Below, piece after piece: positions 1 through 54,432 of a stretch of 54,432 bases of DNA. Made by a program: the position numbers and the translations under genes. The stretch's first letter is position 1. The number at the start of each line of letters is the position of its first letter. This DNA is from a virus. The stretch is from the IMG/VR virus record IMGVR_UViG_3300027777_000047, positions 1 through 54,432 of that record. The stretch is one strand, 5' to 3'. The notes under the pieces were generated by a model, which worked only from the letters and a program-made list of their open reading frames with translations, did no database searches and was not told the origin of the DNA.

Positions 1-1281
1 ATCAGTAATGGTGATGTAGCCTGCAACTGCAAGCAAAGCACTTGCCGTGTATGTGCCAAATCTAATTGTTCCTGCCCCCTTAGGCGATAACGACAAAGTA
101 ACGTCTGTGTCTGAACCTTGAGCAGAAATAGCAACTATTTTGCTTGCTGTTGAAGCGCCCGTAATTTGAACGTAATTCACAGCGGAGGCTGTAGCTGAAA
201 TACGCATTTGTTCTGTACCAACAGTACCACTAGTAAAAAACTTAATATATCCAGAAGTTCCTTTTACGCCTATGCCCAACTGTGTATTCGTATCTGTGCC
301 GTTTACAAACAATGTTGGAATTGCAGATGCTCCAGCACCAGTAATAGAACCTTTTGCTTCAAGCCAATTAACCGAACTTGCAAGTGTTAACGCCCTAAAA
401 CTTTCACTACCAGCAGCACCACCCAAAGATGTCTGCCCTGTAGCCGTCAGCGTAGTAAACGTACCCGCAGCAGCCGCAGTGCCACCAATAGCCGGTGGGC
501 TTGCAAGATAAGTGCTAAATCCTGTACCACTAACCGTGGATGATGCGCTAAGAGTTGTAAATGCACCTGTGCTTGCCGCCGTAGAGCCAATTGCTGGTGG
601 GCTAGAAAGGTCAAGCGTACCGCCAAGGGTAACAGTGCCAGAGGCTGTAATTGGGCCACCAGTCAACGTAAGTCCGTTTACCGTGCCTGCGGTAGCGACT
701 GATGTAACCGTACCCGAACCTTTATTATTAAAAGTAGTCCAATCCGCAGCACTCAACGCGCCACGATTGGTGGCAGATGCTGTAGGCACATTCAACGTAA
801 TGACTGGCGTTGTAGTGCTATTTGCAACTGTAGAACTTAGGTCGGTGCCGGTAGTTCCAAGTGTCAAAGCAGCTACGCTGGTAACCGTACCTGACCCTTT
901 GTTGTTAAAGGTAGTCCAGTCAGTTGATGTCAAGTAACCGTTTACGCTGCTGCTGGCCGCAGGAATGCTGAGATTGGGAGTTGTTCCGCCAGACGATACA
1001 AGAGGTGCTGCCCCACTTACCGACGTAACTTTGTTGTTAAATGTAGTCCAGTCCGTATAGGACAAGTAGCCGTTTACACCAGCGTTGGCTTTGGGTATGC
1101 CTATTGCCGGAGTAGTGCCGCCCGTAGACGTTATGGGCGCTGTGCCAGTAACATCACTAACCGTAGTTAGCGAGGTGGCAACTATGTTGAATTGTGAAAG
1201 CCACAGCCGCCACGGCATACTAAAAAGGCCATTGTTGGTCTTATCTAGTACAGGTTGGTCAACTGGGGGGTTAGTTATCAT
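1..1281 (-). CDS. Tail fibre protein, 5' part plus allele A of the variable region (runs off window start)
   Basis: The ATG at 1281 overlaps the stop of the upstream tail-hub gene (ATGA), and the frame stays open to base 1. The N-terminus has no obvious enzyme domain. Three repeats of the type Y-L-S/T-x-T-D-W-T-T-F-N-N-K follow, then two S-P-P-A-I-G repeats, both typical of aquatic phage fibres. The part from about base 490 to 200 is a Gly/Ser/Thr-rich variable segment, and it ends in a conserved SDTDVTLSL..GAGTIRFGTYTAS tail. The same C-terminal tail is found at 53823-53990, so the protein probably finishes there once the genome is circularised, giving 438 residues for this allele. It is likely a receptor-contacting fibre attached to the tail hub encoded just upstream. 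Confidence 0.85.
   Translation of the reverse strand, partial: MITNPPVDQPVLDKTNNGLFSMPWRLWLSQFNIVATSLTTVSDVTGTAPITSTGGTTPAIGIPKANAGVNGYLSYTDWTTFNNKVTSVSGAAPLVSSGGTTPNLSIPAASSSVNGYLTSTDWTTFNNKGSGTVTSVAALTLGTTGTDLSSTVANSTTTPVITLNVPTASATNRGALSAADWTTFNNKGSGTVTSVATAGTVNGLTLTGGPITASGTVTLGGTLDLSSPPAIGSTAASTGAFTTLSASSTVSGTGFSTYLASPPAIGGTAAAAGTFTTLTATGQTSLGGAAGSESFRALTLASSVNWLEAKGSITGAGASAIPTLFVNGTDTNTQLGIGVKGTSGYIKFFTSGTVGTEQMRISATASAVNYVQITGASTASKIVAISAQGSDTDVTLSLSPKGAGTIRFGTYTASALLAVAGYITITD
710..1066 (-). repeat. Three copies of a TDWTTFNNK-type fibre repeat
   Basis: On the plus strand, the blocks around 717-760, 896-946 and 1028-1078 each carry a variant of tttgttgttaaaggtagtcc. They encode a D-W-T-T-F-N-N-K motif on the minus strand, preceded by N-G-Y-L or R-G-A-L. 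These are in-frame protein repeats inside the fibre shaft, spaced about 135-180 bp apart. Confidence 0.8.
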
Positions 1282-2696
1282 TTTGCGGTCGCCATTTCAA
1301 TTTCAGACCCAACAATCGTAAACGGTATGGGGTCTGTCATTGTAAAGCGCAGCACAAAGTCACGGGCACTGCCTAGGCGGTCCCATTTAACGCGGGGCGT
1401 GGGGTGCTGGCCTACAAGTCCAACGGTGCGTACACGGGGGCTACCGTAGGTAAAGCCACCGTCCCTAGACACCTCCATAGTGATGTTGTAGCTAACGCTT
1501 TGGGGCACTATGCCCGTGTCCATGAGCAAAGATAGCTCGGTAATGGCAAACTCGTCACCCCCGTTGCGCAAATGCTTAGTTGTGACTTGGTTAACGCTAG
1601 GGCCGTAGGTGTCGGCATAGGTAAACTCGTCCATCACATATAGGTCTCCGTCTTGGAACCCATAAAAGACTACGTTGTTGTTAAACGGAGCACCCTGCTT
1701 TGCTTGATGCCACTGCCACACGGTGCCACTTGTGCGCCGACCCCATAGGCCAGCAGTAGCATCATATACCAGCGTAGATACCTCATTTAACGTAAGTTGA
1801 TAAAAGTCATGTCCATGGGCCGAATACGCAATAGCGGCCATGGTGCTAATGTCGTAAGTTTCGGCTAAGGTGTTGATTACATCCTCTACCTCGGGGGTGC
1901 TTATGCGCTTAGGCGTGTATCCATTAAGGCTATACACCGCCCTGCTGCCTTGCGCCGTAGACCCTAGGAACAACAAGTTGGCCCCCACCGTAGCCAAGCT
2001 AACTATGGACACTAAACCTATTACTTGCGTCGTACCCGAAATTAACTGGAACGGCTGCGGACTCAGCCCCGCGTCTTGCCAAAATTCCATGGTGCGGGTG
2101 CCAAACAGCACAAGCACACCATTCAAGTTTTCTACTGCTAGTAGGGCATCACTATACTGTTCTTTAGTGCCGTATATGGGCAACGATAAATAAGTCCAGT
2201 TTAGGCCGTCAAGCGCAGCGCTCTCGTAAAACTCACGGGTGCCGGGCTTTTCTACTACAAAGCGGCCACTTAAAAACGTAACGGTAGTGGCGGTTTGTGG
2301 AAAGTGTGAGTCCGTAATAGCGGTCAACACGTTAGTGGCTATTGTGTACACATAGCCTACCACGCCGGTTACAATAATCACTTGTACGTAGTTGTCCGAC
2401 ATCATCGCGCCGCCAGTGGCGTTTACCGTGCCAAGATTTGTAACCACACCGGCTGTGGTTATAGAATACAGATTGGACACAGTTACCGCATACAGTGTAT
2501 CCCCCACGGTGCGTAGTGCCTGTACGGGCGTGGTGGGCAGCGTAATCCACCGATAGTTACCCGGCATGCCTCGCACAATAATAGTGGTGCGGTCGTCATT
2601 CTGTTTTACTTCGTAAAAGCAATTAAGCCGGTCCTCGGAGGACATGGTCTCGGATATGCCATGCAGCCCCGTACCGAATAGCGAAATTGCTCTCAT
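1278..2696 (-). CDS. P22 gp10-like tail hub / packaged DNA stabilization protein
   Basis: A 472-residue protein starting at the ATG two bases after the upstream stop (TAATATG). An upstream in-frame extension to 2756 lies wholly inside the preceding gene and is not favoured. It is rich in short beta-propeller-like repeats (L-Y-x-V, V-V-F-Y-G-F-Q-D-G-D-L-Y), with the E-x-x-D-R-L-N-C-F-Y and T-R-T-M-E-F-W type motifs seen in P22 gp10-like tail hub proteins. In podoviruses of this kind it plugs the portal-tail channel and carries the fibres. Its position between a gp4-like connector and the fibre gene supports this. Confidence 0.7.
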   Translation of the reverse strand: MRAISLFGTGLHGISETMSSEDRLNCFYEVKQNDDRTTIIVRGMPGNYRWITLPTTPVQALRTVGDTLYAVTVSNLYSITTAGVVTNLGTVNATGGAMMSDNYVQVIIVTGVVGYVYTIATNVLTAITDSHFPQTATTVTFLSGRFVVEKPGTREFYESAALDGLNWTYLSLPIYGTKEQYSDALLAVENLNGVLVLFGTRTMEFWQDAGLSPQPFQLISGTTQVIGLVSIVSLATVGANLLFLGSTAQGSRAVYSLNGYTPKRISTPEVEDVINTLAETYDISTMAAIAYSAHGHDFYQLTLNEVSTLVYDATAGLWGRRTSGTVWQWHQAKQGAPFNNNVVFYGFQDGDLYVMDEFTYADTYGPSVNQVTTKHLRNGGDEFAITELSLLMDTGIVPQSVSYNITMEVSRDGGFTYGSPRVRTVGLVGQHPTPRVKWDRLGSARDFVLRFTMTDPIPFTIVGSEIEMATAK

Positions 2697-2697
2697 A

Positions 2698-3651
2698 TTA
2701 GTCTTGTCCGGGTGCGAAGTACCGAGTTTCCACTTCTGGGTCTTTTTCTCTAGCAATGGCTAGCGAGGACGTAAACAAGTCCTCCATCAATGGAGACCAA
2801 GGTGCGTTGAACATGGGCGCGCACTCTTTGGACAAGCCCCAGCACAGTGGGCGATACCATTCTTGCGGATAGTAAGGGGTGTCGGTGCCGTTAACAAAGT
2901 CTTGCACGGGCTGCATGTAGGTAAGCACTAGGTGCTTGCTAACGTCGTTACTACCGGCAACATCGGTGTACAGGTAGCTGGACCCAAGTTGATTTTCGTA
3001 ATAAATAGCGGTGGGGTCGCCGTAGTTGCTAGGGCTTACCTTATTGGGCAAAAAGTCATAGTCACGGGATTGCATTATATTCATCGGCGTGTCATTGTAT
3101 TGCGCATCACGCAACACAGCGGCCTCTATGTTTAAAGGCTGCTGCGGCGTGGTTGTGTAGTTGAATATGGTGCTGCCACTTGCCGCTGAGCTAGGTATGC
3201 CCGCAGTGAGCGTAACTAGACCAGTGATTACAGTTAAAGCAACGCCCCAGTATAGGTCTCCAGTATCAAGTGCAACCCCTATGTTGTCGCCTACGGAAAT
3301 TCCTGTGCTGCTTGCTACGGGTAGCGCGGCAGCAAGTGCGGCCACGCTAGCCGTGGTAGTGGTTTGCTGGTAGCTGGTGGCCCAGCCCGTAGCCGTGGGG
3401 CCCACAGTGTACTGCCCCGTAAACGCGTGCAAGAATAGGTGTCCCCGTTTGCGCGTCCATACCTTAAGACCGGGAGCAAAGTCGGTTTTACCCATCCACT
3501 GCTTACACAGCAGGTTGAGCTTACGGACACAGTCGTTCATCACAACGGAGTCTATCGGGTCAATACCATCAATTTTTTTGATGTTAAGCAGTGACTCCCG
3601 TACGATGTCGTCCCGCGTTACGTAGAATGAATAGCTGCCTGATGTGGTCAT
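2698..3651 (-). CDS. P22 gp4-like head-tail connector (tail accessory) protein
   Basis: 317 residues. The ATG at 3651 overlaps the stop of the methyltransferase-glycosyltransferase gene (ATGA) and has AAGGA 7 nt upstream. The N-terminal helical part (R-D-D-I-V-R-E-S-L-L-N-I, L-N-L-L-C-K-Q-W) matches the start of P22 gp4-like head-completion proteins. The middle carries a Ser/Thr/Ala-rich beta insertion, and the end returns to P-Q-E-W-Y-R-P-L-C-W-G-L-S-K-E. This family forms the ring under the portal, and the next gene encodes the gp10-like plug. Confidence 0.65.
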   Translation of the reverse strand: MTTSGSYSFYVTRDDIVRESLLNIKKIDGIDPIDSVVMNDCVRKLNLLCKQWMGKTDFAPGLKVWTRKRGHLFLHAFTGQYTVGPTATGWATSYQQTTTTASVAALAAALPVASSTGISVGDNIGVALDTGDLYWGVALTVITGLVTLTAGIPSSAASGSTIFNYTTTPQQPLNIEAAVLRDAQYNDTPMNIMQSRDYDFLPNKVSPSNYGDPTAIYYENQLGSSYLYTDVAGSNDVSKHLVLTYMQPVQDFVNGTDTPYYPQEWYRPLCWGLSKECAPMFNAPWSPLMEDLFTSSLAIAREKDPEVETRYFAPGQD

Positions 3652-5228
3652 GCCACGTCCTTCCATTCGTTACCAAAGGCACGGTCAATGTACTGCGCAA
3701 GGTGGAAGTACACTTCCTCTTTGCTAATGTCCACTTGACATTGCGCGGTGCCGGTTTCTTCGTCCTTGGCGCATTGTGTCCAGCCGTAGTGTAACAGGTG
3801 GCAGGCGGGGGCTTCGTCGTCGCCACGGCCCGGGCATTTAGTGCCTTTGCTCTGCAAAGCAACGGTCTCTACCCAGTCGCGAGTCAAGTTTTCTGCGCTC
3901 GAGTGGCTGAGGAATATTACCTTGGGCATGGGTTCGTTAGCTACGGCGTTAAGCACACCGGTCTCGGGGCCAATAACAAGGTCGGCAACTTGGGCAAAGG
4001 CAAGGGTCTGGCGTATGGCCCATTTACCACAAGTGGCCGTAACGCGCGGTTCTTTATCCCATCCAGCCTCTAAAATCTGTGCCTCTGGCCCACCACACAG
4101 CACTACATCTACGTCTTTGTAGTTTACCATTAAGGCGGCAATAATGGCGTCTAAGCCCGCCCACGTTTTGTGTACACTACTGCCGGACAATGACCACAGC
4201 ACCACAAACTTACCCATGCGAGCGCGTTGTTTGCGAGCCCATGCTTTTTCTTCCAACGTGGGGAAAAACTTAATCTGTGGGTCGTGTGGGACGCGCGCAA
4301 TAGCGTGTTGGTGCTCAACGTAGTTGAAATTCATCAGTTTATGGCGCTGCGCAGGGGTCCAAAACTTGGCGGCTGTGCGCCCCGGCATCGCCAAAAAGGT
4401 GCCCTCTACGGCCTCCGATAGGTTGACAAACTTGTCGTACTTTTTGGCCTGCCAGTCCCAAAAACTGCCTAAGTCTGAGTTGGGTATTTGGTCTTTACCC
4501 AGTACCATGTGCACGTCAATGTTAGGGTCCTCAGTGACAATGCTGCTGCCGGGTAGGCTAGTCATCAAGGTAACGTGGTAGCCTTGTTTCTTTAACCCAG
4601 CCCACACGCTGGAGGACTGCATAAGGTCGCCAAAAGCACCAAAGCGGCAGACCAGTACGGTTTTGGCAGGGCGTGAATTACCCCAAGACTGGAGATGCTT
4701 GCGGCCTTGAATTTTTTTGAATACCAGCAACATACTACACTCGGTGCCACCGTTGCGCACTTGGTTCTCAAGTAAGTCCCAACCCCAGTGCTTCTCCATC
4801 TCTTTGATGATATCCTCGGGTAGAAAGTCATGCTTGTGGTCGGGGTTTGCGCCCTCGGTGCCTACGTGGGGGTACAAGTCTGCGTGCGGCAAGTACAGCG
4901 CTAAATGTCCGTCCATGCGCAAAATACGCCACCATTCGGCTAGGGCGGCTTGCCAATTTTCAATGTGTTCGAGCAAATGGCTGCTATACACAAAGTCCAT
5001 GCTGTTGCTAGCCAGCATGTCCATCTTTTCGCAAGTCTCTACGCGCAAGTCTGGGTGTGCGTATTGGTTAAACTGCTCGTGGTTGCCGTTGTCAACACTT
5101 ATGGCTTGCGGCAGCACTTTAAACAAGCCTGCACCAAGATCAACCCCACGACCTTTAAGGTAGGGGGCTACCTCCCAAACAATTTTCTTTGTTTCTGGAA
5201 CGTATGAGTCCGTAATGCTCCAGACCAT
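3648..5228 (-). CDS. Fused SAM-dependent methyltransferase and GT9-like glycosyltransferase
   Basis: 526 residues, two domains. Residues 1-175 form a class I methyltransferase: the SAM-binding loop is GVDLGAG at 28-34, and S-S-H-L-L-E-H-I-E-N-W at 82-92 matches the UbiE/BioC-type motif. Residues 188-515 resemble ADP-heptose:LPS heptosyltransferases (family GT9), with V-C-R-F-G-A-F-G-D-L near 193-202 and the nucleotide-sugar loop GPETG at 420-424. The start has GGGAG 7 nt upstream. It sits in the late virion operon between a small protein and the tail connector and is translationally coupled to the latter (ATGA). The substrate is unknown: it could decorate a virion protein or act on cell-surface sugar. 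The domain assignment is fairly secure, the role is not. Confidence 0.75.
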   Translation of the reverse strand: MVWSITDSYVPETKKIVWEVAPYLKGRGVDLGAGLFKVLPQAISVDNGNHEQFNQYAHPDLRVETCEKMDMLASNSMDFVYSSHLLEHIENWQAALAEWWRILRMDGHLALYLPHADLYPHVGTEGANPDHKHDFLPEDIIKEMEKHWGWDLLENQVRNGGTECSMLLVFKKIQGRKHLQSWGNSRPAKTVLVCRFGAFGDLMQSSSVWAGLKKQGYHVTLMTSLPGSSIVTEDPNIDVHMVLGKDQIPNSDLGSFWDWQAKKYDKFVNLSEAVEGTFLAMPGRTAAKFWTPAQRHKLMNFNYVEHQHAIARVPHDPQIKFFPTLEEKAWARKQRARMGKFVVLWSLSGSSVHKTWAGLDAIIAALMVNYKDVDVVLCGGPEAQILEAGWDKEPRVTATCGKWAIRQTLAFAQVADLVIGPETGVLNAVANEPMPKVIFLSHSSAENLTRDWVETVALQSKGTKCPGRGDDEAPACHLLHYGWTQCAKDEETGTAQCQVDISKEEVYFHLAQYIDRAFGNEWKDVA

Positions 5229-5229
5229 G

Positions 5230-5598
5230 TTAAGCTCCCACGGAGATAGACTCCGGCAGCTTCCACATCTCTAAGTTCTTTTGCGTGAACTTAACAATTC
5301 CCAATATAAGGGCGGCGTCACGCACGTTGTTCCATACTTGGTTGTTGTTCTCAACCTCTTTGTAAATTACGCTTTTGCTCAATGGATTTTGGCTTAGTAT
5401 ATTCACCAAAAAAGTCTTAGCACTGTCTAGCGCGTCAAGCTCCCCGGTGAGTCCAACTAGGCTGACCTCTTTTTCCTTGGGTGGGGCAATTAGTCGATAC
5501 TGAGCATCGAACATTTTGCCATCTTGGTCGTACTTGGCACGGTCGTGCCCGTAAATAACCCCGTAAGGTTGTTTGAGGTTCAGCGTAATTGATGGCAT
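5230..5598 (-). CDS. Conserved virion-operon protein of unknown function
   Basis: 122 residues, preceded by CTAGGAG 6 nt upstream of the ATG. It opens with a beta-rich stretch (P-S-I-T-L-N-L-K-Q-P-Y-G-V-I-Y-G), and the second half is helical. No signal peptide, membrane segment or catalytic motif is visible. It sits one base before the methyltransferase-glycosyltransferase gene. I do not recognise the family. The size and position would suit a small head or tail accessory protein. Confidence 0.75.
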   Translation of the reverse strand: MPSITLNLKQPYGVIYGHDRAKYDQDGKMFDAQYRLIAPPKEKEVSLVGLTGELDALDSAKTFLVNILSQNPLSKSVIYKEVENNNQVWNNVRDAALILGIVKFTQKNLEMWKLPESISVGA

Positions 5599-5611
5599 GC
5601 GTTCTCCTAGT

Positions 5612-5746
5612 TTACTGTATCAAAGCATATCCGTCTTCTTGAAGCAGAATTCCTCCGTCTTCAACAAGAATGTAGTAGTCAATTACTGGGTGTGGCGCTG
5701 GCACTGCCGACAACGTACCCAGCATACCTACCATAAAGCCCAACAT
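5612..5746 (-). CDS. Small 44-residue protein with hydrophobic N-terminus
   Basis: A short frame whose ATG (5746) lies 2 bp after the stop of the upstream gene. It encodes M-L-G-F-M-V-G-M-L-G-T-L, then a Pro/Tyr segment and an acidic end (E-D-G-G-I-L-L-Q-E-D-G-Y). The N-terminal dozen residues are hydrophobic, but too short for a confident membrane helix. It fills the only gap between two solid genes with tight spacing, which supports translation. Function unknown. Confidence 0.5.
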   Translation of the reverse strand: MLGFMVGMLGTLSAVPAPHPVIDYYILVEDGGILLQEDGYALIQ

Positions 5747-5748
5747 GG

Positions 5749-6057
5749 CTACACCCCAGCAATAGCAGCCACCTTAAAGCCGAGGCCGGGGGTGACTGTA
5801 AAGTATTCAGTTTGGTCAGCGGCTAACCGCATGTTAGCCGTGGTAGCCGTGGGGTTAGCGCCCATTAAAATGTTGCACACCGCATTAGCCTGTAGTCTGA
5901 CCAGTGTGGTAGCCGCATTAAGTGCGTTAGAACTAGTAGAACTACCCGAGAGCGTAACCGTCTGCTCCGCAGTGGCGGGTTGGTTCGCTGCGGGCACGAT
6001 TAAACTAGCCGTGTCGCGCCCAAGCCCGGTAAATTCAGTAATAAATAAAGTAGTCAT
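5749..6057 (-). CDS. Small virion-type protein (Ala/Thr-rich)
   Basis: 102 residues rich in Ala, Thr, Ser and Asn, with V-T-L-S-G-S-S-T-S-S-N-A and a C-terminal E-Y-F-T-V-T-P-G-L-G-F-K motif. This is a beta-strand composition of the kind seen in decoration proteins or fibre tips. Eight cysteine-free strands seem possible, with one Cys near residue 61. No enzyme motif. It lies in the late operon between a 112-residue gene and a 44-residue gene. A head-decoration role is only inferred from composition and context. Confidence 0.7.
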   Translation of the reverse strand: MTTLFITEFTGLGRDTASLIVPAANQPATAEQTVTLSGSSTSSNALNAATTLVRLQANAVCNILMGANPTATTANMRLAADQTEYFTVTPGLGFKVAAIAGV

Positions 6058-6059
6058 GG

Positions 6060-6398
6060 CTATTCGCGATCAAGGTAATTATTACGCTCAACAAACCCGC
6101 CAGCATCGCCGTAAAAATGATCAATATGCTCACCAGTGTACTGGTCGTCGCAGCCTTTCATCTCTACCTTTTCAAAGCCCTTCATAAGGCTCTCGGGTTT
6201 AACTTGCCCACCGCTAATGTCCGTACTGCCGGACAATACTAACGGCATGCCACAAGTCCCCTCAGAATTTAAATCCGGAATAACATTGAACTTGCCCATA
6301 GGTATAGGCTTGCTAATGTGGGTAGGTAGCACCCATGGTTCTTCTGCCTCATCACGGGCAGGTACAGTAATTTGAAATTTTTCTTGCAATGGATGCAT
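6060..6398 (-). CDS. Hypothetical late protein
   Basis: 112 residues, polar, with clustered Pro and Gly (P-I-P-M-G-K-F-N-V-I-P-D-L) and two cysteines (in E-G-T-C-G and K-G-C-D-D). It ends E-R-N-N-Y-L-D-R-E. No hydrophobic helix and no known motif. It is the first gene after a perfect hairpin at 6432-6460, so its level may be uncoupled from the capsid genes upstream. Family not recognised. Confidence 0.7.
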   Translation of the reverse strand: MHPLQEKFQITVPARDEAEEPWVLPTHISKPIPMGKFNVIPDLNSEGTCGMPLVLSGSTDISGGQVKPESLMKGFEKVEMKGCDDQYTGEHIDHFYGDAGGFVERNNYLDRE

Positions 6399-6431
6399 GA
6401 CTATTACTCCGTTTATTCAAGCTGCTCGTAA

Positions 6432-6460
6432 GTAGGGGCCCCTTTGTAGGAGGCCCCTAC
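6432..6460 (-). terminator. Perfect 9-bp inverted repeat between late genes
   Basis: gtaggggcc and ggcccctac are separated by an 11-base loop. On the minus strand the hairpin lies between the stop at 6464 and the start at 6398. No U-run follows, so it may be a weak terminator, an RNA processing site or a stabilising 3' hairpin for the capsid mRNA rather than a classical terminator. Confidence 0.45.
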
Positions 6461-6463
6461 GCC

Positions 6464-6889
6464 TTACTCCTTAACGTCGCGAGGTTTAGGCATCCAACCA
6501 TCACCGGGATAGCTCTCGCCGCCCATGTAGCTGTGCATAGACATTTGGTTAATCTCGGCGTTTTGTTGGTTGTTAATATCCATGCCCGGGGGCAGGAAAT
6601 TGAACTTGGCAGCTTCACCGTAAGGTGTGCGGCTCTTATCCAAGTAACCGTCGGTGATAAAACCAGACATTTCTCCAATGTCGTTGTACAGGCCGTCAAG
6701 GCCAGCGATCTTAGCAGGTGCACCCATGTTCATGGGGTCTGCAAAGGCTTGCTTGTCCAGGCCACTCAGTTGCCCATCGTACACAGCAGGACGGTTAGGT
6801 GTCGTAGCCATGCGCGTGGGTGCAACTTTATTAACCGGCATCTCACGATTTCCGGAATATTGTTTTTTGGTTGAGGTGTTTCCAGCCAT
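6464..6889 (-). CDS. Hypothetical late protein, Asn/Met-rich
   Basis: 141 residues, basic N-terminus (S-T-K-K-Q-Y-S-G-N-R) and many Gly, Asn and Met residues later. It is probably poorly ordered and shows no recognisable fold. GGAG lies 7 nt before the ATG. It follows the possible decoration gene and precedes a strong hairpin. The position just after the capsid genes suggests a minor head protein, which is unproven. Confidence 0.7.
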   Translation of the reverse strand: MAGNTSTKKQYSGNREMPVNKVAPTRMATTPNRPAVYDGQLSGLDKQAFADPMNMGAPAKIAGLDGLYNDIGEMSGFITDGYLDKSRTPYGEAAKFNFLPPGMDINNQQNAEINQMSMHSYMGGESYPGDGWMPKPRDVKE

Positions 6890-6900
6890 AATATTGCTCC

Positions 6901-7431
6901 TTAAAGAGTTACGTTGGACAACGGACTAACACCATACTCAATCGCGTAGGCAGCGACCGCCGTAGCGTCCGTACCACGCACAATGTGCACTGTGTCGCCT
7001 TGGTTGACCGTAAAGCCGCCGTTAACAGCGGGTGCAGCAGCGCCCGTAGCCGTACCCAGCGCCACGTACACGCCAGCGCCCGCTACGGTGGTTTGCGTGC
7101 CCGTGGCAGTACCGTTAAACAAGCCCAAGGTGTAGGGCCCGTAGGTGCTGGTTGTAAGCGCCGGAGTTGCCCCCATTGCTGCCGAGTTACGCACCACAAT
7201 AGCGGAGAACGAGTCGCCGTTAATGTTGGTGATAGTGCTGGTGCCGTTCCAAGCGGTGTAGGTGCTAGTACCAGCCGTGATTTGCGCGGCTGTGATAGAG
7301 AACACAGTCAACCCCGTAAATGCCACGAACTTACTAAACGCCGTACTTGCGCCTGCTGCATTTTGGCCGAATGCGTGTGCCAACCGAGCCACGTAGGCTG
7401 GGTGGTCGTATGCCATGTTTTTGGTCGTCAT
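6901..7431 (-). CDS. Putative head decoration or fibre-like protein
   Basis: 176 residues, immediately downstream of the major capsid gene. After a short helical N-terminus (D-H-P-A-Y-V-A-R-L-A-H-A-F) the protein is almost all Ala, Gly, Thr, Val and Asn in alternating beta patterns. It contains a V-Y-V-A-L-G-T-A-T-G type strand and a charged G-D-T-V-H-I-V-R-G motif. The composition and place fit a capsid-binding decoration protein. I cannot name a family. Confidence 0.65.
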   Translation of the reverse strand: MTTKNMAYDHPAYVARLAHAFGQNAAGASTAFSKFVAFTGLTVFSITAAQITAGTSTYTAWNGTSTITNINGDSFSAIVVRNSAAMGATPALTTSTYGPYTLGLFNGTATGTQTTVAGAGVYVALGTATGAAAPAVNGGFTVNQGDTVHIVRGTDATAVAAYAIEYGVSPLSNVTL

Positions 7432-7444
7432 AACTCAGTACTCC

Positions 7445-8434
7445 TTAAGCAGCAGAATCCCACTTGACAATGCGAGCATTGGCAGCGAGAGTGTGAACAA
7501 TACCAAAGCCGCCCAGATAGTACCAAGCGACACCTTTACTGCGACCGTAGTCGGATGGGATTTTACCACGCATTTCTTCAGGTACGGCAACAGCCTCGGC
7601 AACGGTGTCGTTACCAAAAGTGAACATCCAGTCTGATTTGCCCGTAACCCAAGGCACCATGTCGCCGCCAGCAGTGCTGCTGATACCCGTAGTACCGTAG
7701 CCCTTAGCAATGTTGGTTTGCTCAACGTAGCGGTTGTTTTCGTAGCGGCCAATTTCACCATTCATGATGAGTTTAAAGCCGGTGTCACTGTACTGGTGGA
7801 TTGTTTCCAAGTTGTTCTTGAAAGTCCGCAGCGTAGTAGGCCATGCCAGCGTGTAGTAGTCGTCGCCCAAATAGGCGGGAATATTACGCTCCTTCATCAA
7901 GTCGGTAAGCGACTTGGCATGTGCGTTGTTGTACGCAATGCTGTTGGTGCCCGTAACGGTGCCGTTGGTGTACAACGTCAAAGCAGCGGTGTCTGTACCA
8001 CTAACCGGAATTACCCGCAACAGCGTTTGGTTGAACTGTGCCCAAGCCAAGCGGTCAAATGTTTTGACTGCGTCGTTTTTCAACACTTTTTGGATCAGCT
8101 CTTGCACTGGGAACTTGGAAAGGTTGTCCAGTTTGCCAGAGTAAGGTACGCTATTGCCAGCTTCGGTCACGGTCAGGGTGCCCTGCGTGATTGTGAAGTT
8201 GGTTTCAGGCATGGTGTTGGTTTCAGTCAACACACCGCCCACAGTGGCTACGTCAGAGAAGACGTCCCAAGTGAACACGTCACCCTTTTTCTTGCCTTGC
8301 TGACTTGCGTCACGCACGTCGGCAAATTGACGAAACTTCACCAACGGTTGTACCGCCATGCGAAGCACATTACTCAACTGGCGGCTATACATGAAGCCTC
8401 CGAGCGAGTTAACTGCCCATACTTGTCCTGCCAT
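7445..8434 (-). CDS. Major capsid protein
   Basis: 329 residues, with GGAG 7 nt upstream. It has the pattern of N4-gp56/HK97-fold podoviral capsid proteins: an N-terminal F-M-Y-S-R-Q-L-S-N-V-L-R helix, a conserved V-K-F-R-Q-F-A-D-V region, a central G-D-D-Y-Y-T-L-A-W-P-T-T-L-R segment typical of the E-loop/A-domain part, and a C-terminal Y-Y-L-G-G-F-G-I-V-H strand. Placed directly after the scaffold-like gene and two genes after portal, as expected. The size is normal for this family, so no cleaved delta domain is apparent and scaffolding comes from the separate upstream gene. Confidence 0.85.
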   Translation of the reverse strand: MAGQVWAVNSLGGFMYSRQLSNVLRMAVQPLVKFRQFADVRDASQQGKKKGDVFTWDVFSDVATVGGVLTETNTMPETNFTITQGTLTVTEAGNSVPYSGKLDNLSKFPVQELIQKVLKNDAVKTFDRLAWAQFNQTLLRVIPVSGTDTAALTLYTNGTVTGTNSIAYNNAHAKSLTDLMKERNIPAYLGDDYYTLAWPTTLRTFKNNLETIHQYSDTGFKLIMNGEIGRYENNRYVEQTNIAKGYGTTGISSTAGGDMVPWVTGKSDWMFTFGNDTVAEAVAVPEEMRGKIPSDYGRSKGVAWYYLGGFGIVHTLAANARIVKWDSAA

Positions 8435-8460
8435 AATAGGCTCCTTTTATGAAAAATTGA

Positions 8461-9474
8461 TTAGCCGCGAGCCCACTGTGGGCCTCCGCGTGCTTTAGCC
8501 ATTGCCGCTATAACAGAGCTAGCAGAATCATCTTCCTCTTCCTGTTGAACAGGTGCCGCCTTTGTACTCGCAACCGAGGGTGCTTTTGGTGCGGCGGCTT
8601 TCGCTGCGCGCTTGGCATCCAAGGACGAGGGGGGTGGTGCAGAGACCGATGGTTTTGCAGACTCGATAAGTTCATCACGCCAAGTACGTACCTCGTCACC
8701 AACCTCTTTGTACCGTTCAACATAGGGGCGCGCGTCACCGCCGCGTACTAGCGCAGCCTCTCGTTCGATCACCATGTTGTACAGTTGGGGGTTGCCTGTA
8801 AGATCTTTATACTCGTCTGCGAACCATGCTAACGCGGTATTGAACCTCAGACGCTCATCGGCTACACGGCCTACGTCCTCCACCGTTAAGGTAGGAGTTT
8901 TGCCCATGTTCTGCAATTTTTCAAGTGCAGCGACTGCCTCTTCTTCCGTGCCCATTTGTATAGCTCGGGCAAGCTGCCGCCTTTCGGCTAACTGTTGGGC
9001 CGCAAGTTCCTCGGTAGAAGGACCTTTTGGCACAACGGGTGCGGGTTGTGGCTCTTGGCGCAGGGCTTCCTTGCGCTGACGAGCCGCGTCTTGTAGGTAT
9101 TCGTCCGCAGCTTCTACTTTCTGGGCACGAATAAGCCAGTCTTCTAGCGGAAGTGTAACGTCTTTGCCGTTAACCTTCCGGGTAATCATTTGGGTGGTGG
9201 GGGCTTCTTCCTCAGCAACCGGCTCTACCGGGGCTTCTGCAGCCTCTTCTTCATCTGTAGTAGGCGCTGCAAACGGTGTGGTAGACCCGTCGTCGTTGAT
9301 GTCTGCTAAATCTTCAGCACGAATGGCATCGTATTGGTCACCAATACTGTTCAGCAAAGCAATGCGGGCGTCGTTGCCGGTGCCTATTGCGTCGCCGCCG
9401 CTAGGGCCACTGCCGCTACCGCCGCCGTCGTCGCCCTCCTCGGCCATTAGTCTAAAGTGTTTCAGTTTCATCAT
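8461..9474 (-). CDS. Putative scaffold protein
   Basis: 337 residues, acidic, Ala/Glu/Pro-rich, with a Gly/Asp-rich start (E-G-D-D-G-G-G-S-G-S-G), a long charged helical centre (A-A-R-Q-R-K-E-A-L-R; L-A-E-R-R-Q-L-A-R-A) and a Pro/Ala/Lys-rich hinge before a short C-terminal helix. This low-complexity coiled-coil architecture between portal and capsid genes is the hallmark of podoviral scaffold proteins. The start overlaps the upstream gene. AAGGA lies before two adjacent ATG codons (9474 and 9471), so either may be used. Confidence 0.75.
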   Translation of the reverse strand: MMKLKHFRLMAEEGDDGGGSGSGPSGGDAIGTGNDARIALLNSIGDQYDAIRAEDLADINDDGSTTPFAAPTTDEEEAAEAPVEPVAEEEAPTTQMITRKVNGKDVTLPLEDWLIRAQKVEAADEYLQDAARQRKEALRQEPQPAPVVPKGPSTEELAAQQLAERRQLARAIQMGTEEEAVAALEKLQNMGKTPTLTVEDVGRVADERLRFNTALAWFADEYKDLTGNPQLYNMVIEREAALVRGGDARPYVERYKEVGDEVRTWRDELIESAKPSVSAPPPSSLDAKRAAKAAAPKAPSVASTKAAPVQQEEEDDSASSVIAAMAKARGGPQWARG

Positions 9475-9745
9475 CTATTCCTTCTAAAATGCCAAGAGAA
9501 GTAAGTCCCTCTTGAATGCCCTGCTCTAGCCAGCCCATAAAGGCTTCGGCTTTCCACATGTCGGTCTGGCACTTGCGCACTGCTTCCGTATTGGAGGCGT
9601 CTAGGCGCTTGAAGTCTTCTACGGCAGAATTATATACCCTTTTTGCCCGACCCTGTAAATACCTACCAATGTCGGACTTGTTAAAGCTGTCAATCTGTTG
9701 GCCCAACACCGCCGTGGCGATTAGTTGGTCACTTTGGTCCGACAT
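9452..9745 (-). CDS. Small helical protein between portal and scaffold
   Basis: 97 residues, largely alpha-helical (K-S-D-I-G-R-Y-L-Q-G-R-A-K-R; A-E-A-F-M-G-W-L-E-Q-G-I-Q-E-G). It overlaps the 3' end of the portal gene and the 5' end of the scaffold gene, so all three are probably translationally coupled. Small proteins of this size and helicity at this locus are common in podoviruses, but I do not know their role. Confidence 0.75.
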   Translation of the reverse strand: MSDQSDQLIATAVLGQQIDSFNKSDIGRYLQGRAKRVYNSAVEDFKRLDASNTEAVRKCQTDMWKAEAFMGWLEQGIQEGLTSLGILEGIDDETETL

Positions 9746-11867
9746 TCTTTGCTCCGGCTAGTTGCATATTAGATTCATGAGCGTGATTGGCCTGCATTAT
9801 AGCGCCAATGTGCGTTGCAAAGCTGCGGCGGTTCTGGTTTTCTTCCTGCATGGTGGCAATTTTCTCTTTGGTCTGGCTAGAAATTTGCACTTTCTGCAAG
9901 CCCACTTGGTGTCCAACCATTTTGTCATTCAGTTTTTGCTGCATCTGCTGCATGGCTTGCTGCATCTGCTGCATTTGCTGCTGCATTGCAAGCACTTGCG
10001 GATTGTCTTGGGTAAAGAACCTAGTGCCGTCGCTGTAACCAAGATGACCAAAAATTTCCTTGCCCACCTCTTGCAAATTAACCCCGGGCGGGGGCGACTT
10101 AGCCATGGCGGCGTAGCTGTTCATGGCGGTTAAAAACTTTTGCAGTTTGGTGGTGGGGTCGGTAGCGCCCATGCCCACGTTTACAGTCAAGGTAAGCTCC
10201 TGTTTCAACAGGTCATCAGTAATAGCGGACAACCCAAACCGTTGAAATAGTTGGGCGTTGTTGCCAACCAAGCTAAGCAACACCTCGTCAGTCTCGTAAA
10301 ACTGCTCCAACAACACAAGCTGACGCAGTACGGGCTGCACAAAAGTCTCCACGTAGGTGCGTATCATGTATTCAACCATAGTGCCCGTGCTTTGGTTGAG
10401 CATGGACATGTTGCGCGCCGGGCTGTTTTGGTGCGCGCCGCTTGCCATAAGGCCAGCAGGGTTAAAGTTGCCAAGCAACTCGTCCATGTCTAAGTTAATC
10501 CGGTTCTGCTCCTCATAAGCAGACTGCGTGACATCAGGCCAGCTGATCTCACGCACGTCTTTTTCGGGGTCATCCATCATAACTACGCCGCCGGGCACGT
10601 TACGCACTAGGCCACCAATGTCTACGTCGCGGCCACGCTTGGCAAACCACTTCTTGTTCAGTGCGAACTTGACGTTATCTAGGCGCTGGTTAACAACCTC
10701 GTTGGCCTCGTCCTGCAAGCCCTTGCCTAATGGGTACACGCCGCTAGGCATAATGCGGTGGGTTTCTAAAATGCAGCAACCCATTTCGTAAGGGCGGCGT
10801 CCATGCAGTACGGACTCGCTTAACGGCCTAGGCGTGCTGAGCATAGCCATGTCGCCCAGCGTGTAAAACTCAATGTCTTTACCCTTGTGGCGGTGTATGT
10901 GGCGGTGCACCCATACAACTTCGTAATCATGCACCGACTTACCATCCGAGTTGGTAGGGTCATCCCGGTCTTTTTGGCGGGCTTGGCGGGTACTGTCCTG
11001 TACGCTGGTGGCCCTGTTGAGCATGCCGTCGCTAACGGTGATCCATTCACCCGAGCGCATCTTGGCTTTGGCGTCCATCACGTACACGGGCATTAAGTGT
11101 ATTACGTAGGGCGAGGAGTGTATGGGGTCGGTCCAGTTAGCGGCGGGGTCAATGCGTAGGTTCTCAACTGGGAGAACGTCCACCACTGGTTTGTCAACTA
11201 GCGCGGGTTTGCGCGCTGCTGTTGCGGGCTCTTTGGGTACGCGCGTTACTTGGTCTGTTTGTTCTCCGTCACCAAGAACAAAAGCGCCCACGGGCATGCC
11301 CTGCTGGGCGGGGTTTTCTTCGTCATTGGCGGGCAACACGGGCTCGGCCTCAGTGTCCTCTTCCTCTTCGTATTTCCAGTATATGTGTGCGCACACCACG
11401 CCCATGGTCTGTGCGTCCTGTATGCCGCCCTGCACAATTTGGAACCACGGAATCGATTTGGTTAGTCGGTATTGCAGCAGACCTTTCATGATCTCCGCAT
11501 TCATCAACTGGCCCTTGTTCGACTGGTCCTGCGCGCCGACGCTAACGGTGTCCATATTGCTGAAGAATGCGGCGGCACTAGCGGCCTCATTCTTACGAAT
11601 AATGGTGCGCGTCTTGGGTCTGTACAAACGACTCCGCTTTTCGTACGCGGGGGCGTTGTACTTACTATCGCTAGGAAACTGGCTGTGGAAGGCGCGTATG
11701 CTGTCCTCCCAAGTTTTGCGGTAGTTGGTGTCCATGTAGCTGGTGCTAGCTTGGTACGCACTACTAGCGCGAGTGAGCCAGTCTACGCCATCGAAAAAAG
11801 AGCCGTCATCAACGGGTTGGTCGCCCTGCGCGGTGGGTGCTACGGCTTTATTTTCCGGTTTGAACAT
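9729..11867 (-). CDS. Portal protein
   Basis: 712 residues from ATG 11867; a GTG at 11879 would add four residues. The long helical protein has a conserved R-L-Y-R-P-K-T-R-T-I-I-R-K motif near residue 85, M-K-G-L-L-Q-Y-R and Q-D-A-Q-T-M-G-V-V in the wing region, an acidic loop (Y-E-E-E-E-D-T-E-A-E), a central W-P-D-V-T-Q-S-A-Y-E-E-Q-N-R tunnel-type segment and a Gln/Met-rich coiled coil near the C-terminus. It forms the dodecameric DNA gate of the head. Size and order (terminase, portal, scaffold, capsid) match large podoviral portals. The start overlaps the HAD gene's end. Confidence 0.85.
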   Translation of the reverse strand: MFKPENKAVAPTAQGDQPVDDGSFFDGVDWLTRASSAYQASTSYMDTNYRKTWEDSIRAFHSQFPSDSKYNAPAYEKRSRLYRPKTRTIIRKNEAASAAAFFSNMDTVSVGAQDQSNKGQLMNAEIMKGLLQYRLTKSIPWFQIVQGGIQDAQTMGVVCAHIYWKYEEEEDTEAEPVLPANDEENPAQQGMPVGAFVLGDGEQTDQVTRVPKEPATAARKPALVDKPVVDVLPVENLRIDPAANWTDPIHSSPYVIHLMPVYVMDAKAKMRSGEWITVSDGMLNRATSVQDSTRQARQKDRDDPTNSDGKSVHDYEVVWVHRHIHRHKGKDIEFYTLGDMAMLSTPRPLSESVLHGRRPYEMGCCILETHRIMPSGVYPLGKGLQDEANEVVNQRLDNVKFALNKKWFAKRGRDVDIGGLVRNVPGGVVMMDDPEKDVREISWPDVTQSAYEEQNRINLDMDELLGNFNPAGLMASGAHQNSPARNMSMLNQSTGTMVEYMIRTYVETFVQPVLRQLVLLEQFYETDEVLLSLVGNNAQLFQRFGLSAITDDLLKQELTLTVNVGMGATDPTTKLQKFLTAMNSYAAMAKSPPPGVNLQEVGKEIFGHLGYSDGTRFFTQDNPQVLAMQQQMQQMQQAMQQMQQKLNDKMVGHQVGLQKVQISSQTKEKIATMQEENQNRRSFATHIGAIMQANHAHESNMQLAGAKNVGPK
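9931..9992 (-). repeat. Gln/Met-rich coding repeat in the portal C-terminal coiled coil
   Basis: The plus strand shows a run of ctgctgcat and ctgctgctg units. On the minus strand these encode Q-Q-M-Q-Q-M-Q-Q-A-M-Q-Q-M-Q-Q in the portal barrel or coiled coil. The repeat is in frame and probably prone to length change. Confidence 0.75.
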
Positions 11868-12189
11868 TCTCTGCCCCACTTAGTTTGCCGGTGTTGCGTT
11901 GTACGTTAATGGCGCGGTCGTCGTACATGGCGATCATTCCGGGGTCTTTCACATTTGTTATGGGTAGTATAACACCTAGGTGTTCTTTCATCCACTTGCG
12001 CAGGGCGGGGTGTGGCTTGCGCGCGGTAAACAGGCGCACATCTACACCCTCGTGCAGCAACTTACGCACCAACTTGACCATGGGCTCAACGGGGTCGCCC
12101 GTGTGTTCGTCGCCCCGGTAGTGGTCGTACGTGGCTAGGGTGCCGTCAAAGTCCACCCCCACCCAATGCCGGAAAGTGTTCTCTTTCAC
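11848..12189 (-). CDS. HAD-superfamily phosphatase-like protein
   Basis: 113 residues. The motif V-D-F-D-G-T at 12-17 supplies the two catalytic aspartates (D13, D15) of HAD phosphatases. L-F-T-A-R at 54-58 fits motif II, and Y-D-D near residue 91 fits motif IV. It is short, with no cap domain beyond small loops, like the minimal phage HAD enzymes that hydrolyse phosphate from nucleotides or nucleic-acid ends. Set between a small protein and the portal gene, overlapping both. Substrate unknown. Confidence 0.75.
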   Translation of the reverse strand: MKENTFRHWVGVDFDGTLATYDHYRGDEHTGDPVEPMVKLVRKLLHEGVDVRLFTARKPHPALRKWMKEHLGVILPITNVKDPGMIAMYDDRAINVQRNTGKLSGAENVQTGK

Positions 12190-12557
12190 TCAAATGTGTC
12201 TTTCCACTTTTTACCAAGCTCACCGGCGTCCATGCCTCTTTTACCTTGCCCACCGCCCATGCGCATTGCAAAGTCTTGCTTGTCTACGGCCTCGTGCCCA
12301 CTATCGCGGTACTGCATGCGCGGCACGTAGCCCGCAGTGCGTTGCAGGGGTTGGCCTTTTTCGTCCATGCCACGGTCTGCGTTGTCTTGCGCGTTCATAG
12401 CGGCGCGGGCCTCTTTTGTGGGGCGCGCCACATTTACACCATACTTTGTGCCCTCGGGGGGTTTCATTGTTAGGTTTTTCTCTTTGTTCAAAAACTCACG
12501 CAATGTCATGCCAGAGTCCTCTAGCTCTTTTTTAGAGACTATACGGTTAGTAGCCAT
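12186..12557 (-). CDS. Hypothetical basic late protein
   Basis: 123 residues, preceded by AAGGAGATAACCC, a strong ribosome binding site. It opens R-I-V-S-K-K-E-L-E-D-S-G-M-T-L-R-E-F-L-N, a predicted helix pair that resembles small phage proteins placed near terminase genes. A Gly/Arg/Asp-rich, probably disordered second half follows. No catalytic motif. The stop overlaps the HAD gene's start. Confidence 0.7.
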   Translation of the reverse strand: MATNRIVSKKELEDSGMTLREFLNKEKNLTMKPPEGTKYGVNVARPTKEARAAMNAQDNADRGMDEKGQPLQRTAGYVPRMQYRDSGHEAVDKQDFAMRMGGGQGKRGMDAGELGKKWKDTFE

Positions 12558-12560
12558 GGG

Positions 12561-12779
12561 TTATCTCCTTTGTCCAAATCTAAAGTTCCAAGGCACGCCC
12601 AGTTCACCAGCGTTCACGCCAGTAGTAGAGCGCTGCGGCATTGCCTGCTGCGGCATCATTTGCTGGGGGGCTACTGCCACGGGCACGGGCACGGGTACTA
12701 CCTGCTGCGGCATGGGCTGCGCGGGTCTACCCAGCGTGTTAGCCATGGCTGCGGCTAGGCGGGGATTTACTTGGGGCAT
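12561..12779 (-). CDS. Pro/Gln/Met-rich 72-residue protein
   Basis: A low-complexity protein: helical start (N-P-R-L-A-A-A-M-A-N-T-L), then P-M-P-Q-Q-V-V-P-V-P-V-P-V-A and P-Q-Q-M-M-P-Q-Q. It ends with an E-L-G-V-P-W-N-F-R-F-G-Q motif that reads like a short partner-binding tail. It lies tightly between two genes with 3-5 bp gaps. Family not recognised. Confidence 0.6.
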   Translation of the reverse strand: MPQVNPRLAAAMANTLGRPAQPMPQQVVPVPVPVAVAPQQMMPQQAMPQRSTTGVNAGELGVPWNFRFGQRR

Positions 12780-12784
12780 AGTGT

Positions 12785-13153
12785 CTAAGCTCCTATAGTT
12801 TGGAAGTGCTGGGGGTCAGACCCCTCAAGTTTAGTAGCAAACTCGCCGTCCCAAGTGCCACGGTTCATACCACAGCGCTCAAGTAGTTCGCCGCCAGCGG
12901 TGCGCACAAGTTTTTTAAACTCGCTAGCAGTGGCAATCTTGGTGCAGTCTAACGTGTAGCCGTAGTTGCCGGGTATAGCCATGTTCTTAACACACAAGGC
13001 GGCACCGGGTAGCCAACCCACAGCCCACAAGTGGCGGGGGTAGGCGTCGGTTAAAATTTGGGCTGCGGTTTTAGCCGCAGCCTCCATCATTACGGTCTCC
13101 TCGTCGTGAGAGGTAATCTCTACGGTCTGGATGTCGTTGCCGTTGGTGTCCAT
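12785..13153 (-). CDS. Hypothetical protein
   Basis: 122 residues. The acidic N-terminus (S-H-D-E-E-T-V-M-M-E-A-A-A-K-T-A) is helical. The core contains W-A-V-G-W-L-P-G-A-A-L-C and N-Y-G-Y-T-L-D-C, suggesting a small alpha/beta fold. The ATG at 13153 directly abuts the stop of the 51-residue gene (TAAATG). Function not recognised. Confidence 0.7.
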   Translation of the reverse strand: MDTNGNDIQTVEITSHDEETVMMEAAAKTAAQILTDAYPRHLWAVGWLPGAALCVKNMAIPGNYGYTLDCTKIATASEFKKLVRTAGGELLERCGMNRGTWDGEFATKLEGSDPQHFQTIGA

Positions 13154-13309
13154 TTACTGGGGCTCTGCTGGGGTGGCGGGGGTGGCGGGCTCTACAGCCT
13201 CTACAACATCCACCACGGGTACGCTAGCAACGCCAAAGTCAAACACCGCTTGCAGTCCGGCAGCGTGGCTAGTGCCTACGCCCGTTTTATAAATAGTGTC
13301 AAGGTCCAT
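13154..13309 (-). CDS. Small 51-residue protein
   Basis: Starts at ATG 13309, inside the last codons of the 69-residue gene, and ends TAA just before the ATG of the next gene. Sequence begins M-D-L-D-T-I-Y-K-T-G-V and ends with an Ala/Thr/Pro-Glu tail. GAAGG lies a few bases upstream of the start. The overlap on both sides is the evidence for translation. No function is visible. Confidence 0.55.
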   Translation of the reverse strand: MDLDTIYKTGVGTSHAAGLQAVFDFGVASVPVVDVVEAVEPATPATPAEPQ

Positions 13310-13508
13310 ATATACCTTCATAAGATTGGTCAGTGGAATCGAACTTACGCCCGTTGCTGAACTCGTAAATTCCGGGGTCAGGAGCTCTAAACTCAGCGCC
13401 CCATGCGCGGGTGGCTAGGTCTAGCCAGCTAGTAGTACGTGTTGTGACCTTACTGTTGATCATGTTCAGCGTAGCTAGGTTTTGTAAAGGCTGGGTAGTC
13501 TGGCCCAT
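13299..13508 (-). CDS. Hypothetical 69-residue protein
   Basis: The ATG at 13508 has AAAGGA 7 nt upstream. A GTG two codons earlier sits too close to that site. The protein has N-M-I-N-S-K-V-T-T-R-T-T-S-W near its centre and a C-terminal Y-E-F-S-N-G-R-K-F. Polar, no hydrophobic segment. It lies in the run of very small genes between terminase and portal. Family not recognised. Confidence 0.6.
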   Translation of the reverse strand: MGQTTQPLQNLATLNMINSKVTTRTTSWLDLATRAWGAEFRAPDPGIYEFSNGRKFDSTDQSYEGIYGP

Positions 13509-13577
13509 GTGCACGTCCTTTGTAGTGGCGGGGGTGCGGAGCCCCCATGCGCGGCATTATGCCACAACCGCCAGACC

Positions 13578-13730
13578 CTACTTTTTCTTTGCTGTCTTTG
13601 CAGACTGCACAAAGTCGGCTTTAGTAGGGGCGTCTTTGCTGCCCACCTTACGCATCCGCTCGCCAGAGCCGTTTTTAATGCGCTCTTGCTTTGCGTGGAT
13701 GTTAGCGTAGAGCCCCGGTTTAGTAGCCAC
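13578..13730 (-). CDS. Small basic phage protein (KPGLYANIHAK family)
   Basis: 50 residues from a GTG at 13730 that overlaps the stop of the 53-residue gene. The sequence K-P-G-L-Y-A-N-I-H-A-K-Q-E-R-I then G-S-G-E-R-M-R-K and P-T-K-A-D-F is a pattern I recall from many tailed-phage genomes, where it is unnamed. It is very basic, so nucleic-acid contact or a ribosome-associated role is possible but unproven. The start is GTG only because no ATG lies in frame nearby. Confidence 0.65.
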   Translation of the reverse strand: MATKPGLYANIHAKQERIKNGSGERMRKVGSKDAPTKADFVQSAKTAKKK

Positions 13731-13881
13731 TTTTACCCCGCGTGCCCTTGTGCATTGTGGGCTCCATCTTCTTTTCCATGGCAGAGTAGGCTTTTTTGCC
13801 CGGTGCCATTTTCTTTTCTTTAGCTTCGTTAGCCTTAGTTTCAGGTTTACCGAAGGGATTCATTTTCTTTGTCGTAGCCAT
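13720..13881 (-). CDS. Small Lys-rich 53-residue protein
   Basis: ATG 13881, with AAGGAATTACT upstream, gives M-A-T-T-K-K-M-N-P-F-G-K-P. A Lys/Glu/Ala segment follows, with M-A-P-G-K-K-A-Y-S-A-M-E-K-K-M ahead of a G-K-S-G-Y end. Highly basic and likely disordered or helical. Overlaps the next gene's GTG by 11 bases. The run of such basic miniproteins near the terminase gene is typical of this phage group. Function unknown. Confidence 0.6.
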   Translation of the reverse strand: MATTKKMNPFGKPETKANEAKEKKMAPGKKAYSAMEKKMEPTMHKGTRGKSGY

Positions 13882-13893
13882 AGTAATTCCTTT

Positions 13894-14154
13894 TTACCAT
13901 TTAACTTTATTCGCCCAGTATGCCGCAGACATAGGGCCCTTTGCAATGTTCTCGGCATGACGTGCCTTGAACGCCTCGTTTCGGGCAGACCCGGCAGGGC
14001 TACCCTTAACTCCTTGTTGACCAAAGTGAATTGTCTTAACTTGGTCGCCAGATTTTGCCACTACAACATGGCTTTTTGTAGGGTGACTAGGCGTAGCCTT
14101 GGGTTTGTTGTACCCGGTTACGCCAGCGCGCTCTAGTCTTGGGTCTTTGCTCAT
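13894..14154 (-). CDS. DUF6321-like conserved phage protein
   Basis: 86 residues. L-E-R-A-G-V-T-G-Y-N-K-P-K at the start, T-P-S-H-P-T-K-S-H-V-V-V-A-K in the middle, and A-A-Y-W-A-N-K-V-K-W at the end closely match a phage family I know as DUF6321. It is very basic and strongly conserved among otherwise unrelated phages, but without a known role. It lies just after the terminase large subunit gene and a 47-residue gene. Confidence 0.75.
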   Translation of the reverse strand: MSKDPRLERAGVTGYNKPKATPSHPTKSHVVVAKSGDQVKTIHFGQQGVKGSPAGSARNEAFKARHAENIAKGPMSAAYWANKVKW

Positions 14155-14157
14155 AGT

Positions 14158-14301
14158 TTAACGCTTCCGTTGGTCTTGGGCGGCTTGCCGCTTTACACTG
14201 TAGGCGATTGCCACCGCTTGCTTGACGGGCTTACCGGCTTTGACCTCGGTTTTAACATTAGCACGGAACGCTTGCGGCGTAGTGGACTTTTTTAGTGGCA
14301 T
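14158..14301 (-). CDS. Small basic protein (47 residues)
   Basis: ATG 14301 with AAGGAG 8 nt upstream. The protein is P-L-K-K-S-T-T-P-Q-A-F-R-A-N-V, then V-K-A-G-K-P-V-K-Q-A-V-A-I-A-Y-S-V-K-R. The K-Q-A-V-A-I-A signature resembles a family of tiny conserved phage proteins (DUF6496-like). Probable helical nucleic-acid-associated protein, by charge only. Confidence 0.65.
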   Translation of the reverse strand: MPLKKSTTPQAFRANVKTEVKAGKPVKQAVAIAYSVKRQAAQDQRKR

Positions 14302-14315
14302 GGTAGGGGTGCTCC

Positions 14316-15914
14316 TTAAATAAACTCGGGTTCTGCGTAGTCGGGTTCTCGGTAGCTGGGGGCTTTGGGCTGCATGTCGTAAATACGGGCTAGGGCGTCA
14401 ATAAGGTCGACCCGGCCCCCGTGCGGGAAAAAATGAATCTGCATTTTAAGGTCTGCCACTACGTCGTAAATCTCACCGGTCTTGGTTTTGCGGCGTATGG
14501 GTTTAGAAATTCTAAAGTCCTGCCCGCTAGCGCCAAACCGCCGCTGCGTGGTGGTTAGCTTGTTAACGTCGGTGGGGTAGGGTATGTACAACTTACCGGC
14601 TCTAAGGTCGGGGCTCAGGCGTTGTACGCGGTCGGTTTTGCCACCCTCGCCATCACGCGGCCATGCAAGCTCCACTATGGGGAAGGTGCCGCCCTCGTCG
14701 GGTTTGCGCATCTGTTCTTCAAAGTAGTCAAGGTCGGCTTGCGCGCCAAAGGCCTCGTAGCCTACGTAGCAGTTGCGCACGCCGGGGCTGGCTTTCCATT
14801 TATGGTAGAGCATGGCGGTACGCTCCCAGCGCTCCCTTAAATCCATTTGGTGGTTAAATCCGTCCAAAATGTACTTGTTCATGCCGTAGTCTAGGCCCAG
14901 CACCACAATGCCGGTCTTGGCGCTGTTTTTCTTTTTACTGCGGGCGGGGTCCACTAAAATGTACACGTTAAGCGTCTCGGGGCGTACCTCGTAATATCTA
15001 AGGTCCTCAACGTTGAACATGCGCTGCTGGCCGCTAAGGGGGTCTTGCAGCATTTGGCAGGCAATGGTGGCCTCGCCTTGGGCTTTAACCTTTTCGTCCC
15101 ACACGTCTTTGCTAAACAGCACGGGCGCACCGTCTATCTTGCCGGTGTCGGTAGCGGGGTACTTGCGCAGCTTGGCAACTTGGCGCTCCATAATGGTTTC
15201 GTAGGTGTCGGCGTAGCTGTAGCGGGTGCCTATGTGCCATTTGCGGCCTCCGGCGCTGCCCAAGTTGTCGGACATTTCCCATGCGGCGGTGGTCTTTTGT
15301 ATTTGCTCGGGGGTGCTAACGCTCTCAATCGTAACTACGTCGTCATACACAAGCAAGGCAAAGTGTTTACTGGTGGGTTGGCCGTCTACTAGGCCGTGGG
15401 CCTCAAGTGTGGCCTCCTTGGGGTTGCTGCCCCGGCGCACTACAATGCCGTTGTCAAGGCTCCAGCTAGGGCTTTCCCGGCTGGGGTTGCTGTACAACAC
15501 GGTAGGGAACAACGCTTTAAGCTCCTCGTTGCCTTCAAGCTCTTTTTGTATCTGGCGCAAAAACGCTTTGGCAATGGGCTTTGTGTGGCTGAATAACCCT
15601 ACAGTAATGTCGGGGTTCTTCAATATCTCTTGTATTATGCCCGCAAAAGTTATTATGGTGCTCTTGTAGTGTTCGCGGGCCCACAGGTCTAAGTAGCCGT
15701 CGGGCTCGCGCTCAACCTCGCGGCACCGAGCGTAAAGCCATTCGTGTATAGCGTCTACCCGCTTAAGGGTACGCACAAGTAAATAGAATCTATCATTTTG
15801 GCTGAGCCAGACCTTAGCTGGGTCTCCAGCCTGTTCCTCAAGAATTTTCCAAAGCTGCGCTATCTTGTCGAATGGTGCATCTAAGAGCTGCTGCTTTAAG
15901 CGATCAGGGAACAT
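14316..15914 (-). CDS. Terminase large subunit
   Basis: 532 residues from ATG 15914, preceded by GAGAGG; a GTG at 15935 is an alternative. The N-terminal ATPase has a Walker A-like R-E-H-Y-K-S-T at 80-86 and Walker B L-L-V-Y-D-D at 187-192. The C-terminal RNase H-like nuclease has V-D-P-A-R-S near 321-326 with the catalytic Asp at 322, and a late Asp in D-L-I-D-A-L-A-R. It pumps DNA into the head through the portal. The coding order small subunit, endonuclease, large subunit is unusual, see the GIY-YIG gene. Confidence 0.9.
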   Translation of the reverse strand: MFPDRLKQQLLDAPFDKIAQLWKILEEQAGDPAKVWLSQNDRFYLLVRTLKRVDAIHEWLYARCREVEREPDGYLDLWAREHYKSTIITFAGIIQEILKNPDITVGLFSHTKPIAKAFLRQIQKELEGNEELKALFPTVLYSNPSRESPSWSLDNGIVVRRGSNPKEATLEAHGLVDGQPTSKHFALLVYDDVVTIESVSTPEQIQKTTAAWEMSDNLGSAGGRKWHIGTRYSYADTYETIMERQVAKLRKYPATDTGKIDGAPVLFSKDVWDEKVKAQGEATIACQMLQDPLSGQQRMFNVEDLRYYEVRPETLNVYILVDPARSKKKNSAKTGIVVLGLDYGMNKYILDGFNHQMDLRERWERTAMLYHKWKASPGVRNCYVGYEAFGAQADLDYFEEQMRKPDEGGTFPIVELAWPRDGEGGKTDRVQRLSPDLRAGKLYIPYPTDVNKLTTTQRRFGASGQDFRISKPIRRKTKTGEIYDVVADLKMQIHFFPHGGRVDLIDALARIYDMQPKAPSYREPDYAEPEFI

Positions 15915-16468
15915 TCTCGCCTCTCTAGAATACACTCTCCGTAAGCAATTCGTGTGGAGATTGCTCCGTAATGAAATATAGCTTGTGTGGCCTTGCCACG
16001 TCGTATGGAGGCAGTGACTTTGGTCCTATACTCGGGTGTTTTCCACTGAGCTACACGCAGCTCCCCTAAAGATTTACGTTTTTGGGGGTCTGCCCACGTG
16101 GCTACATTTGCTGCTGCATTAGCTTGCCGTGCTGCTGAACTTTTCCACTGCTCGGTAGATTTTGCTGAGATCTTAGTCCTTACTTCTCCGTGTGGGTCTA
16201 GCACACCCTCACCACCAGCGGTCATATTGTAGGCCGGAGCATACACCTTTATGGCCCGCTGCTCCATAGAACAAAGTGACTCCCAGTCATCGCAAATGAT
16301 TAAAGTCTCCACTTTTGGCACCCCATACTTAGCAATGGCTTTAGTAACTAAGTGTCTAGGGTTTTTTGAACCTTTAACGTGTCCCTTTAGCCTGCGCTCC
16401 GCTGTAGAGCGCGTTATACCTATGTAGGTCTTTCCATTAGGGAAGCTAAGTTGGTACAGACACCCCAT
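15896..16468 (-). CDS. GIY-YIG homing endonuclease
   Basis: 190 residues. The nuclease domain starts L-Y-Q-L-S-F-P-N-G-K-T-Y-I-G-I-T, a clear GIY-YIG signature with catalytic Arg in R-L-K-G-H, and spans to about residue 90. The C-terminal half has two NUMOD3-like DNA-binding repeats (S-T-E-Q-W-K-S-S and L-G-E-L-R-V-A-Q-W-K-T). It begins 23 nt inside the terminase small subunit gene with its own GGGGAG and ends 19 nt inside the large subunit gene. Its codon use looks more AT-rich than its neighbours, as expected for an invading element. It has no effect on packaging that I can infer. Confidence 0.85.
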   Translation of the reverse strand: MGCLYQLSFPNGKTYIGITRSTAERRLKGHVKGSKNPRHLVTKAIAKYGVPKVETLIICDDWESLCSMEQRAIKVYAPAYNMTAGGEGVLDPHGEVRTKISAKSTEQWKSSAARQANAAANVATWADPQKRKSLGELRVAQWKTPEYRTKVTASIRRGKATQAIFHYGAISTRIAYGECILERRECSLIA

Positions 16469-17180
16469 CTCGGATCTCCCCTACGTCAATCACCTCCAGG
16501 GACTTAGCGTCCTCAGGCGTGGGGGCCTGCAAGGCCAGCACGGCGTCAAACTTAGCCATAATTTTGTCAAGACCCTTGGTAACCGCCTCAGGGGGGCGTA
16601 CGGCGTCGGGGTCTTCAATCAAGCCGCTAATACCAAACGCTTGGCGCTCAAGCAACACCAGTGTTTTGAGCGCGGTGGCTAGGGCGTTTATGCTGGTTAC
16701 GCGCTCGGGCATGCTAATTACGCGCCGGTAGGCGGCGTTAAGCCTATCTATGCCACGGTCGTCCGGGGCGTTGAGTAGCTCGCCTAAACCCTCAAACTCC
16801 TCAATACCAACAGTTACAGCGCTAAGCTCTTCAAGCAGTTGGCTAACAATTTTACGCGCGGCTTTAATGTCGGTGCGGTGGTCCACCAACACCGTGCTCT
16901 GCATAGTGGCGGTAACGGCAATAACCTCGGTGCGTAAAGCGTCGCGCTCGGCGCGGTAGCGCTCGGCGGCTTTGGCGTCAATCTCCTCCTGCAAGCGGCG
17001 GCGGGCAAGGGGGTCGCGTAGCCAGCCGTTACGCGTGGCGCGGTTGCTTATGGCGCTGTCGGTGCTGCCAATATCAAGGGCTATGCTGCGTATGGATTTA
17101 ACGCCAAGTTCGTACTGGGCTTGGGCGTAGGCCCAGTCGCCGGCTTTGTCGGGCAGGCGGGCGGGGGTGGCTGTTGCCAT
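16446..17180 (-). CDS. Terminase small subunit (putative)
   Basis: 244 residues. An N-terminal helix-turn-helix region (L-G-V-K-S-I-R-S-I-A-L-D-I-G-S-T-D-S-A-I-S-N-R) could bind the packaging site. A long coiled-coil middle (residues 60-120) and a further helical C-terminus follow. This architecture and the place upstream of the large terminase gene match small terminases. The last codons overlap the start of the homing endonuclease. The pac or cos site is not visible. Confidence 0.7.
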   Translation of the reverse strand: MATATPARLPDKAGDWAYAQAQYELGVKSIRSIALDIGSTDSAISNRATRNGWLRDPLARRRLQEEIDAKAAERYRAERDALRTEVIAVTATMQSTVLVDHRTDIKAARKIVSQLLEELSAVTVGIEEFEGLGELLNAPDDRGIDRLNAAYRRVISMPERVTSINALATALKTLVLLERQAFGISGLIEDPDAVRPPEAVTKGLDKIMAKFDAVLALQAPTPEDAKSLEVIDVGEIRDGVSVPT

Positions 17181-17186
17181 AGTAAA

Positions 17187-17405
17187 TTAAATGTCGCTCT
17201 CGTCGGGGTTGTAGCCTGTGTACCCGGTGCGCTCCATGTAAGCGCCACCGCCCCGGCCCATATAAAACCCCATGCGGCGTGCAATATCGGGGTTTTGATT
17301 TTTCTGTATCACGGCGTCAAGCTCGTGGTGGCCGGTAAAGTTGGGCACCTGTCTAAATTCTTTGGGGGCGCATACGTGCAGCGGGGCACCTTTGGGGCTG
17401 TCCAT
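17187..17405 (-). CDS. First late gene: conserved 72-residue protein
   Basis: ATG 17405 has CAGGAGT with 9 nt spacing. An in-frame extension to 17468 lacks this. The protein is polar, with P-L-H-V-C-A-P-K-E-F-R-Q-V-P-N-F, a helical D-A-V-I-Q-K-N-Q-N-P-D-I-A-R-R-M segment and a Gly/Tyr-rich tail (G-F-Y-M-G-R-G-G-G-A-Y). It leads the leftward late operon. Family not recognised. Confidence 0.65.
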   Translation of the reverse strand: MDSPKGAPLHVCAPKEFRQVPNFTGHHELDAVIQKNQNPDIARRMGFYMGRGGGAYMERTGYTGYNPDESDI

Positions 17406-17439
17406 AATAGGGTAACTCCTGTAAAAGTAAGGCCCGCGC

Positions 17440-17486
17440 AGTGTAGCACAAAAAATTTGGGAGTCCAAAATTTATAGCTTGCTACA
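17440..17486 (-). promoter_or_regulatory. Candidate promoter of the leftward late operon
   Basis: On the minus strand TTGGAC (17468-17463) and TACACT (17445-17440) are separated by 17 bases. Just upstream lies GTAGCAAGCTATAAAT (17486-17471), which resembles the palindromic -10 element of the early operons (TATAGCRCGCTATAAT). It may be a second promoter or a shared regulator site. Position fits transcription of the genes starting at 17405. Confidence 0.45.
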
Positions 17487-17677
17487 AAGTAGTCAGTGCT
17501 AAAAATCGAGCGTCGAAAAAATTTAGAGCTGTGGACTCAGTGCTATGACTGAGGCAGGCCCTAGAGCCCTGCACCACTCGATGGTTCTGGTCAATTCGGC
17601 TCAGGTCAACCCGGTACCTTGAACGATCCTTGTCGATTCTGTAATCGTGGTCGCTCAGCTCAGGGTCGCTGAGCTCA

Positions 17678-17760
17678 GGGCACGTGGGCTCGGGGCTGAG
17701 TGGGTTCGGTGGGCACGTGGGCTCGGGGCTGAGTGGGTTCGGTGGGCACGTGGGTTCGGT
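17678..17760 (+). repeat. 33-bp tandem direct repeat (two full copies and one partial)
   Basis: The unit starting gggcacgtgggctcgg occupies 17678-17710 and 17711-17743, and a 17-bp shortened version 17744-17760. It is non-coding and lies between the two divergent arms. The GCACGTG hexamer palindrome occurs in each copy. A regulatory, replication or packaging role is plausible. Confidence 0.85.
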
Positions 17761-17866
17761 GTAAGGTTCATGTAAGGTGCCAACCTTACACCAACCTTAC
17801 AAGGGTCCAGGTGCTGGGTTGTAAGGTTCATGTAAGGTGCCAACCTTACACCAACCTTACACCGAC
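17761..17866 (+). repeat. Iteron-like GTAAGGTT/AACCTTAC repeats
   Basis: A 40-bp sequence is present identically at 17761-17800 and 17821-17860. Each copy holds two GTAAGG motifs followed by two inverted CCTTAC motifs, so it can bind a protein in both orientations or form cruciforms. The 25-bp end part (17842-17866) recurs at 18463-18487, after the first early gene. Confidence 0.85.
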
Positions 17867-17907
17867 GCCCGGTTTAACTTTACAAAACTTTACACGGCAT
17901 GACCGTT

Positions 17908-17923
17908 TATAGCGCGCTATAAT
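17908..17923 (+). promoter_or_regulatory. Early promoter with perfect palindromic -10 element
   Basis: TATAGCGCGCTATAAT: the first 14 bases are a perfect inverted repeat that overlaps the -10 box TATAAT (17918-17923). No good -35 lies 16-18 bp upstream; TTTACA at 17889 is 23 bp away. It drives the gene at 17970. After it, GTGTACC and GGTGCAC (17930-17936, 17943-17949) can pair in the 5' leader. Confidence 0.65.
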
Positions 17924-17969
17924 GTAAGCGTGTACCAATCCCGGTGCACTGTACTAACTAGGAGGCCTT

Positions 17970-18410
17970 ATGGCACGCAAAGCAAAATCCCCCGCCCCAG
18001 TGGCAAACCCCGTGGTCGAAGTAGAGGCCGTTGAAGTGGCCGCAAACCCTTTCGCCGGTCTGTTGGCCGCACCAGTGGCACCAGTGGCACCAGCTAAGGT
18101 GCATGCCGTGGCCGTGGGCGGTGAGACCTATGTGGCCGCAAACCACGTAGCTACCTACAAAGGCACGCGTCCCGTGGCCGTGGGCGGTGCCACCTACCAA
18201 CTGACCGGGCTGCCCTATAACCCTACCGCCGGGCACGTTAACGCATTACAGTGGCAGGCTGTGCTGGACGCTATTGAGGCCAATGACGGCGAGCCCGTTA
18301 CCGTGGCGCAAGTGGCAGCGCAGTACCCGGCCGGTATCGCAGCCGGTAACGCAGCCGGGTTCTTGGCCTACCGGGCTAAGGGTGCAAAGCCGAATGTTGA
18401 ACTAGCATAG
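17970..18410 (+). CDS. First rightward gene; Ala/Val-rich protein of unknown function
   Basis: 146 residues, with ACTAGGAGG 5 nt upstream of the ATG. The protein has a basic start (A-R-K-A-K-S-P-A-P) and an Ala/Pro/Val linker. Two copies of a short V-A-V-G-G-x-T-Y motif follow (V-A-V-G-G-E-T-Y and V-A-V-G-G-A-T-Y), then a helical C-terminus with A-A-Q-Y-P-A-G-I-A-A. No Cys, no membrane helix. It has its own promoter and terminator, flanked by identical 25-bp repeats, so it is probably highly expressed early. Its role may be regulatory or host take-over, but nothing in the sequence says so. Confidence 0.75.
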   Translation: MARKAKSPAPVANPVVEVEAVEVAANPFAGLLAAPVAPVAPAKVHAVAVGGETYVAANHVATYKGTRPVAVGGATYQLTGLPYNPTAGHVNALQWQAVLDAIEANDGEPVTVAQVAAQYPAGIAAGNAAGFLAYRAKGAKPNVELA

Positions 18411-18430
18411 GGTTTACCCTTAGCCCCTGA

Positions 18431-18454
18431 AACCCGGCCCCGGCCGGGTTTTTT
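18431..18454 (+). terminator. Rho-independent terminator after the first early gene
   Basis: AACCCGGCC and GGCCGGGTT pair around a 2-base loop (plus flexible ends) and are followed by TTTTTT. It closes the single-gene unit that starts at 17908. Confidence 0.85.
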
Positions 18455-18758
18455 GCGCCCGGAACCTTACACCAACCTTACACCGACAACGATTGCCGAT
18501 CTGACCACGACCGCCGACCCGACCCGACGACCAGAGACGAGACGAGATGACCTGAGATGATTCTGGTCAGCTCTAGTATTAAATACATTTTGGATCAAAT
18601 AAGAAACTCGCGCGCGTAGGTATCAGTATAGAGTCTGGTCAGCTCAGCGGTCAGCCCCAAGTGCTGACCATTTAGTTTGCCCGCTGACAACTCTGGCCCC
18701 CTATAATTGGCATGCCAGCAAATGGCTGGTGGTCTAATTACTAAGGGGTATTCGCACT
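18455..18758 (+). promoter_or_regulatory. Non-coding spacer with repeats and a promoter
   Basis: This 304-bp stretch has no gene. It holds the 25-bp repeat at 18463-18487, several GGTCAGC motifs, one copy of a 31-bp repeat at 18594-18624, and a -10 box TATAAT at 18702-18707 with TTGCCC 19 bp upstream. CCAGC/GCTGG (18715-18719, 18725-18729) forms a short leader hairpin just before the gene at 18759. Confidence 0.55.
18594..18624 (+). repeat. 31-bp direct repeat, copy 1
   Basis: ATCAAAT-N3-AAACTCGCGCG-N2-TAGGTATC; the other copy is at 19240-19270 with identical spacing. Both copies flank a small two-gene unit. A binding site for a replication or control protein is likely. Confidence 0.75.
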
Positions 18759-18965
18759 ATGACCGCACTCACAACACCCACACAAATCAACGCTTACAGG
18801 CTAGCCACTCTGCGTAGTGCGCTTAGGCTAGAGTCTAAGGGCATGCGTATGAGTCGGGGTCCAACGGCCCTGTCTATTCTGCGGGGTATGGGCTACAGCG
18901 GCACCCGTACCGCTGTGCTGGCTCAAGTGACCGCCGACGTAGCCGCCAGCATGCAGGAGCACTGA
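18759..18965 (+). CDS. Small basic early protein
   Basis: 68 residues, Arg/Leu/Ala-rich helical composition (R-L-A-T-L-R-S-A-L-R-L-E) with a basic middle (G-M-R-M-S-R-G-P). The sequence G-Y-S-G-T-R-T-A-V-L-A-Q-V could be a small helix-turn-helix. CTAAGGGG lies 13 nt upstream. Short operon with the gene at 18968. Function unknown. Confidence 0.65.
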   Translation: MTALTTPTQINAYRLATLRSALRLESKGMRMSRGPTALSILRGMGYSGTRTAVLAQVTADVAASMQEH

Positions 18966-18967
18966 GC

Positions 18968-19135
18968 ATGGCCAAACGCACTTACGAAGTTGAGCTAAAG
19001 TACGAGGCCTACGTGGTAGTGACTGTAGACGCCGACAGCGAGGACGACGCCGAGGCTCTTGCAATGGCAGAAGCCGCGCACCTTATTGATAATGGCGGGG
19101 GTTGGACGCTCGAGTCTATTGAGGAACTGGCCTGA
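18968..19135 (+). CDS. Small acidic early protein
   Basis: 55 residues. ATG 18968 lies two bases after the previous stop (TGAGCATG). The sequence Y-E-V-E-L-K-Y-E-A-Y-V-V-V-T-V-D-A is two beta-strands, followed by an acidic helix (D-S-E-D-D-A-E-A-L-A-M-A-E-A-A) and W-T-L-E-S-I-E-E. A beta-beta-alpha pattern like this is common in tiny phage early proteins. No known function. Confidence 0.65.
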   Translation: MAKRTYEVELKYEAYVVVTVDADSEDDAEALAMAEAAHLIDNGGGWTLESIEELA

Positions 19136-19149
19136 GCGCTCAGCACCAA

Positions 19150-19187
19150 GGGCTCCACACTCTGGTTGTGTGGGGTCCTTTTATTTT
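19150..19187 (+). terminator. Terminator after the early two-gene unit
   Basis: GGCTCCACAC pairs with GTGTGGGGTCC, followed by TTTTATTTTA. Ends the unit begun at 18702. Confidence 0.75.
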
Positions 19188-19678
19188 AGCCCGGCAAAGT
19201 CAGCTCCAGTCTGGGGTCTAAAAGACTAAGTTCTTTCCAATCAAATCCTAAACTCGCGCGTATAGGTATCCAAGTATTCGGCTTTTGGGGCCAAAATTTA
19301 CTACCAAGGGGCCGTTGACTCGCCACCATTTTGAGCCCCTAGCCCTTAGACAAAAACCCTACCAACTCAGCCCCCGCGCCCCATTTTGGTGGGTTTACAG
19401 TCCAAAGCCCAAAATTGGTAGCAAGGACCCAAAAATAGGACCGTTGTTTTATATAGCTTTTTTGCCACAATAACAAGTAGCATGGGTACCCAATACCACG
19501 TATTAAATTAAATATATTATGTTAAGTAGGCAGTTTCACATAGTGTAGGGTTATATATTTGCTAGTTACCATGCTACTAAGAATTAAAAACACTATACAA
19601 TACAACAACTTACGCGGTAGCAAGCACCTCGCTACCTCCACGCTACCATGCTACCACCACTTTTAGGAGCCTAGACCC
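19188..19678 (+). other. 491-bp gene-free region; candidate replication origin
   Basis: I see no credible gene here. The left part carries the second 31-bp repeat (19240-19270) and CCAAAATT motifs in direct arrangement (CCAAAATTTACTACC, CCAAAATTGGTAGC). The middle, about 19440-19600, is strikingly AT-rich (TTAAATTAAATATATTA). The right part has repeated GCTACC and ACCATGCTAC motifs (19563-19575, 19617-19656). AT-rich DNA beside clustered short repeats just upstream of the primase-helicase gene fits an origin of replication. This is inference from layout only. Confidence 0.4.
19240..19270 (+). repeat. 31-bp direct repeat, copy 2
   Basis: Same spacing as copy 1 at 18594-18624, differing only in the N3 and N2 spacers. 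Confidence 0.75.
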
Positions 19679-19975
19679 ATGCCTAATGACTCAAGAAACC
19701 TCCCCTTTTTAAAGCCCGGTGGGTCATTTGTAACGGACCCCATAAGTAGACTTACGCTGTTCCTTAAACGCACGCCTGCTATTCAGCAGCTACAGTGTCC
19801 CCCCTATACCGAGCGCGTTAACCCCACGTGGCGTTTTATAGTGAATGGCGTACCTTGCGAAGTAGAGCGTAGCGACAAGCGATTTTACTTGCGCACTGGA
19901 CGTAAACTTTTGCTTGATAGCACTTACACACGGGGCCAGAGCGGGCGGTTAGAGTCTAATATTCTAGCCTTGTAG
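19679..19975 (+). CDS. Hypothetical early protein
   Basis: 98 residues, with TTAGGAG 9 nt upstream. A compact alpha/beta protein: R-L-T-L-F-L-K-R-T-P-A-I helix, then T-W-R-F-I-V-N-G-V-P-C-E-V-E-R-S and K-R-F-Y-L-R-T-G-R-K-L-L-L strands. Basic C-terminus. Placed directly after the candidate origin and before the primase-helicase, so a replication accessory role is possible. Not recognised. Confidence 0.65.
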   Translation: MPNDSRNLPFLKPGGSFVTDPISRLTLFLKRTPAIQQLQCPPYTERVNPTWRFIVNGVPCEVERSDKRFYLRTGRKLLLDSTYTRGQSGRLESNILAL

Positions 19976-20009
19976 CGCCCTGCCCAATGCTATACTGGCC
20001 CAAGGCAAC

Positions 20010-20044
20010 AAAAAAGCCACGCGGGGCTGAATCCGGTGGCTTTT
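20010..20044 (+). terminator. Hairpin terminator after the 98-residue gene
   Basis: AAAAGCCAC pairs with GTGGCTTTT over a 17-base loop. The arms' own A and T tracts make it work as a terminator in either direction. A TATACT box (about 19990) precedes it, so a short leader RNA is also possible. Confidence 0.6.
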
Positions 20045-20108
20045 AGACTTCTACTTCTACACTTCTACTAGGACAACGCTCAGCAATGAGCGCTGGGTAC
20101 ATTATACC

Positions 20109-22271
20109 ATGTTAGCCTATTCGCAGGTTAAGGGCACTACGCCCCATGCACACGTCACCCCCCCTGAGGTTATTAAATACTTAGCCGACCGCGGAATAAG
20201 TATCACCCTTGCCGCGCAGCTAGAGCTCAAAGTGCTTAGCGCGCAAGCCCTAATGGAGGCCGCACGGGGCATAGTTAGCGCATACGAGGACGACCGGTAC
20301 GCTATAGTGTTCCCCCACCATAGTCCACTGGGGTTTGAAATTGAGTGGTGGAGCGCTAGGCTCGTACCCCGCCGCCCCGCTGCTGACCCCACCCCCCTGC
20401 GGGTGATACACAGTTTTGCCGCTGCCGTTGACCCCACCCTGGCCCCAGCCTACAAACTAGGCAAGATGTTCTGCCCGCCAAGCACTCCGCCAGCAGCGTA
20501 TCTACCCCATGCAGCTACCTTACCCGACTGGACCAAGCTGCCCCGGGGCGCGCGGGTGTTCTTTCATGAGTCAGTCATAAAAGCGATCAATGGTGCGCGG
20601 TTGGGGCACTACAGCATCGGGCTAAACGGCGTGTGGGGTTGGTCTAGCCGCAAGCACCAAATAGCTCTGCTGCCCGAGATTAGAGACATACCTTGGCGCG
20701 CTTTAGAGCTTGAGCCTGTTATTTTGTTTGACACCAACATTAACACCAGCTTCCAAGTTGAGGAGGCCGCCAAGCGCTTAGCCGCTAAGCTGCTAGAACT
20801 TACCGGACGCACGGCGCGTATTCTGCGCATGCACACCAGTGCCGATTTACTTGGTGGTGCCGACTACGGGTTTGACGACTTTGCCGTTACTGTTGGCAAC
20901 ACCCACGCCAAGGCTTTGCTAGACACCCCTTGGCCCGACCTTGAGGAGATTGACATAAGCGAGGTCGAGCTTATGAAGTTCGCCTTGAACAGCAAAGTAG
21001 CCGTGGTGCGTAGTATGAGTAGGGTTGCCGATATTGAGAGCGGTGCTTTAATGACCACTAGCTCTTTTACCGAGCTTGTGTACGCGCACTATCAAGCCCA
21101 AGTGCCTTTGCCCGACGGCACTACTAAGGACGTCAACGTAGCCAAGCTCTGGCTAAAAGACGAGCGTAAGTTGCAGGTAGAGGGTTTGATGTACAGCCCC
21201 GGCCAACCCACCATCCACATGGACGCTGCCGGTAAGGCGTACCTCAACACATGGCGGGGTATGGGCTTAACCCCAGACCCCGGCCTTGTAGACCAGTGGC
21301 TTGGGCTGCTGAGCGCCAACCTTGGAGATTTAGACTTGCAGGAGTGGGTGCTTAACTGGCTGGCGTATCCGTTACAGCACCCGGGCGCTAAGTTGAACAC
21401 CCTGCTGTTGATATTTGGCCCTAGCGGCACGGGTAAAGACCTATTCCTCACACCCATGCACGCTATCTACGGCAACAACGCGGTTAAAGTGAGCAATGAC
21501 GAACTTAAGTCCACCTTTACAAGTCTGTACGCTGCGCGGCAGTTCATACACGCGGACGAACTTAAACGCACCCCCAGCGCCAGCGACAGCGTAAACCAAA
21601 AGATTAAAGGCATGGTCACCAACGCCACCATGACCGTTAACCGCAAAGGCGACCCCGAGTATAAGATCCGCAACGTAGCCAACTTAGCGATTACCAGCAA
21701 CTACTACGACTGTATCAAACTAGACGAGGACGACCGCAGAGCCGCTATTATACGTTGGAGCCCTGTTACCGAGGCCTTAGACATGCGCGGCATGCAGGGT
21801 TACTGGCGTCCGTTGGCCGCGTGGTTGACCAGCACCGCTGGGGCGGCAGCTATCTACGCTTACTTACTAGACCGTGACCTAACCGGGTTTGACCCCGCCG
21901 CGTGGGCTCCCACTACTGTGTGGAAAGAACAGGTGATAGACGCCGCGCGCTCCCCTATTGAGCGGTTTGCTGCTCAGCTTAAAGTAGAGCCCGAACTACA
22001 CTTGCCCCCGTTAACCGATGGCCGCGTGCTATTCACGGCTAAAGAACTTGCCATGTACCACTACGGCCTAGAACCCGCCAAGGGCCAGATAGACGCCTTG
22101 GCTAACGAACTCCGTAACCAGAATTTTGTACGCGCCAACCGCGACAAATCCATTAAAAGCAAGGGCGGTGGAGTTAACCGTTACTGGGTAGTTCAACGGG
22201 CCGACTTGCCCATACAAGACTGGCAAGACCCCACCGTGTGTGGGAAGCATTTAAGGGCACACGGACTTTAA
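20109..22271 (+). CDS. Primase-helicase, SF3 type
   Basis: 720 residues. The C-terminal half (about 400-640) is an SF3 helicase of the D5/DUF5906 kind: Walker A G-P-S-G-T-G-K-D at 437-444, Walker B around I-H-A-D-E-L, and the later I-T-S-N-Y sensor motif. The N-terminal half (20-300) follows the DUF3854 primase pattern with a TOPRIM-like core: F-F-H-E at 151-154 supplies the first acid, and the I-L-F-D-T-N at 205-210 replaces the usual D-S-D. It would start and unwind replication forks for the family A polymerase. First gene of the main replication operon. No strong ribosome binding site upstream, so the exact start is open. Confidence 0.85.
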   Translation: MLAYSQVKGTTPHAHVTPPEVIKYLADRGISITLAAQLELKVLSAQALMEAARGIVSAYEDDRYAIVFPHHSPLGFEIEWWSARLVPRRPAADPTPLRVIHSFAAAVDPTLAPAYKLGKMFCPPSTPPAAYLPHAATLPDWTKLPRGARVFFHESVIKAINGARLGHYSIGLNGVWGWSSRKHQIALLPEIRDIPWRALELEPVILFDTNINTSFQVEEAAKRLAAKLLELTGRTARILRMHTSADLLGGADYGFDDFAVTVGNTHAKALLDTPWPDLEEIDISEVELMKFALNSKVAVVRSMSRVADIESGALMTTSSFTELVYAHYQAQVPLPDGTTKDVNVAKLWLKDERKLQVEGLMYSPGQPTIHMDAAGKAYLNTWRGMGLTPDPGLVDQWLGLLSANLGDLDLQEWVLNWLAYPLQHPGAKLNTLLLIFGPSGTGKDLFLTPMHAIYGNNAVKVSNDELKSTFTSLYAARQFIHADELKRTPSASDSVNQKIKGMVTNATMTVNRKGDPEYKIRNVANLAITSNYYDCIKLDEDDRRAAIIRWSPVTEALDMRGMQGYWRPLAAWLTSTAGAAAIYAYLLDRDLTGFDPAAWAPTTVWKEQVIDAARSPIERFAAQLKVEPELHLPPLTDGRVLFTAKELAMYHYGLEPAKGQIDALANELRNQNFVRANRDKSIKSKGGGVNRYWVVQRADLPIQDWQDPTVCGKHLRAHGL

Positions 22272-22306
22272 AGCACGCTATAATTGCCTTGCCAGCAACC
22301 CGCTGG
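22268..22306 (+). promoter_or_regulatory. Palindromic -10 promoter with leader hairpin
   Basis: TTAAAGCACGCTATAAT (22268-22284) holds a TATAAT box with only the right half of the palindrome conserved. CCAGC and GCTGG (22292-22296, 22302-22306) form a leader hairpin, followed by AACTTAGGAG before the gene at 22337. Confidence 0.6.
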
Positions 22307-22336
22307 TGTTCTAATTAACTTAGGAGCATCCATACT

Positions 22337-22573
22337 ATGGGGCAAGTCAAACAATACTATTACAGCTGTCGTTCTTGCGGTGATTGCATAGACCCCGAGC
22401 GTTACGCGCTGGGTTACAGAGTGTGTTTACCGTGTGGCGAGCAAGCCGCGCGCGTAGAGCGCACTAGCTGGTGCGTGGTGCAGGAGTACAGCAAAGGCGC
22501 GTATCAGTTGGTGACGGCCAGTGCAGCTTCCGTAACCTTACGACAAACCAACCCCAAGGAGCAGCGCACATGA
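22337..22573 (+). CDS. Small zinc-ribbon-like protein
   Basis: 78 residues, TTAGGAG upstream. Cysteines at 11, 14, 17, 30 and 33 (C-R-S-C-G-D-C and C-L-P-C) form a DksA/TraR-type or zinc-ribbon metal site in the first 35 residues. The rest is short beta strands. Such small Zn proteins often bind RNA polymerase or DNA. The target here is unknown. Stop overlaps the next start (ATGA). Confidence 0.7.
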   Translation: MGQVKQYYYSCRSCGDCIDPERYALGYRVCLPCGEQAARVERTSWCVVQEYSKGAYQLVTASAASVTLRQTNPKEQRT

Positions 22574-22812
22574 CTAAAGTAGTTGCCGGACACAACGACC
22601 CGGGCTACCTGCCCGACGAAGACCCCATTGAGTGCGAAAACCTACAAGAGGCAATACGTTACCTCATGCAAGCAGTGGCCACATACTTCCGTATTGAAAT
22701 AGACGAGATAGAGCTTACCGTGCATGATGTAATGCGTTTCCAGCGGGCGGTAATGAACGCCGAGCCGGGCAGCACGTACATTTTCCGGGGCCATGCGTTC
22801 TGGGTGCACTAA
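22570..22812 (+). CDS. Hypothetical acidic early protein
   Basis: 80 residues from ATG 22570 (coupled ATGA). AAGGAG lies just upstream in the previous gene. Sequence: E-D-P-I-E-C-E-N-L-Q-E-A-I-R-Y-L-M-Q-A-V-A helix and E-I-D-E-I-E-L-T-V-H-D-V acidic stretch. No motif. Part of a three-gene unit between two promoters. Confidence 0.65.
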   Translation: MTKVVAGHNDPGYLPDEDPIECENLQEAIRYLMQAVATYFRIEIDEIELTVHDVMRFQRAVMNAEPGSTYIFRGHAFWVH

Positions 22813-22814
22813 AC

Positions 22815-23036
22815 ATGTACTACAAAGACTTTGGACCCTGCGTCCGCATTGAGTATTTAAACAGTCCGCGTGATCTAGCATACGACATCATGGTTTGCAC
22901 TAAACAGCCTAACGACACTTGGCTAGCCTATCGTGGCTTTAACAGTTTGAGCAACGACTACGCCTTTACCAGCGCCAAAGAGCTAGCAGTCGAGCTGGAA
23001 CAAAAATATAAAAATAGTTGTGCGCCGACTATATAG
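22815..23036 (+). CDS. Hypothetical early protein
   Basis: 73 residues, starting two bases after the preceding stop. Core Y-K-D-F-G-P-C-V-R-I-E-Y-L and a helical tail (S-A-K-E-L-A-V-E-L-E-Q-K-Y). No recognised family. The stop lies directly at the next promoter. Confidence 0.65.
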   Translation: MYYKDFGPCVRIEYLNSPRDLAYDIMVCTKQPNDTWLAYRGFNSLSNDYAFTSAKELAVELEQKYKNSCAPTI

Positions 23037-23074
23037 CACGCTATAATTAATTACCGGCCCAGCGGTTTTCTGGG
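23032..23074 (+). promoter_or_regulatory. Palindromic -10 promoter with leader hairpin
   Basis: TATAGCACGCTATAAT at 23032-23047, overlapping the stop of the upstream gene. TTGTGC lies 17 bp upstream as a weak -35. CCCAG/CTGGG (23058-23062, 23070-23074) forms a leader hairpin, followed by TACTAACTAGGAG before the gene at 23098. Confidence 0.7.
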
Positions 23075-23097
23075 TGTACTAACTAGGAGCATCTAGC

Positions 23098-23565
23098 ATG
23101 AAATCTTTAACTGCCGCGCTTGCTGACCGCAAAGCCGACATTGCCCGCCAAGCCTCTAATGTCAAAACACTGAGCCGGGTGGTAAAAGCGACTAACTTGG
23201 CCCGGGCGTTTGACCGCCTAGTGGCCCACTGCCCCCAAGCCGAGCTTATGGTGTACAGCTACAGCGTCTACATTGATGTGCCTGTAAAAAGCATGCAGCA
23301 CATGACTGACGCTTTAGAGTTTTTTGAGAATGAGCTGGGTGTCGAGTTCACCTCCACTAGAGACGAACCTACCGGCGGCGTGCGCCAGTTTGACATTGGC
23401 TGGCAGAGCGCCGAAAAGCTGGGCTTTTGGCTTTACGTCCGCGCGCTGATTAGGGGCAACGAAGACGACCCCACCGCCACCTGCAAACGCGTGCAGACCG
23501 GCGTTAAGATGGTTGAGCAACCAGTTTATGAAATACAGTGTGCTGAACAACTTGCTGTTGCATGA
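23098..23565 (+). CDS. Hypothetical early protein
   Basis: 155 residues with a basic N-terminal helix (K-S-L-T-A-A-L-A-D-R-K-A-D-I-A-R) and a later alpha/beta part (V-Y-S-Y-S-V-Y-I-D-V, L-G-F-W-L-Y-V-R-A-L-I). Single-gene unit with its own promoter, preceded by CTAGGAG. A small acidic-basic globular protein, not recognised. The early promoter suggests a regulatory or take-over role. Confidence 0.65.
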   Translation: MKSLTAALADRKADIARQASNVKTLSRVVKATNLARAFDRLVAHCPQAELMVYSYSVYIDVPVKSMQHMTDALEFFENELGVEFTSTRDEPTGGVRQFDIGWQSAEKLGFWLYVRALIRGNEDDPTATCKRVQTGVKMVEQPVYEIQCAEQLAVA

Positions 23566-23568
23566 GTT

Positions 23569-23611
23569 TATAGCACGCTATAATGTAGGTACTGGCCCGG
23601 CAGCTTCCGGG
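23569..23611 (+). promoter_or_regulatory. Palindromic -10 promoter with leader hairpin
   Basis: TATAGCACGCTATAAT at 23569-23584. CCCGG/CCGGG (23596-23600, 23607-23611) forms a leader hairpin, followed by CTAACTAGGAG before the gene at 23637. Same architecture as the unit at 23032. Confidence 0.7.
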
Positions 23612-23636
23612 ATTGCACTAACTAGGAGAGTTTTAA

Positions 23637-24470
23637 ATGGCTAATTTACGTATTCTACGCACCGGCAATGCCCTGACTTTGGCGGGTATTCGCCAAGCGT
23701 GTCCGGCGGTGTTTGCCACTGCCGAGGCCGTGGCCCCTACCCGGGGTCCCCGCTACGAGTATATCCCCACCATTGAGCCCCTTGAACGCCTGCTTGACCA
23801 AGGCTGGGGCGTATTTGAAGCCACCCAGAACCGTGTGCGCGTTGCTGGCAAAGAAGGCTTTTGCCGCCACAGCTTGCGTCTGCGCAAGCTAGACCAAGCC
23901 CTTGACCGCAACAAGTACGGCGGTGCCCTTGACGGCACTGGCGAACTTGTACTTACCAACGCACACGACGGCACCGCCGCCTACACGTTGACGGCAGGGT
24001 ATTTCCGGCTGGTGTGCAGCAATGGCATGACCACTGGCAAAGAGATTGCCGCGCACCGCATAATCCATACCAAGGGGCGCAGCACCGGCATGGTGATTGA
24101 CGTGGCTAGCCGCATCATCGAGGAAGACTTTCCTCGCATGATTGAGCAGATTGAAGGCTTTAAGCAGACCATACTTACTACCGAGCAAACTTACGAGCTT
24201 GCCGCCCACGCTATGGACTTGCGTTACGGCCTTGGCTTGAAACCCTTTAAAGCCGAAGACCTGCTTAAGGTGCGCCGCATGGTTGACGACGGACTTAGCG
24301 CGTGGTCGGTACTTAACCGCATACAGGAGAATGTGATGCAGGGCGGTTGGCATACCAAGAGCATGTTTACTGGCCGCAAGAGCAGCGTGCGTGCTGTTGA
24401 GGCTATTGGCCCCGTAGCCAAGATTAACGCTGGCTTGTGGACCAAAACCGAGGAGCTGTGCCATGGGTGA
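23637..24470 (+). CDS. DUF932-family protein
   Basis: 277 residues. G-Y-F-R-L-V-C-S-N-G-M-T-T-G near the centre (R-L-V-C-S-N-G) is the hallmark of the DUF932/DUF945 family found in phages and plasmids, and H-S-L-R-L-R and V-L-T-N-A-H-D-G support it. Its molecular function is unknown; it often lies beside replication and recombination genes. It is the first gene of a five- to seven-gene unit behind its own promoter. Confidence 0.8.
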   Translation: MANLRILRTGNALTLAGIRQACPAVFATAEAVAPTRGPRYEYIPTIEPLERLLDQGWGVFEATQNRVRVAGKEGFCRHSLRLRKLDQALDRNKYGGALDGTGELVLTNAHDGTAAYTLTAGYFRLVCSNGMTTGKEIAAHRIIHTKGRSTGMVIDVASRIIEEDFPRMIEQIEGFKQTILTTEQTYELAAHAMDLRYGLGLKPFKAEDLLKVRRMVDDGLSAWSVLNRIQENVMQGGWHTKSMFTGRKSSVRAVEAIGPVAKINAGLWTKTEELCHG

Positions 24471-24804
24471 TAGAGTACTTATGCAGTGCTGGAGCAGTAG
24501 CACCGGGGCCTTCGGGCCCGTGGTGTACGGCCATTGGGCCGGAGGCGACGCCCCTGTTATTGTGGCCCGACTTGCCCTGCGCATGGCAACCCGCCCGGGC
24601 GACGTGTACTACGCTAGTGCCCGCCTTGTGCAGGAGCTGTGCGCAGCAACCAGCGACCCCAATGGGTCGCTAGGCGTGAGTATTTGGAACACGGACCATA
24701 TACTTACTCCCGACGACAGCCACGGCGACGCTGGCTGTTGGCTAATTGATGTTAGCGACAACTTTAGCACCAAAATACTAGGAGCTAGTGGTGAACAATA
24801 TTAA
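24463..24804 (+). CDS. Hypothetical protein
   Basis: 113 residues, overlapping the end of the DUF932 gene. Alpha/beta pattern with G-D-R-V-L-M-Q-C-W-S-S-S, H-W-A-G-G-D-A-P-V-I-V-A-R-L-A and D-A-G-C-W-L-I-D-V-S. This reads like a compact phage protein often placed just after DUF932, but I cannot name it. Confidence 0.65.
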   Translation: MGDRVLMQCWSSSTGAFGPVVYGHWAGGDAPVIVARLALRMATRPGDVYYASARLVQELCAATSDPNGSLGVSIWNTDHILTPDDSHGDAGCWLIDVSDNFSTKILGASGEQY

Positions 24805-25027
24805 AAAAACCTACATTGTGTTTGTAAACAACATAGAGCGTGAAGTGGAGGCCACCAGCGCCGAAGACGCTATAGATCAAGTCTATGAAGACATTGGCTA
24901 CGACCCGGGCGAGGTATCCTGCGAAGAAGACGATGTACTTAGCATCTGCCAAGCGTGTAACGGCAGCGGCGAAGGAATGAACGAAGGCACCACTTGCCGA
25001 GCGTGCCACGGAAGGGGCGAGTCATGA
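24791..25027 (+). CDS. Small protein with DnaJ-type zinc motif
   Basis: 78 residues from GTG 24791; GTG 24788 is only 3 nt from GGAG, so the second is preferred. The N-terminal half is acidic, beta-alpha (Y-I-V-F-V-N-N-I-E-R-E-V-E-A). The C-terminus has C-Q-A-C-N-G-S-G and C-R-A-C-H-G-R-G, the two knuckles of a DnaJ-like Cys-rich zinc fold. No J domain. Could act as a small Zn-dependent partner, for example with host proteins. Overlaps both neighbours. Confidence 0.65.
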   Translation: MNNIKKTYIVFVNNIEREVEATSAEDAIDQVYEDIGYDPGEVSCEEDDVLSICQACNGSGEGMNEGTTCRACHGRGES

Positions 25028-25461
25028 AACATATGCTGCCCCGCTACCGCGAATTTGTGCGCGCTACCCTAGCCCGCCCCGACGCTAGCGTTGAAGAGGT
25101 TACCAGTGCCACCGCACTTGACCAGTGTATTGAATGGATAGACGACGTGCTACCTATGGTCACGTTGTTAGACGACGCCGGAGTGGGGCCCAAGCAACTT
25201 AGGCGCATACTTGAAGAAGCTGAGCACTTAGAGGAGATTTTAGAAGGCAACCGCATTCATACTTTAAATCAACTACAGCGCGTACTTGGCGACGTACAAA
25301 CCGCCAAGGCTGCACTTGGCACGGTACCCGCACCTACACCCTTACCCGCCACCGTGCGAGCTGCTGCGCAGGGGTCTGACGCGTTCAACGCCATGTTTGC
25401 CAGTACACCACCGTGGCCCACAGCGCCACGGCATCCTTACGACCGGAATTTTGAAACTTAA
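25024..25461 (+). CDS. Hypothetical helical protein
   Basis: 145 residues. ATG 25024 overlaps the upstream stop (ATGA). The middle is helical and acidic (L-R-R-I-L-E-E-A-E-H-L-E-E-I-L-E), a likely coiled coil at residues 60-100. The tail is Pro/Ala-rich and probably disordered. No motif to assign a function. Confidence 0.65.
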   Translation: MKHMLPRYREFVRATLARPDASVEEVTSATALDQCIEWIDDVLPMVTLLDDAGVGPKQLRRILEEAEHLEEILEGNRIHTLNQLQRVLGDVQTAKAALGTVPAPTPLPATVRAAAQGSDAFNAMFASTPPWPTAPRHPYDRNFET

Positions 25462-25469
25462 TACCCTGC

Positions 25470-25499
25470 TACAATATAACCAGCGCCCACACCGGGCGC
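25470..25499 (+). promoter_or_regulatory. Weaker early promoter with GC-rich leader hairpin
   Basis: TACAAT (25470-25475) lies upstream of GCGCCC/GGGCGC (25483-25488, 25494-25499), a short stable hairpin. It is followed by GGACCTAACTAA before the gene at 25518. It lacks the palindromic half-site, so it resembles the family only in the leader. Confidence 0.4.
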
Positions 25500-25517
25500 G
25501 CCAAGGACCTAACTAAT

Positions 25518-25757
25518 ATGCAACACTTATATGAACACCCCGGTAGCGGTGTATTTTTGAACGTAACCTACGTGCCCGCTACGCCTGCGCACAAGACCCA
25601 AATACAGGACGTGCGCGTTACCGACAGCACCTACCAGTCCGTAGGGCCAGACATTGCGCCCCTGCTGCACGCCACCCACCTGCTTGACACTACCGGCCCC
25701 GTGACTATGGCTACGCCGCTGCTGGAGCTTATCTCGGAGGACATTACCCATGGATGA
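25518..25757 (+). CDS. Hypothetical protein
   Basis: 79 residues. Beta-rich start (S-G-V-F-L-N-V-T-Y-V-P-A), then D-I-A-P-L-L-H-A-T-H-L-L and a C-terminal helix. Overlaps the next gene by 8 bp. Not recognised. Confidence 0.65.
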   Translation: MQHLYEHPGSGVFLNVTYVPATPAHKTQIQDVRVTDSTYQSVGPDIAPLLHATHLLDTTGPVTMATPLLELISEDITHG

Positions 25758-26163
25758 CCCCACCCTTGGCGACTTTGTAGTGCTTACCGCCACCCAGCTT
25801 GCCGATAAAGCAGACGAGCACTGGCGTATTAAGACTAAGCGTTTGGCTGCCGACAAAATTGCCGCTGCGCTTAAAACCGATGAGAGCGCACTTGAGGCTG
25901 CTATTATCAGCCAGATGCTGCACCAAAAGATTACCAGTATTGGTGGCAAGACCGTAATTTACGGCTTGCCCAAGCCCACTATGGAGCCCGTTGTTAGCGA
26001 CTGGGCGCTGTACTGGGCATTCATCAAGCAGACTGATGACATCAGTTTGTTTGAAAAGCGACCCGGACGGGCCGCTATTAAAGAGCGCTGGGGTTTGGGC
26101 GAAACCATACCCGGCGTTGTTCCGTTTGCTGTTTACAAACTATCTAAAACTGGAGTTAAATGA
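25750..26163 (+). CDS. Hypothetical helical protein
   Basis: 137 residues with GGAGG 9 nt upstream. N-terminal half helical (A-D-K-A-D-E-H-W-R-I-K-T-K-R-L-A-A-D-K), C-terminal half aromatic and basic (W-A-L-Y-W-A-F-I-K-Q, R-A-A-I-K-E-R-W-G). No motif I can assign. Located just before the ssDNA-binding candidate, so possibly replication-linked. Confidence 0.65.
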   Translation: MDDPTLGDFVVLTATQLADKADEHWRIKTKRLAADKIAAALKTDESALEAAIISQMLHQKITSIGGKTVIYGLPKPTMEPVVSDWALYWAFIKQTDDISLFEKRPGRAAIKERWGLGETIPGVVPFAVYKLSKTGVK

Positions 26164-26164
26164 C

Positions 26165-26386
26165 ATGAATACTTACAATGAGAGTAACAAAATTGGCCTT
26201 GCAAGGGTCGAAAAACAAATGGCAGTTGCTCGCGAGGTTGACTACAACCCCACTGTACGTGAAAATTTGGATAAGCGGATTGCTCATCTTGAGCACGAGC
26301 TTTCCGAAGCAAGAGCTAGCAGAGAGGCACTTGCCCCCTTGCTAGATATCAAAATCCGCGACATCCGTCGTGCGATGGACTATTGA
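26165..26386 (+). CDS. Small coiled-coil protein
   Basis: 73 residues starting at ATG 26165, overlapping the previous stop. Nearly all charged helix: L-A-R-V-E-K-Q-M-A-V-A-R-E, then K-R-I-A-H-L-E-H-E-L-S-E-A-R, consistent with a coiled coil from residue 8 to 60. Likely a dimeric accessory protein. Function not known. Confidence 0.6.
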   Translation: MNTYNESNKIGLARVEKQMAVAREVDYNPTVRENLDKRIAHLEHELSEARASREALAPLLDIKIRDIRRAMDY

Positions 26387-26407
26387 ACTAATTAGGAGTT
26401 ACTTATT

Positions 26408-27199
26408 ATGGCTACTACTGTCGTTGTACCAACCAAAAGCACTGCTGTTGCAGTGCCGTCGGCTAGCAGGTTTGCGGCGCTCGCTGCGCAAGCCAAACAA
26501 GCCGCCGCCAAAGAGCGCCCCAACCTGAGCAAAATTAGCTTAAAGTCGGGGGTTATAAGCTACGGGGGTCAGCCTGTAAAGGGCAACGTACTGCCGTGCA
26601 TCATACTTGCCGCTAGCTACAAAAACGCCCTGTACAAGGGCCGTTACGACCCCAACAACATTGTTAACCCGAACTGCTTTAGCCTTGCCGAGACCGATGA
26701 CGACATGGTGCCTGACAGCGTTGTTACTAACCCCGAGCACAGCCAGTGCACCGGCTGCCCCAACCGCGAATGGGGCAGCGACCCCAACGGTGGCCGGGGC
26801 AAAGCCTGCAAAGAAACCCGCCGTTTGGTGCTGCTGCCCGCTAGCGTGCTTGACGCCGACGACCCTTTAAAGGCCATTAAAGAGGGCGAGCTTGCTGTGC
26901 TGGACATCCCCGTTATGAGCGTTAAGTTCTACAGCCAGTATGTCAACATACTAGCGGGTAGCATCGGGTTGCCAGCATGGGCCGTAGTTACCGACATTAG
27001 CACCAAGCCCGACCCCAAGAGCCAGTTTGTTGTGCAGTTCCAAGGCATTAAGGCCGCTGGCGGTGACGACATACTAGACGCCCTTGAGGCCCGCCGTAAC
27101 GAGGCCATACGTATTAGCCTAGTTGGCTACGACGCCTCCTCGGACGAGGAGTCTGAGCCCGAGTTGCCTGCTGGCAAAAAAGCTGCCAAGAAGTTTTAA
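26408..27199 (+). CDS. Putative ssDNA-binding / replication accessory protein
   Basis: 263 residues with AATTAGGAG upstream. A disordered Ala/Ser-rich start is followed by a beta-rich domain containing C90, C114-x2-C117 and C134, a Zn-ribbon-like insertion. C-terminal tail is acidic (S-S-D-E-E-S-E-P-E-L-P) before a short Lys stretch. Acidic tails and a beta core upstream of a phage DNA polymerase are typical of SSB proteins (compare T7 gp2.5 with acidic tail, or T4 gp32 with a Zn site). Family not confirmed. If not SSB, it is a structural replication accessory. Confidence 0.5.
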   Translation: MATTVVVPTKSTAVAVPSASRFAALAAQAKQAAAKERPNLSKISLKSGVISYGGQPVKGNVLPCIILAASYKNALYKGRYDPNNIVNPNCFSLAETDDDMVPDSVVTNPEHSQCTGCPNREWGSDPNGGRGKACKETRRLVLLPASVLDADDPLKAIKEGELAVLDIPVMSVKFYSQYVNILAGSIGLPAWAVVTDISTKPDPKSQFVVQFQGIKAAGGDDILDALEARRNEAIRISLVGYDASSDEESEPELPAGKKAAKKF

Positions 27200-27206
27200 A
27201 GTTTGT

Positions 27207-27289
27207 ACCCCGTGCCATCGTTAGTCAGTTGCCAAACTCACCGTGGACACTCCCTGCACGGTGCACTTAGGCACGGGGTTTTTTACCAC
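27207..27289 (+). terminator. Candidate terminator between the SSB-like gene and the polymerase gene
   Basis: CCCCGTGCC (about 27208) can pair with GGCACGGGG (ends near 27281), which is followed directly by TTTTTT. The loop is long and contains a second internal hairpin (CCGTG/CACGG). Position immediately upstream of the polymerase start suggests control of polymerase level by termination or read-through. Confidence 0.5.
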
Positions 27290-27347
27290 ATACGGGGGAA
27301 AGCGAATTGCCTTGTGCTGCCGGTACCCCACCCTATTTGGATGTTTA

Positions 27348-29210
27348 ATGCACACCATTGACTTTGAAACAGAAGCTATACGTGGCGCACCCAGCTATAG
27401 CCCGCCCAAGCCCGTGGGCGTGGCACTTAAACGGGGCGTAGACGCGTCAATTTACCTTGCGTGGGGCCACCTTACGGGCAACAATACAACGTGGCCCCTA
27501 GCGCGTGCCGAGGTACTGCGTTTTTTAAAGCAAGCCGACAAAGCCGACGGCTGGCTAGCCCACAACGCCGCCTTTGAAGCCGCCATACTTGAGCACTACT
27601 TTGACTACAAAGCCAAAGACCCACTTATGGTGCACGACACCATGTTTTTACTTTTCCTCACCAACCCTTACGCTATGAGCTTTGGCTTAAAGCAAAGCGC
27701 CGAACGTGAGCTTGGTATGCCCCCCGACGAACAAACCGACCTTATGCACTGGGTGCTGAGCAACGTACCACAAGCCAAACGTAGCGACTGGGGCGCCTAC
27801 ATTAGCAAAGCCCCCGCCGAGCTTTGCGGTGTGTACGCCATTGGCGACACAGACCGTACATTCCTTCTTTACGAGAAGTTATGGCCCCGTATGATGTCCA
27901 TGGGTATGTTAGAGGCCTACCGCCGCGAGCAAAAGCTAAGCCCCATACTTGCAGAATCTACACGGCGTGGTGTGCGGCTTGATATGGATAGGCTCGCCGA
28001 CGACATAGTTATCTACACCGACGCCATGCGGGTTGCGGAACAATATGTACACTCGCGCCTAGGAGAGTTCAATATCGATAGCGATGAGGAGCTAGCTAAT
28101 GCGCTTGACAAAACAGGTATGGTTACGGACTGGGTGCTCACCCCCACAGGTAAACGGTCTACCGCACGCAAAAACCTTGTGGGTAGAGTTAAAGATGCCG
28201 ACCTTTTACATTTTATGGCATATAGAGGTGTTCTGGCTACGTGCCTAGGCACCTTTGCTGGCCCGTGGCTTGAGCAAGCCTTTGCCGAAGGCGGGCGCCT
28301 ACACCCTAGCTGGAACCAAACGCGGGGCGAAAAGGGTAGCGGCGGCGACATGTCCGGCACCAAGACCGGGCGCATGAGCTGCAAAGCACCCAACTTGCAA
28401 AACCCACCTAACGACTTTGAAACCTTGGTGGTGCCCCAGCAAATAGCAGACCTACTACGCCTAGAGGCACAGCGCACCAACCGCATTATACATCCCGTGA
28501 TGCACATGCGACAATACTTGCTGCCTGAGGAGGGCCATGTGTGGATAAAGCGTGACTTTAGCGCACAGGAGATGCGTGTAATGTCCCACTACGCCGAGGG
28601 CAGCTTGTACCAAGCATTTAAAGAAAACCCCAGCACCGACCCCCACGCCGCCGTGATGGCTATTATTAAAGCCCAAACCGGCATGACCATGCTGCGCAAG
28701 CATGTTAAGATTATTGGATTTGGCATTATGTACGGCATGGGCGTTGACAAGCTAGCCGATAGTATGGGAGTCGATAAAGATGAAGGCACAGCCCTCCGCA
28801 ACGCCTATTTCGCTGCTCTTCCCGAAATCAGGGAACTATCGCTTGACACTAGAAATCGCGGTAAACGAGGCGAGTTTATCCGCACTTGGGGCGGACGTGT
28901 CTATTATAGAGAGCCTAACCTCGATAGAGATCTTAGTTACAAGCTGCTCAACTATCTCATACAAGGCAGCAGTGCAGACCAAACCAAGCAGTCTATTATC
29001 GATTACGATAAAGAACGTGCACCAGACGAGGTAATGCTTGCCGCTGTGCATGACGAAATTAACGCTAGCGTCCCCATTGACAACAAGGCCGCTGGTATGG
29101 CTAGACTACAACTAGCAATGGACAAAGACCGTTTTGATGTACCTTTTAGAAGCGAAGGCTATGCTGGCCCCAACTGGGCAGATATTGAAAATTATGAACC
29201 AACAAACTAA
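27348..29210 (+). CDS. DNA polymerase, family A, with 3'-5' exonuclease
   Basis: 620 residues from ATG 27348. An upstream frame extends to 27243 but runs through the terminator hairpin and lacks a site. The proofreading domain shows D5-F-E7 (Exo I), A-H-N-A-A-F-E near 71-77 (Exo II) and Y163-x3-D167 (Exo III). The polymerase domain shows motif A R-D-F-S-A-Q-E with Asp 403, motif B R450-x3-K454-x7-Y462-G463, and motif C H-D-E at 568-570. There is no 5' nuclease domain. Residue F458 is at the E. coli Phe762 position. This is the replicative polymerase. Stop overlaps the next gene. Confidence 0.92.
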   Translation: MHTIDFETEAIRGAPSYSPPKPVGVALKRGVDASIYLAWGHLTGNNTTWPLARAEVLRFLKQADKADGWLAHNAAFEAAILEHYFDYKAKDPLMVHDTMFLLFLTNPYAMSFGLKQSAERELGMPPDEQTDLMHWVLSNVPQAKRSDWGAYISKAPAELCGVYAIGDTDRTFLLYEKLWPRMMSMGMLEAYRREQKLSPILAESTRRGVRLDMDRLADDIVIYTDAMRVAEQYVHSRLGEFNIDSDEELANALDKTGMVTDWVLTPTGKRSTARKNLVGRVKDADLLHFMAYRGVLATCLGTFAGPWLEQAFAEGGRLHPSWNQTRGEKGSGGDMSGTKTGRMSCKAPNLQNPPNDFETLVVPQQIADLLRLEAQRTNRIIHPVMHMRQYLLPEEGHVWIKRDFSAQEMRVMSHYAEGSLYQAFKENPSTDPHAAVMAIIKAQTGMTMLRKHVKIIGFGIMYGMGVDKLADSMGVDKDEGTALRNAYFAALPEIRELSLDTRNRGKRGEFIRTWGGRVYYREPNLDRDLSYKLLNYLIQGSSADQTKQSIIDYDKERAPDEVMLAAVHDEINASVPIDNKAAGMARLQLAMDKDRFDVPFRSEGYAGPNWADIENYEPTN

Positions 29211-29901
29211 CCCGCCCATGCTTGAGCCCGTAAAACTACGGTGGTCTTTTAGCCAATGGGAGACCTACAACGCCTGCCCCGCCAAGTGGAAGTTTGGCAG
29301 CGTTATGAAGCTACCGCGCCAACCCCCCGGCCCCGCCGCTGCCCGTGGACTGGAGGTACACGCCAGTGTTGAAAAATACGTTGTTACCGGCAACCCCGGC
29401 GACCTACACGGCGCTATTAAGAGTAAGTACATACCCGTGTTTGATGAGCTACGAAAACACGAGAACGGCGACATGCACCTTGAAAAGAAGCTGGGCTTCG
29501 ATGTAGACTGGGCGCGGTCCCCACCAGCGGCCAAAACCACTGCCTGCATTGCCATACTTGACGCCGTGCGCTACCGTAACGACGGCGTGGTGCAAGTCTA
29601 TGAGTGGAAAAGCGGTAAGCCCAAAGACACCCACACCGACCAACGCAAGCTATACGCCCTGAGCAGCTTTATTGCTTGGAGGGCCACTAAAGCCGAGGTT
29701 ACTACCTACTACCTAGAAGATACCGAGGTGCCACAAAAGTTGAGCATATCAGCGTCCGGGGCTGAGAAGTTAAAAACCTTGTGGGATGGCCGCATTGCTA
29801 TGATGTTACGCGACGAGTTTTGTGCCCCCAAGCCCAGCTTTGGCTGCGTCTGGTGCGACTTTAGTAAGAAGCGCGGCGGCCCCTGTCGGTTTGGGGCTTA
29901 A
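29194..29901 (+). CDS. PD-(D/E)XK nuclease (RecB/Cas4-like)
   Basis: 235 residues from ATG 29194, overlapping the polymerase stop. Motifs: S-F-S-Q-W-E-T-Y-N-A-C-P at the N-terminus (the RecB-family start), R-G-L-E-V-H-A-S-V-E, a central D-A-V-R-Y with V-Y-E-W-K-S-G-K giving the D-x..E-x-K core, and a C-terminal C-x2-C plus Cys, suggesting an Fe-S or Zn site as in Cas4 proteins. Exonuclease for recombination or host DNA degradation. Coupled to the VRR-NUC gene. Confidence 0.8.
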   Translation: MNQQTNPPMLEPVKLRWSFSQWETYNACPAKWKFGSVMKLPRQPPGPAAARGLEVHASVEKYVVTGNPGDLHGAIKSKYIPVFDELRKHENGDMHLEKKLGFDVDWARSPPAAKTTACIAILDAVRYRNDGVVQVYEWKSGKPKDTHTDQRKLYALSSFIAWRATKAEVTTYYLEDTEVPQKLSISASGAEKLKTLWDGRIAMMLRDEFCAPKPSFGCVWCDFSKKRGGPCRFGA

Positions 29902-30203
29902 TGCTTGAAAAAACAATTGAGCGCGCAGTGTGCACGTGGGCAAACACCCACGGCATACTAGCCATAAAATTTACGCCAGATGGGTCTACCGGCTGGCCTG
30001 ACCGTATTTTCCTTTACAAAGGGAAAGTTCTATTTATTGAATTCAAAGCTCCGGGTAAGGCCGAGCGCCCCGCGCAAGCACACCGCCGACAGCAGTTGCA
30101 AGCGCAGGGGTTTACTTCTGAGGTACATAACGATGTGGACACCGCAATCCAAGCCCTACACGCCGCGTTCTTTCCAAGAGACGGGGATACGCCTAGGCAT
30201 TAG
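29901..30203 (+). CDS. VRR-NUC domain nuclease
   Basis: 100 residues. G-S-T-G-W-P-D-R-I-F-L-Y-K-G-K-V-L-F-I-E-F-K matches the VRR-NUC core, with the D..E-x-K catalytic residues in G-W-P-D and I-E-F-K. Start at TAATG overlapping the upstream stop; the 3' end overlaps the helicase by 71 nt. Members act on Holliday or flap structures, or on recombination intermediates. A standalone short version like this is common in phages. Confidence 0.85.
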   Translation: MLEKTIERAVCTWANTHGILAIKFTPDGSTGWPDRIFLYKGKVLFIEFKAPGKAERPAQAHRRQQLQAQGFTSEVHNDVDTAIQALHAAFFPRDGDTPRH

Positions 30204-31536
30204 TCAAGCAGCAGCGGGCTTTTTGCTAGACCCCGGCCTTGGCAAAACCACCATAGCCTACGCCATAATCAGTATTCTCTTAGAGAAGAGAATGATTAAG
30301 AAAACGCTTGTAGTATGTCCACTAAAACCCGCGTACAACGTGTGGCCCAAACAGCACAAGACGTGGAACGAATTTAAACACCTACGCGTCTGCGTGCTGC
30401 ACGGCAAGAACAAGCAAGCGTTGCTTGAGAGTGACGACTACGACGTTTACGTGATAAACCCCGAGGGTCTACCGTGGTTATTTGGCGTGGTGGGCAACAA
30501 GCCCGCCCCCGCCCGCATGACCCTTGTGCGCAATAAATTTGACGTGCTATTTGTTGACGAGAGTACTAAGTTTAAAGACACCAGCACCAACCGTTTTAAA
30601 CTGATACGCAATGTGGTAGGTATGTTCAACCGTAGGTACATACTTACAGGCACACTCAACCCCACCGGGCTTGAAGACATATTTGGGCAGACTTACTTGC
30701 TTGACGAGGGGGCTGCGCTAGGGCGGTTCATAACCGCGTACAGGGCAAGGTACTTTCACCAAAAGCCGTGGGACAAATACACCCACTACCCCAACGACGG
30801 CGCATTTGAGGCCGTCTGCGAGCGCATTTCCCCGTACATGCTAAGGGTGTCCCGTGCGGAGATAACAGACTTGCCCGCCTTGCTGCTTGACGACAGATAC
30901 ATTGACCTACCCGCCCCCGCGCAAGCGATGTATACCGCTGCCGAGGACGACTTGATTATGCGCTTAGAGGCCAATGTTATTGTAGCCGCCAACGCAGCAG
31001 TAGCGTCAAGCAAGTGCAGGCAGATAGCCAACGGTTTTGTGTACGACAATATGGGGGTAGCCCACCACATACACGACCAAAAGCTAGAGGCCCTTAAAGA
31101 CCTTATTGAAGAGCTTGCTGGCGAGCCCTTGATTGTAACTTATGAGTTCCAAGAAGACCGTGACTTGTTGATGCGGGAGTTAAACGTACCATCAATATCT
31201 ACAGGCAACACCAAGAAAGACGACGAGACTATTGAGCGGTTTAGGCGTGGAGCATTCCCGGTAGTGTTGGGCAGTACAGCGTCCATATCACTAGGGATTG
31301 ACGGCCTACAAGACGTGTGCGGACACATGGCTATGTTCGGTGTTACTTGGAAACTGATTGACTACTTGCAGGTTATTGACCGCATACGGCGACAAGGCAG
31401 CACGCATGCGTCGGTAATCATACACCGCATACTGGCTCGCGACACCGTTGACGAGCGCGTTGTGCGCAAACTAGACGAGCGTGAGGGTGAGATGATTGAC
31501 TTTATGGAGCTTCTGCAAGAGATGCGCCAACGTTAG
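30133..31536 (+). CDS. SNF2-type DEAD/DEAH helicase
   Basis: 467 residues. Walker A D-P-G-L-G-K-T-T at 33-40, Walker B V-D-E-S-T at 141-145, L-T-G-T (motif III) further on, and the C-terminal motif V-I-D-R-I-R-R-Q-G-S. The frame upstream of ATG 30133 overlaps the nuclease gene. The motif set fits the SNF2/DEAD family common in phage replication modules (compare T4 UvsW). Likely works with the adjacent nucleases in recombination or fork restart. Confidence 0.85.
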   Translation: MWTPQSKPYTPRSFQETGIRLGISQAAAGFLLDPGLGKTTIAYAIISILLEKRMIKKTLVVCPLKPAYNVWPKQHKTWNEFKHLRVCVLHGKNKQALLESDDYDVYVINPEGLPWLFGVVGNKPAPARMTLVRNKFDVLFVDESTKFKDTSTNRFKLIRNVVGMFNRRYILTGTLNPTGLEDIFGQTYLLDEGAALGRFITAYRARYFHQKPWDKYTHYPNDGAFEAVCERISPYMLRVSRAEITDLPALLLDDRYIDLPAPAQAMYTAAEDDLIMRLEANVIVAANAAVASSKCRQIANGFVYDNMGVAHHIHDQKLEALKDLIEELAGEPLIVTYEFQEDRDLLMRELNVPSISTGNTKKDDETIERFRRGAFPVVLGSTASISLGIDGLQDVCGHMAMFGVTWKLIDYLQVIDRIRRQGSTHASVIIHRILARDTVDERVVRKLDEREGEMIDFMELLQEMRQR

Positions 31537-31540
31537 AGTT

Positions 31541-31556
31541 TATAGCACGCTATACT
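31541..31556 (+). promoter_or_regulatory. Palindromic -10 promoter upstream of the 167-residue gene
   Basis: TATAGCACGCTATACT; five of six -10 bases match TATAAT. Starts right after the helicase stop. No leader hairpin is obvious here; the short leader runs to ATG 31587. Confidence 0.6.
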
Positions 31557-31586
31557 GTACGCACCCCCACCAAAACAGGCATACAA

Positions 31587-32090
31587 ATGAATATCTTCTT
31601 CTTAGATCGGTGTCCATTCACCGCTGCGCGGCATCAACATGACAAGCATGTTGTAAAGATGTGCTTAGAGACCGCGCAAATCCTGTGCACCGTGGGACAT
31701 AGCGTAGGCGCGCAAGTGCCCTACAAACCCACGCACGCAAAGCACCCATCTGTACTATGGGCAGGCGCAAACTGCCATAACTTTGAATGGCTTGTTGACC
31801 ATGGCCTTGGCTTGTGTGATGAATACACTCACCGCTACGGCAAAGTGCATGCTTGCCAGCGCGTTATTGATGACTTGCAGCACGTAGGTAGACTGCTGCC
31901 CTTTACTTTGTGGACCGACCCCCCACAGTGCATGCCCCCCGAATACCAATGCCCCAACGACCCCGTTTTGGCTTACCGCACCTACTACATTCAGTGCAAA
32001 ATTAGCCAGTCTAAATGGACTAACCGCGAGCCCCCATACTTCGTATTAGATTCCCTACTGCCCAGCACGGGAATTAAAAGCATGGTATAA
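31587..32090 (+). CDS. Conserved phage protein with DKHVVKM motif
   Basis: 167 residues. The sequence D-K-H-V-V-K-M-C-L-E-T-A-Q-I-L at 19-33, then K-P-T-H-x-x-H-P-S-V-L-W and C-D-E-Y-T-H-R-Y-G-K, is strongly conserved in many tailed phages, where I recall it as hypothetical. The conserved His and Asp residues suggest metal-binding or enzyme activity, perhaps a small nuclease. No assignment is safe. It starts the unit that also contains the modification genes. Confidence 0.65.
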   Translation: MNIFFLDRCPFTAARHQHDKHVVKMCLETAQILCTVGHSVGAQVPYKPTHAKHPSVLWAGANCHNFEWLVDHGLGLCDEYTHRYGKVHACQRVIDDLQHVGRLLPFTLWTDPPQCMPPEYQCPNDPVLAYRTYYIQCKISQSKWTNREPPYFVLDSLLPSTGIKSMV

Positions 32091-32171
32091 TTTACTCAAC
32101 CCCTAGAGCATTGGGGGCAAGCAAATTAGTGGTAAAGATGCTCCTTTACTGCGTTGTTTTTAGGAATTCAA
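32086..32171 (+). promoter_or_regulatory. Promoter and leader before the 155-residue gene
   Basis: TATAAT at 32086-32091 overlaps the end of the upstream gene. CCCC/GGGG (32100-32103, 32113-32116) can form a small leader hairpin, and TAGGAATTCAA precedes ATG 32172. Leader is about 75 nt, longer than in other units. Confidence 0.5.
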
Positions 32172-32639
32172 ATGGCAAAAACCAAGTCTGCCCCCAAAGC
32201 CACCACCAAGCTCAATCCTAGCATCATCGCTACTAAGGCTATCATCAAAGCCTCCGTTGCCGAAAAAGCCAAGACCCGTGCCGGTGTGCGTGGACCCAAG
32301 GGCGTTGCACTGACCTCTGTAATCACGTTGCTCGCGGGTGCAAACCCCAAACGTCCTACCAGCAAAGCCTACGAGCGCTTTGCCGCCTATAAGGACGGCC
32401 TTACCGTGCAACAAGCACTGGACAGCGGCCTTACCACTCCCGATCTAGCCTACGACGCAGCCCACGGCTACATTGCTATTGAGGGCTATGCTGCGGAACT
32501 GGTTGTTAAAAAAGAGCGCCCAGTTAAAGAACCCAAAGCACCAAAGGCTAAGCGGGTGAAAGCTGAAAAAGTAACAGCCGTGGCTACCGAAGCGCAAAGC
32601 GAGTTGGAAGCCGCCACTGTAGAAGAGACCATCGACTAA
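32172..32639 (+). CDS. Lys/Ala-rich protein upstream of the modification genes
   Basis: 155 residues. A basic N-terminus (A-K-T-K-S-A-P-K-A-T-T-K) precedes a compact helical region (A-L-T-S-V-I-T-L-L-A-G-A-N-P-K-R, T-S-K-A-Y-E-R-F), then a basic tail with K-E-P-K-A-P-K-A-K-R and an acidic end. Highly charged, possibly DNA-associated and histone-like in composition. The gene directly precedes the glycosyltransferase gene by 4 bp, so co-expression is expected. Unknown family. Confidence 0.6.
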   Translation: MAKTKSAPKATTKLNPSIIATKAIIKASVAEKAKTRAGVRGPKGVALTSVITLLAGANPKRPTSKAYERFAAYKDGLTVQQALDSGLTTPDLAYDAAHGYIAIEGYAAELVVKKERPVKEPKAPKAKRVKAEKVTAVATEAQSELEAATVEETID

Positions 32640-32643
32640 GAAG

Positions 32644-33411
32644 ATGCAAATCTTCATCCCCACCTATGGGCGGGCAGGTAGCCAGACTACCTACCGAGCA
32701 CTGGTGGGGGCGGGCCTTATAGTCACGCTCGTGGTCCAAGACCGCGAGCGTGATTTGTATTGTGCCTACCCCCACGTAGAAGTGCTACCGCCGCATATAC
32801 AAACCATTGCGCCCACGCGCCAATACATATTGGACCACTTAGTGCACTCGCGCACGTTTTGCATGGTAGACGACGACTTAGTGTTTTACGCCCGCCGCAC
32901 TGACGACCCCACCAAGCTACGTGACATCACCCCCACCGAGCTAGCGGCTGCATTTGCAGACATGGGGATGCACCTCAACTTGCCCGGCGTGGCGCATGTG
33001 GGTTTTGCCGCCCGCGAAGGCGCTAACCGCAATGTTGCCGAGTACTTGGATAACACGCGCATTATGCGAGTACTAGGCTACCACGCGCCCACGCTGACCC
33101 ATTTAGGGCTTAAGTTTGACGCCATGGAGGTGATGGAGGACTTTCACGTAGCACTTAGCCTGCTAGAGGCTGGCTACAGCAACCGGCTTATGAACCACTA
33201 CGCCCACAACCAAAAAGGGTCCGGCACTGCGGGGGGTTGCTCACACTTCCGTACACCGGAACTACACGCCAAAAACGCACACTTGTTGGCTGCGCTGCAC
33301 CCCGATGTGGTGAAAGTAGTGCAAAAAGAAACCAAGGGCGCATGGGGCGGGGGCACCCGCACAGACGTCAACATTCAATGGAAGAAGGCATATGGTAAAC
33401 GCACTAGCTAG
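32644..33411 (+). CDS. TAGT-like glycosyltransferase (DNA base modification, inferred)
   Basis: 255 residues. Begins I-F-I-P-T-Y-G-R-A-G (a GT-A fold start). A C-M-V-D-D-D-L-V-F-Y motif at 73-82 supplies the DxD metal site (D76-D78). Later E-D-F-H-V-A-L-S-L-L and H-Y-A-H-N-Q-K-G-S-G fit the TET/JBP-associated glycosyltransferase (TAGT) family from phages. These transfer sugars to 5-hydroxymethylated bases in DNA. Here the hydroxymethyl donor would come from the ThyA-like protein downstream, not from a TET oxygenase, which I do not see. Overlaps the next gene by 20 bp. Confidence 0.65.
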   Translation: MQIFIPTYGRAGSQTTYRALVGAGLIVTLVVQDRERDLYCAYPHVEVLPPHIQTIAPTRQYILDHLVHSRTFCMVDDDLVFYARRTDDPTKLRDITPTELAAAFADMGMHLNLPGVAHVGFAAREGANRNVAEYLDNTRIMRVLGYHAPTLTHLGLKFDAMEVMEDFHVALSLLEAGYSNRLMNHYAHNQKGSGTAGGCSHFRTPELHAKNAHLLAALHPDVVKVVQKETKGAWGGGTRTDVNIQWKKAYGKRTS

Positions 33412-34216
33412 CTACCCCCGCACCAGTGACCTTGCGTACTGGATAAACGAACGCGAGTCTATACGCCTGCGCAGACAAGCCGGTGCACCCGCCCCTTGGA
33501 CCATTGACCCCGACATGGCTAATGTGAGGTATTGCAATGTACATCGTGAAGACGATAAGGTTACTAAGTGGCTTCGTACTAACCCTGTGTATAGCGGCCC
33601 TGACGTTGCTGTTTGGCGCGTTGTGCTTAGCCGCATGGTCAACCGTATTAGCAGCTTGGAGGCTATTCAACTCTACGCTGAAGAGGATAGTTTGGTGGAC
33701 ATAAAAGCTATGCTAAAAGAGCTGCGCAAGCGTTGGACTATCTGGGGCAATGCGTACACCATAAGCACCTGCGGTAAGAGCATGGACAAAGTGGACTACG
33801 TACTTGACCACGTAGTTGCTGCTGTTAAACAGCGAGCGTTTATTTTTGACACCCTTGACAGTACACATCAACAACTAATGCGGGTTGACGGCCTTGGCAG
33901 TTTTTTGGCCGGCCAAGTGGTGGCAGACCTTAAAAACATGCCGGGGCATCCGCTAAGCGCAGCACCCGACTTTGACACCTTTGCAGTGCCCGGTCCGGGT
34001 AGCCTAAAGGGGCTTGCGGCATACTTTGGGGGGGTAGCTACACCGGGGCAGTTTAAAGCCCTGCTGGGCACCGCCACGGCCCAAGTGGCACCCCTGTTGG
34101 CAAATTACGTAACCCCCATACACGCACAGGACATGCAAAACTGTTTTTGTGAATTTAGTAAGTACATCCGCGTGCGCGAAGGCGGTAGAGCAAGGAACAA
34201 CTATGCACCTAATTAA
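33392..34216 (+). CDS. Alpha-glutamyl/putrescinyl thymine pyrophosphorylase-like protein
   Basis: 274 residues. W-I-N-E-R-E-S-I-R-L-R-R near 17-28, P-A-P-W-T-I-D-P-D-M, R-Y-C-N-V-H-R-E-D-D-K-V-T-K-W-L and G-L-G-S-F-L-A-G-Q-V-V-A-D-L match the phage family that acts on 5-hydroxymethyluracil in DNA (aGPT-PPlase/hmdU DNA kinase helical domain family). The homologues activate hydroxymethyl groups by pyrophosphorylation for later replacement. The domain lies between a glycosyltransferase and a ThyA-like protein, overlapping both, which supports a base modification pathway. Confidence 0.7.
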   Translation: MVNALASYPRTSDLAYWINERESIRLRRQAGAPAPWTIDPDMANVRYCNVHREDDKVTKWLRTNPVYSGPDVAVWRVVLSRMVNRISSLEAIQLYAEEDSLVDIKAMLKELRKRWTIWGNAYTISTCGKSMDKVDYVLDHVVAAVKQRAFIFDTLDSTHQQLMRVDGLGSFLAGQVVADLKNMPGHPLSAAPDFDTFAVPGPGSLKGLAAYFGGVATPGQFKALLGTATAQVAPLLANYVTPIHAQDMQNCFCEFSKYIRVREGGRARNNYAPN

Positions 34217-35186
34217 AGTACGGAACATTAACCAAGCCGTTGACGAGGGCTTTAACTGGCTTAAAGTAGCCGGTGTGGACGAACCCAGCCGCAACGGCAC
34301 CGTGCGGGTGGCTCCCGGCCCGGTAGTTACCGAGTACACACACCCCACCGAGCGTGTGCTTTTTAACACAGACCGAGATGCTAACCCCGTGTTCCACTTA
34401 CTAGAGTCTTTGTGGATGTTGGCGGGGCGGCAGGACAGCGGCTTTTTACTACCCTACAACGCCCGCATGGCCGAATACGCCGAGCCTAATGGCGATATCC
34501 ACGGGGCCTACGGCTACCGCTGGCGCAACATGTTTGGCATAGACCAAGTGTTAGAAATTGTGCACGAGCTACGCAAATCGCCCAGCAGTAGACAGTGCGT
34601 TATGCAGATGTGGTCTGCTACGGCCGACCTTGGCTGTACCGCTAAAGACCGCCCCTGCAACACGCACATCTATTTTGACACTAGACCCTGCGCTACCGGC
34701 GCACGTAGCTTAAACATGACCGTGTGCTGCCGCAGTAACGACGCTCTTTGGGGTGCCTACGGCGCTAACGCGGTGCACTTTAGCGTGTTGCAAGAACTTA
34801 TGGCGCTGGGCATTGGAGTGCCCGTGGGCGTGTACAGACAGTTTAGCAATAACTTCCACGCATATACATCGGTGCCTTTAGCGGCGCAGTGGTTAAAGCA
34901 CCCCCCGGCATACGAACCCACCGCCTACCCACCCGTAATACCGTTGTTGACACCATTAGAAACGATTGAAGACTTTTACATGGACTGCCGTGCCTTGTGC
35001 AACCCACGCGCCGTGCAGACGTATGTAACTAACTTCTTTAACCAAGTGGTAGTGCCCTTAAAAACCGCCTACGACGCCCGCAAACTAGGTGCCCGCACTT
35101 GGCGCTTGCAGCTAGACCACATGCCCCACTGCGACTGGAAGGTGGCCTTTATTGAATGGACCGAGAGGAGACAACATGTCAGCTAA
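34203..35186 (+). CDS. ThyA-like dUMP/dCMP hydroxymethylase or thymidylate synthase
   Basis: 327 residues, AAGGA 8 nt upstream. Nucleophile Cys152 in D-R-P-C-N-T-H, R-S-N-D at 177-180 and N189 in G-A-N-A-V-H-F-S are the ThyA-superfamily core (compare L-P-P-C-H and R-S-x-D-x-x-x-G-x-P-F-N). The G-A-Y-G-A-N-A variant is typical of phage family members that may make 5-hydroxymethylpyrimidine nucleotides, using methylene-tetrahydrofolate and water instead of reduction. Plain thymidylate synthase activity cannot be excluded from sequence. The gene order with two modification enzymes favours the hydroxymethylase role. Confidence 0.75.
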   Translation: MHLIKVRNINQAVDEGFNWLKVAGVDEPSRNGTVRVAPGPVVTEYTHPTERVLFNTDRDANPVFHLLESLWMLAGRQDSGFLLPYNARMAEYAEPNGDIHGAYGYRWRNMFGIDQVLEIVHELRKSPSSRQCVMQMWSATADLGCTAKDRPCNTHIYFDTRPCATGARSLNMTVCCRSNDALWGAYGANAVHFSVLQELMALGIGVPVGVYRQFSNNFHAYTSVPLAAQWLKHPPAYEPTAYPPVIPLLTPLETIEDFYMDCRALCNPRAVQTYVTNFFNQVVVPLKTAYDARKLGARTWRLQLDHMPHCDWKVAFIEWTERRQHVS

Positions 35187-35427
35187 CGATACCCAAGTGG
35201 CCGGTACCCACTATCACACCAAGGGCGCTGCTCTACAGCACTGGGACCTTGTAGCCATGTTTGAGTGGGACTATTTTCAAGGCCAAATTACCAAATACTT
35301 AATGCGTTGGAAGTACAAGCACAAAACCCCGGACGCTAGACTGGAAGACTTACGCAAGGCCCGCCACTTTTTAGACAAGTACATTGAGCTTGAGCAGGCG
35401 AAAGCCGAGCAATGCAGCACGCTATAA
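35176..35427 (+). CDS. DUF3310-family protein
   Basis: 83 residues with GAGAGGAG upstream. Motifs G-T-H-Y-H..Q-H-W-D-L-V-A-M, F-Q-G-Q-I-T-K-Y-L-M-R-W and L-E-D-L-R-K-A-R-H-F-L-D match the DUF3310 family, sometimes annotated as nucleotide kinase in phages. In a modification operon such a protein could help convert the modified monophosphate, which is speculative. Overlaps the ThyA-like gene by 11 bp. Confidence 0.75.
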   Translation: MSANDTQVAGTHYHTKGAALQHWDLVAMFEWDYFQGQITKYLMRWKYKHKTPDARLEDLRKARHFLDKYIELEQAKAEQCSTL

Positions 35428-35428
35428 T
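35413..35428 (+). promoter_or_regulatory. Palindromic -10 promoter inside the end of the DUF3310 gene
   Basis: TGCAGCACGCTATAAT; the right half of the palindrome and the TATAAT box (35423-35428) are intact. It would drive the small genes from 35448. Confidence 0.6.
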
Positions 35429-35447
35429 TAACCATACCCCCGTACCT

Positions 35448-35666
35448 ATGATGCAACCCCTACCTATTAAGACCAAATCTAGCCTAGACATACCTAAGTT
35501 GCTTAGTATGCTAGAGGCCGACCCCCGCCCGCAACTATTCGCGGCAAATGCGGGGGTGCCTGCCACCGTGCGCAACTGGATGCTACGCCACCACTACCCC
35601 AAACGCCTGAGCGCTATTACTTTGGCGGGCGGCTTTGCCCTGTCACTTAAAGGAGACACCACATGA
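35448..35666 (+). CDS. Small hypothetical protein
   Basis: 72 residues from ATG 35448 (an adjacent ATG at 35451 is also possible; an upstream ATG at 35412 lies inside the promoter). Contains L-D-I-P-K-L-L-S-M-L-E-A-D-P-R-P and V-R-N-W-M-L-R-H-H-Y-P-K-R, a possible small helix-turn-helix. The ribosome binding site is weak. Stop overlaps the next start. Confidence 0.5.
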   Translation: MMQPLPIKTKSSLDIPKLLSMLEADPRPQLFAANAGVPATVRNWMLRHHYPKRLSAITLAGGFALSLKGDTT

Positions 35667-35827
35667 CTAAAGACCGTTACCCCCGCACACTTAACGAGGC
35701 TTTTGGCCCTTACAACGACCGTTGGTACAGTGTTAACCCCCACGATTGGCAAGACCTGTTAGTTGGCGTGTGTAGTTTGGTTGCAGGTGTTGTGCTTGTG
35801 GGCCTAGTACTCTGGGGCGTTGTATGA
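35663..35827 (+). CDS. Small single-span membrane protein
   Basis: 54 residues with AAGGAG upstream, ATGA overlap with the upstream stop. N-terminal 25 residues polar, C-terminal W-Q-D-L-L-V-G-V-C-S-L-V-A-G-V-V-L-V-G-L-V-L-W forms one membrane helix. Such tiny membrane proteins in the middle region may block superinfection or affect the host envelope. This is inference from topology only. Confidence 0.6.
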   Translation: MTKDRYPRTLNEAFGPYNDRWYSVNPHDWQDLLVGVCSLVAGVVLVGLVLWGVV

Positions 35828-35988
35828 CTTGCAACAACGACTGTGACCAAGGCAGGCGATGCAATTGCGGTCTAAAACAATGTAATCTTTTTTTAGACGT
35901 CATGGAAGGGTTTGTCACCCTGTCCGCACTTGTCGGCATCGTTGCCAGCATTTGCTTTGCATTTGGCTTTTACTGGTATCGCACATGA
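35824..35988 (+). CDS. Small Cys-rich protein with one membrane helix
   Basis: 54 residues. N-terminus C-N-N-D-C-D-Q-G-R-R-C-N-C-G-L-K-Q-C has five cysteines, followed by a polar spacer and a hydrophobic helix (L-S-A-L-V-G-I-V-A-S-I-C-F-A-F-G-F-Y-W). Starts within ATGA of the upstream stop. Metal binding at the membrane face is likely. No family known. Confidence 0.6.
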   Translation: MTCNNDCDQGRRCNCGLKQCNLFLDVMEGFVTLSALVGIVASICFAFGFYWYRT

Positions 35989-36230
35989 AAGCACAATGGC
36001 CCGAACGCATTCGCGCAATCCTGCGTGACGAAGAAGACGGCTGCACCATAGCAGAGCTTGCTGATCGCTTGAGTGCGCCAAAAGCGTCTATTGCATCCGC
36101 CGTAACTCGGATGCCTGACACCTACATAGACAGTTGGACTGAAGCAGGCCAAGGCCGACCCTATGAGGCTATCTGGTGCGTAGTTGTTACGCCTGAGAAC
36201 TGCCCCCAACCTACAAGGAGAATTAAATGA
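35985..36230 (+). CDS. Small winged helix-turn-helix-like protein
   Basis: 81 residues. W-P-E-R-I-R-A-I-L-R-D-E-E-D-G-C-T-I-A-E-L-A-D-R-L-S-A-P-K-A-S-I-A-S-A-V is a clean helix-turn-helix with a following wing-like R-M-P-D-T-Y-I-D-S-W. Likely a DNA-binding transcription factor; target unknown. ATG 35985 overlaps the upstream stop. Confidence 0.6.
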   Translation: MKAQWPERIRAILRDEEDGCTIAELADRLSAPKASIASAVTRMPDTYIDSWTEAGQGRPYEAIWCVVVTPENCPQPTRRIK

Positions 36231-36766
36231 AAGAAGCACTGAAGCTGGCGCTTGAATGGGCAGAAGCGCATGGAGAAATTGTTTTTGCTGGTGGCGGTAC
36301 GTCTGCTGTAGCAGGCATGAATGCGTGGGCCGCTGCCCTCAAAGAAGCCCTAGCACAGCCAGCGCAGGAGCCTGTGGCGTTGGATGTGACCATTGAAGGA
36401 GATGCGGCAAAAATTCTGGCTGCTATGTTGGAGCCAATGCTTGACGAACCGACCGCAATTCGCTTGTTGGTCGGAAGTGGTTATTTGGGATACGGACTAT
36501 ATGTTGCAGCCTCCGAGTATCAAGATGAAGGCGCGGTATTTTTGGTCAACACCACCCCACCCGCAGAACAGCCAGCACAGCCAGCGCAAGAGCCGGACGA
36601 GTTAACAATTGCTTACATGAGCGGGTTATATGACGGCAAGAAAAAGCGCCCGTGGATAGGGCTGACGTATGCGCAATTCTTGGAAGCTGCAAGGCTTGCC
36701 GAAACCGGAAATTATCTGGTCGCGTTTCAACGCATCCAACAATGGTTGCAGGAGCTGAACACATGA
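36227..36766 (+). CDS. Hypothetical protein with ALAQPAQEP repeats
   Basis: 179 residues, CAAGGAG upstream. Starts M-K-E-A-L-K-L-A-L-E-W-A-E-A-H-G-E and has the phrase A-L-A-Q-P-A-Q-E-P once and a Q-P-A-Q-P-A-Q-E-P variant later. This pattern is frequent in phages and prophages of Burkholderiales, and the function is unknown there. Helical and probably soluble. Confidence 0.65.
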   Translation: MKEALKLALEWAEAHGEIVFAGGGTSAVAGMNAWAAALKEALAQPAQEPVALDVTIEGDAAKILAAMLEPMLDEPTAIRLLVGSGYLGYGLYVAASEYQDEGAVFLVNTTPPAEQPAQPAQEPDELTIAYMSGLYDGKKKRPWIGLTYAQFLEAARLAETGNYLVAFQRIQQWLQELNT

Positions 36767-36966
36767 CCGAGCAATACTTAGCAGGCGGCTCAGAGTTTTT
36801 GTACCCAAAAGCAGGCGATCCACGGCCACCAATGACAACTAAAATTCTGCTTTTGACTCAAGGTGGTGTTTGCATACCGGGATTTTGGAATGACCACTGG
36901 TGCTTGGGCTGGTTACCCTTACCTAAGCGGAATACAGCTAAAGAAGACACTAAGCAAGCTGACTAG
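36763..36966 (+). CDS. Last rightward gene; hypothetical
   Basis: 67 residues, ATGA overlap with the previous gene. Core T-T-K-I-L-L-L-T-Q-G-G-V-C-I-P-G-F-W and W-C-L-G-W-L-P-L-P-K-R is strand-rich. It overlaps the convergent endolysin stop by 17 nt (36950-36966). I see no terminator, so read-through antisense RNA may occur. Family not recognised. Confidence 0.6.
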   Translation: MTEQYLAGGSEFLYPKAGDPRPPMTTKILLLTQGGVCIPGFWNDHWCLGWLPLPKRNTAKEDTKQAD

Positions 36967-37459
36967 CCGCAGCCTGTACCTGAGCAACCCGGTTGCCCCA
37001 ACCCTTGCCGAATGTACCCCACGTAGGCAGAGTAGCCAGAAACTGCAACCGTTGGTCATTGTACTGGGCAATAAGGTCCTGCACGGGCACTGCGGCCACT
37101 GCTGCAAGGGTAGCGGGGCCAATAGCGCCGTCAGCAGCCACGCCTACGGCCTGCTGTAGCCACTTGGCAGCACGCCCGGGGCCGCTGTTAATGGAGGCGT
37201 CAAACACGGCGTAATCCAACCCAGCGGGTAACTGATCACCAGCAACCCGGTCCCAATACTTGCTCTTGTACAAGGGGGCAACGGCGGCAGGGGTAAGGGC
37301 GCGCATGTCGGCCTCGGATACAGGGTGCCCCACAAAAGCCTCCCACACGGCCTTAGTACAGCCCAAGTTGGTCATGCCTCCGGGGTCTTTTGGATTATTT
37401 ACATAACCCCCCTCTGACTGGAGTACGTGGGCCAAAGCGGCGGCAAAATTGTTTTTCAT
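36950..37459 (-). CDS. Endolysin, GH108 N-acetylmuramidase with PG-binding domain
   Basis: 169 residues with GGAG 8 nt upstream. S-E-G-G-Y at 15-19 holds the catalytic Glu of GH108 muramidases; G-M-T-N-L-G follows. The C-terminal V-G-V-A-A-D-G-A-I-G-P-A-T-L-A-A-V is the PG_binding_3 signature. There is no signal peptide, so it needs the neighbouring holin. Last gene of the late arm, convergent with the early arm. ATGA overlap with the holin gene. Confidence 0.9.
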   Translation of the reverse strand: MKNNFAAALAHVLQSEGGYVNNPKDPGGMTNLGCTKAVWEAFVGHPVSEADMRALTPAAVAPLYKSKYWDRVAGDQLPAGLDYAVFDASINSGPGRAAKWLQQAVGVAADGAIGPATLAAVAAVPVQDLIAQYNDQRLQFLATLPTWGTFGKGWGNRVAQVQAAASQLA

Positions 37460-37953
37460 TTCAGCAGCTCCTTGCTCATGGTTTCAGTCTTGTCCTTGCT
37501 GGATTTACTGGAGCCGTAGAAAAAGCTGATGATCGTCGCCACGGCAGTGCCCAATAAGAAGCCAAGGATAATGTTGCCGAAGTCTTTGCCACTGGCGGGC
37601 ACCGTGCCGAAGGTAATGGCGAAGAAGTAAGACATTGAGCCTACGCTCCAGAACCAAGCGAACCAATAAATAAAATGCTTGGCAAACAAATCCTCTTGCT
37701 GTAGGGCCACTTCCTGCATGTGCCGTGCGGAGTCGCGGTCGGCGTTCTCCAGCTCGAACTGGCGTAGGTCTAATTCAGCTAGTTTGGATGCCGCTTCCGG
37801 GTCGCCTGCGATGGCCTTAGCCACGGCCTCCACAGTATCTTCAACGCCAAATTTGCTAGCAATAGCAGACACAGCAAGCCCCCCGAGAGGGCCGCCAACG
37901 GCGGTAGCAACAGCGGGTGCGATGCCCTTGAGTAAATTAAGTAGAGTTTCCAT
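37456..37953 (-). CDS. Holin-like protein (3TMS type)
   Basis: 165 residues from ATG 37953; an upstream ATG in frame lies in the neighbouring gene. N-terminal T-A-V-G-G-P-L-G-G-L-A-V-S-A-I-A-S-K-F-G and the central helical spacer match the Holin_3TMS family. Two strong membrane helices near the C-terminus (F-I-Y-W-F-A-W-F-W-S-V and I-I-L-G-F-L-L-G-T-A-V-A-T-I) and a Lys/Ser tail complete it. It would open the membrane to release the endolysin coded next to it. Confidence 0.75.
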   Translation of the reverse strand: METLLNLLKGIAPAVATAVGGPLGGLAVSAIASKFGVEDTVEAVAKAIAGDPEAASKLAELDLRQFELENADRDSARHMQEVALQQEDLFAKHFIYWFAWFWSVGSMSYFFAITFGTVPASGKDFGNIILGFLLGTAVATIISFFYGSSKSSKDKTETMSKELLK

Positions 37954-37954
37954 A

Positions 37955-38425
37955 TCATTTCCCCATAAATGCCACATATTGCGCGGTGCCCCACGCGACT
38001 AAGGTAAGCAAGGCTGCGATGGCAGCAATGAGAAGCACCAGCTCAATGACTTCCTCAATCTCCTTCTTGCGCTTTGCTTTGGCCTTGTCGGCCTCAACCT
38101 CGTCTTTTTTATTTTGCGCCACAATGCGATTGCGCTCCCGCAGGAAGTCCATCCAGAGATTGGTTTTGCCCCTGCGCATGAAGGAGTTTTTGATCTCTTC
38201 CTCAACCTGCTGCATCTCTTCGGCAAGCTGGATAAACTGCATGGCCTGCGAATTTACCGACTGAAATGGGTTCTTAGTCGGGCTGGCCTTCTCTTTCATC
38301 ACCGCATCTTTGGCATCAAAGAATTGGTGAAACAATTCCGAGGCATCTTTGCCAAGGGCAATGGCCTGTTTCACGCCCGCTATGGTTGCTCGGGCCGTGG
38401 CGATGAGCGTGATGGGGTCGATCAT
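37955..38425 (-). CDS. Lysis-cassette protein with C-terminal membrane helix
   Basis: 156 residues. Helical charged body (E-E-M-Q-Q-V-E-E-E-I-K-N, A-D-K-A-K-A-K-R-K-K-E-I-E-E) with a C-terminal membrane segment (V-L-L-I-A-A-I-A-A-L-L-T-L-V-A). N-in/C-anchored topology could fit a spanin-like or antiholin role, which I cannot distinguish. Coupled to the upstream gene by ATGA. Confidence 0.6.
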   Translation of the reverse strand: MIDPITLIATARATIAGVKQAIALGKDASELFHQFFDAKDAVMKEKASPTKNPFQSVNSQAMQFIQLAEEMQQVEEEIKNSFMRRGKTNLWMDFLRERNRIVAQNKKDEVEADKAKAKRKKEIEEVIELVLLIAAIAALLTLVAWGTAQYVAFMGK

Positions 38426-38661
38426 TTGTCTTGTTTGTTATCTAACTTGTCAAAGATTTTATCAAGCATAGCTTTGACATCACGCATGTCTTCACGATAG
38501 TCATCACGACCTACGTAAGTTTTTGGTAAGTCTTCTCGCATCTTAGACAAGTCAGCTTTGAGTTCTTTAACTGCTGCCCATAGTTCTCTAGCAAACCACC
38601 CAACAACAGACATAGCAACACCAAGGATTACATTAAGAAGTTGTTGGTATTCCATATCCAT
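38422..38661 (-). CDS. Small membrane protein with coiled coil, lysis cassette
   Basis: 79 residues. N-terminal L-L-N-V-I-L-G-V-A-M-S-V-V-G-W-F membrane helix, then A-V-K-E-L-K-A-D-L-S-K-M-R-E coiled coil. This matches a family of small phage membrane proteins in lysis regions. i-spanin or holin regulator is possible. Overlaps the next gene. ATG at 38661; ATG 38655 is also in frame. Confidence 0.6.
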   Translation of the reverse strand: MDMEYQQLLNVILGVAMSVVGWFARELWAAVKELKADLSKMREDLPKTYVGRDDYREDMRDVKAMLDKIFDKLDNKQDK

Positions 38662-38664
38662 ATT

Positions 38665-38865
38665 CTACTTGTCAGCCAGTGCAGTAGTGGTCAGTTCACG
38701 CAGCACCAGCATCAGCACAGGCCACAGCATAATGATGTATGCCCGATAAGGTGCAGGCACAAATTGCCCAAGGAAGCCGCTATTAGCCTCAATGACAGTC
38801 AGCAGCGCACCAACCAAGGCTACCCAGTAGGTTTTGGACTTGAAGCGCTGAATGATGGCATTCAT
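38665..38865 (-). CDS. Second holin-like small membrane protein
   Basis: 66 residues from ATG 38865 (overlap ATGA with upstream). Two hydrophobic stretches: Y-W-V-A-L-V-G-A-L-L-T-V-I and A-Y-I-I-M-L-W-P-V-L-M-L-V-L. Charge pattern (basic start, short loops) fits a class II holin. With the 3TMS-type gene two such candidates lie in one cassette, so one could be an antiholin. Confidence 0.65.
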   Translation of the reverse strand: MNAIIQRFKSKTYWVALVGALLTVIEANSGFLGQFVPAPYRAYIIMLWPVLMLVLRELTTTALADK

Positions 38866-39209
38866 GCTGTCACCCAAGGCAAAGCAGGTTCAGCAGCAGC
38901 TTGTGCCAACTGACGAGCAATCTGTCCAGCCACCTGGGCTTCACCTTCGTCCTTGATTAGACTGGTAGATGACTGCTCAACGCCATCCATGTCTGTCCAA
39001 GTAGTGACAACAGGCTCAAAGCACCAAGCAAGCACTTGCTCCTCAGTAAGCTGGTCGTAAGGGATAAACAAATCCCCACGGGCAAGAGTGCAAGTGTATG
39101 CAGCCGATGCTGTGCTGTCTCCATCGGTAGCGGTGACTGTCAGGTCAACCTTGACAACCAAATTGTCTTCAGCGACTGTGACTTTGTTAATTGACCATTT
39201 AAATTCCAT
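38862..39209 (-). CDS. Conserved fibre-region protein (DUF7936-like)
   Basis: 115 residues, AAGGA 8 nt upstream. F-K-W-S-I-N-K-V-T-V-A-E-D-N-L-V-V-K-V-D-L-T-V, T-D-G-D-S-T-A-S-A-A-Y and P-Y-D-Q-L-T-E-E-Q-V-L-A-W-C-F-E match a family found beside tail-fibre genes in many phages (DUF7936 as I recall). Probably a fibre-assembly or tip-associated protein. The role is not known. Confidence 0.65.
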   Translation of the reverse strand: MEFKWSINKVTVAEDNLVVKVDLTVTATDGDSTASAAYTCTLARGDLFIPYDQLTEEQVLAWCFEPVVTTWTDMDGVEQSSTSLIKDEGEAQVAGQIARQLAQAAAEPALPWVTA

Positions 39210-39223
39210 GATTTTTCCTTAAA

Positions 39224-40903
39224 TTAATTAGTGCTTTGTTTCCAATCAGCAGCAGTCAATCCTGTGCTCATCCAAAACAATTTACCAGTTGTATCAAAAT
39301 ATTCTCTACCAATAAATCTAGGGATAACTGCACCTACTGGCGAACCAGTCCCAGTAATCAATGGAAAATCTTGCGCTACAACTTCCCAGCCAGTACTGAC
39401 AGATTTGAGCGATATTGAATCTCCGGGAATTAGTACCAAACTGGCGCTTGCTGCAAGTCCTTGAAAAAAAATGGTGTCCCCAGCAAAAGGAACAAGCGTC
39501 ATAGTGGACGATGTGGCAACAAAACTAAGCACAAAATCTGGAATCCAAGCTGCGGCAACGTCAGACAGCGTAAAGTTTCCAGCGGTTGTTGTGGTTAACA
39601 AATCGCCTGTCCAACGAATATCATTTGGCGTAGTTCCATTAAACACAACAAGTTCTGGATTGTTTTGAACAAAGCGTGTTTGGGTAATTCCGTTCGTTGC
39701 TGCTGAAATAATTACATAAGGCACATTTGTATACCCAGTAACTTGTGCGTCTTGAACAGTCACATTTTTAATAGGATAGCTAACAGCAGTTTGCATATAG
39801 ATGCCGTTATTCATCTTTGCTATCGCTCTTGTATCTTCAATCAATAACCCATCAATCTTGATGTTTTGTGTCGTGCTTGCAGGCCAGCCGCCCCCTGCAT
39901 TGTAAACTGTCGTTAAAAATACGCCGCATGTTTCATTTGGGTCTACTGCGGCTATGTTGCTGCCAGGATTTAAAATTGTACACTTAGTGATATTTATATC
40001 TGGGTAATTTGCAGTCAAACGCAAAAAACCTATACCGCTGTAACCCGAATCAATTGCCGTAAAGTTGGTTACGTTAATCGAACCATAGACCTTATAACTA
40101 ATTGGCCCATTAACAAATCTTATGCCAAAATTTCCAAAAATTTTAGCATCTTGGCGACTTGTGCAATTAATAATATTAATGCTTGTATTTACTTTTGCAG
40201 TGGCGCCATACAATCCCATTACAATTGAAATACCATCGGATTGATTGTTAAATGTAGAAACTCCATTAAGATTTACATTCCACAAAAAATCTGCTGAACT
40301 ATTTGGTTCAATGTCTATTCCAGCCTGTGGGGCAGTGCCAATAGTATTTCTATATTCACCGCCGTTAATCCAGCAATTTTTTACCGACACAATACTAAGG
40401 CCATTACGCCTTGCATTGTCAGAAATACAATTGTTTAGAGTTACGTTGTAAGAAGGGGTAGTGTTGTTGTAAGAACCAATATAAAAACCATCACCGCCTG
40501 TATCTTTTACAATTAAATTTTCAATTGTTACGTTGACACCTGTTGCAATAAAAACACCGTGACGCTGCTCTCCAGTTGTGTAATCAGCTTTAATCATTTG
40601 CACTTGGGCAAAATTTCCATGAATTACTACGTTTGATACGTTAGAAATGTTTAACAATCTATCGTTTGCACCATAACCTGTTTTAGCTTTTAAAATTGTG
40701 TTTGGGTTAAGTATTAAAGTTGTGTTTGATAAAACCGTTAATGGAGTAACCGTAAAAGTACCTGCTGGAAAAACAATTGTTCCTGCGTTATTGAGCGCGG
40801 CTTGTACTGTTACAGTGTCATCCGAAGTTCCAAACGCGCCGCAATCACCAACATTGGTTGGCGCGTTGGAAATCATTGAATAAGTAACTTTTGTTAGAGA
40901 CAT
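39224..40903 (-). CDS. Tailspike 2, parallel beta-helix
   Basis: 559 residues. Opens with M-S-L-T-K-V-T-Y-S-M-I, nearly the same start as the 41755 gene (M-S-L-T-K-V-L-S-T-M). Repeated N-rich strands (V-V-I-H-G-N-F, V-N-V-T-I-E-N-L-I-V-K-D, I-N-I-I-N-C-T) about 20-25 residues apart indicate a right-handed beta-helix of the pectate lyase/tailspike kind, with G-D-G-F-Y-I-G and S-D-G-I-S-I turns. The C-terminus has a conserved L-F-W-M-S-T-G tail. AT-rich compared with early genes. Likely binds and perhaps cleaves surface polysaccharide. Confidence 0.8.
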   Translation of the reverse strand: MSLTKVTYSMISNAPTNVGDCGAFGTSDDTVTVQAALNNAGTIVFPAGTFTVTPLTVLSNTTLILNPNTILKAKTGYGANDRLLNISNVSNVVIHGNFAQVQMIKADYTTGEQRHGVFIATGVNVTIENLIVKDTGGDGFYIGSYNNTTPSYNVTLNNCISDNARRNGLSIVSVKNCWINGGEYRNTIGTAPQAGIDIEPNSSADFLWNVNLNGVSTFNNQSDGISIVMGLYGATAKVNTSINIINCTSRQDAKIFGNFGIRFVNGPISYKVYGSINVTNFTAIDSGYSGIGFLRLTANYPDINITKCTILNPGSNIAAVDPNETCGVFLTTVYNAGGGWPASTTQNIKIDGLLIEDTRAIAKMNNGIYMQTAVSYPIKNVTVQDAQVTGYTNVPYVIISAATNGITQTRFVQNNPELVVFNGTTPNDIRWTGDLLTTTTAGNFTLSDVAAAWIPDFVLSFVATSSTMTLVPFAGDTIFFQGLAASASLVLIPGDSISLKSVSTGWEVVAQDFPLITGTGSPVGAVIPRFIGREYFDTTGKLFWMSTGLTAADWKQSTN

Positions 40904-40921
40904 ATCAAATTCTTTAAATGT

Positions 40922-41746
40922 TTAACTTGCGGTGTATGTCATTGTCATGATTAGATCGCCAGATGCTTCCACTGATATTGTCGATGCAGTTCCCGCTGCG
41001 TATTTATAAAGCTGCACCTTAGTAACAGAACCAGCAACATATCCCATGACGTAAGTAATATCACCTACCGCCAAAGATATAGGCATTATTTGAGCTACTT
41101 GATTTGTTATGCCAGTCGTTGTGAATGGAAGACCTGATATTTGCATAACACCAGTTCCATTCGCAGCACTCCATGTCAATCTACATGTAACAGTTACTTG
41201 TCTTCCGACCTTAGTGTATGCGCCAGTTTGTGTTGCATATGATGCTGTTCCTGCGGTTGTTCCACCTGTAATGGTGGGAGTCCAAGTACCTTCCTCATAC
41301 CAGTTCAGCAACTGACTCGTCATTCCTGCTGCTGGAGTGTTGGCGGTAAAGTTGATGCCCTTGGCTGCTATTTTTGGGGATAAATTTCCAGCTACAGAAA
41401 ACACAAACGTATCTGTTGTTGTTGATCGGATATGTAAATCTGTGTTTAGGTTGCCAATGTAGTTTTCATCTGCGAGGGTTCCACTAGTACCATCACCAAC
41501 AAATAGCCGCATCCTGCCATTTGTTGTTCCAGCTTTATCTATGAGAAGTGGCGCATTTGCATCTATCCCGCCCGTTAAACGAGAGACACCATTAGTAGTT
41601 ATAGATATTGCGCTAACTGCTCGACCAGCAGTCAAATCGGCAACGGTAACTTGTTTTGTTGCGCTGCTTTGAACAATCGGCAGTACTTCAGTACCGCCAA
41701 GGGGGACTGTTGATGCCGGTAGTGCGGAGATTTTAGAATCAGCCAT
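40922..41746 (-). CDS. Short tail fibre with C-terminal beta domain
   Basis: 274 residues with TAGGAATAATC before the ATG. N-terminus M-A-D-S-K-I-S-A-L-P-A-S-T-V-P-L-G-G-T-E is the common virion-anchor of aquatic phage fibres. The C-terminal W-Y-E-E-G-T-W-T-P-T-I-T-G-G, Y-T-K-V-G-R-Q-V-T-V-T-C-R-L-T-W domain is also found, diverged, at the end of the 41755 gene (Y-V-R-I-G-K-V-L-T-C-T-G-R-I-T-W). Suggests domain shuffling in this locus. Adhesin tip. Confidence 0.75.
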   Translation of the reverse strand: MADSKISALPASTVPLGGTEVLPIVQSSATKQVTVADLTAGRAVSAISITTNGVSRLTGGIDANAPLLIDKAGTTNGRMRLFVGDGTSGTLADENYIGNLNTDLHIRSTTTDTFVFSVAGNLSPKIAAKGINFTANTPAAGMTSQLLNWYEEGTWTPTITGGTTAGTASYATQTGAYTKVGRQVTVTCRLTWSAANGTGVMQISGLPFTTTGITNQVAQIMPISLAVGDITYVMGYVAGSVTKVQLYKYAAGTASTISVEASGDLIMTMTYTAS

Positions 41747-41754
41747 GATTATTC

Positions 41755-43197
41755 CTAAAGGGTAATAAAGTTAATTGAAACATTTATTTCTTTGCCGGAC
41801 ATATTTGCGTTGGTTAATGCAACTTCACCGGCAGTAAAAAGAAAAAGGCTAAACGAATTTGCATACCCGTAAATGTCACCAACATATGTAGATACAACGG
41901 GAAATGCCATTGTCGTGCATTCGTATGGAAGACTTACCTGAACAGCAGCACCGTTTGCTGTTACGGGCCATGTAATTCGACCTGTGCAAGTAAGAACTTT
42001 TCCAATTCTTACGTATTTGCAATTTAGCAAAGTTAAACTTAATGCTGCGCCAGATGTATCTGCTGGAACCCAAGCTGCTTCTTTGTATTTGTCTAGTTGA
42101 GAATCAGATGTATTAAATTGAAGACTTCTGGCATAAATTCTACCGCCTGTTATATACGATGAAAAATTAACTTCTGGATTTAATACCGGCCCATTGACAA
42201 AAGGGCCAATGTAATTAATATGTTTAAGATTTGCGCCAATGTTCCAATTTCCAGCAGTATTTCCTTCTACATCGGAAACAATAAAATTACTGTATATACC
42301 AGAAGCAGCCATGCCAATTAATGAAACGCCATAGCCGGTATTATTTTCAGACCATAATCCACTAAATGTGTTGTACATTGCGTTTTCAATGTGCAAACCA
42401 TTAGACGCATTGCCTTGTACAGTTAACCCGTTGGCTAATCCACCATTTGCATTCGGTGCAGTGGGATTAATTTGGTCATAAAGATAGACACCATGAACAC
42501 CGTTGTACATGGATGTAACAGAATTCATTTGCCATCCGTTGGCATTTGAATAGCTTTCAGTTGATTTAGGGCCAATTCTAATTCCACTACCGCCCATTTT
42601 TGCAACACTTACGTTCTGCAAAATTGCACGTTGACCAGATGGAATATAAATACCATCACCAGTATTTCCTGTTTGCCCAGAAACTGCAATATTGGCAATT
42701 AACAAATTAAGTACATTTGCGCATTTAATAGCCTCTGTGGTCATTGTTGATTTTTTTAGAATTACAGAGCCACCTTCATAAACAAAAGAAACGCCATTCC
42801 AAAAAGCAAGTCCATTAGTTCCTTGCAAAGTGATTCCATTTATTGCAACATTAATTGTTGATGAAATTAAATAAGTACCACTTGGAAACTGAACAGCGCC
42901 ACCATAAGTTAGTGAATTAATTGCAGCTTGAATTGCCGCCGTATCATCAGCAACCCCATTACCTACAGCCCCAAAATCTAACACACTCACAGACTCGCGC
43001 AGCTTAGTCTGCACCGTAGTTGCTACGGCTCCTGTGCCTGCTGGCAGATAGCCAACTAGACTGGTTCCAGTAGGAGCAGCAATGCTGGCAGCAAGATTGG
43101 ATGCTGACTCTGGAATGGCTCCTTGGACAGTGGTAGACGTAATTCCGCTTACCGGTGCAAAGCTAACCATCGTCGAAAGAACTTTAGTTAAGGACAT
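41755..43197 (-). CDS. Tailspike 1 with pectate-lyase-like beta-helix
   Basis: 480 residues. After a short anchor, V-L-D-F-G-A-V-G-N-G-V-A-D-D-T-A-A-I near residue 75 is the classical start of a Pectate_lyase_3 beta-helix, and multiple I-x-N-V-x-V repeats follow to residue 340. The C-terminal 90 residues share the Y-V-R-I-G-K-V domain with the 40922 gene. Likely depolymerase or polysaccharide-binding spike. AT-rich region, indicating horizontal exchange. Confidence 0.85.
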   Translation of the reverse strand: MSLTKVLSTMVSFAPVSGITSTTVQGAIPESASNLAASIAAPTGTSLVGYLPAGTGAVATTVQTKLRESVSVLDFGAVGNGVADDTAAIQAAINSLTYGGAVQFPSGTYLISSTINVAINGITLQGTNGLAFWNGVSFVYEGGSVILKKSTMTTEAIKCANVLNLLIANIAVSGQTGNTGDGIYIPSGQRAILQNVSVAKMGGSGIRIGPKSTESYSNANGWQMNSVTSMYNGVHGVYLYDQINPTAPNANGGLANGLTVQGNASNGLHIENAMYNTFSGLWSENNTGYGVSLIGMAASGIYSNFIVSDVEGNTAGNWNIGANLKHINYIGPFVNGPVLNPEVNFSSYITGGRIYARSLQFNTSDSQLDKYKEAAWVPADTSGAALSLTLLNCKYVRIGKVLTCTGRITWPVTANGAAVQVSLPYECTTMAFPVVSTYVGDIYGYANSFSLFLFTAGEVALTNANMSGKEINVSINFITL

Positions 43198-43207
43198 GTA
43201 TTAGCCT

Positions 43208-44665
43208 TTAAGCAATATAGCTTGGATACCATTTTAAAGTAGCGCCATCATAAGTCATTGTTAAGGCTTTATTGACAACGGCTGTACCGGCAAGAGCAAT
43301 GTTTCCAGCAGTAGTCCAGGTAAACGCTCCAGTTGGAATTAGAACAATAGAGCCGCCAGCGCCAGCAAAGAAAGTGGGGACTATGGTGGCTACAGCAGTA
43401 GTTCCACTTACAAAAGTAATGGCTTTGGAAGGGGTAATTACTGTTCCACTTGCAATTGTAGGAGCAGCTGCATTGGTTCCAATTGGATCAGTAACCCTTA
43501 AAGCTCCATTAAATGTAGCGTCAAAACCATTCCAGTAGGCCCGTACATTCGCATCACCATCACTCAAAACAATAAAGTTATTTCCTGTTTGAGAAATAGG
43601 AGCAAATGTTCCGGTATAACTTCCAATAATTACATTCTTGGAGCCAGTTGTAAGACCATTACCAGAGTTATTGCCAATACCAACATTTTTATCGCCTGTT
43701 CCATTTTGAAGTGCGGACGTTCCTATTGCTGTGTTGTAACTACCTGCGGTATTGGTTCGATTGGCTGCATATCCAAATCCAACATTACCTGTACCGGTCA
43801 AATTGTTTTGTATTGCGTTATATCCAAAACCTGTATTGCCATTTCCTGTCGTAGCTGCATTTAATGCCAAATATCCCGCAGCCGTATTAAGGGATAATGC
43901 GCCATTACCCTTGCCAAACGTCAATCCTTGAATTGAAAGCTGGTTGGTAAATGTCGTATCTCCAGCAAATGTTTGAGTGCCAGAAAGTAGCGCTAAAGTG
44001 CCGCTAGCATCTGGAAACGTATAAGTGCGAGTTGTGGCAGTGGTAAGTCCAGCAGCTTCAAAAGTAGCTATTTTGCTTGCATCTACTAAATCGTAGATTG
44101 AGAAAACAGCGTCTGCAAAATTTGGTGGTCCTATTGCTTGCGCATATTTAACCAACATAACCGCACTTAGTAGAACTGCGCTTGTTGTGGTTAAGGTTGT
44201 TCCAGAAACTGTGTAATCAACACCAGGAACCTGGACAACGCCATTGATTGATACGTTGATGTTGTTTATAGAAACTGGAGAAGCGGTAAGCGTCCAGTTT
44301 GTTTGCGTTCCATTACCAGTAAAGACATCCGCATACATAGTTGCGTATACAGACGTAGCATACCCTGTGCCATTTATACCTGTGACGTAGTCCGCCGTGT
44401 AACCTACAGGATTGCCCACGGAATCAGTAAATACGAACTTATACGCTACGCTTTCAAGCAACCAAATTTCTTGCGGGGGGCGTCCGCCACTGTCCAGTAC
44501 TATGGGGTTGGCATTAGCCACGGTGCCGCTAACTGTGGTGTAGGTAGTGGCGGGGGTAGTGGTGCCTGCCAAGTACGTGTAGATGTACCCCCCTGCCAGC
44601 GGCTCCCCACTGTTATTGAAGGCTTGGTATCCACCACCGAAAAATGGAGAAAGGAGTACGGTCAT
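43208..44665 (-). CDS. Tail fibre with YadA-like head repeats
   Basis: 485 residues from ATG 44665 (CAGGAACCTTGAAA before it; an upstream TTG is disfavoured). N-terminal G-G-Y-I-Y-T-Y-L-A-G-T-T-T-P is the phage fibre anchor seen in aquatic phages. Residues 270-370 carry about seven 14-residue G-(Y/N)-x-A-x-G-x-x-A-x-x-N type repeats (N-T-G-F-G-Y-N-A, N-V-G-F-G-Y-A-A, N-T-A-I-G-T-S-A, N-V-G-I-G-N-N), which are left-handed beta-roll YadA-head repeats. C-terminal beta domain follows. First gene of the fibre cluster. Confidence 0.8.
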   Translation of the reverse strand: MTVLLSPFFGGGYQAFNNSGEPLAGGYIYTYLAGTTTPATTYTTVSGTVANANPIVLDSGGRPPQEIWLLESVAYKFVFTDSVGNPVGYTADYVTGINGTGYATSVYATMYADVFTGNGTQTNWTLTASPVSINNINVSINGVVQVPGVDYTVSGTTLTTTSAVLLSAVMLVKYAQAIGPPNFADAVFSIYDLVDASKIATFEAAGLTTATTRTYTFPDASGTLALLSGTQTFAGDTTFTNQLSIQGLTFGKGNGALSLNTAAGYLALNAATTGNGNTGFGYNAIQNNLTGTGNVGFGYAANRTNTAGSYNTAIGTSALQNGTGDKNVGIGNNSGNGLTTGSKNVIIGSYTGTFAPISQTGNNFIVLSDGDANVRAYWNGFDATFNGALRVTDPIGTNAAAPTIASGTVITPSKAITFVSGTTAVATIVPTFFAGAGGSIVLIPTGAFTWTTAGNIALAGTAVVNKALTMTYDGATLKWYPSYIA

Positions 44666-44688
44666 TTTCAAGGTTCCTGTTTGGGGGC

Positions 44689-44694
44689 ATTATA
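44689..44694 (-). promoter_or_regulatory. Candidate promoter of the fibre/lysis operon
   Basis: On the minus strand, GGCTATAATG lies in the 37-bp gap between the SLT-peptidase gene and the first fibre gene. It shares GCTATAAT with the early promoters. No clear -35. It would allow separate expression of fibres and lysis genes. Confidence 0.4.
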
Positions 44695-44702
44695 GCCGGT
44701 GT

Positions 44703-46610
44703 TTAGGGCTTGGGTCTATTTTTCTTGAGCCAGCGTATAGCCTCTAGTGCGTCGTGCAGTGTGCTAGTGTCGTAGCCATCGGGGTTGCGCAATACATCTT
44801 TAACTTCGGGCACGCTCCACACCCCGCGCCGCACAGGTATGGCGGGGGCCAAGGTGGAATCGGTGTACTCGGGGGCGGCGGTAAACCATTTGGTCAAGTC
44901 TTTTAACTCTTTAGGGTCTGGCGGTACGCTGCGGATGTTAAATTTGTCTTTCCTAATTGGCCGGGGCGGTATGGTCTTGGTAGTAAGGCTGTAAATACCA
45001 AGCTGGTCTGCTATGGGTATGTCAAAAGTACCGGGGGCGTAGGCGTTACCCATGGGGTAGGGTGCATACTTGTTGGGTACGTCCATGGTTTGCTCAGAGT
45101 AGCGGGCGCGAGTCTCGCCTTTGTCGCCGTAGTAAATGCTAAGTGCCTCGTCACGTGAGGTGGGTATACCCCCAGCAACGCGGCTGCGCTTAATCCAATC
45201 GGCACTAGTGCCTATAGTAATGTTCTCGCCCTTAGCAACTCGGCCTTGGTCTATGGCGTGTTGAATCTCGTGCAGCATAAGGCCACGGCTGTAGTCGTCT
45301 TTATTTACATCTTCCCACGCTGCTTTGTTCATAACAATTTCATAGTTATTAACGTCGTGGTGTCCTGCAACACCCTGACCAAGCTCGGTTTGAGTGCCAA
45401 TTCTCACTTTGTAGTTTTTAAGTTCGGGGTGGCGGTAATACAGATTTGGATGGTGCAGCACCTCATTTAATGGTACCGCCTCGGAAGAAAGCATAGGGGC
45501 GTGCAAATCTTGTTCAGCGTCGTGAATAATTAAGTTAAAGTCGGCTTCATTGCCGCCCTTGTTTTCCACTTTCTGCATCAAGTCCCACGCTTTTTTGGTC
45601 TTAGGGAGTCGACCCTCCGTATAGGCTTGTAAGGCCTCTTTAGCGTCGTCTATTTTCTGTGCTACGTCTGGCCGCGCAGTGCGTATGGCTTTGTCCCCCG
45701 CCCAGACAGACTTAGTGTCGTCAATACGGATAAAGTGCCCCTCATCGGTCTTGTAGGTCTGGGTGGCTTTCCAAACCTCCTCGGGTGTCTTGCCCTGCCT
45801 AATAAGCCGGTCGTAGTCGCGCATCTCGTACTTGTCGGCGGGGCCCAGAATACCCCGCTGTGCTGCCGCACTACCCGCGCGCACGCTGGGGGCCTCAGCA
45901 ATAAACTTACCAAATTTAAGTGCCCTGCTTGCGATTGGTGCGGCAAACATGGCGGCATCTACAACGTCGGGTTTTATTTGTAAAGTCTCGCCACTGCCGG
46001 TAGTAAGCCGGTCGCCATACGCGGCACCCTTAACAACACGATCGGCGGCGGCGGCGGGCTCGGTAAGAGCGTCAACCGCAGGGGCCAACACGTCAGGTAA
46101 CAACGCCTTAACCGCTTTGCGACCCCCAGCCGTGCCTGCGGCCATTTTGTCGCCCAACCAATCTAGTACAGGGTATTTAGCTTGCCAAGCAGTAACCTCG
46201 GTAGTGCCCGCAGTGTGGTCAGGATTTACAGGGTGGTCTTTTTTCCATTGCTCAATGCGGGCAACGTAGTCTACAGTCTCTTTGGGCGGGGTGTCCTCCC
46301 GTTTGCGCTCAGCGGTAGGACCACGGTTGTAAGCCTTTAAAGCCCGTGTAGTGTCGCCGCCAAATTGTTTGTGTAGCTTGTCTAAGTACCGGGCCCCAAC
46401 GTCTAAGTTAACAGCGGGGTCGGCAACGTCGCTAGGCTCTAAGCCGTGAGCGCTGGCTACTATCTGCATAGGGCCAACGGCCCCTTTTTTAGACACCGCA
46501 CGGTCGTCCCCCGCGCTCTCCACTGCACGCACAGCGGGCAGCAACTCCTCCGGGAAGTCGTACGTCCGGGGGTGCTTAGCCATCCACGCGTCTAGGGCTT
46601 CTTTACTCAT
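44703..46610 (-). CDS. Ejection protein: SLT lytic transglycosylase fused to a zinc metallopeptidase-like domain
   Basis: 635 residues from ATG 46610, coupled to the upstream ATP-grasp gene. Residues 18-105 form an SLT domain: A-V-E-S-A-G-D with the catalytic Glu at 31, G-A-V-G-P-M-Q-I and A-L-K-A-Y-N-R-G-P. Residues 380-530 carry L-M-L-H-E-I-Q-H-A-I-D (H447, E448, H451) and the downstream G-E-T-R-A-R-Y-S-E motif, as in large polyvalent phage proteins with metallopeptidase-like domains. It likely opens peptidoglycan during DNA entry. A similar fusion is seen in T7-like gp16-type proteins, though the protease part is not. Confidence 0.8.
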   Translation of the reverse strand: MSKEALDAWMAKHPRTYDFPEELLPAVRAVESAGDDRAVSKKGAVGPMQIVASAHGLEPSDVADPAVNLDVGARYLDKLHKQFGGDTTRALKAYNRGPTAERKREDTPPKETVDYVARIEQWKKDHPVNPDHTAGTTEVTAWQAKYPVLDWLGDKMAAGTAGGRKAVKALLPDVLAPAVDALTEPAAAADRVVKGAAYGDRLTTGSGETLQIKPDVVDAAMFAAPIASRALKFGKFIAEAPSVRAGSAAAQRGILGPADKYEMRDYDRLIRQGKTPEEVWKATQTYKTDEGHFIRIDDTKSVWAGDKAIRTARPDVAQKIDDAKEALQAYTEGRLPKTKKAWDLMQKVENKGGNEADFNLIIHDAEQDLHAPMLSSEAVPLNEVLHHPNLYYRHPELKNYKVRIGTQTELGQGVAGHHDVNNYEIVMNKAAWEDVNKDDYSRGLMLHEIQHAIDQGRVAKGENITIGTSADWIKRSRVAGGIPTSRDEALSIYYGDKGETRARYSEQTMDVPNKYAPYPMGNAYAPGTFDIPIADQLGIYSLTTKTIPPRPIRKDKFNIRSVPPDPKELKDLTKWFTAAPEYTDSTLAPAIPVRRGVWSVPEVKDVLRNPDGYDTSTLHDALEAIRWLKKNRPKP

Positions 46611-47910
46611 ATTTACAGTGCTTAGCGTAGCCCATGGCATGTAGCTTGGGCAGGGTTTCTTCCAACTTCTCGCCTACGTCGTCGCGCAGTATGGGGTTGG
46701 CTACGTGTAGTTGTTTGGCGGTCTTGTAGGCGCGGTGCGCGGCTTGTTTTACGCTGTTGCCAAAGCCGGTAATCACGGCTACGTAGTCGCCAGCAGTGGT
46801 CCACATTTTGCGCTCAAGTACCTTGTCGCCCTCCATGTCAAATTGCTTGGTCATCTGCACGTTTTGGGGGTGTACGTGGGGGCGGTTGCCGCGCGTAATG
46901 CCGTATACGGGCACGCCAGCGGCGGCTTTAACGTCCTCAGTGTGAGGGAACTTACTATGTGCCAGCACCAAGCAGCAGCCAATGTCCTCTTTAAAGCTGG
47001 TAGTGTCCTTGCCGTCTATCGCGTCGCGCATCCAAGCAACGGGGTCTCCGGCGGTAGCGCCAAGCATCATATTGGCAATGGGCCAGCCAAAACGACAAGT
47101 CCATTCGGTAGGCCATGGCTTGCCTTTGTCGTCAATCATAAATCCAAGGGCCGTATCGCCAAGGTGGCCCAGTTTAAGCAGTTCGTCTTCTAGCTTGCCC
47201 AAGGTGTCTTTGCCCAGCTTGCTCTCGGGGGTAAAGTAGGCAATGGTGCCCATCTCGCCAGTGTTGGGTCCGTAGTTGCCGGACATTAGCTTTTTGTGCT
47301 CAAAACTTTCGTTGTACTGACCTACCCAGCCCTTGGACCCCAGAAACCGGGACACCCCCATCTCAATCCCCTCCACAAACGTCTGTAACATCACCTCCCC
47401 CTTGGGGGGCGGGGTGCGGCGCATCCAGGCTACTAGGTCCGCTGGACTCTTGCTTACGTAGGTAAGCGACTTGTCCTCGTTGTCGCCGAGAGTTTTGAAC
47501 ACGAACCTTTCTTCTGTCTTTAGGACGTGTTTTTCTGCCTCGGCCATCGTCTTGAAAGTCTTGTAGGGGACGCATTCTATACCTACTTTCTCCAACAGCC
47601 GCATACCCGTGGTACGGCTAACCTCTAACTTGGTACTTTGGATTGAAGGCCCAAAGTACGGGAACCCTTTTTTCTTAAAGAACTCCAGGCGTTCAATGTA
47701 GTCGTCGTTGCTGGTGCAAAATATAAGCTCTGCCCAGCTAGCGTGGGCCACCCAGTTGTCAACTTTCTGTACGCCTTTAAAGTCTTTGCCAAGGTCGGGG
47801 TGGTTAGCGGGGCGGGGCTTTACAAACCATTTAACGTCGTGTCCAGCGGCGGCGCTGTGCAGCACGTAGCTAAGGCCCACGCCGTCTTGGTCGACTATTA
47901 AAACTTTCAT
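46603..47910 (-). CDS. PurD-like ATP-grasp protein (GARS homologue)
   Basis: 435 residues with GGAG 8 nt upstream. Pre-ATP-grasp start M-K-V-L-I-V-D-Q-D-G, E-V-S-R-T-T-G-M-R-L-L-E-K-V-G-I, ATP-binding F-V-F-K-T-L-G-D-N-E, M-L-Q-T-F-V-E-G, P-N-T-G-E-M-G-T and E-W-T-C-R-F-G-W-P match phosphoribosylamine-glycine ligase, with E-x-N-x-R-F-G-D-P-E changed to E-W-T-C-R-F-G-W-P. No other purine gene is near, and it lies between two virion ejection proteins. Could be a purine-synthesis gene carried for nucleotide supply, or an ATP-grasp ligase modifying a virion or base substrate. Confidence 0.8.
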   Translation of the reverse strand: MKVLIVDQDGVGLSYVLHSAAAGHDVKWFVKPRPANHPDLGKDFKGVQKVDNWVAHASWAELIFCTSNDDYIERLEFFKKKGFPYFGPSIQSTKLEVSRTTGMRLLEKVGIECVPYKTFKTMAEAEKHVLKTEERFVFKTLGDNEDKSLTYVSKSPADLVAWMRRTPPPKGEVMLQTFVEGIEMGVSRFLGSKGWVGQYNESFEHKKLMSGNYGPNTGEMGTIAYFTPESKLGKDTLGKLEDELLKLGHLGDTALGFMIDDKGKPWPTEWTCRFGWPIANMMLGATAGDPVAWMRDAIDGKDTTSFKEDIGCCLVLAHSKFPHTEDVKAAAGVPVYGITRGNRPHVHPQNVQMTKQFDMEGDKVLERKMWTTAGDYVAVITGFGNSVKQAAHRAYKTAKQLHVANPILRDDVGEKLEETLPKLHAMGYAKHCKYE

Positions 47911-47915
47911 TGTCG

Positions 47916-49832
47916 TTACTCCGCAGCCGGGGGTAGGTTGGTGTTGTTGCGTCCAAGTGTAGCGGCTGCCGTAGCCGCAGCGGCTTTAGCGGCCAGTGCG
48001 GGGTCAATTTGCTTAAGCTGTTGCAGTACGGTAGGGCTCGGCGCGCCCATGTACTGTTGGTACAGTTTGCTAGCCATTACTTTACGGGCCGCTAAGGGTA
48101 TAACAAGGCCCGCCCCGCCGCCTGCTAAGGCACCCATGGGCCCACCTACAGCGCCACCAGCCCCGGCCCCTAATGCCGCTGCCGACATGCTATGCCCCGC
48201 TTTTAGCACGGCCTGTCCAATTGAGCTATCGCTAGCGCGTAAGGCCGACTTGTTGCCTTTTTCCACGCTCTTAACGACGTCACCCATGGCTTCGTGAGCG
48301 TCTACAATTTTGCTCAAGTTGCCGGACAGTGGTGCGCCAGCATCGCGTAGTTTTTTCAGCTTAGCGGGGTCTACGTGGCCGGTCTGTAGGTTGGTACTTT
48401 CTTCAATGTTGTGTACCTTAGCCAAAGTTTGGCGCGCGGCTTTCCAGTCGTCAATCAAGGTTTTACGCGCGGCATTACTCTTCTCTTTAAGCAAACCGCC
48501 CTCTTTAGTAGGCATCTGGCCCATAGGGGGTGTGCCCGGTTGCACGCTGGGTGGACCCCCCAGCGTAGGCCGTGCCGGTGACGGTAAGCCAAGCGGAGTT
48601 TTGACAACAGGGGCAGTAGCCTCGCCGCCAATGTACATACTCTCGGTCAATTTGCGCTCTAAAAAGTCCTCTAGCGATGTGGCAACATTGCGCATCGCCA
48701 TGGCTTCCCTAAAGTCTTGGGGCTTAGCGCCCGCCCGTTTGGCTAGAGTAGACGCGTCTGCGCGCAAGTCGGCTATCTGCACCATTAGTGACGCTGGCGT
48801 GTGCGGCGCTTGGGGGTTGAGCATTTCTACCTTAATGCGCTCAAACTCAGGCGTGTAGTAGTAGCCCGGTGCTGCCTGCTTAGCGCGGGCTACGCTCTCG
48901 CTGGGTTTGTCGGCAACGTGCAGGGCGGTACGCAGTTCGGTATCGGGGGCAAGGTTAACGTCTGTAACCTTTTGCATGGCGGCGTACTTTTGCTCAGCCG
49001 CAGCTTTGACCTTGCCCAACTCCGCAGCATTAAGGTATTGATTTGGACCAAGGTTAACATCTTCTTTGGCGAGGCGGGTAGTATTACGCGCATTCTTTAC
49101 AGCAATTTCATCCGCTAATTTGTCTGCATTAGCCACGGTAGACATCACCGCATTGGATATACTGGGGTTGGCCTGCGTGGGTGGGGGCATGTAGCCGTCT
49201 TTAGTGGCACGCAAGGCAGCGTCTTGTTCTTGGGTAAGTACGGGCTTTGTTGCGCGTGCGCCCTTAAACCCTTTAGCAAGTCCTTTGGCCCCGTATAAAG
49301 AACCAACAAGCTCAATTGCGCGTTCTCCCAGTACGCTGCCAGCAGCGGCGGTTTTGGGGCCCACTAGCCCACCAATACTTTCGCCAGCTCGGCCCAGCGC
49401 GCCGCTTGCCATTTCAAATGGCTTGGCTATTGCAGCCTGCGTGGCCTGTCCAGCTTTGGTCTTAGGGGCGTAGGTCATCGCTTCTTGAACACTGCTCACA
49501 GTGTCTGCGCCTTCGCTTGCGGCTTGGTCTAGTGCGGCACCTACGTCGCCCCCCGTAGCTAGAGCCTTGCCACCACGCCACAAGCCTTTGCCAAGGGCCT
49601 CGGCACCGCCTAGTAAGCCCGCAACAGGCTGAGCAATAGCGCCCGTAGCCATGCTAAGGGCAGTCTCACCCACGGCCTGACCCACTTGCGTGGGTAGTCC
49701 TACCTTGGCTTTAGCACCGGCAGGGGCCGTAGCCTCACGCAGCATAGCGGTAAGGTCGGCAACGTCCTGTTGGTTGCCAGCTTTGTCGGCAGCGTCTAGG
49801 GCTTGGTACAGGGCATTTACATCTGCGGCCAT
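47916..49832 (-). CDS. Large internal virion / ejection protein
   Basis: 638 residues from ATG 49832. Mostly Ala/Gly-rich helix with hydrophobic segments at about 60-110 (I-A-Q-P-V-A-G-L-L-G-G-A) and near the C-terminus (A-A-A-L-G-A-G-A-G-G-A-V-G-G-P-M-G-A-L-A-G-G). The middle is charged helix with repeated A-A-E/K patterns. Two glycine-zipper-like segments suit membrane insertion during genome injection, as in P22 gp16/gp20-type proteins. Coupled to the 49834 gene's end. Confidence 0.65.
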   Translation of the reverse strand: MAADVNALYQALDAADKAGNQQDVADLTAMLREATAPAGAKAKVGLPTQVGQAVGETALSMATGAIAQPVAGLLGGAEALGKGLWRGGKALATGGDVGAALDQAASEGADTVSSVQEAMTYAPKTKAGQATQAAIAKPFEMASGALGRAGESIGGLVGPKTAAAGSVLGERAIELVGSLYGAKGLAKGFKGARATKPVLTQEQDAALRATKDGYMPPPTQANPSISNAVMSTVANADKLADEIAVKNARNTTRLAKEDVNLGPNQYLNAAELGKVKAAAEQKYAAMQKVTDVNLAPDTELRTALHVADKPSESVARAKQAAPGYYYTPEFERIKVEMLNPQAPHTPASLMVQIADLRADASTLAKRAGAKPQDFREAMAMRNVATSLEDFLERKLTESMYIGGEATAPVVKTPLGLPSPARPTLGGPPSVQPGTPPMGQMPTKEGGLLKEKSNAARKTLIDDWKAARQTLAKVHNIEESTNLQTGHVDPAKLKKLRDAGAPLSGNLSKIVDAHEAMGDVVKSVEKGNKSALRASDSSIGQAVLKAGHSMSAAALGAGAGGAVGGPMGALAGGGAGLVIPLAARKVMASKLYQQYMGAPSPTVLQQLKQIDPALAAKAAAATAAATLGRNNTNLPPAAE

Positions 49833-49833
49833 G

Positions 49834-51645
<1,812 letters not shown>

Positions 51646-51656
51646 ACTCGTATTCC

Positions 51657-52874
51657 TTATGCGTTAAACGCGTTGTACAGCGAACTTGCACCCTGCACAA
51701 GACCCCCTAAATTGCTGAGCGTGTTGCCTGCGTTAGTCACCGCGCCGGTAACGCCCGTGTTGCGTGCGTTGTTTTGCGCGATAGTGCCCGTAGCAAGAGC
51801 ACCTGCCATATCCTCTTGAATCTTAGCAATGTCGGTAGCGGCGGTGCCGCTGGCCCCAGACCCCACGTTAACCATGCCAGCTAGCGCACTCTGATTAGCG
51901 TTGCGGTTAGCTAGCCATTGGTTAAAGGCTTGGTTTTCGTACTGCGCGGCGTTGCCTTGACCAAACTTGGTCAAATCTGCTAGCGTGTTGGTGCCTAGTA
52001 ACCCGCCCTTGGCGGCGGCGGCATTCTGTATAACGTCGGCACCCTGCGCCTGCGCATTCAACATGGCGGGGCTATTCTGTGCGTCAGCCATCGTAAAGGT
52101 GCTGGCAAACTCGCCACCGGGGGCCACGCCAGCAGCCATGCGTTTTAGGGCGGGTTGTCCGGCGGTAATGTAAGGGTCAAGATACTGTTTTATGGTGCCT
52201 GTAGCCTCTTTTCCACCTGATAAAAGCTGATCTGTAGCCCTTTGAATAGCATCTGCCGAGCTGGCACCGCTGTACAAACTACCTAGTGTACTGAGCAAGG
52301 GCTGTGCGCTAGTGCCTATCTGGCTTAGCGCTTTGCCTACGTTGCCTAGGTTTACACCTGAGCTCATCGTATTCACTCCAGATGCAGCAGCTAAGGCGTC
52401 ACCCGTTAACGCACCCGACGCCGCCCCAGCAGCCCCAGCAGACCCCGGGGCCATGCCGGAGGCTACCATCTCGTTGACAGAGGTAGCGCCTGGAACCGCA
52501 GCGGCAGTAGTACCAGCACCAAATCCACCAGATATTGCAGCAGTTGTTCCAGCATCAGCAGCGGCAGTTTCAGCAGCCAATGCAGCCCCCGGAGCAGATC
52601 CAGCAGTTAACACGCTCGGTGCTAGGGCCTCCCCGCCACCATAGCCAGCAATAGCCTCGCCCACTGCGGCCTCCCCGCCACCACTAGCAGCGGCAGCGGC
52701 GGTTAGTTCTTCAGCAGTCATCGCAGCAGCGCCCTCAGTGCCATACGCAGCCAACAACTCAGGGGCATAAATTGCCGCCGCCACAACTGCTGCGGGAACC
52801 AGTACGGGCTTGATAACGTCATTATAAACGTCACCCAAAGCGTTTTGAATGGGCTCTAAAAAACTACATCCCAT
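51657..52874 (-). CDS. P22 gp7-like DNA transfer (ejection) protein
   Basis: 405 residues. Hydrophobic helical start (V-L-V-P-A-A-V-V-A-A-A-I-Y), long Ala/Gly-rich region, then the typical segment: Q-Y-L-D-P-Y-I-T-A-G-Q-P-A-L, F-T-M-A-D-A-Q-N-S-P-A-M-L, A-A-A-K-G-G-L-L-G-T-N-T-L and Q-Y-E-N-Q-A-F-N-Q-W. That order matches the conserved core of P22 gp7-like DNA transfer proteins. Inserted in the host membrane as the genome is ejected. Overlaps the 125-residue gene. Confidence 0.7.
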   Translation of the reverse strand: MGCSFLEPIQNALGDVYNDVIKPVLVPAAVVAAAIYAPELLAAYGTEGAAAMTAEELTAAAAASGGGEAAVGEAIAGYGGGEALAPSVLTAGSAPGAALAAETAAADAGTTAAISGGFGAGTTAAAVPGATSVNEMVASGMAPGSAGAAGAASGALTGDALAAASGVNTMSSGVNLGNVGKALSQIGTSAQPLLSTLGSLYSGASSADAIQRATDQLLSGGKEATGTIKQYLDPYITAGQPALKRMAAGVAPGGEFASTFTMADAQNSPAMLNAQAQGADVIQNAAAAKGGLLGTNTLADLTKFGQGNAAQYENQAFNQWLANRNANQSALAGMVNVGSGASGTAATDIAKIQEDMAGALATGTIAQNNARNTGVTGAVTNAGNTLSNLGGLVQGASSLYNAFNA

Positions 52875-53241
52875 GATGCGACCCTCTCTTTACTAGGAAA
52901 TAATCATGCTGGTCAGCTGCGTATTGCTCGTACCCAAACCGGAGTAGCAGATTTTTAATGCGGGCGTCATGTGTGGAGGCGTAAAGCCCCGTGCCCTTAA
53001 AGTTGCGCGTCACGGTCTGCATAGCTGCTGCCGTACCGCGCGTGAATTTATCAAACAGTAGCCACGCGCGCACGTTACCCGGTAGCCCATGGGGCTCCAA
53101 TACGATAATGGCAGCGGGGAATTCATGAACCTCTACTCCTTTGTCAACCATAGACAGGAACGCGTCTACTGACTGGCGTAGGGTTTCTCCTTCGTAGAAG
53201 CGACCTCTGCGTTTGAGTAACCAAGCGTTAAGGTTGCTCAC
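52864..53241 (-). CDS. Small protein, possibly acetyltransferase-fold
   Basis: 125 residues. E-F-P-A-A-I-I-V-L-E-P-H-G and R-A-W-L-L-F-D-K-F-T-R-G-T-A-A-A-M then G-T-G-L-Y-A-S-T-H-D-A-R-I-K-N-L-L-L-R-F-G-Y look like a GNAT-style beta-alpha core with a G-x-G-x turn. The match is weak. T7 gp13 is an example of a GNAT-like internal virion protein, so virion association is plausible. Overlaps both neighbours. Confidence 0.55.
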   Translation of the reverse strand: MSNLNAWLLKRRGRFYEGETLRQSVDAFLSMVDKGVEVHEFPAAIIVLEPHGLPGNVRAWLLFDKFTRGTAAAMQTVTRNFKGTGLYASTHDARIKNLLLRFGYEQYAADQHDYFLVKRGSHHGM

Positions 53242-53434
53242 TAGCCAGTACTCCTAGCTGCCGTACCTGATCTATAATCTCTTGCGTAACGGGGGTGAAC
53301 ACACCATCTACAATAACCCCGACTAAATTAAGTTGTCGGTCGGCCACTATACGCCCATCTACGCTTACGATACAGCCCGCAGGTACAGCACTCGGGTTAG
53401 TATAGCTTAAACCTGTAGTGGCTGCAACTTGCAT
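53228..53434 (-). CDS. Small hypothetical protein
   Basis: 68 residues. Beta-rich start (P-A-G-C-I-V-S-V-D-G-R-I-V-A-D) and helical end (E-I-I-D-Q-V-R-Q-L-G-V-L-A). ATG overlaps the upstream stop (TAATG). Family not recognised; context suggests a minor tail or ejection protein. Confidence 0.6.
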   Translation of the reverse strand: MQVAATTGLSYTNPSAVPAGCIVSVDGRIVADRQLNLVGVIVDGVFTPVTQEIIDQVRQLGVLASEQP

Positions 53435-53514
53435 TACACCAGACCAGTTTCGCCTTCGGCCTCAAAGGTCAAAGACGTAGCAGCACTTGCAATTGATGTT
53501 GTGGGCATTCCCAT
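53434..53514 (-). CDS. Very small 26-residue peptide gene
   Basis: ATG 53514 with AAAAGGAAATAT upstream; the product M-G-M-P-T-T-S-I-A-S-A-A-T-S then E-A-E-G-E-T ends TAATG overlapping the next start. The good ribosome binding site and coupling argue for translation. It may serve mainly to couple translation to the next gene. Confidence 0.45.
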   Translation of the reverse strand: MGMPTTSIASAATSLTFEAEGETGLV

Positions 53515-53550
53515 ATATTTCCTTTTATTCCAAACAGTTGTTAACTGCCA

Positions 53551-53820
53551 TTAAGCGTCTACAGCACCGTCAAATTCGGGCCGTTGTTTAATAATTACGT
53601 ACAAAGCAGCACGGTCTGCACCGGCAACGTATTCATTTCCAGCTACTTGCATCTTGCCTGCGCTCAAAGGCTGTTTGCCAGCATCACGGGCTTCTTTAGA
53701 TGCGTAGCCGTAAAAGGTCACTTCCGTACCTTTGCCTTTAAAGTCCTCTTGGACGGCTCCAATATTCCAGTAGCTGGCAGGAATGCCGTAGTCTGTGTCA
53801 ATTTCTTTTATGAGTGCCAT
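53551..53820 (-). CDS. Hypothetical protein following the fibre gene
   Basis: 89 residues, TAGGATAATC before the ATG. The pattern I-D-T-D-Y-G-I-P-A-S-Y-W-N-I-G and V-T-F-Y-G-Y-A-S-K-E-A-R-D-A-G is familiar from small proteins next to fibre genes in aquatic phages. Likely a fibre-associated beta protein. Starts 3 bp after the fibre stop. Confidence 0.65.
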   Translation of the reverse strand: MALIKEIDTDYGIPASYWNIGAVQEDFKGKGTEVTFYGYASKEARDAGKQPLSAGKMQVAGNEYVAGADRAALYVIIKQRPEFDGAVDA

Positions 53821-53822
53821 GA

Positions 53823-54432
53823 TTATCCTACGAGTAAACGGCGACTTGTGCCGCCAGAATCAGTAATGGTGATGTAGCCTGCAACTGCAAGCAAAGCACT
53901 TGCCGTGTATGTGCCAAATCTAATTGTTCCTGCACCTTTAGGTAATAAAGACAAAGTAACGTCTGTATCTGAACCTTGAGCAGAAATAGCAACTACTTTG
54001 CTTGCTGTTGTAGCACCCGTCACCTGTACATAGTTAACAGCGGAGGCTGTGTGGGATACAAGAAATTGGTTAGCTCCAGAACTAGAGCCAATAGTTGCAG
54101 AAGTATTAAATAAAATACTGTTTGCGTTGTTGTAAATTGCCGTAACACCGCCAGAGGCATCCAAAAAAATGCGCGAACTTCTAGTGGCGGTTCCAGTATC
54201 TCGCAACAACGTCAAACCAGCATTAGCTGCTGATGCAGCAATATTTACCGTTGTTGCGGTAACAGTCGTAAACGTACCAGCAGCAGCAGCAGTGCCACCA
54301 ATAGCAGGTGGGCTTGCAAGATAAGTGCTAAACCCTGTACCACTAACCGTGGATGATGCGCTAAGAGTTGTAAATGCACCTGTGCTTGCCGCCGTAGAGC
54401 CAATTGCTGGTGGGCTAGAAAGGTCAAGCGTA
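53823..54432 (-). CDS. Tail fibre protein, 3' part with allele B of the variable region (runs off window end)
   Basis: The open frame enters from the window end. It carries two S-P-P-A-I-G repeats identical to those at 575-605 and 480-500. A variable segment follows (L-L-R-D-T-G-T-A-T-R-S-S-R-I-F-L-D-A-S-G, then F-L-V-S-H-T-A-S-A) that differs from the one at 200-460. It ends in the shared S-D-T-D-V-T-L-S-L..G-G-T-S-R-R-L-L-V-G tail. Joining it to the 5' part through the 99-bp identity (521-619 = 54334-54432) gives one in-frame 423-residue fibre. Confidence 0.8.
   Translation of the reverse strand, partial: TLDLSSPPAIGSTAASTGAFTTLSASSTVSGTGFSTYLASPPAIGGTAAAAGTFTTVTATTVNIAASAANAGLTLLRDTGTATRSSRIFLDASGGVTAIYNNANSILFNTSATIGSSSGANQFLVSHTASAVNYVQVTGATTASKVVAISAQGSDTDVTLSLLPKGAGTIRFGTYTASALLAVAGYITITDSGGTSRRLLVG
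53859..53933. repeat. 75-bp exact identity with window start (1-75)
   Basis: Bases 1-75 equal 53859-53933 exactly, then the two copies diverge gradually. Both copies encode the same fibre C-terminus. Confidence 0.9.
54334..54432. repeat. 99-bp exact identity with 521-619
   Basis: The final 99 bases of the window equal bases 521-619 exactly; the first mismatch to the left is at 54333 versus 520. It lies in the same reading frame of the fibre gene in both places. Confidence 0.9.

What the first reader, a model, noticed from the sequence alone, without database searches (positions are those of the whole stretch)
32644..35427. Putative thymine/cytosine hypermodification cassette
Four overlapping genes encode a TAGT-like glycosyltransferase, an alpha-glutamyl/putrescinyl thymine pyrophosphorylase-like protein, a ThyA-like hydroxymethylase or synthase with the G-A-Y-G-A-N-A variant, and a DUF3310 protein. 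Known phage systems use a hydroxymethylated pyrimidine that is then pyrophosphorylated or glycosylated. A combination of both enzyme types without an obvious TET oxygenase is notable and suggests a modified base in this phage.
Basis: partly seen in the sequence, partly recalled or inferred. Interest (0 to 1): 0.85.

Follow-up and report, generated by a model that had tools for sequence, protein, structure and literature searches.

The report
Phage operon predicted to sugar-coat thymines
An uncultivated phage carries a compact gene set that probably makes 5-hydroxymethyluracil in place of some thymine and attaches a sugar to it, using the slot where better-known phages keep a DNA kinase, which suggests that phages swap the final chemistry of a shared thymine-modification machine.

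Summary
The cassette is real: four overlapping genes at 32644-35427 encode an intact TAGT (PF20691, GT-A fold), an HMUDK_hel protein (PF18723, formerly 'aGPT-Pplase1'), a ThyA-family enzyme closest to the hydroxymethylases of M6/YuA-type phages, and a weak DUF3310 protein. The ThyA homologue carries the uracil-type Asn177, pointing to 5-hydroxymethyl-U, not cytosine. The 'pyrophosphorylase' is only the helical domain of the 5-hmdU DNA kinase; its P-loop kinase and the amino-acid:DNA transferase (ADDT) were not found. The helical-protein model resembles HhH DNA glycosylases and the ADDT-family enzyme PaMx11 gp46. Across 115 non-redundant loci the helical gene lies beside a TAGT (64), a kinase (30) or a putative GT-B-like protein (10), never a kinase together with a glycosyltransferase. 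Partner identity changes at least 19 times on its tree; two viruses with 90% identical helical proteins differ in this slot. Best reading: an operon making glycosylated 5-hmU, in which the helical protein presents the flipped base to an exchangeable enzyme. Chemistry is inferred, not shown. TAGT co-location with these genes was noted before (PMC9599517); I did not find partner exchange described in the held papers.

The parts
32644..33411 (+). TAGT-family GT-A glycosyltransferase, 255 aa, with intact DDD motif (Asp76-78), Asp166 and Arg203; proposed to transfer a sugar to 5-hydroxymethyl-U in DNA
   Evidence: PF20691 E 8e-19; phrog_842 E 4e-44; AF2 pLDDT 94.6; GT-A fold, GalNAc-T2 Z 15.8; conserved residues
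33392..34216 (+). HMUDK_hel / aGPT-Pplase1 protein, 274 aa, no kinase domain; HhH-glycosylase-like helical fold; proposed DNA-binding, base-presenting partner of the TAGT
   Evidence: PF18723 E 2e-37; AF2 pLDDT 96.1; best structural matches PaMx11 gp46 (Z 11.0) and HhH DNA glycosylases
34203..35186 (+). ThyA-family pyrimidine hydroxymethylase, 327 aa (ATG 34203), catalytic Cys152 and uracil-type Asn; proposed dUMP hydroxymethylase
   Evidence: PF00303 E 1e-19; phrog_5131 E 1e-96; 43-44% identity to YuA, M6 and Ab18 enzymes over 98%; residues
35176..35427 (+). DUF3310-like small protein, 83 aa (ATG 35176), conserved neighbour of the operon; role unknown
   Evidence: PF11753 E 9e-4, below cut-off; phrog_5839 E 5e-20; similar gene found in about 40 related loci

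Best explanation
The four genes form a thymine hypermodification operon whose end product is glycosylated 5-hydroxymethyl-deoxyuridine. Step 1 (inferred from homology and active-site residues): the ThyA homologue converts dUMP to 5-hydroxymethyl-dUMP. Step 2 (assumed): host or phage kinases make the triphosphate, which is incorporated into DNA. Step 3 (inferred from fold and family): the helical HhH-like protein binds DNA and presents the flipped 5-hmU. Step 4 (inferred): the TAGT transfers a sugar from a nucleotide sugar to the hydroxymethyl oxygen. In relatives the same helical protein is paired instead with a P-loop 5-hmdU DNA kinase, followed by ADDT, so the helical protein looks like a shared substrate-presenting part and the neighbouring enzyme like an exchangeable one. 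Shown by computation: gene content, families, folds, key residues, mutual exclusion and repeated exchange of the neighbour. Not shown: any activity, the sugar, or a TAGT-helical protein complex.
For: Families, folds and motifs. Uracil-type Asn177 and catalytic Cys in the ThyA homologue (PMC8670742). In YuA and Ab18 the same place in the operon holds a P-loop kinase. 115 non-redundant helical-protein loci: TAGT 64, kinase 30, GT-B-like 10, none 11, never kinase with a GT; in the viral scan driven by the helical protein alone, 77 of 79 have exactly one class. Whole-record search: kinase in 11 of 11 kinase records and 0 of 39 GT records; ADDT in 8 of 11 and 0 of 39. With at least 3.5 kb upstream held, ADDT in 16 of 26 kinase loci and 0 of 53 GT loci, Fisher p 2e-10. 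Partner state changes at least 19 times on the tree. L086 and L089: helical proteins 90% identical, helical-ThyA DNA 84% identical, but two TAGTs in one and a kinase in the other.
Against: No chemistry is demonstrated. Two complete phage records have a TAGT plus ThyA (MW202897) or kinase plus ADDT plus ThyA (MW202557) without a detectable helical gene, so the helical protein is not always needed. Structural match Z 11 is middling for a helical protein and Foldseek gave no match under E 0.001; helical versus ADDT profile comparison was weak (probability 8%, E 0.004). The GT-B-like partners rest on weak similarity only. Characterised TAGT of T6 acts on an already glucosylated hmC (PMC13216743). 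Hydroxymethylase versus ordinary thymidylate synthase cannot be settled by sequence alone (PMC5977210).
Confidence: 0.7

Rival explanations
1. The TAGT acts alone on 5-hmU in DNA and the helical protein has a separate role, for example limiting modification to certain sequences, protecting 5-hmU from repair, or a remnant of the kinase pathway.
For: MW202897 carries a TAGT and ThyA without the helical gene; T6 and DLP_6 TAGTs are not beside one (PMC13216743).
Against: The helical gene is kept beside the TAGT in 64 non-redundant loci, usually overlapping, with the same invariant residues as in kinase loci, which is not what a remnant would show.
Confidence: 0.2
2. The operon modifies cytosine: the ThyA homologue makes 5-hydroxymethyl-dCMP and the TAGT glycosylates 5-hmC as in T-even phages.
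For: The best-known TAGT, of T6, acts on modified hmC (PMC13216743).
Against: Asn, not Asp, at position 177 in the window and in all homologues that align there; closest homologues belong to phages with thymine modifications (PMC6449724 abstract). No AGT or T4-beta-GT match in the window (the second search had no control that rang).
Confidence: 0.07
3. The ThyA homologue is an ordinary thymidylate synthase for nucleotide supply and the TAGT modifies something other than DNA; the genes merely share an operon.
For: phages often carry thymidylate synthases; sequence alone cannot separate the two activities (PMC5977210).
Against: Similarity to the YuA/M6 type (E 1e-70) is far stronger than to solved thymidylate synthases (E about 1e-8), His147 is replaced by Asn as in that group, and the order TAGT-helical-ThyA is conserved across divergent viruses.
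Confidence: 0.05

Closest known systems
5-hmdU kinase pathway of Pseudomonas phages M6, YuA, Ab18 and PaMx11
   Same: Homologous ThyA-type dUMP hydroxymethylase (43-44% identity) and HMUDK_hel protein in the same order, with DUF3310 downstream
   Different: No P-loop kinase (PF18748), no ADDT (PF18724) and no amino-acid tailoring genes found; a TAGT sits in the kinase position
TAGT (PF20691) of T6 and related phages, beta-glucosyl-HMC-alpha-glucosyltransferase
   Same: Same family and GT-A fold (PMC13216743)
   Different: T6 TAGT adds a second sugar to glucosyl-hmC made with AGT; here the partner set points to uracil and no AGT match was found
HTVC023P-type pelagiphages (PMC9599517)
   Different: That paper reports co-location in one phage group; it does not, in the passages read, describe replacement of the kinase or partner exchange
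Base J (beta-glucosyl-hydroxymethyluracil) of kinetoplastids
   Same: Predicted product class: glycosylated 5-hydroxymethyluracil (established knowledge)
   Different: Base J is made by oxidation of thymine in DNA by JBP proteins; here hydroxymethylation would occur on the nucleotide. Sugar and linkage here are unknown

Membership tests
TAGT (PF20691) | Match above the curated cut-off over the whole profile | tested here: met
   68.8 bits against 27.5, profile 1-205 of 205
TAGT (PF20691) | GT-A fold with metal-binding acidic motif | tested here: met
   GT-A model pLDDT 94.6; GalNAc-T2 Z 15.8; DDD 76-78 invariant
TAGT (PF20691) | Transfers sugar to a modified base in DNA | not testable with these tools
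   Needs biochemistry
HMUDK_hel (PF18723) | Match above the curated cut-off over most of the profile | tested here: met
   129.6 bits against 25, profile 5-275 of 281
5-hmdU DNA kinase pathway | P-loop kinase domain HMUDK_HMUD1 (PF18748) | tested here: not met
   None in the window, found in 11 of 11 kinase-type records with the same search; own profile also negative
5-hmdU DNA kinase pathway | Amino acid:DNA transferase ADDT (PF18724) | tested here: not met
   None in the window, found in 8 of 11 kinase-type records; own profile also negative
dUMP hydroxymethylase of the ThyA family | Catalytic Cys and uracil-specifying Asn177 | tested here: met
   Cys146 and Asn177 equivalents present; residue role PMC8670742
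dUMP hydroxymethylase of the ThyA family | Releases hydroxymethyl rather than methyl product | not testable with these tools
   Only supported by closeness to the YuA/M6 type
T-even 5-hmC glucosylation system | Cytosine-type Asp at ThyA position 177 | tested here: not met
   Asn in the window
TET/JBP-based modification systems | TET/JBP oxygenase (PF12851) encoded nearby | tested here: inconclusive
   No match in the window or 34 relatives, but no control rang
HhH DNA glycosylase superfamily | HhH-GPD-type fold | tested here: inconclusive
   Consistent structural matches Z 7-9.5 to many glycosylases and Z 11 to PaMx11 gp46; Foldseek best E 0.18

The most novel reading that the evidence does not exclude
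The HMUDK_hel protein is a general 5-hydroxymethyluracil-presenting platform that works in trans with interchangeable enzymes (kinase, GT-A or GT-B glycosyltransferase), and the TAGT form, common among uncultivated phages, makes a glycosylated thymine, a base-J-like nucleotide made by a route without thymine oxidation.
Probability: 0.45. Interest if true: 0.8.

Novelty: new variant of a known kind. Interest (0 to 1): 0.6.

Why it matters
PMC13216743 reports that 288 of 753 phage genomes with such glycosyltransferases carry a TAGT without AGT or BGT and that their function is undefined. This operon gives a concrete, testable answer for one group: they would glycosylate 5-hydroxymethyluracil together with a helical partner. 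It also reassigns the 'aGPT-Pplase1' protein from a kinase part or pyrophosphorylase to a likely shared substrate-presenting protein, which would change how such genes are annotated, and it predicts a DNA base modification that may blunt restriction and CRISPR defences.

Tried and rejected
Cytosine pathway: rejected as main reading on Asn177. A kinase or ADDT elsewhere in the window: not found by own profiles or Pfam. TAGT-helical fusion as direct proof of interaction: none among the helical-protein loci; the 855-residue ORF in L130 carries no recognisable fused domain and looks like an open frame running to the locus edge. GT-B-like partners: only weak support (Glyco_transf_4 E 0.0014 and 0.0046); PHROGs and PDB searches gave nothing, so they are reported as putative. 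PDB sequence search for the helical profile gave only a chance match. Helical versus ADDT profile comparison: weak. Lee et al. 2022, Iyer et al. 2013 and Burke et al. 2021 are not held, so earlier description of a TAGT-aGPT-Pplase1 association there cannot be excluded. Nucleotide search found no close relative among annotated phages.

Full report
The window is an IMG/VR virus record of 54,432 bases. Its two ends share about 0.6 kb at 92-94% identity, so the record may be near-complete, but IMG/VR classes it as linear and absence of a gene is therefore not absolute. It encodes a terminase, portal, major head protein, family A DNA polymerase and primase; no close DNA relative is held among annotated phages for 20109-29210.

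The cassette. Four genes overlap by 11-20 bases on the + strand downstream of a SNF2-type helicase. TAGT, 32644-33411: PF20691 E 8e-19 over the whole profile; AlphaFold2 pLDDT 94.6; GT-A fold with GalNAc-T2 as best structural match, Z 15.8 over 223 residues; Asp76-78, Gly197-198 and Arg203 invariant in 35 homologues. Helical protein, 33392-34216: PF18723 HMUDK_hel E 2e-37 and no other domain. ThyA homologue, 34203-35186. DUF3310-like, 35176-35427, below the Pfam cut-off but supported by PHROGs.

Uracil rather than cytosine. The ThyA homologue is 43-44% identical over 98% of its length to the enzymes of YuA, M6 and Ab18. Aligned to E. coli thymidylate synthase and to the CMP hydroxymethylase MilA (sequences as printed), it and all its homologues that align there have Asn at position 177, where MilA has Asp; the catalytic Cys is kept and His147 is Asn in the whole group but one. 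PMC8670742 describes residue 177 as the switch between dUMP and dCMP. PMC5977210 warns that hydroxymethylase and thymidylate synthase are hard to tell apart by sequence, so the hydroxymethylase assignment stays an inference.

What the 'pyrophosphorylase' is. In YuA and Ab18 the helical gene follows a small P-loop gene, annotated 'terminase small subunit', that matches the kinase domain PF18748 (weakly in Ab18) and precedes the ThyA gene; Ab18 ORF9 is ADDT (PF18724). In the window the TAGT stands in the kinase position. Own profiles and Pfam searches of the whole window found neither kinase nor ADDT.

Comparative test. Loci were gathered with the TAGT, the helical protein and a helical-protein alignment, and classified by neighbours. 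After clustering at 90% identity there are 115 loci: TAGT 64, kinase 30, GT-B-like 10, none 11 within 2.5 kb, and none with a kinase and a glycosyltransferase together. Counting only the viral scans driven by the helical protein: TAGT 51, kinase 19, GT-B-like 7, none 2. The first TAGT scan was biased towards TAGT and contributes 10 of the 64. Searched over whole records, the kinase is in 11 of 11 kinase-type records and 0 of 39 TAGT or GT-B-like records, and ADDT in 8 of 11 against 0 of 39 (three kinase records passed without ADDT). With at least 3.5 kb upstream held, ADDT is in 16 of 26 kinase loci and 0 of 53 GT loci.

Exchange, not descent. On a tree of the 115 helical proteins the partner state changes at least 19 times among labelled rows; the label is clustered more than in shuffles, as expected, but no class is one clade (quick tree with 36 weakly supported forks). 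The clearest case is L086 against L089: helical proteins 90% identical, 84% DNA identity through the helical and ThyA genes, similar sequence upstream, yet two TAGT genes in one and one kinase gene in the other. L040 (kinase, ADDT) and L041 (GT-B-like) are a second pair, helical proteins 73% identical. The GT-B-like class rests on weak evidence: one family reached Glyco_transf_4 at E 0.0014 and 0.0046; other searches were empty.

Fold of the helical protein. The model has pLDDT 96.1. VIA-align 2 puts PaMx11 gp46, the 5-PmdU glycinyltransferase (8z2n), first at Z 11.0 over 211 residues, then the queuine salvage enzyme DUF2419 and many HhH DNA glycosylases at Z 7-9.5. Foldseek alone found no match under E 0.001, and a profile comparison with ADDT was weak. 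A DNA-binding, base-flipping role fits, but is inferred. Invariant residues (Arg21, Asn49, Arg52, Asp55, Asp179, Asp193, Gly201-Pro202-Gly203, Cys253-Glu254, Lys257) are shared by kinase-type and GT-type members.

Mechanism proposed. dUMP to 5-hmdUMP by the ThyA homologue; incorporation into DNA; recognition and presentation of 5-hmU by the helical protein; glycosylation by the TAGT. Relatives with two TAGTs (LuckyBarnes, L086) may add two sugars, as T6 does on cytosine. Weak point: two complete phage records have TAGT plus ThyA, or kinase plus ADDT plus ThyA, without a detectable helical gene, so the helical protein may help rather than be essential.

What was known. PMC9599517 noted thymidylate synthase, aG/PT-PPlase1 and sometimes a beta-glucosyl-HMC-alpha-glucosyltransferase together in pelagiphages. 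PMC13216743 lists 288 of 753 phage genomes with a solitary TAGT of undefined function. The main papers on thymine hypermodification and on TAGT are not held, so priority for the association cannot be judged fully. I rate it a new variant of a known kind.

Noticed in passing
window 3648-5228 (-): SAM-dependent methyltransferase with a C-terminal glycosyltransferase-9-like part, encoded among the structural genes.
   Followed up: no
window 46603-47910 (-): ATP-grasp protein similar to phosphoribosylglycinamide synthetase (PurD) in the tail region; no PHROG match.
   Followed up: no
window, whole: Strong lack of some palindromes: AAGCTT 0 found against 17.9 expected, CTGCAG 1 against 20.6; suggests past pressure from restriction enzymes despite the predicted modification.
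   Followed up: no
window 1-619 and 53859-54432: The two ends are 92-94% identical over about 0.6 kb with a small length difference: either redundant ends of a circular genome or repeated gene sequence.
   Followed up: partly
window 31587-32090 (+): Protein with weak similarity to pyrimidine-dimer DNA glycosylase and strong match to phrog_624, just upstream of the cassette.
   Followed up: no
L164:3749-7786: In a Helicobacteraceae genome bin, helical and ThyA-like genes follow a TIR-SLOG protein; PMC13092281 lists a thymidylate synthase and a 5-hmdU kinase among validated defence domains.
   Followed up: partly
L146, L143: Alphaproteobacterial genomes carry helical plus ThyA-like genes near recA without a kinase or TAGT found.
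   Followed up: no
L092:1471-2532, L052:6916-7980: A SPASM radical SAM protein lies between TAGT and the helical gene, a possible further tailoring enzyme.
   Followed up: no
L009:7365-7997, L036:5623-6294: FkbM-type methyltransferase next to the TAGT or GT-B-like gene, a possible sugar O-methylation.
   Followed up: no
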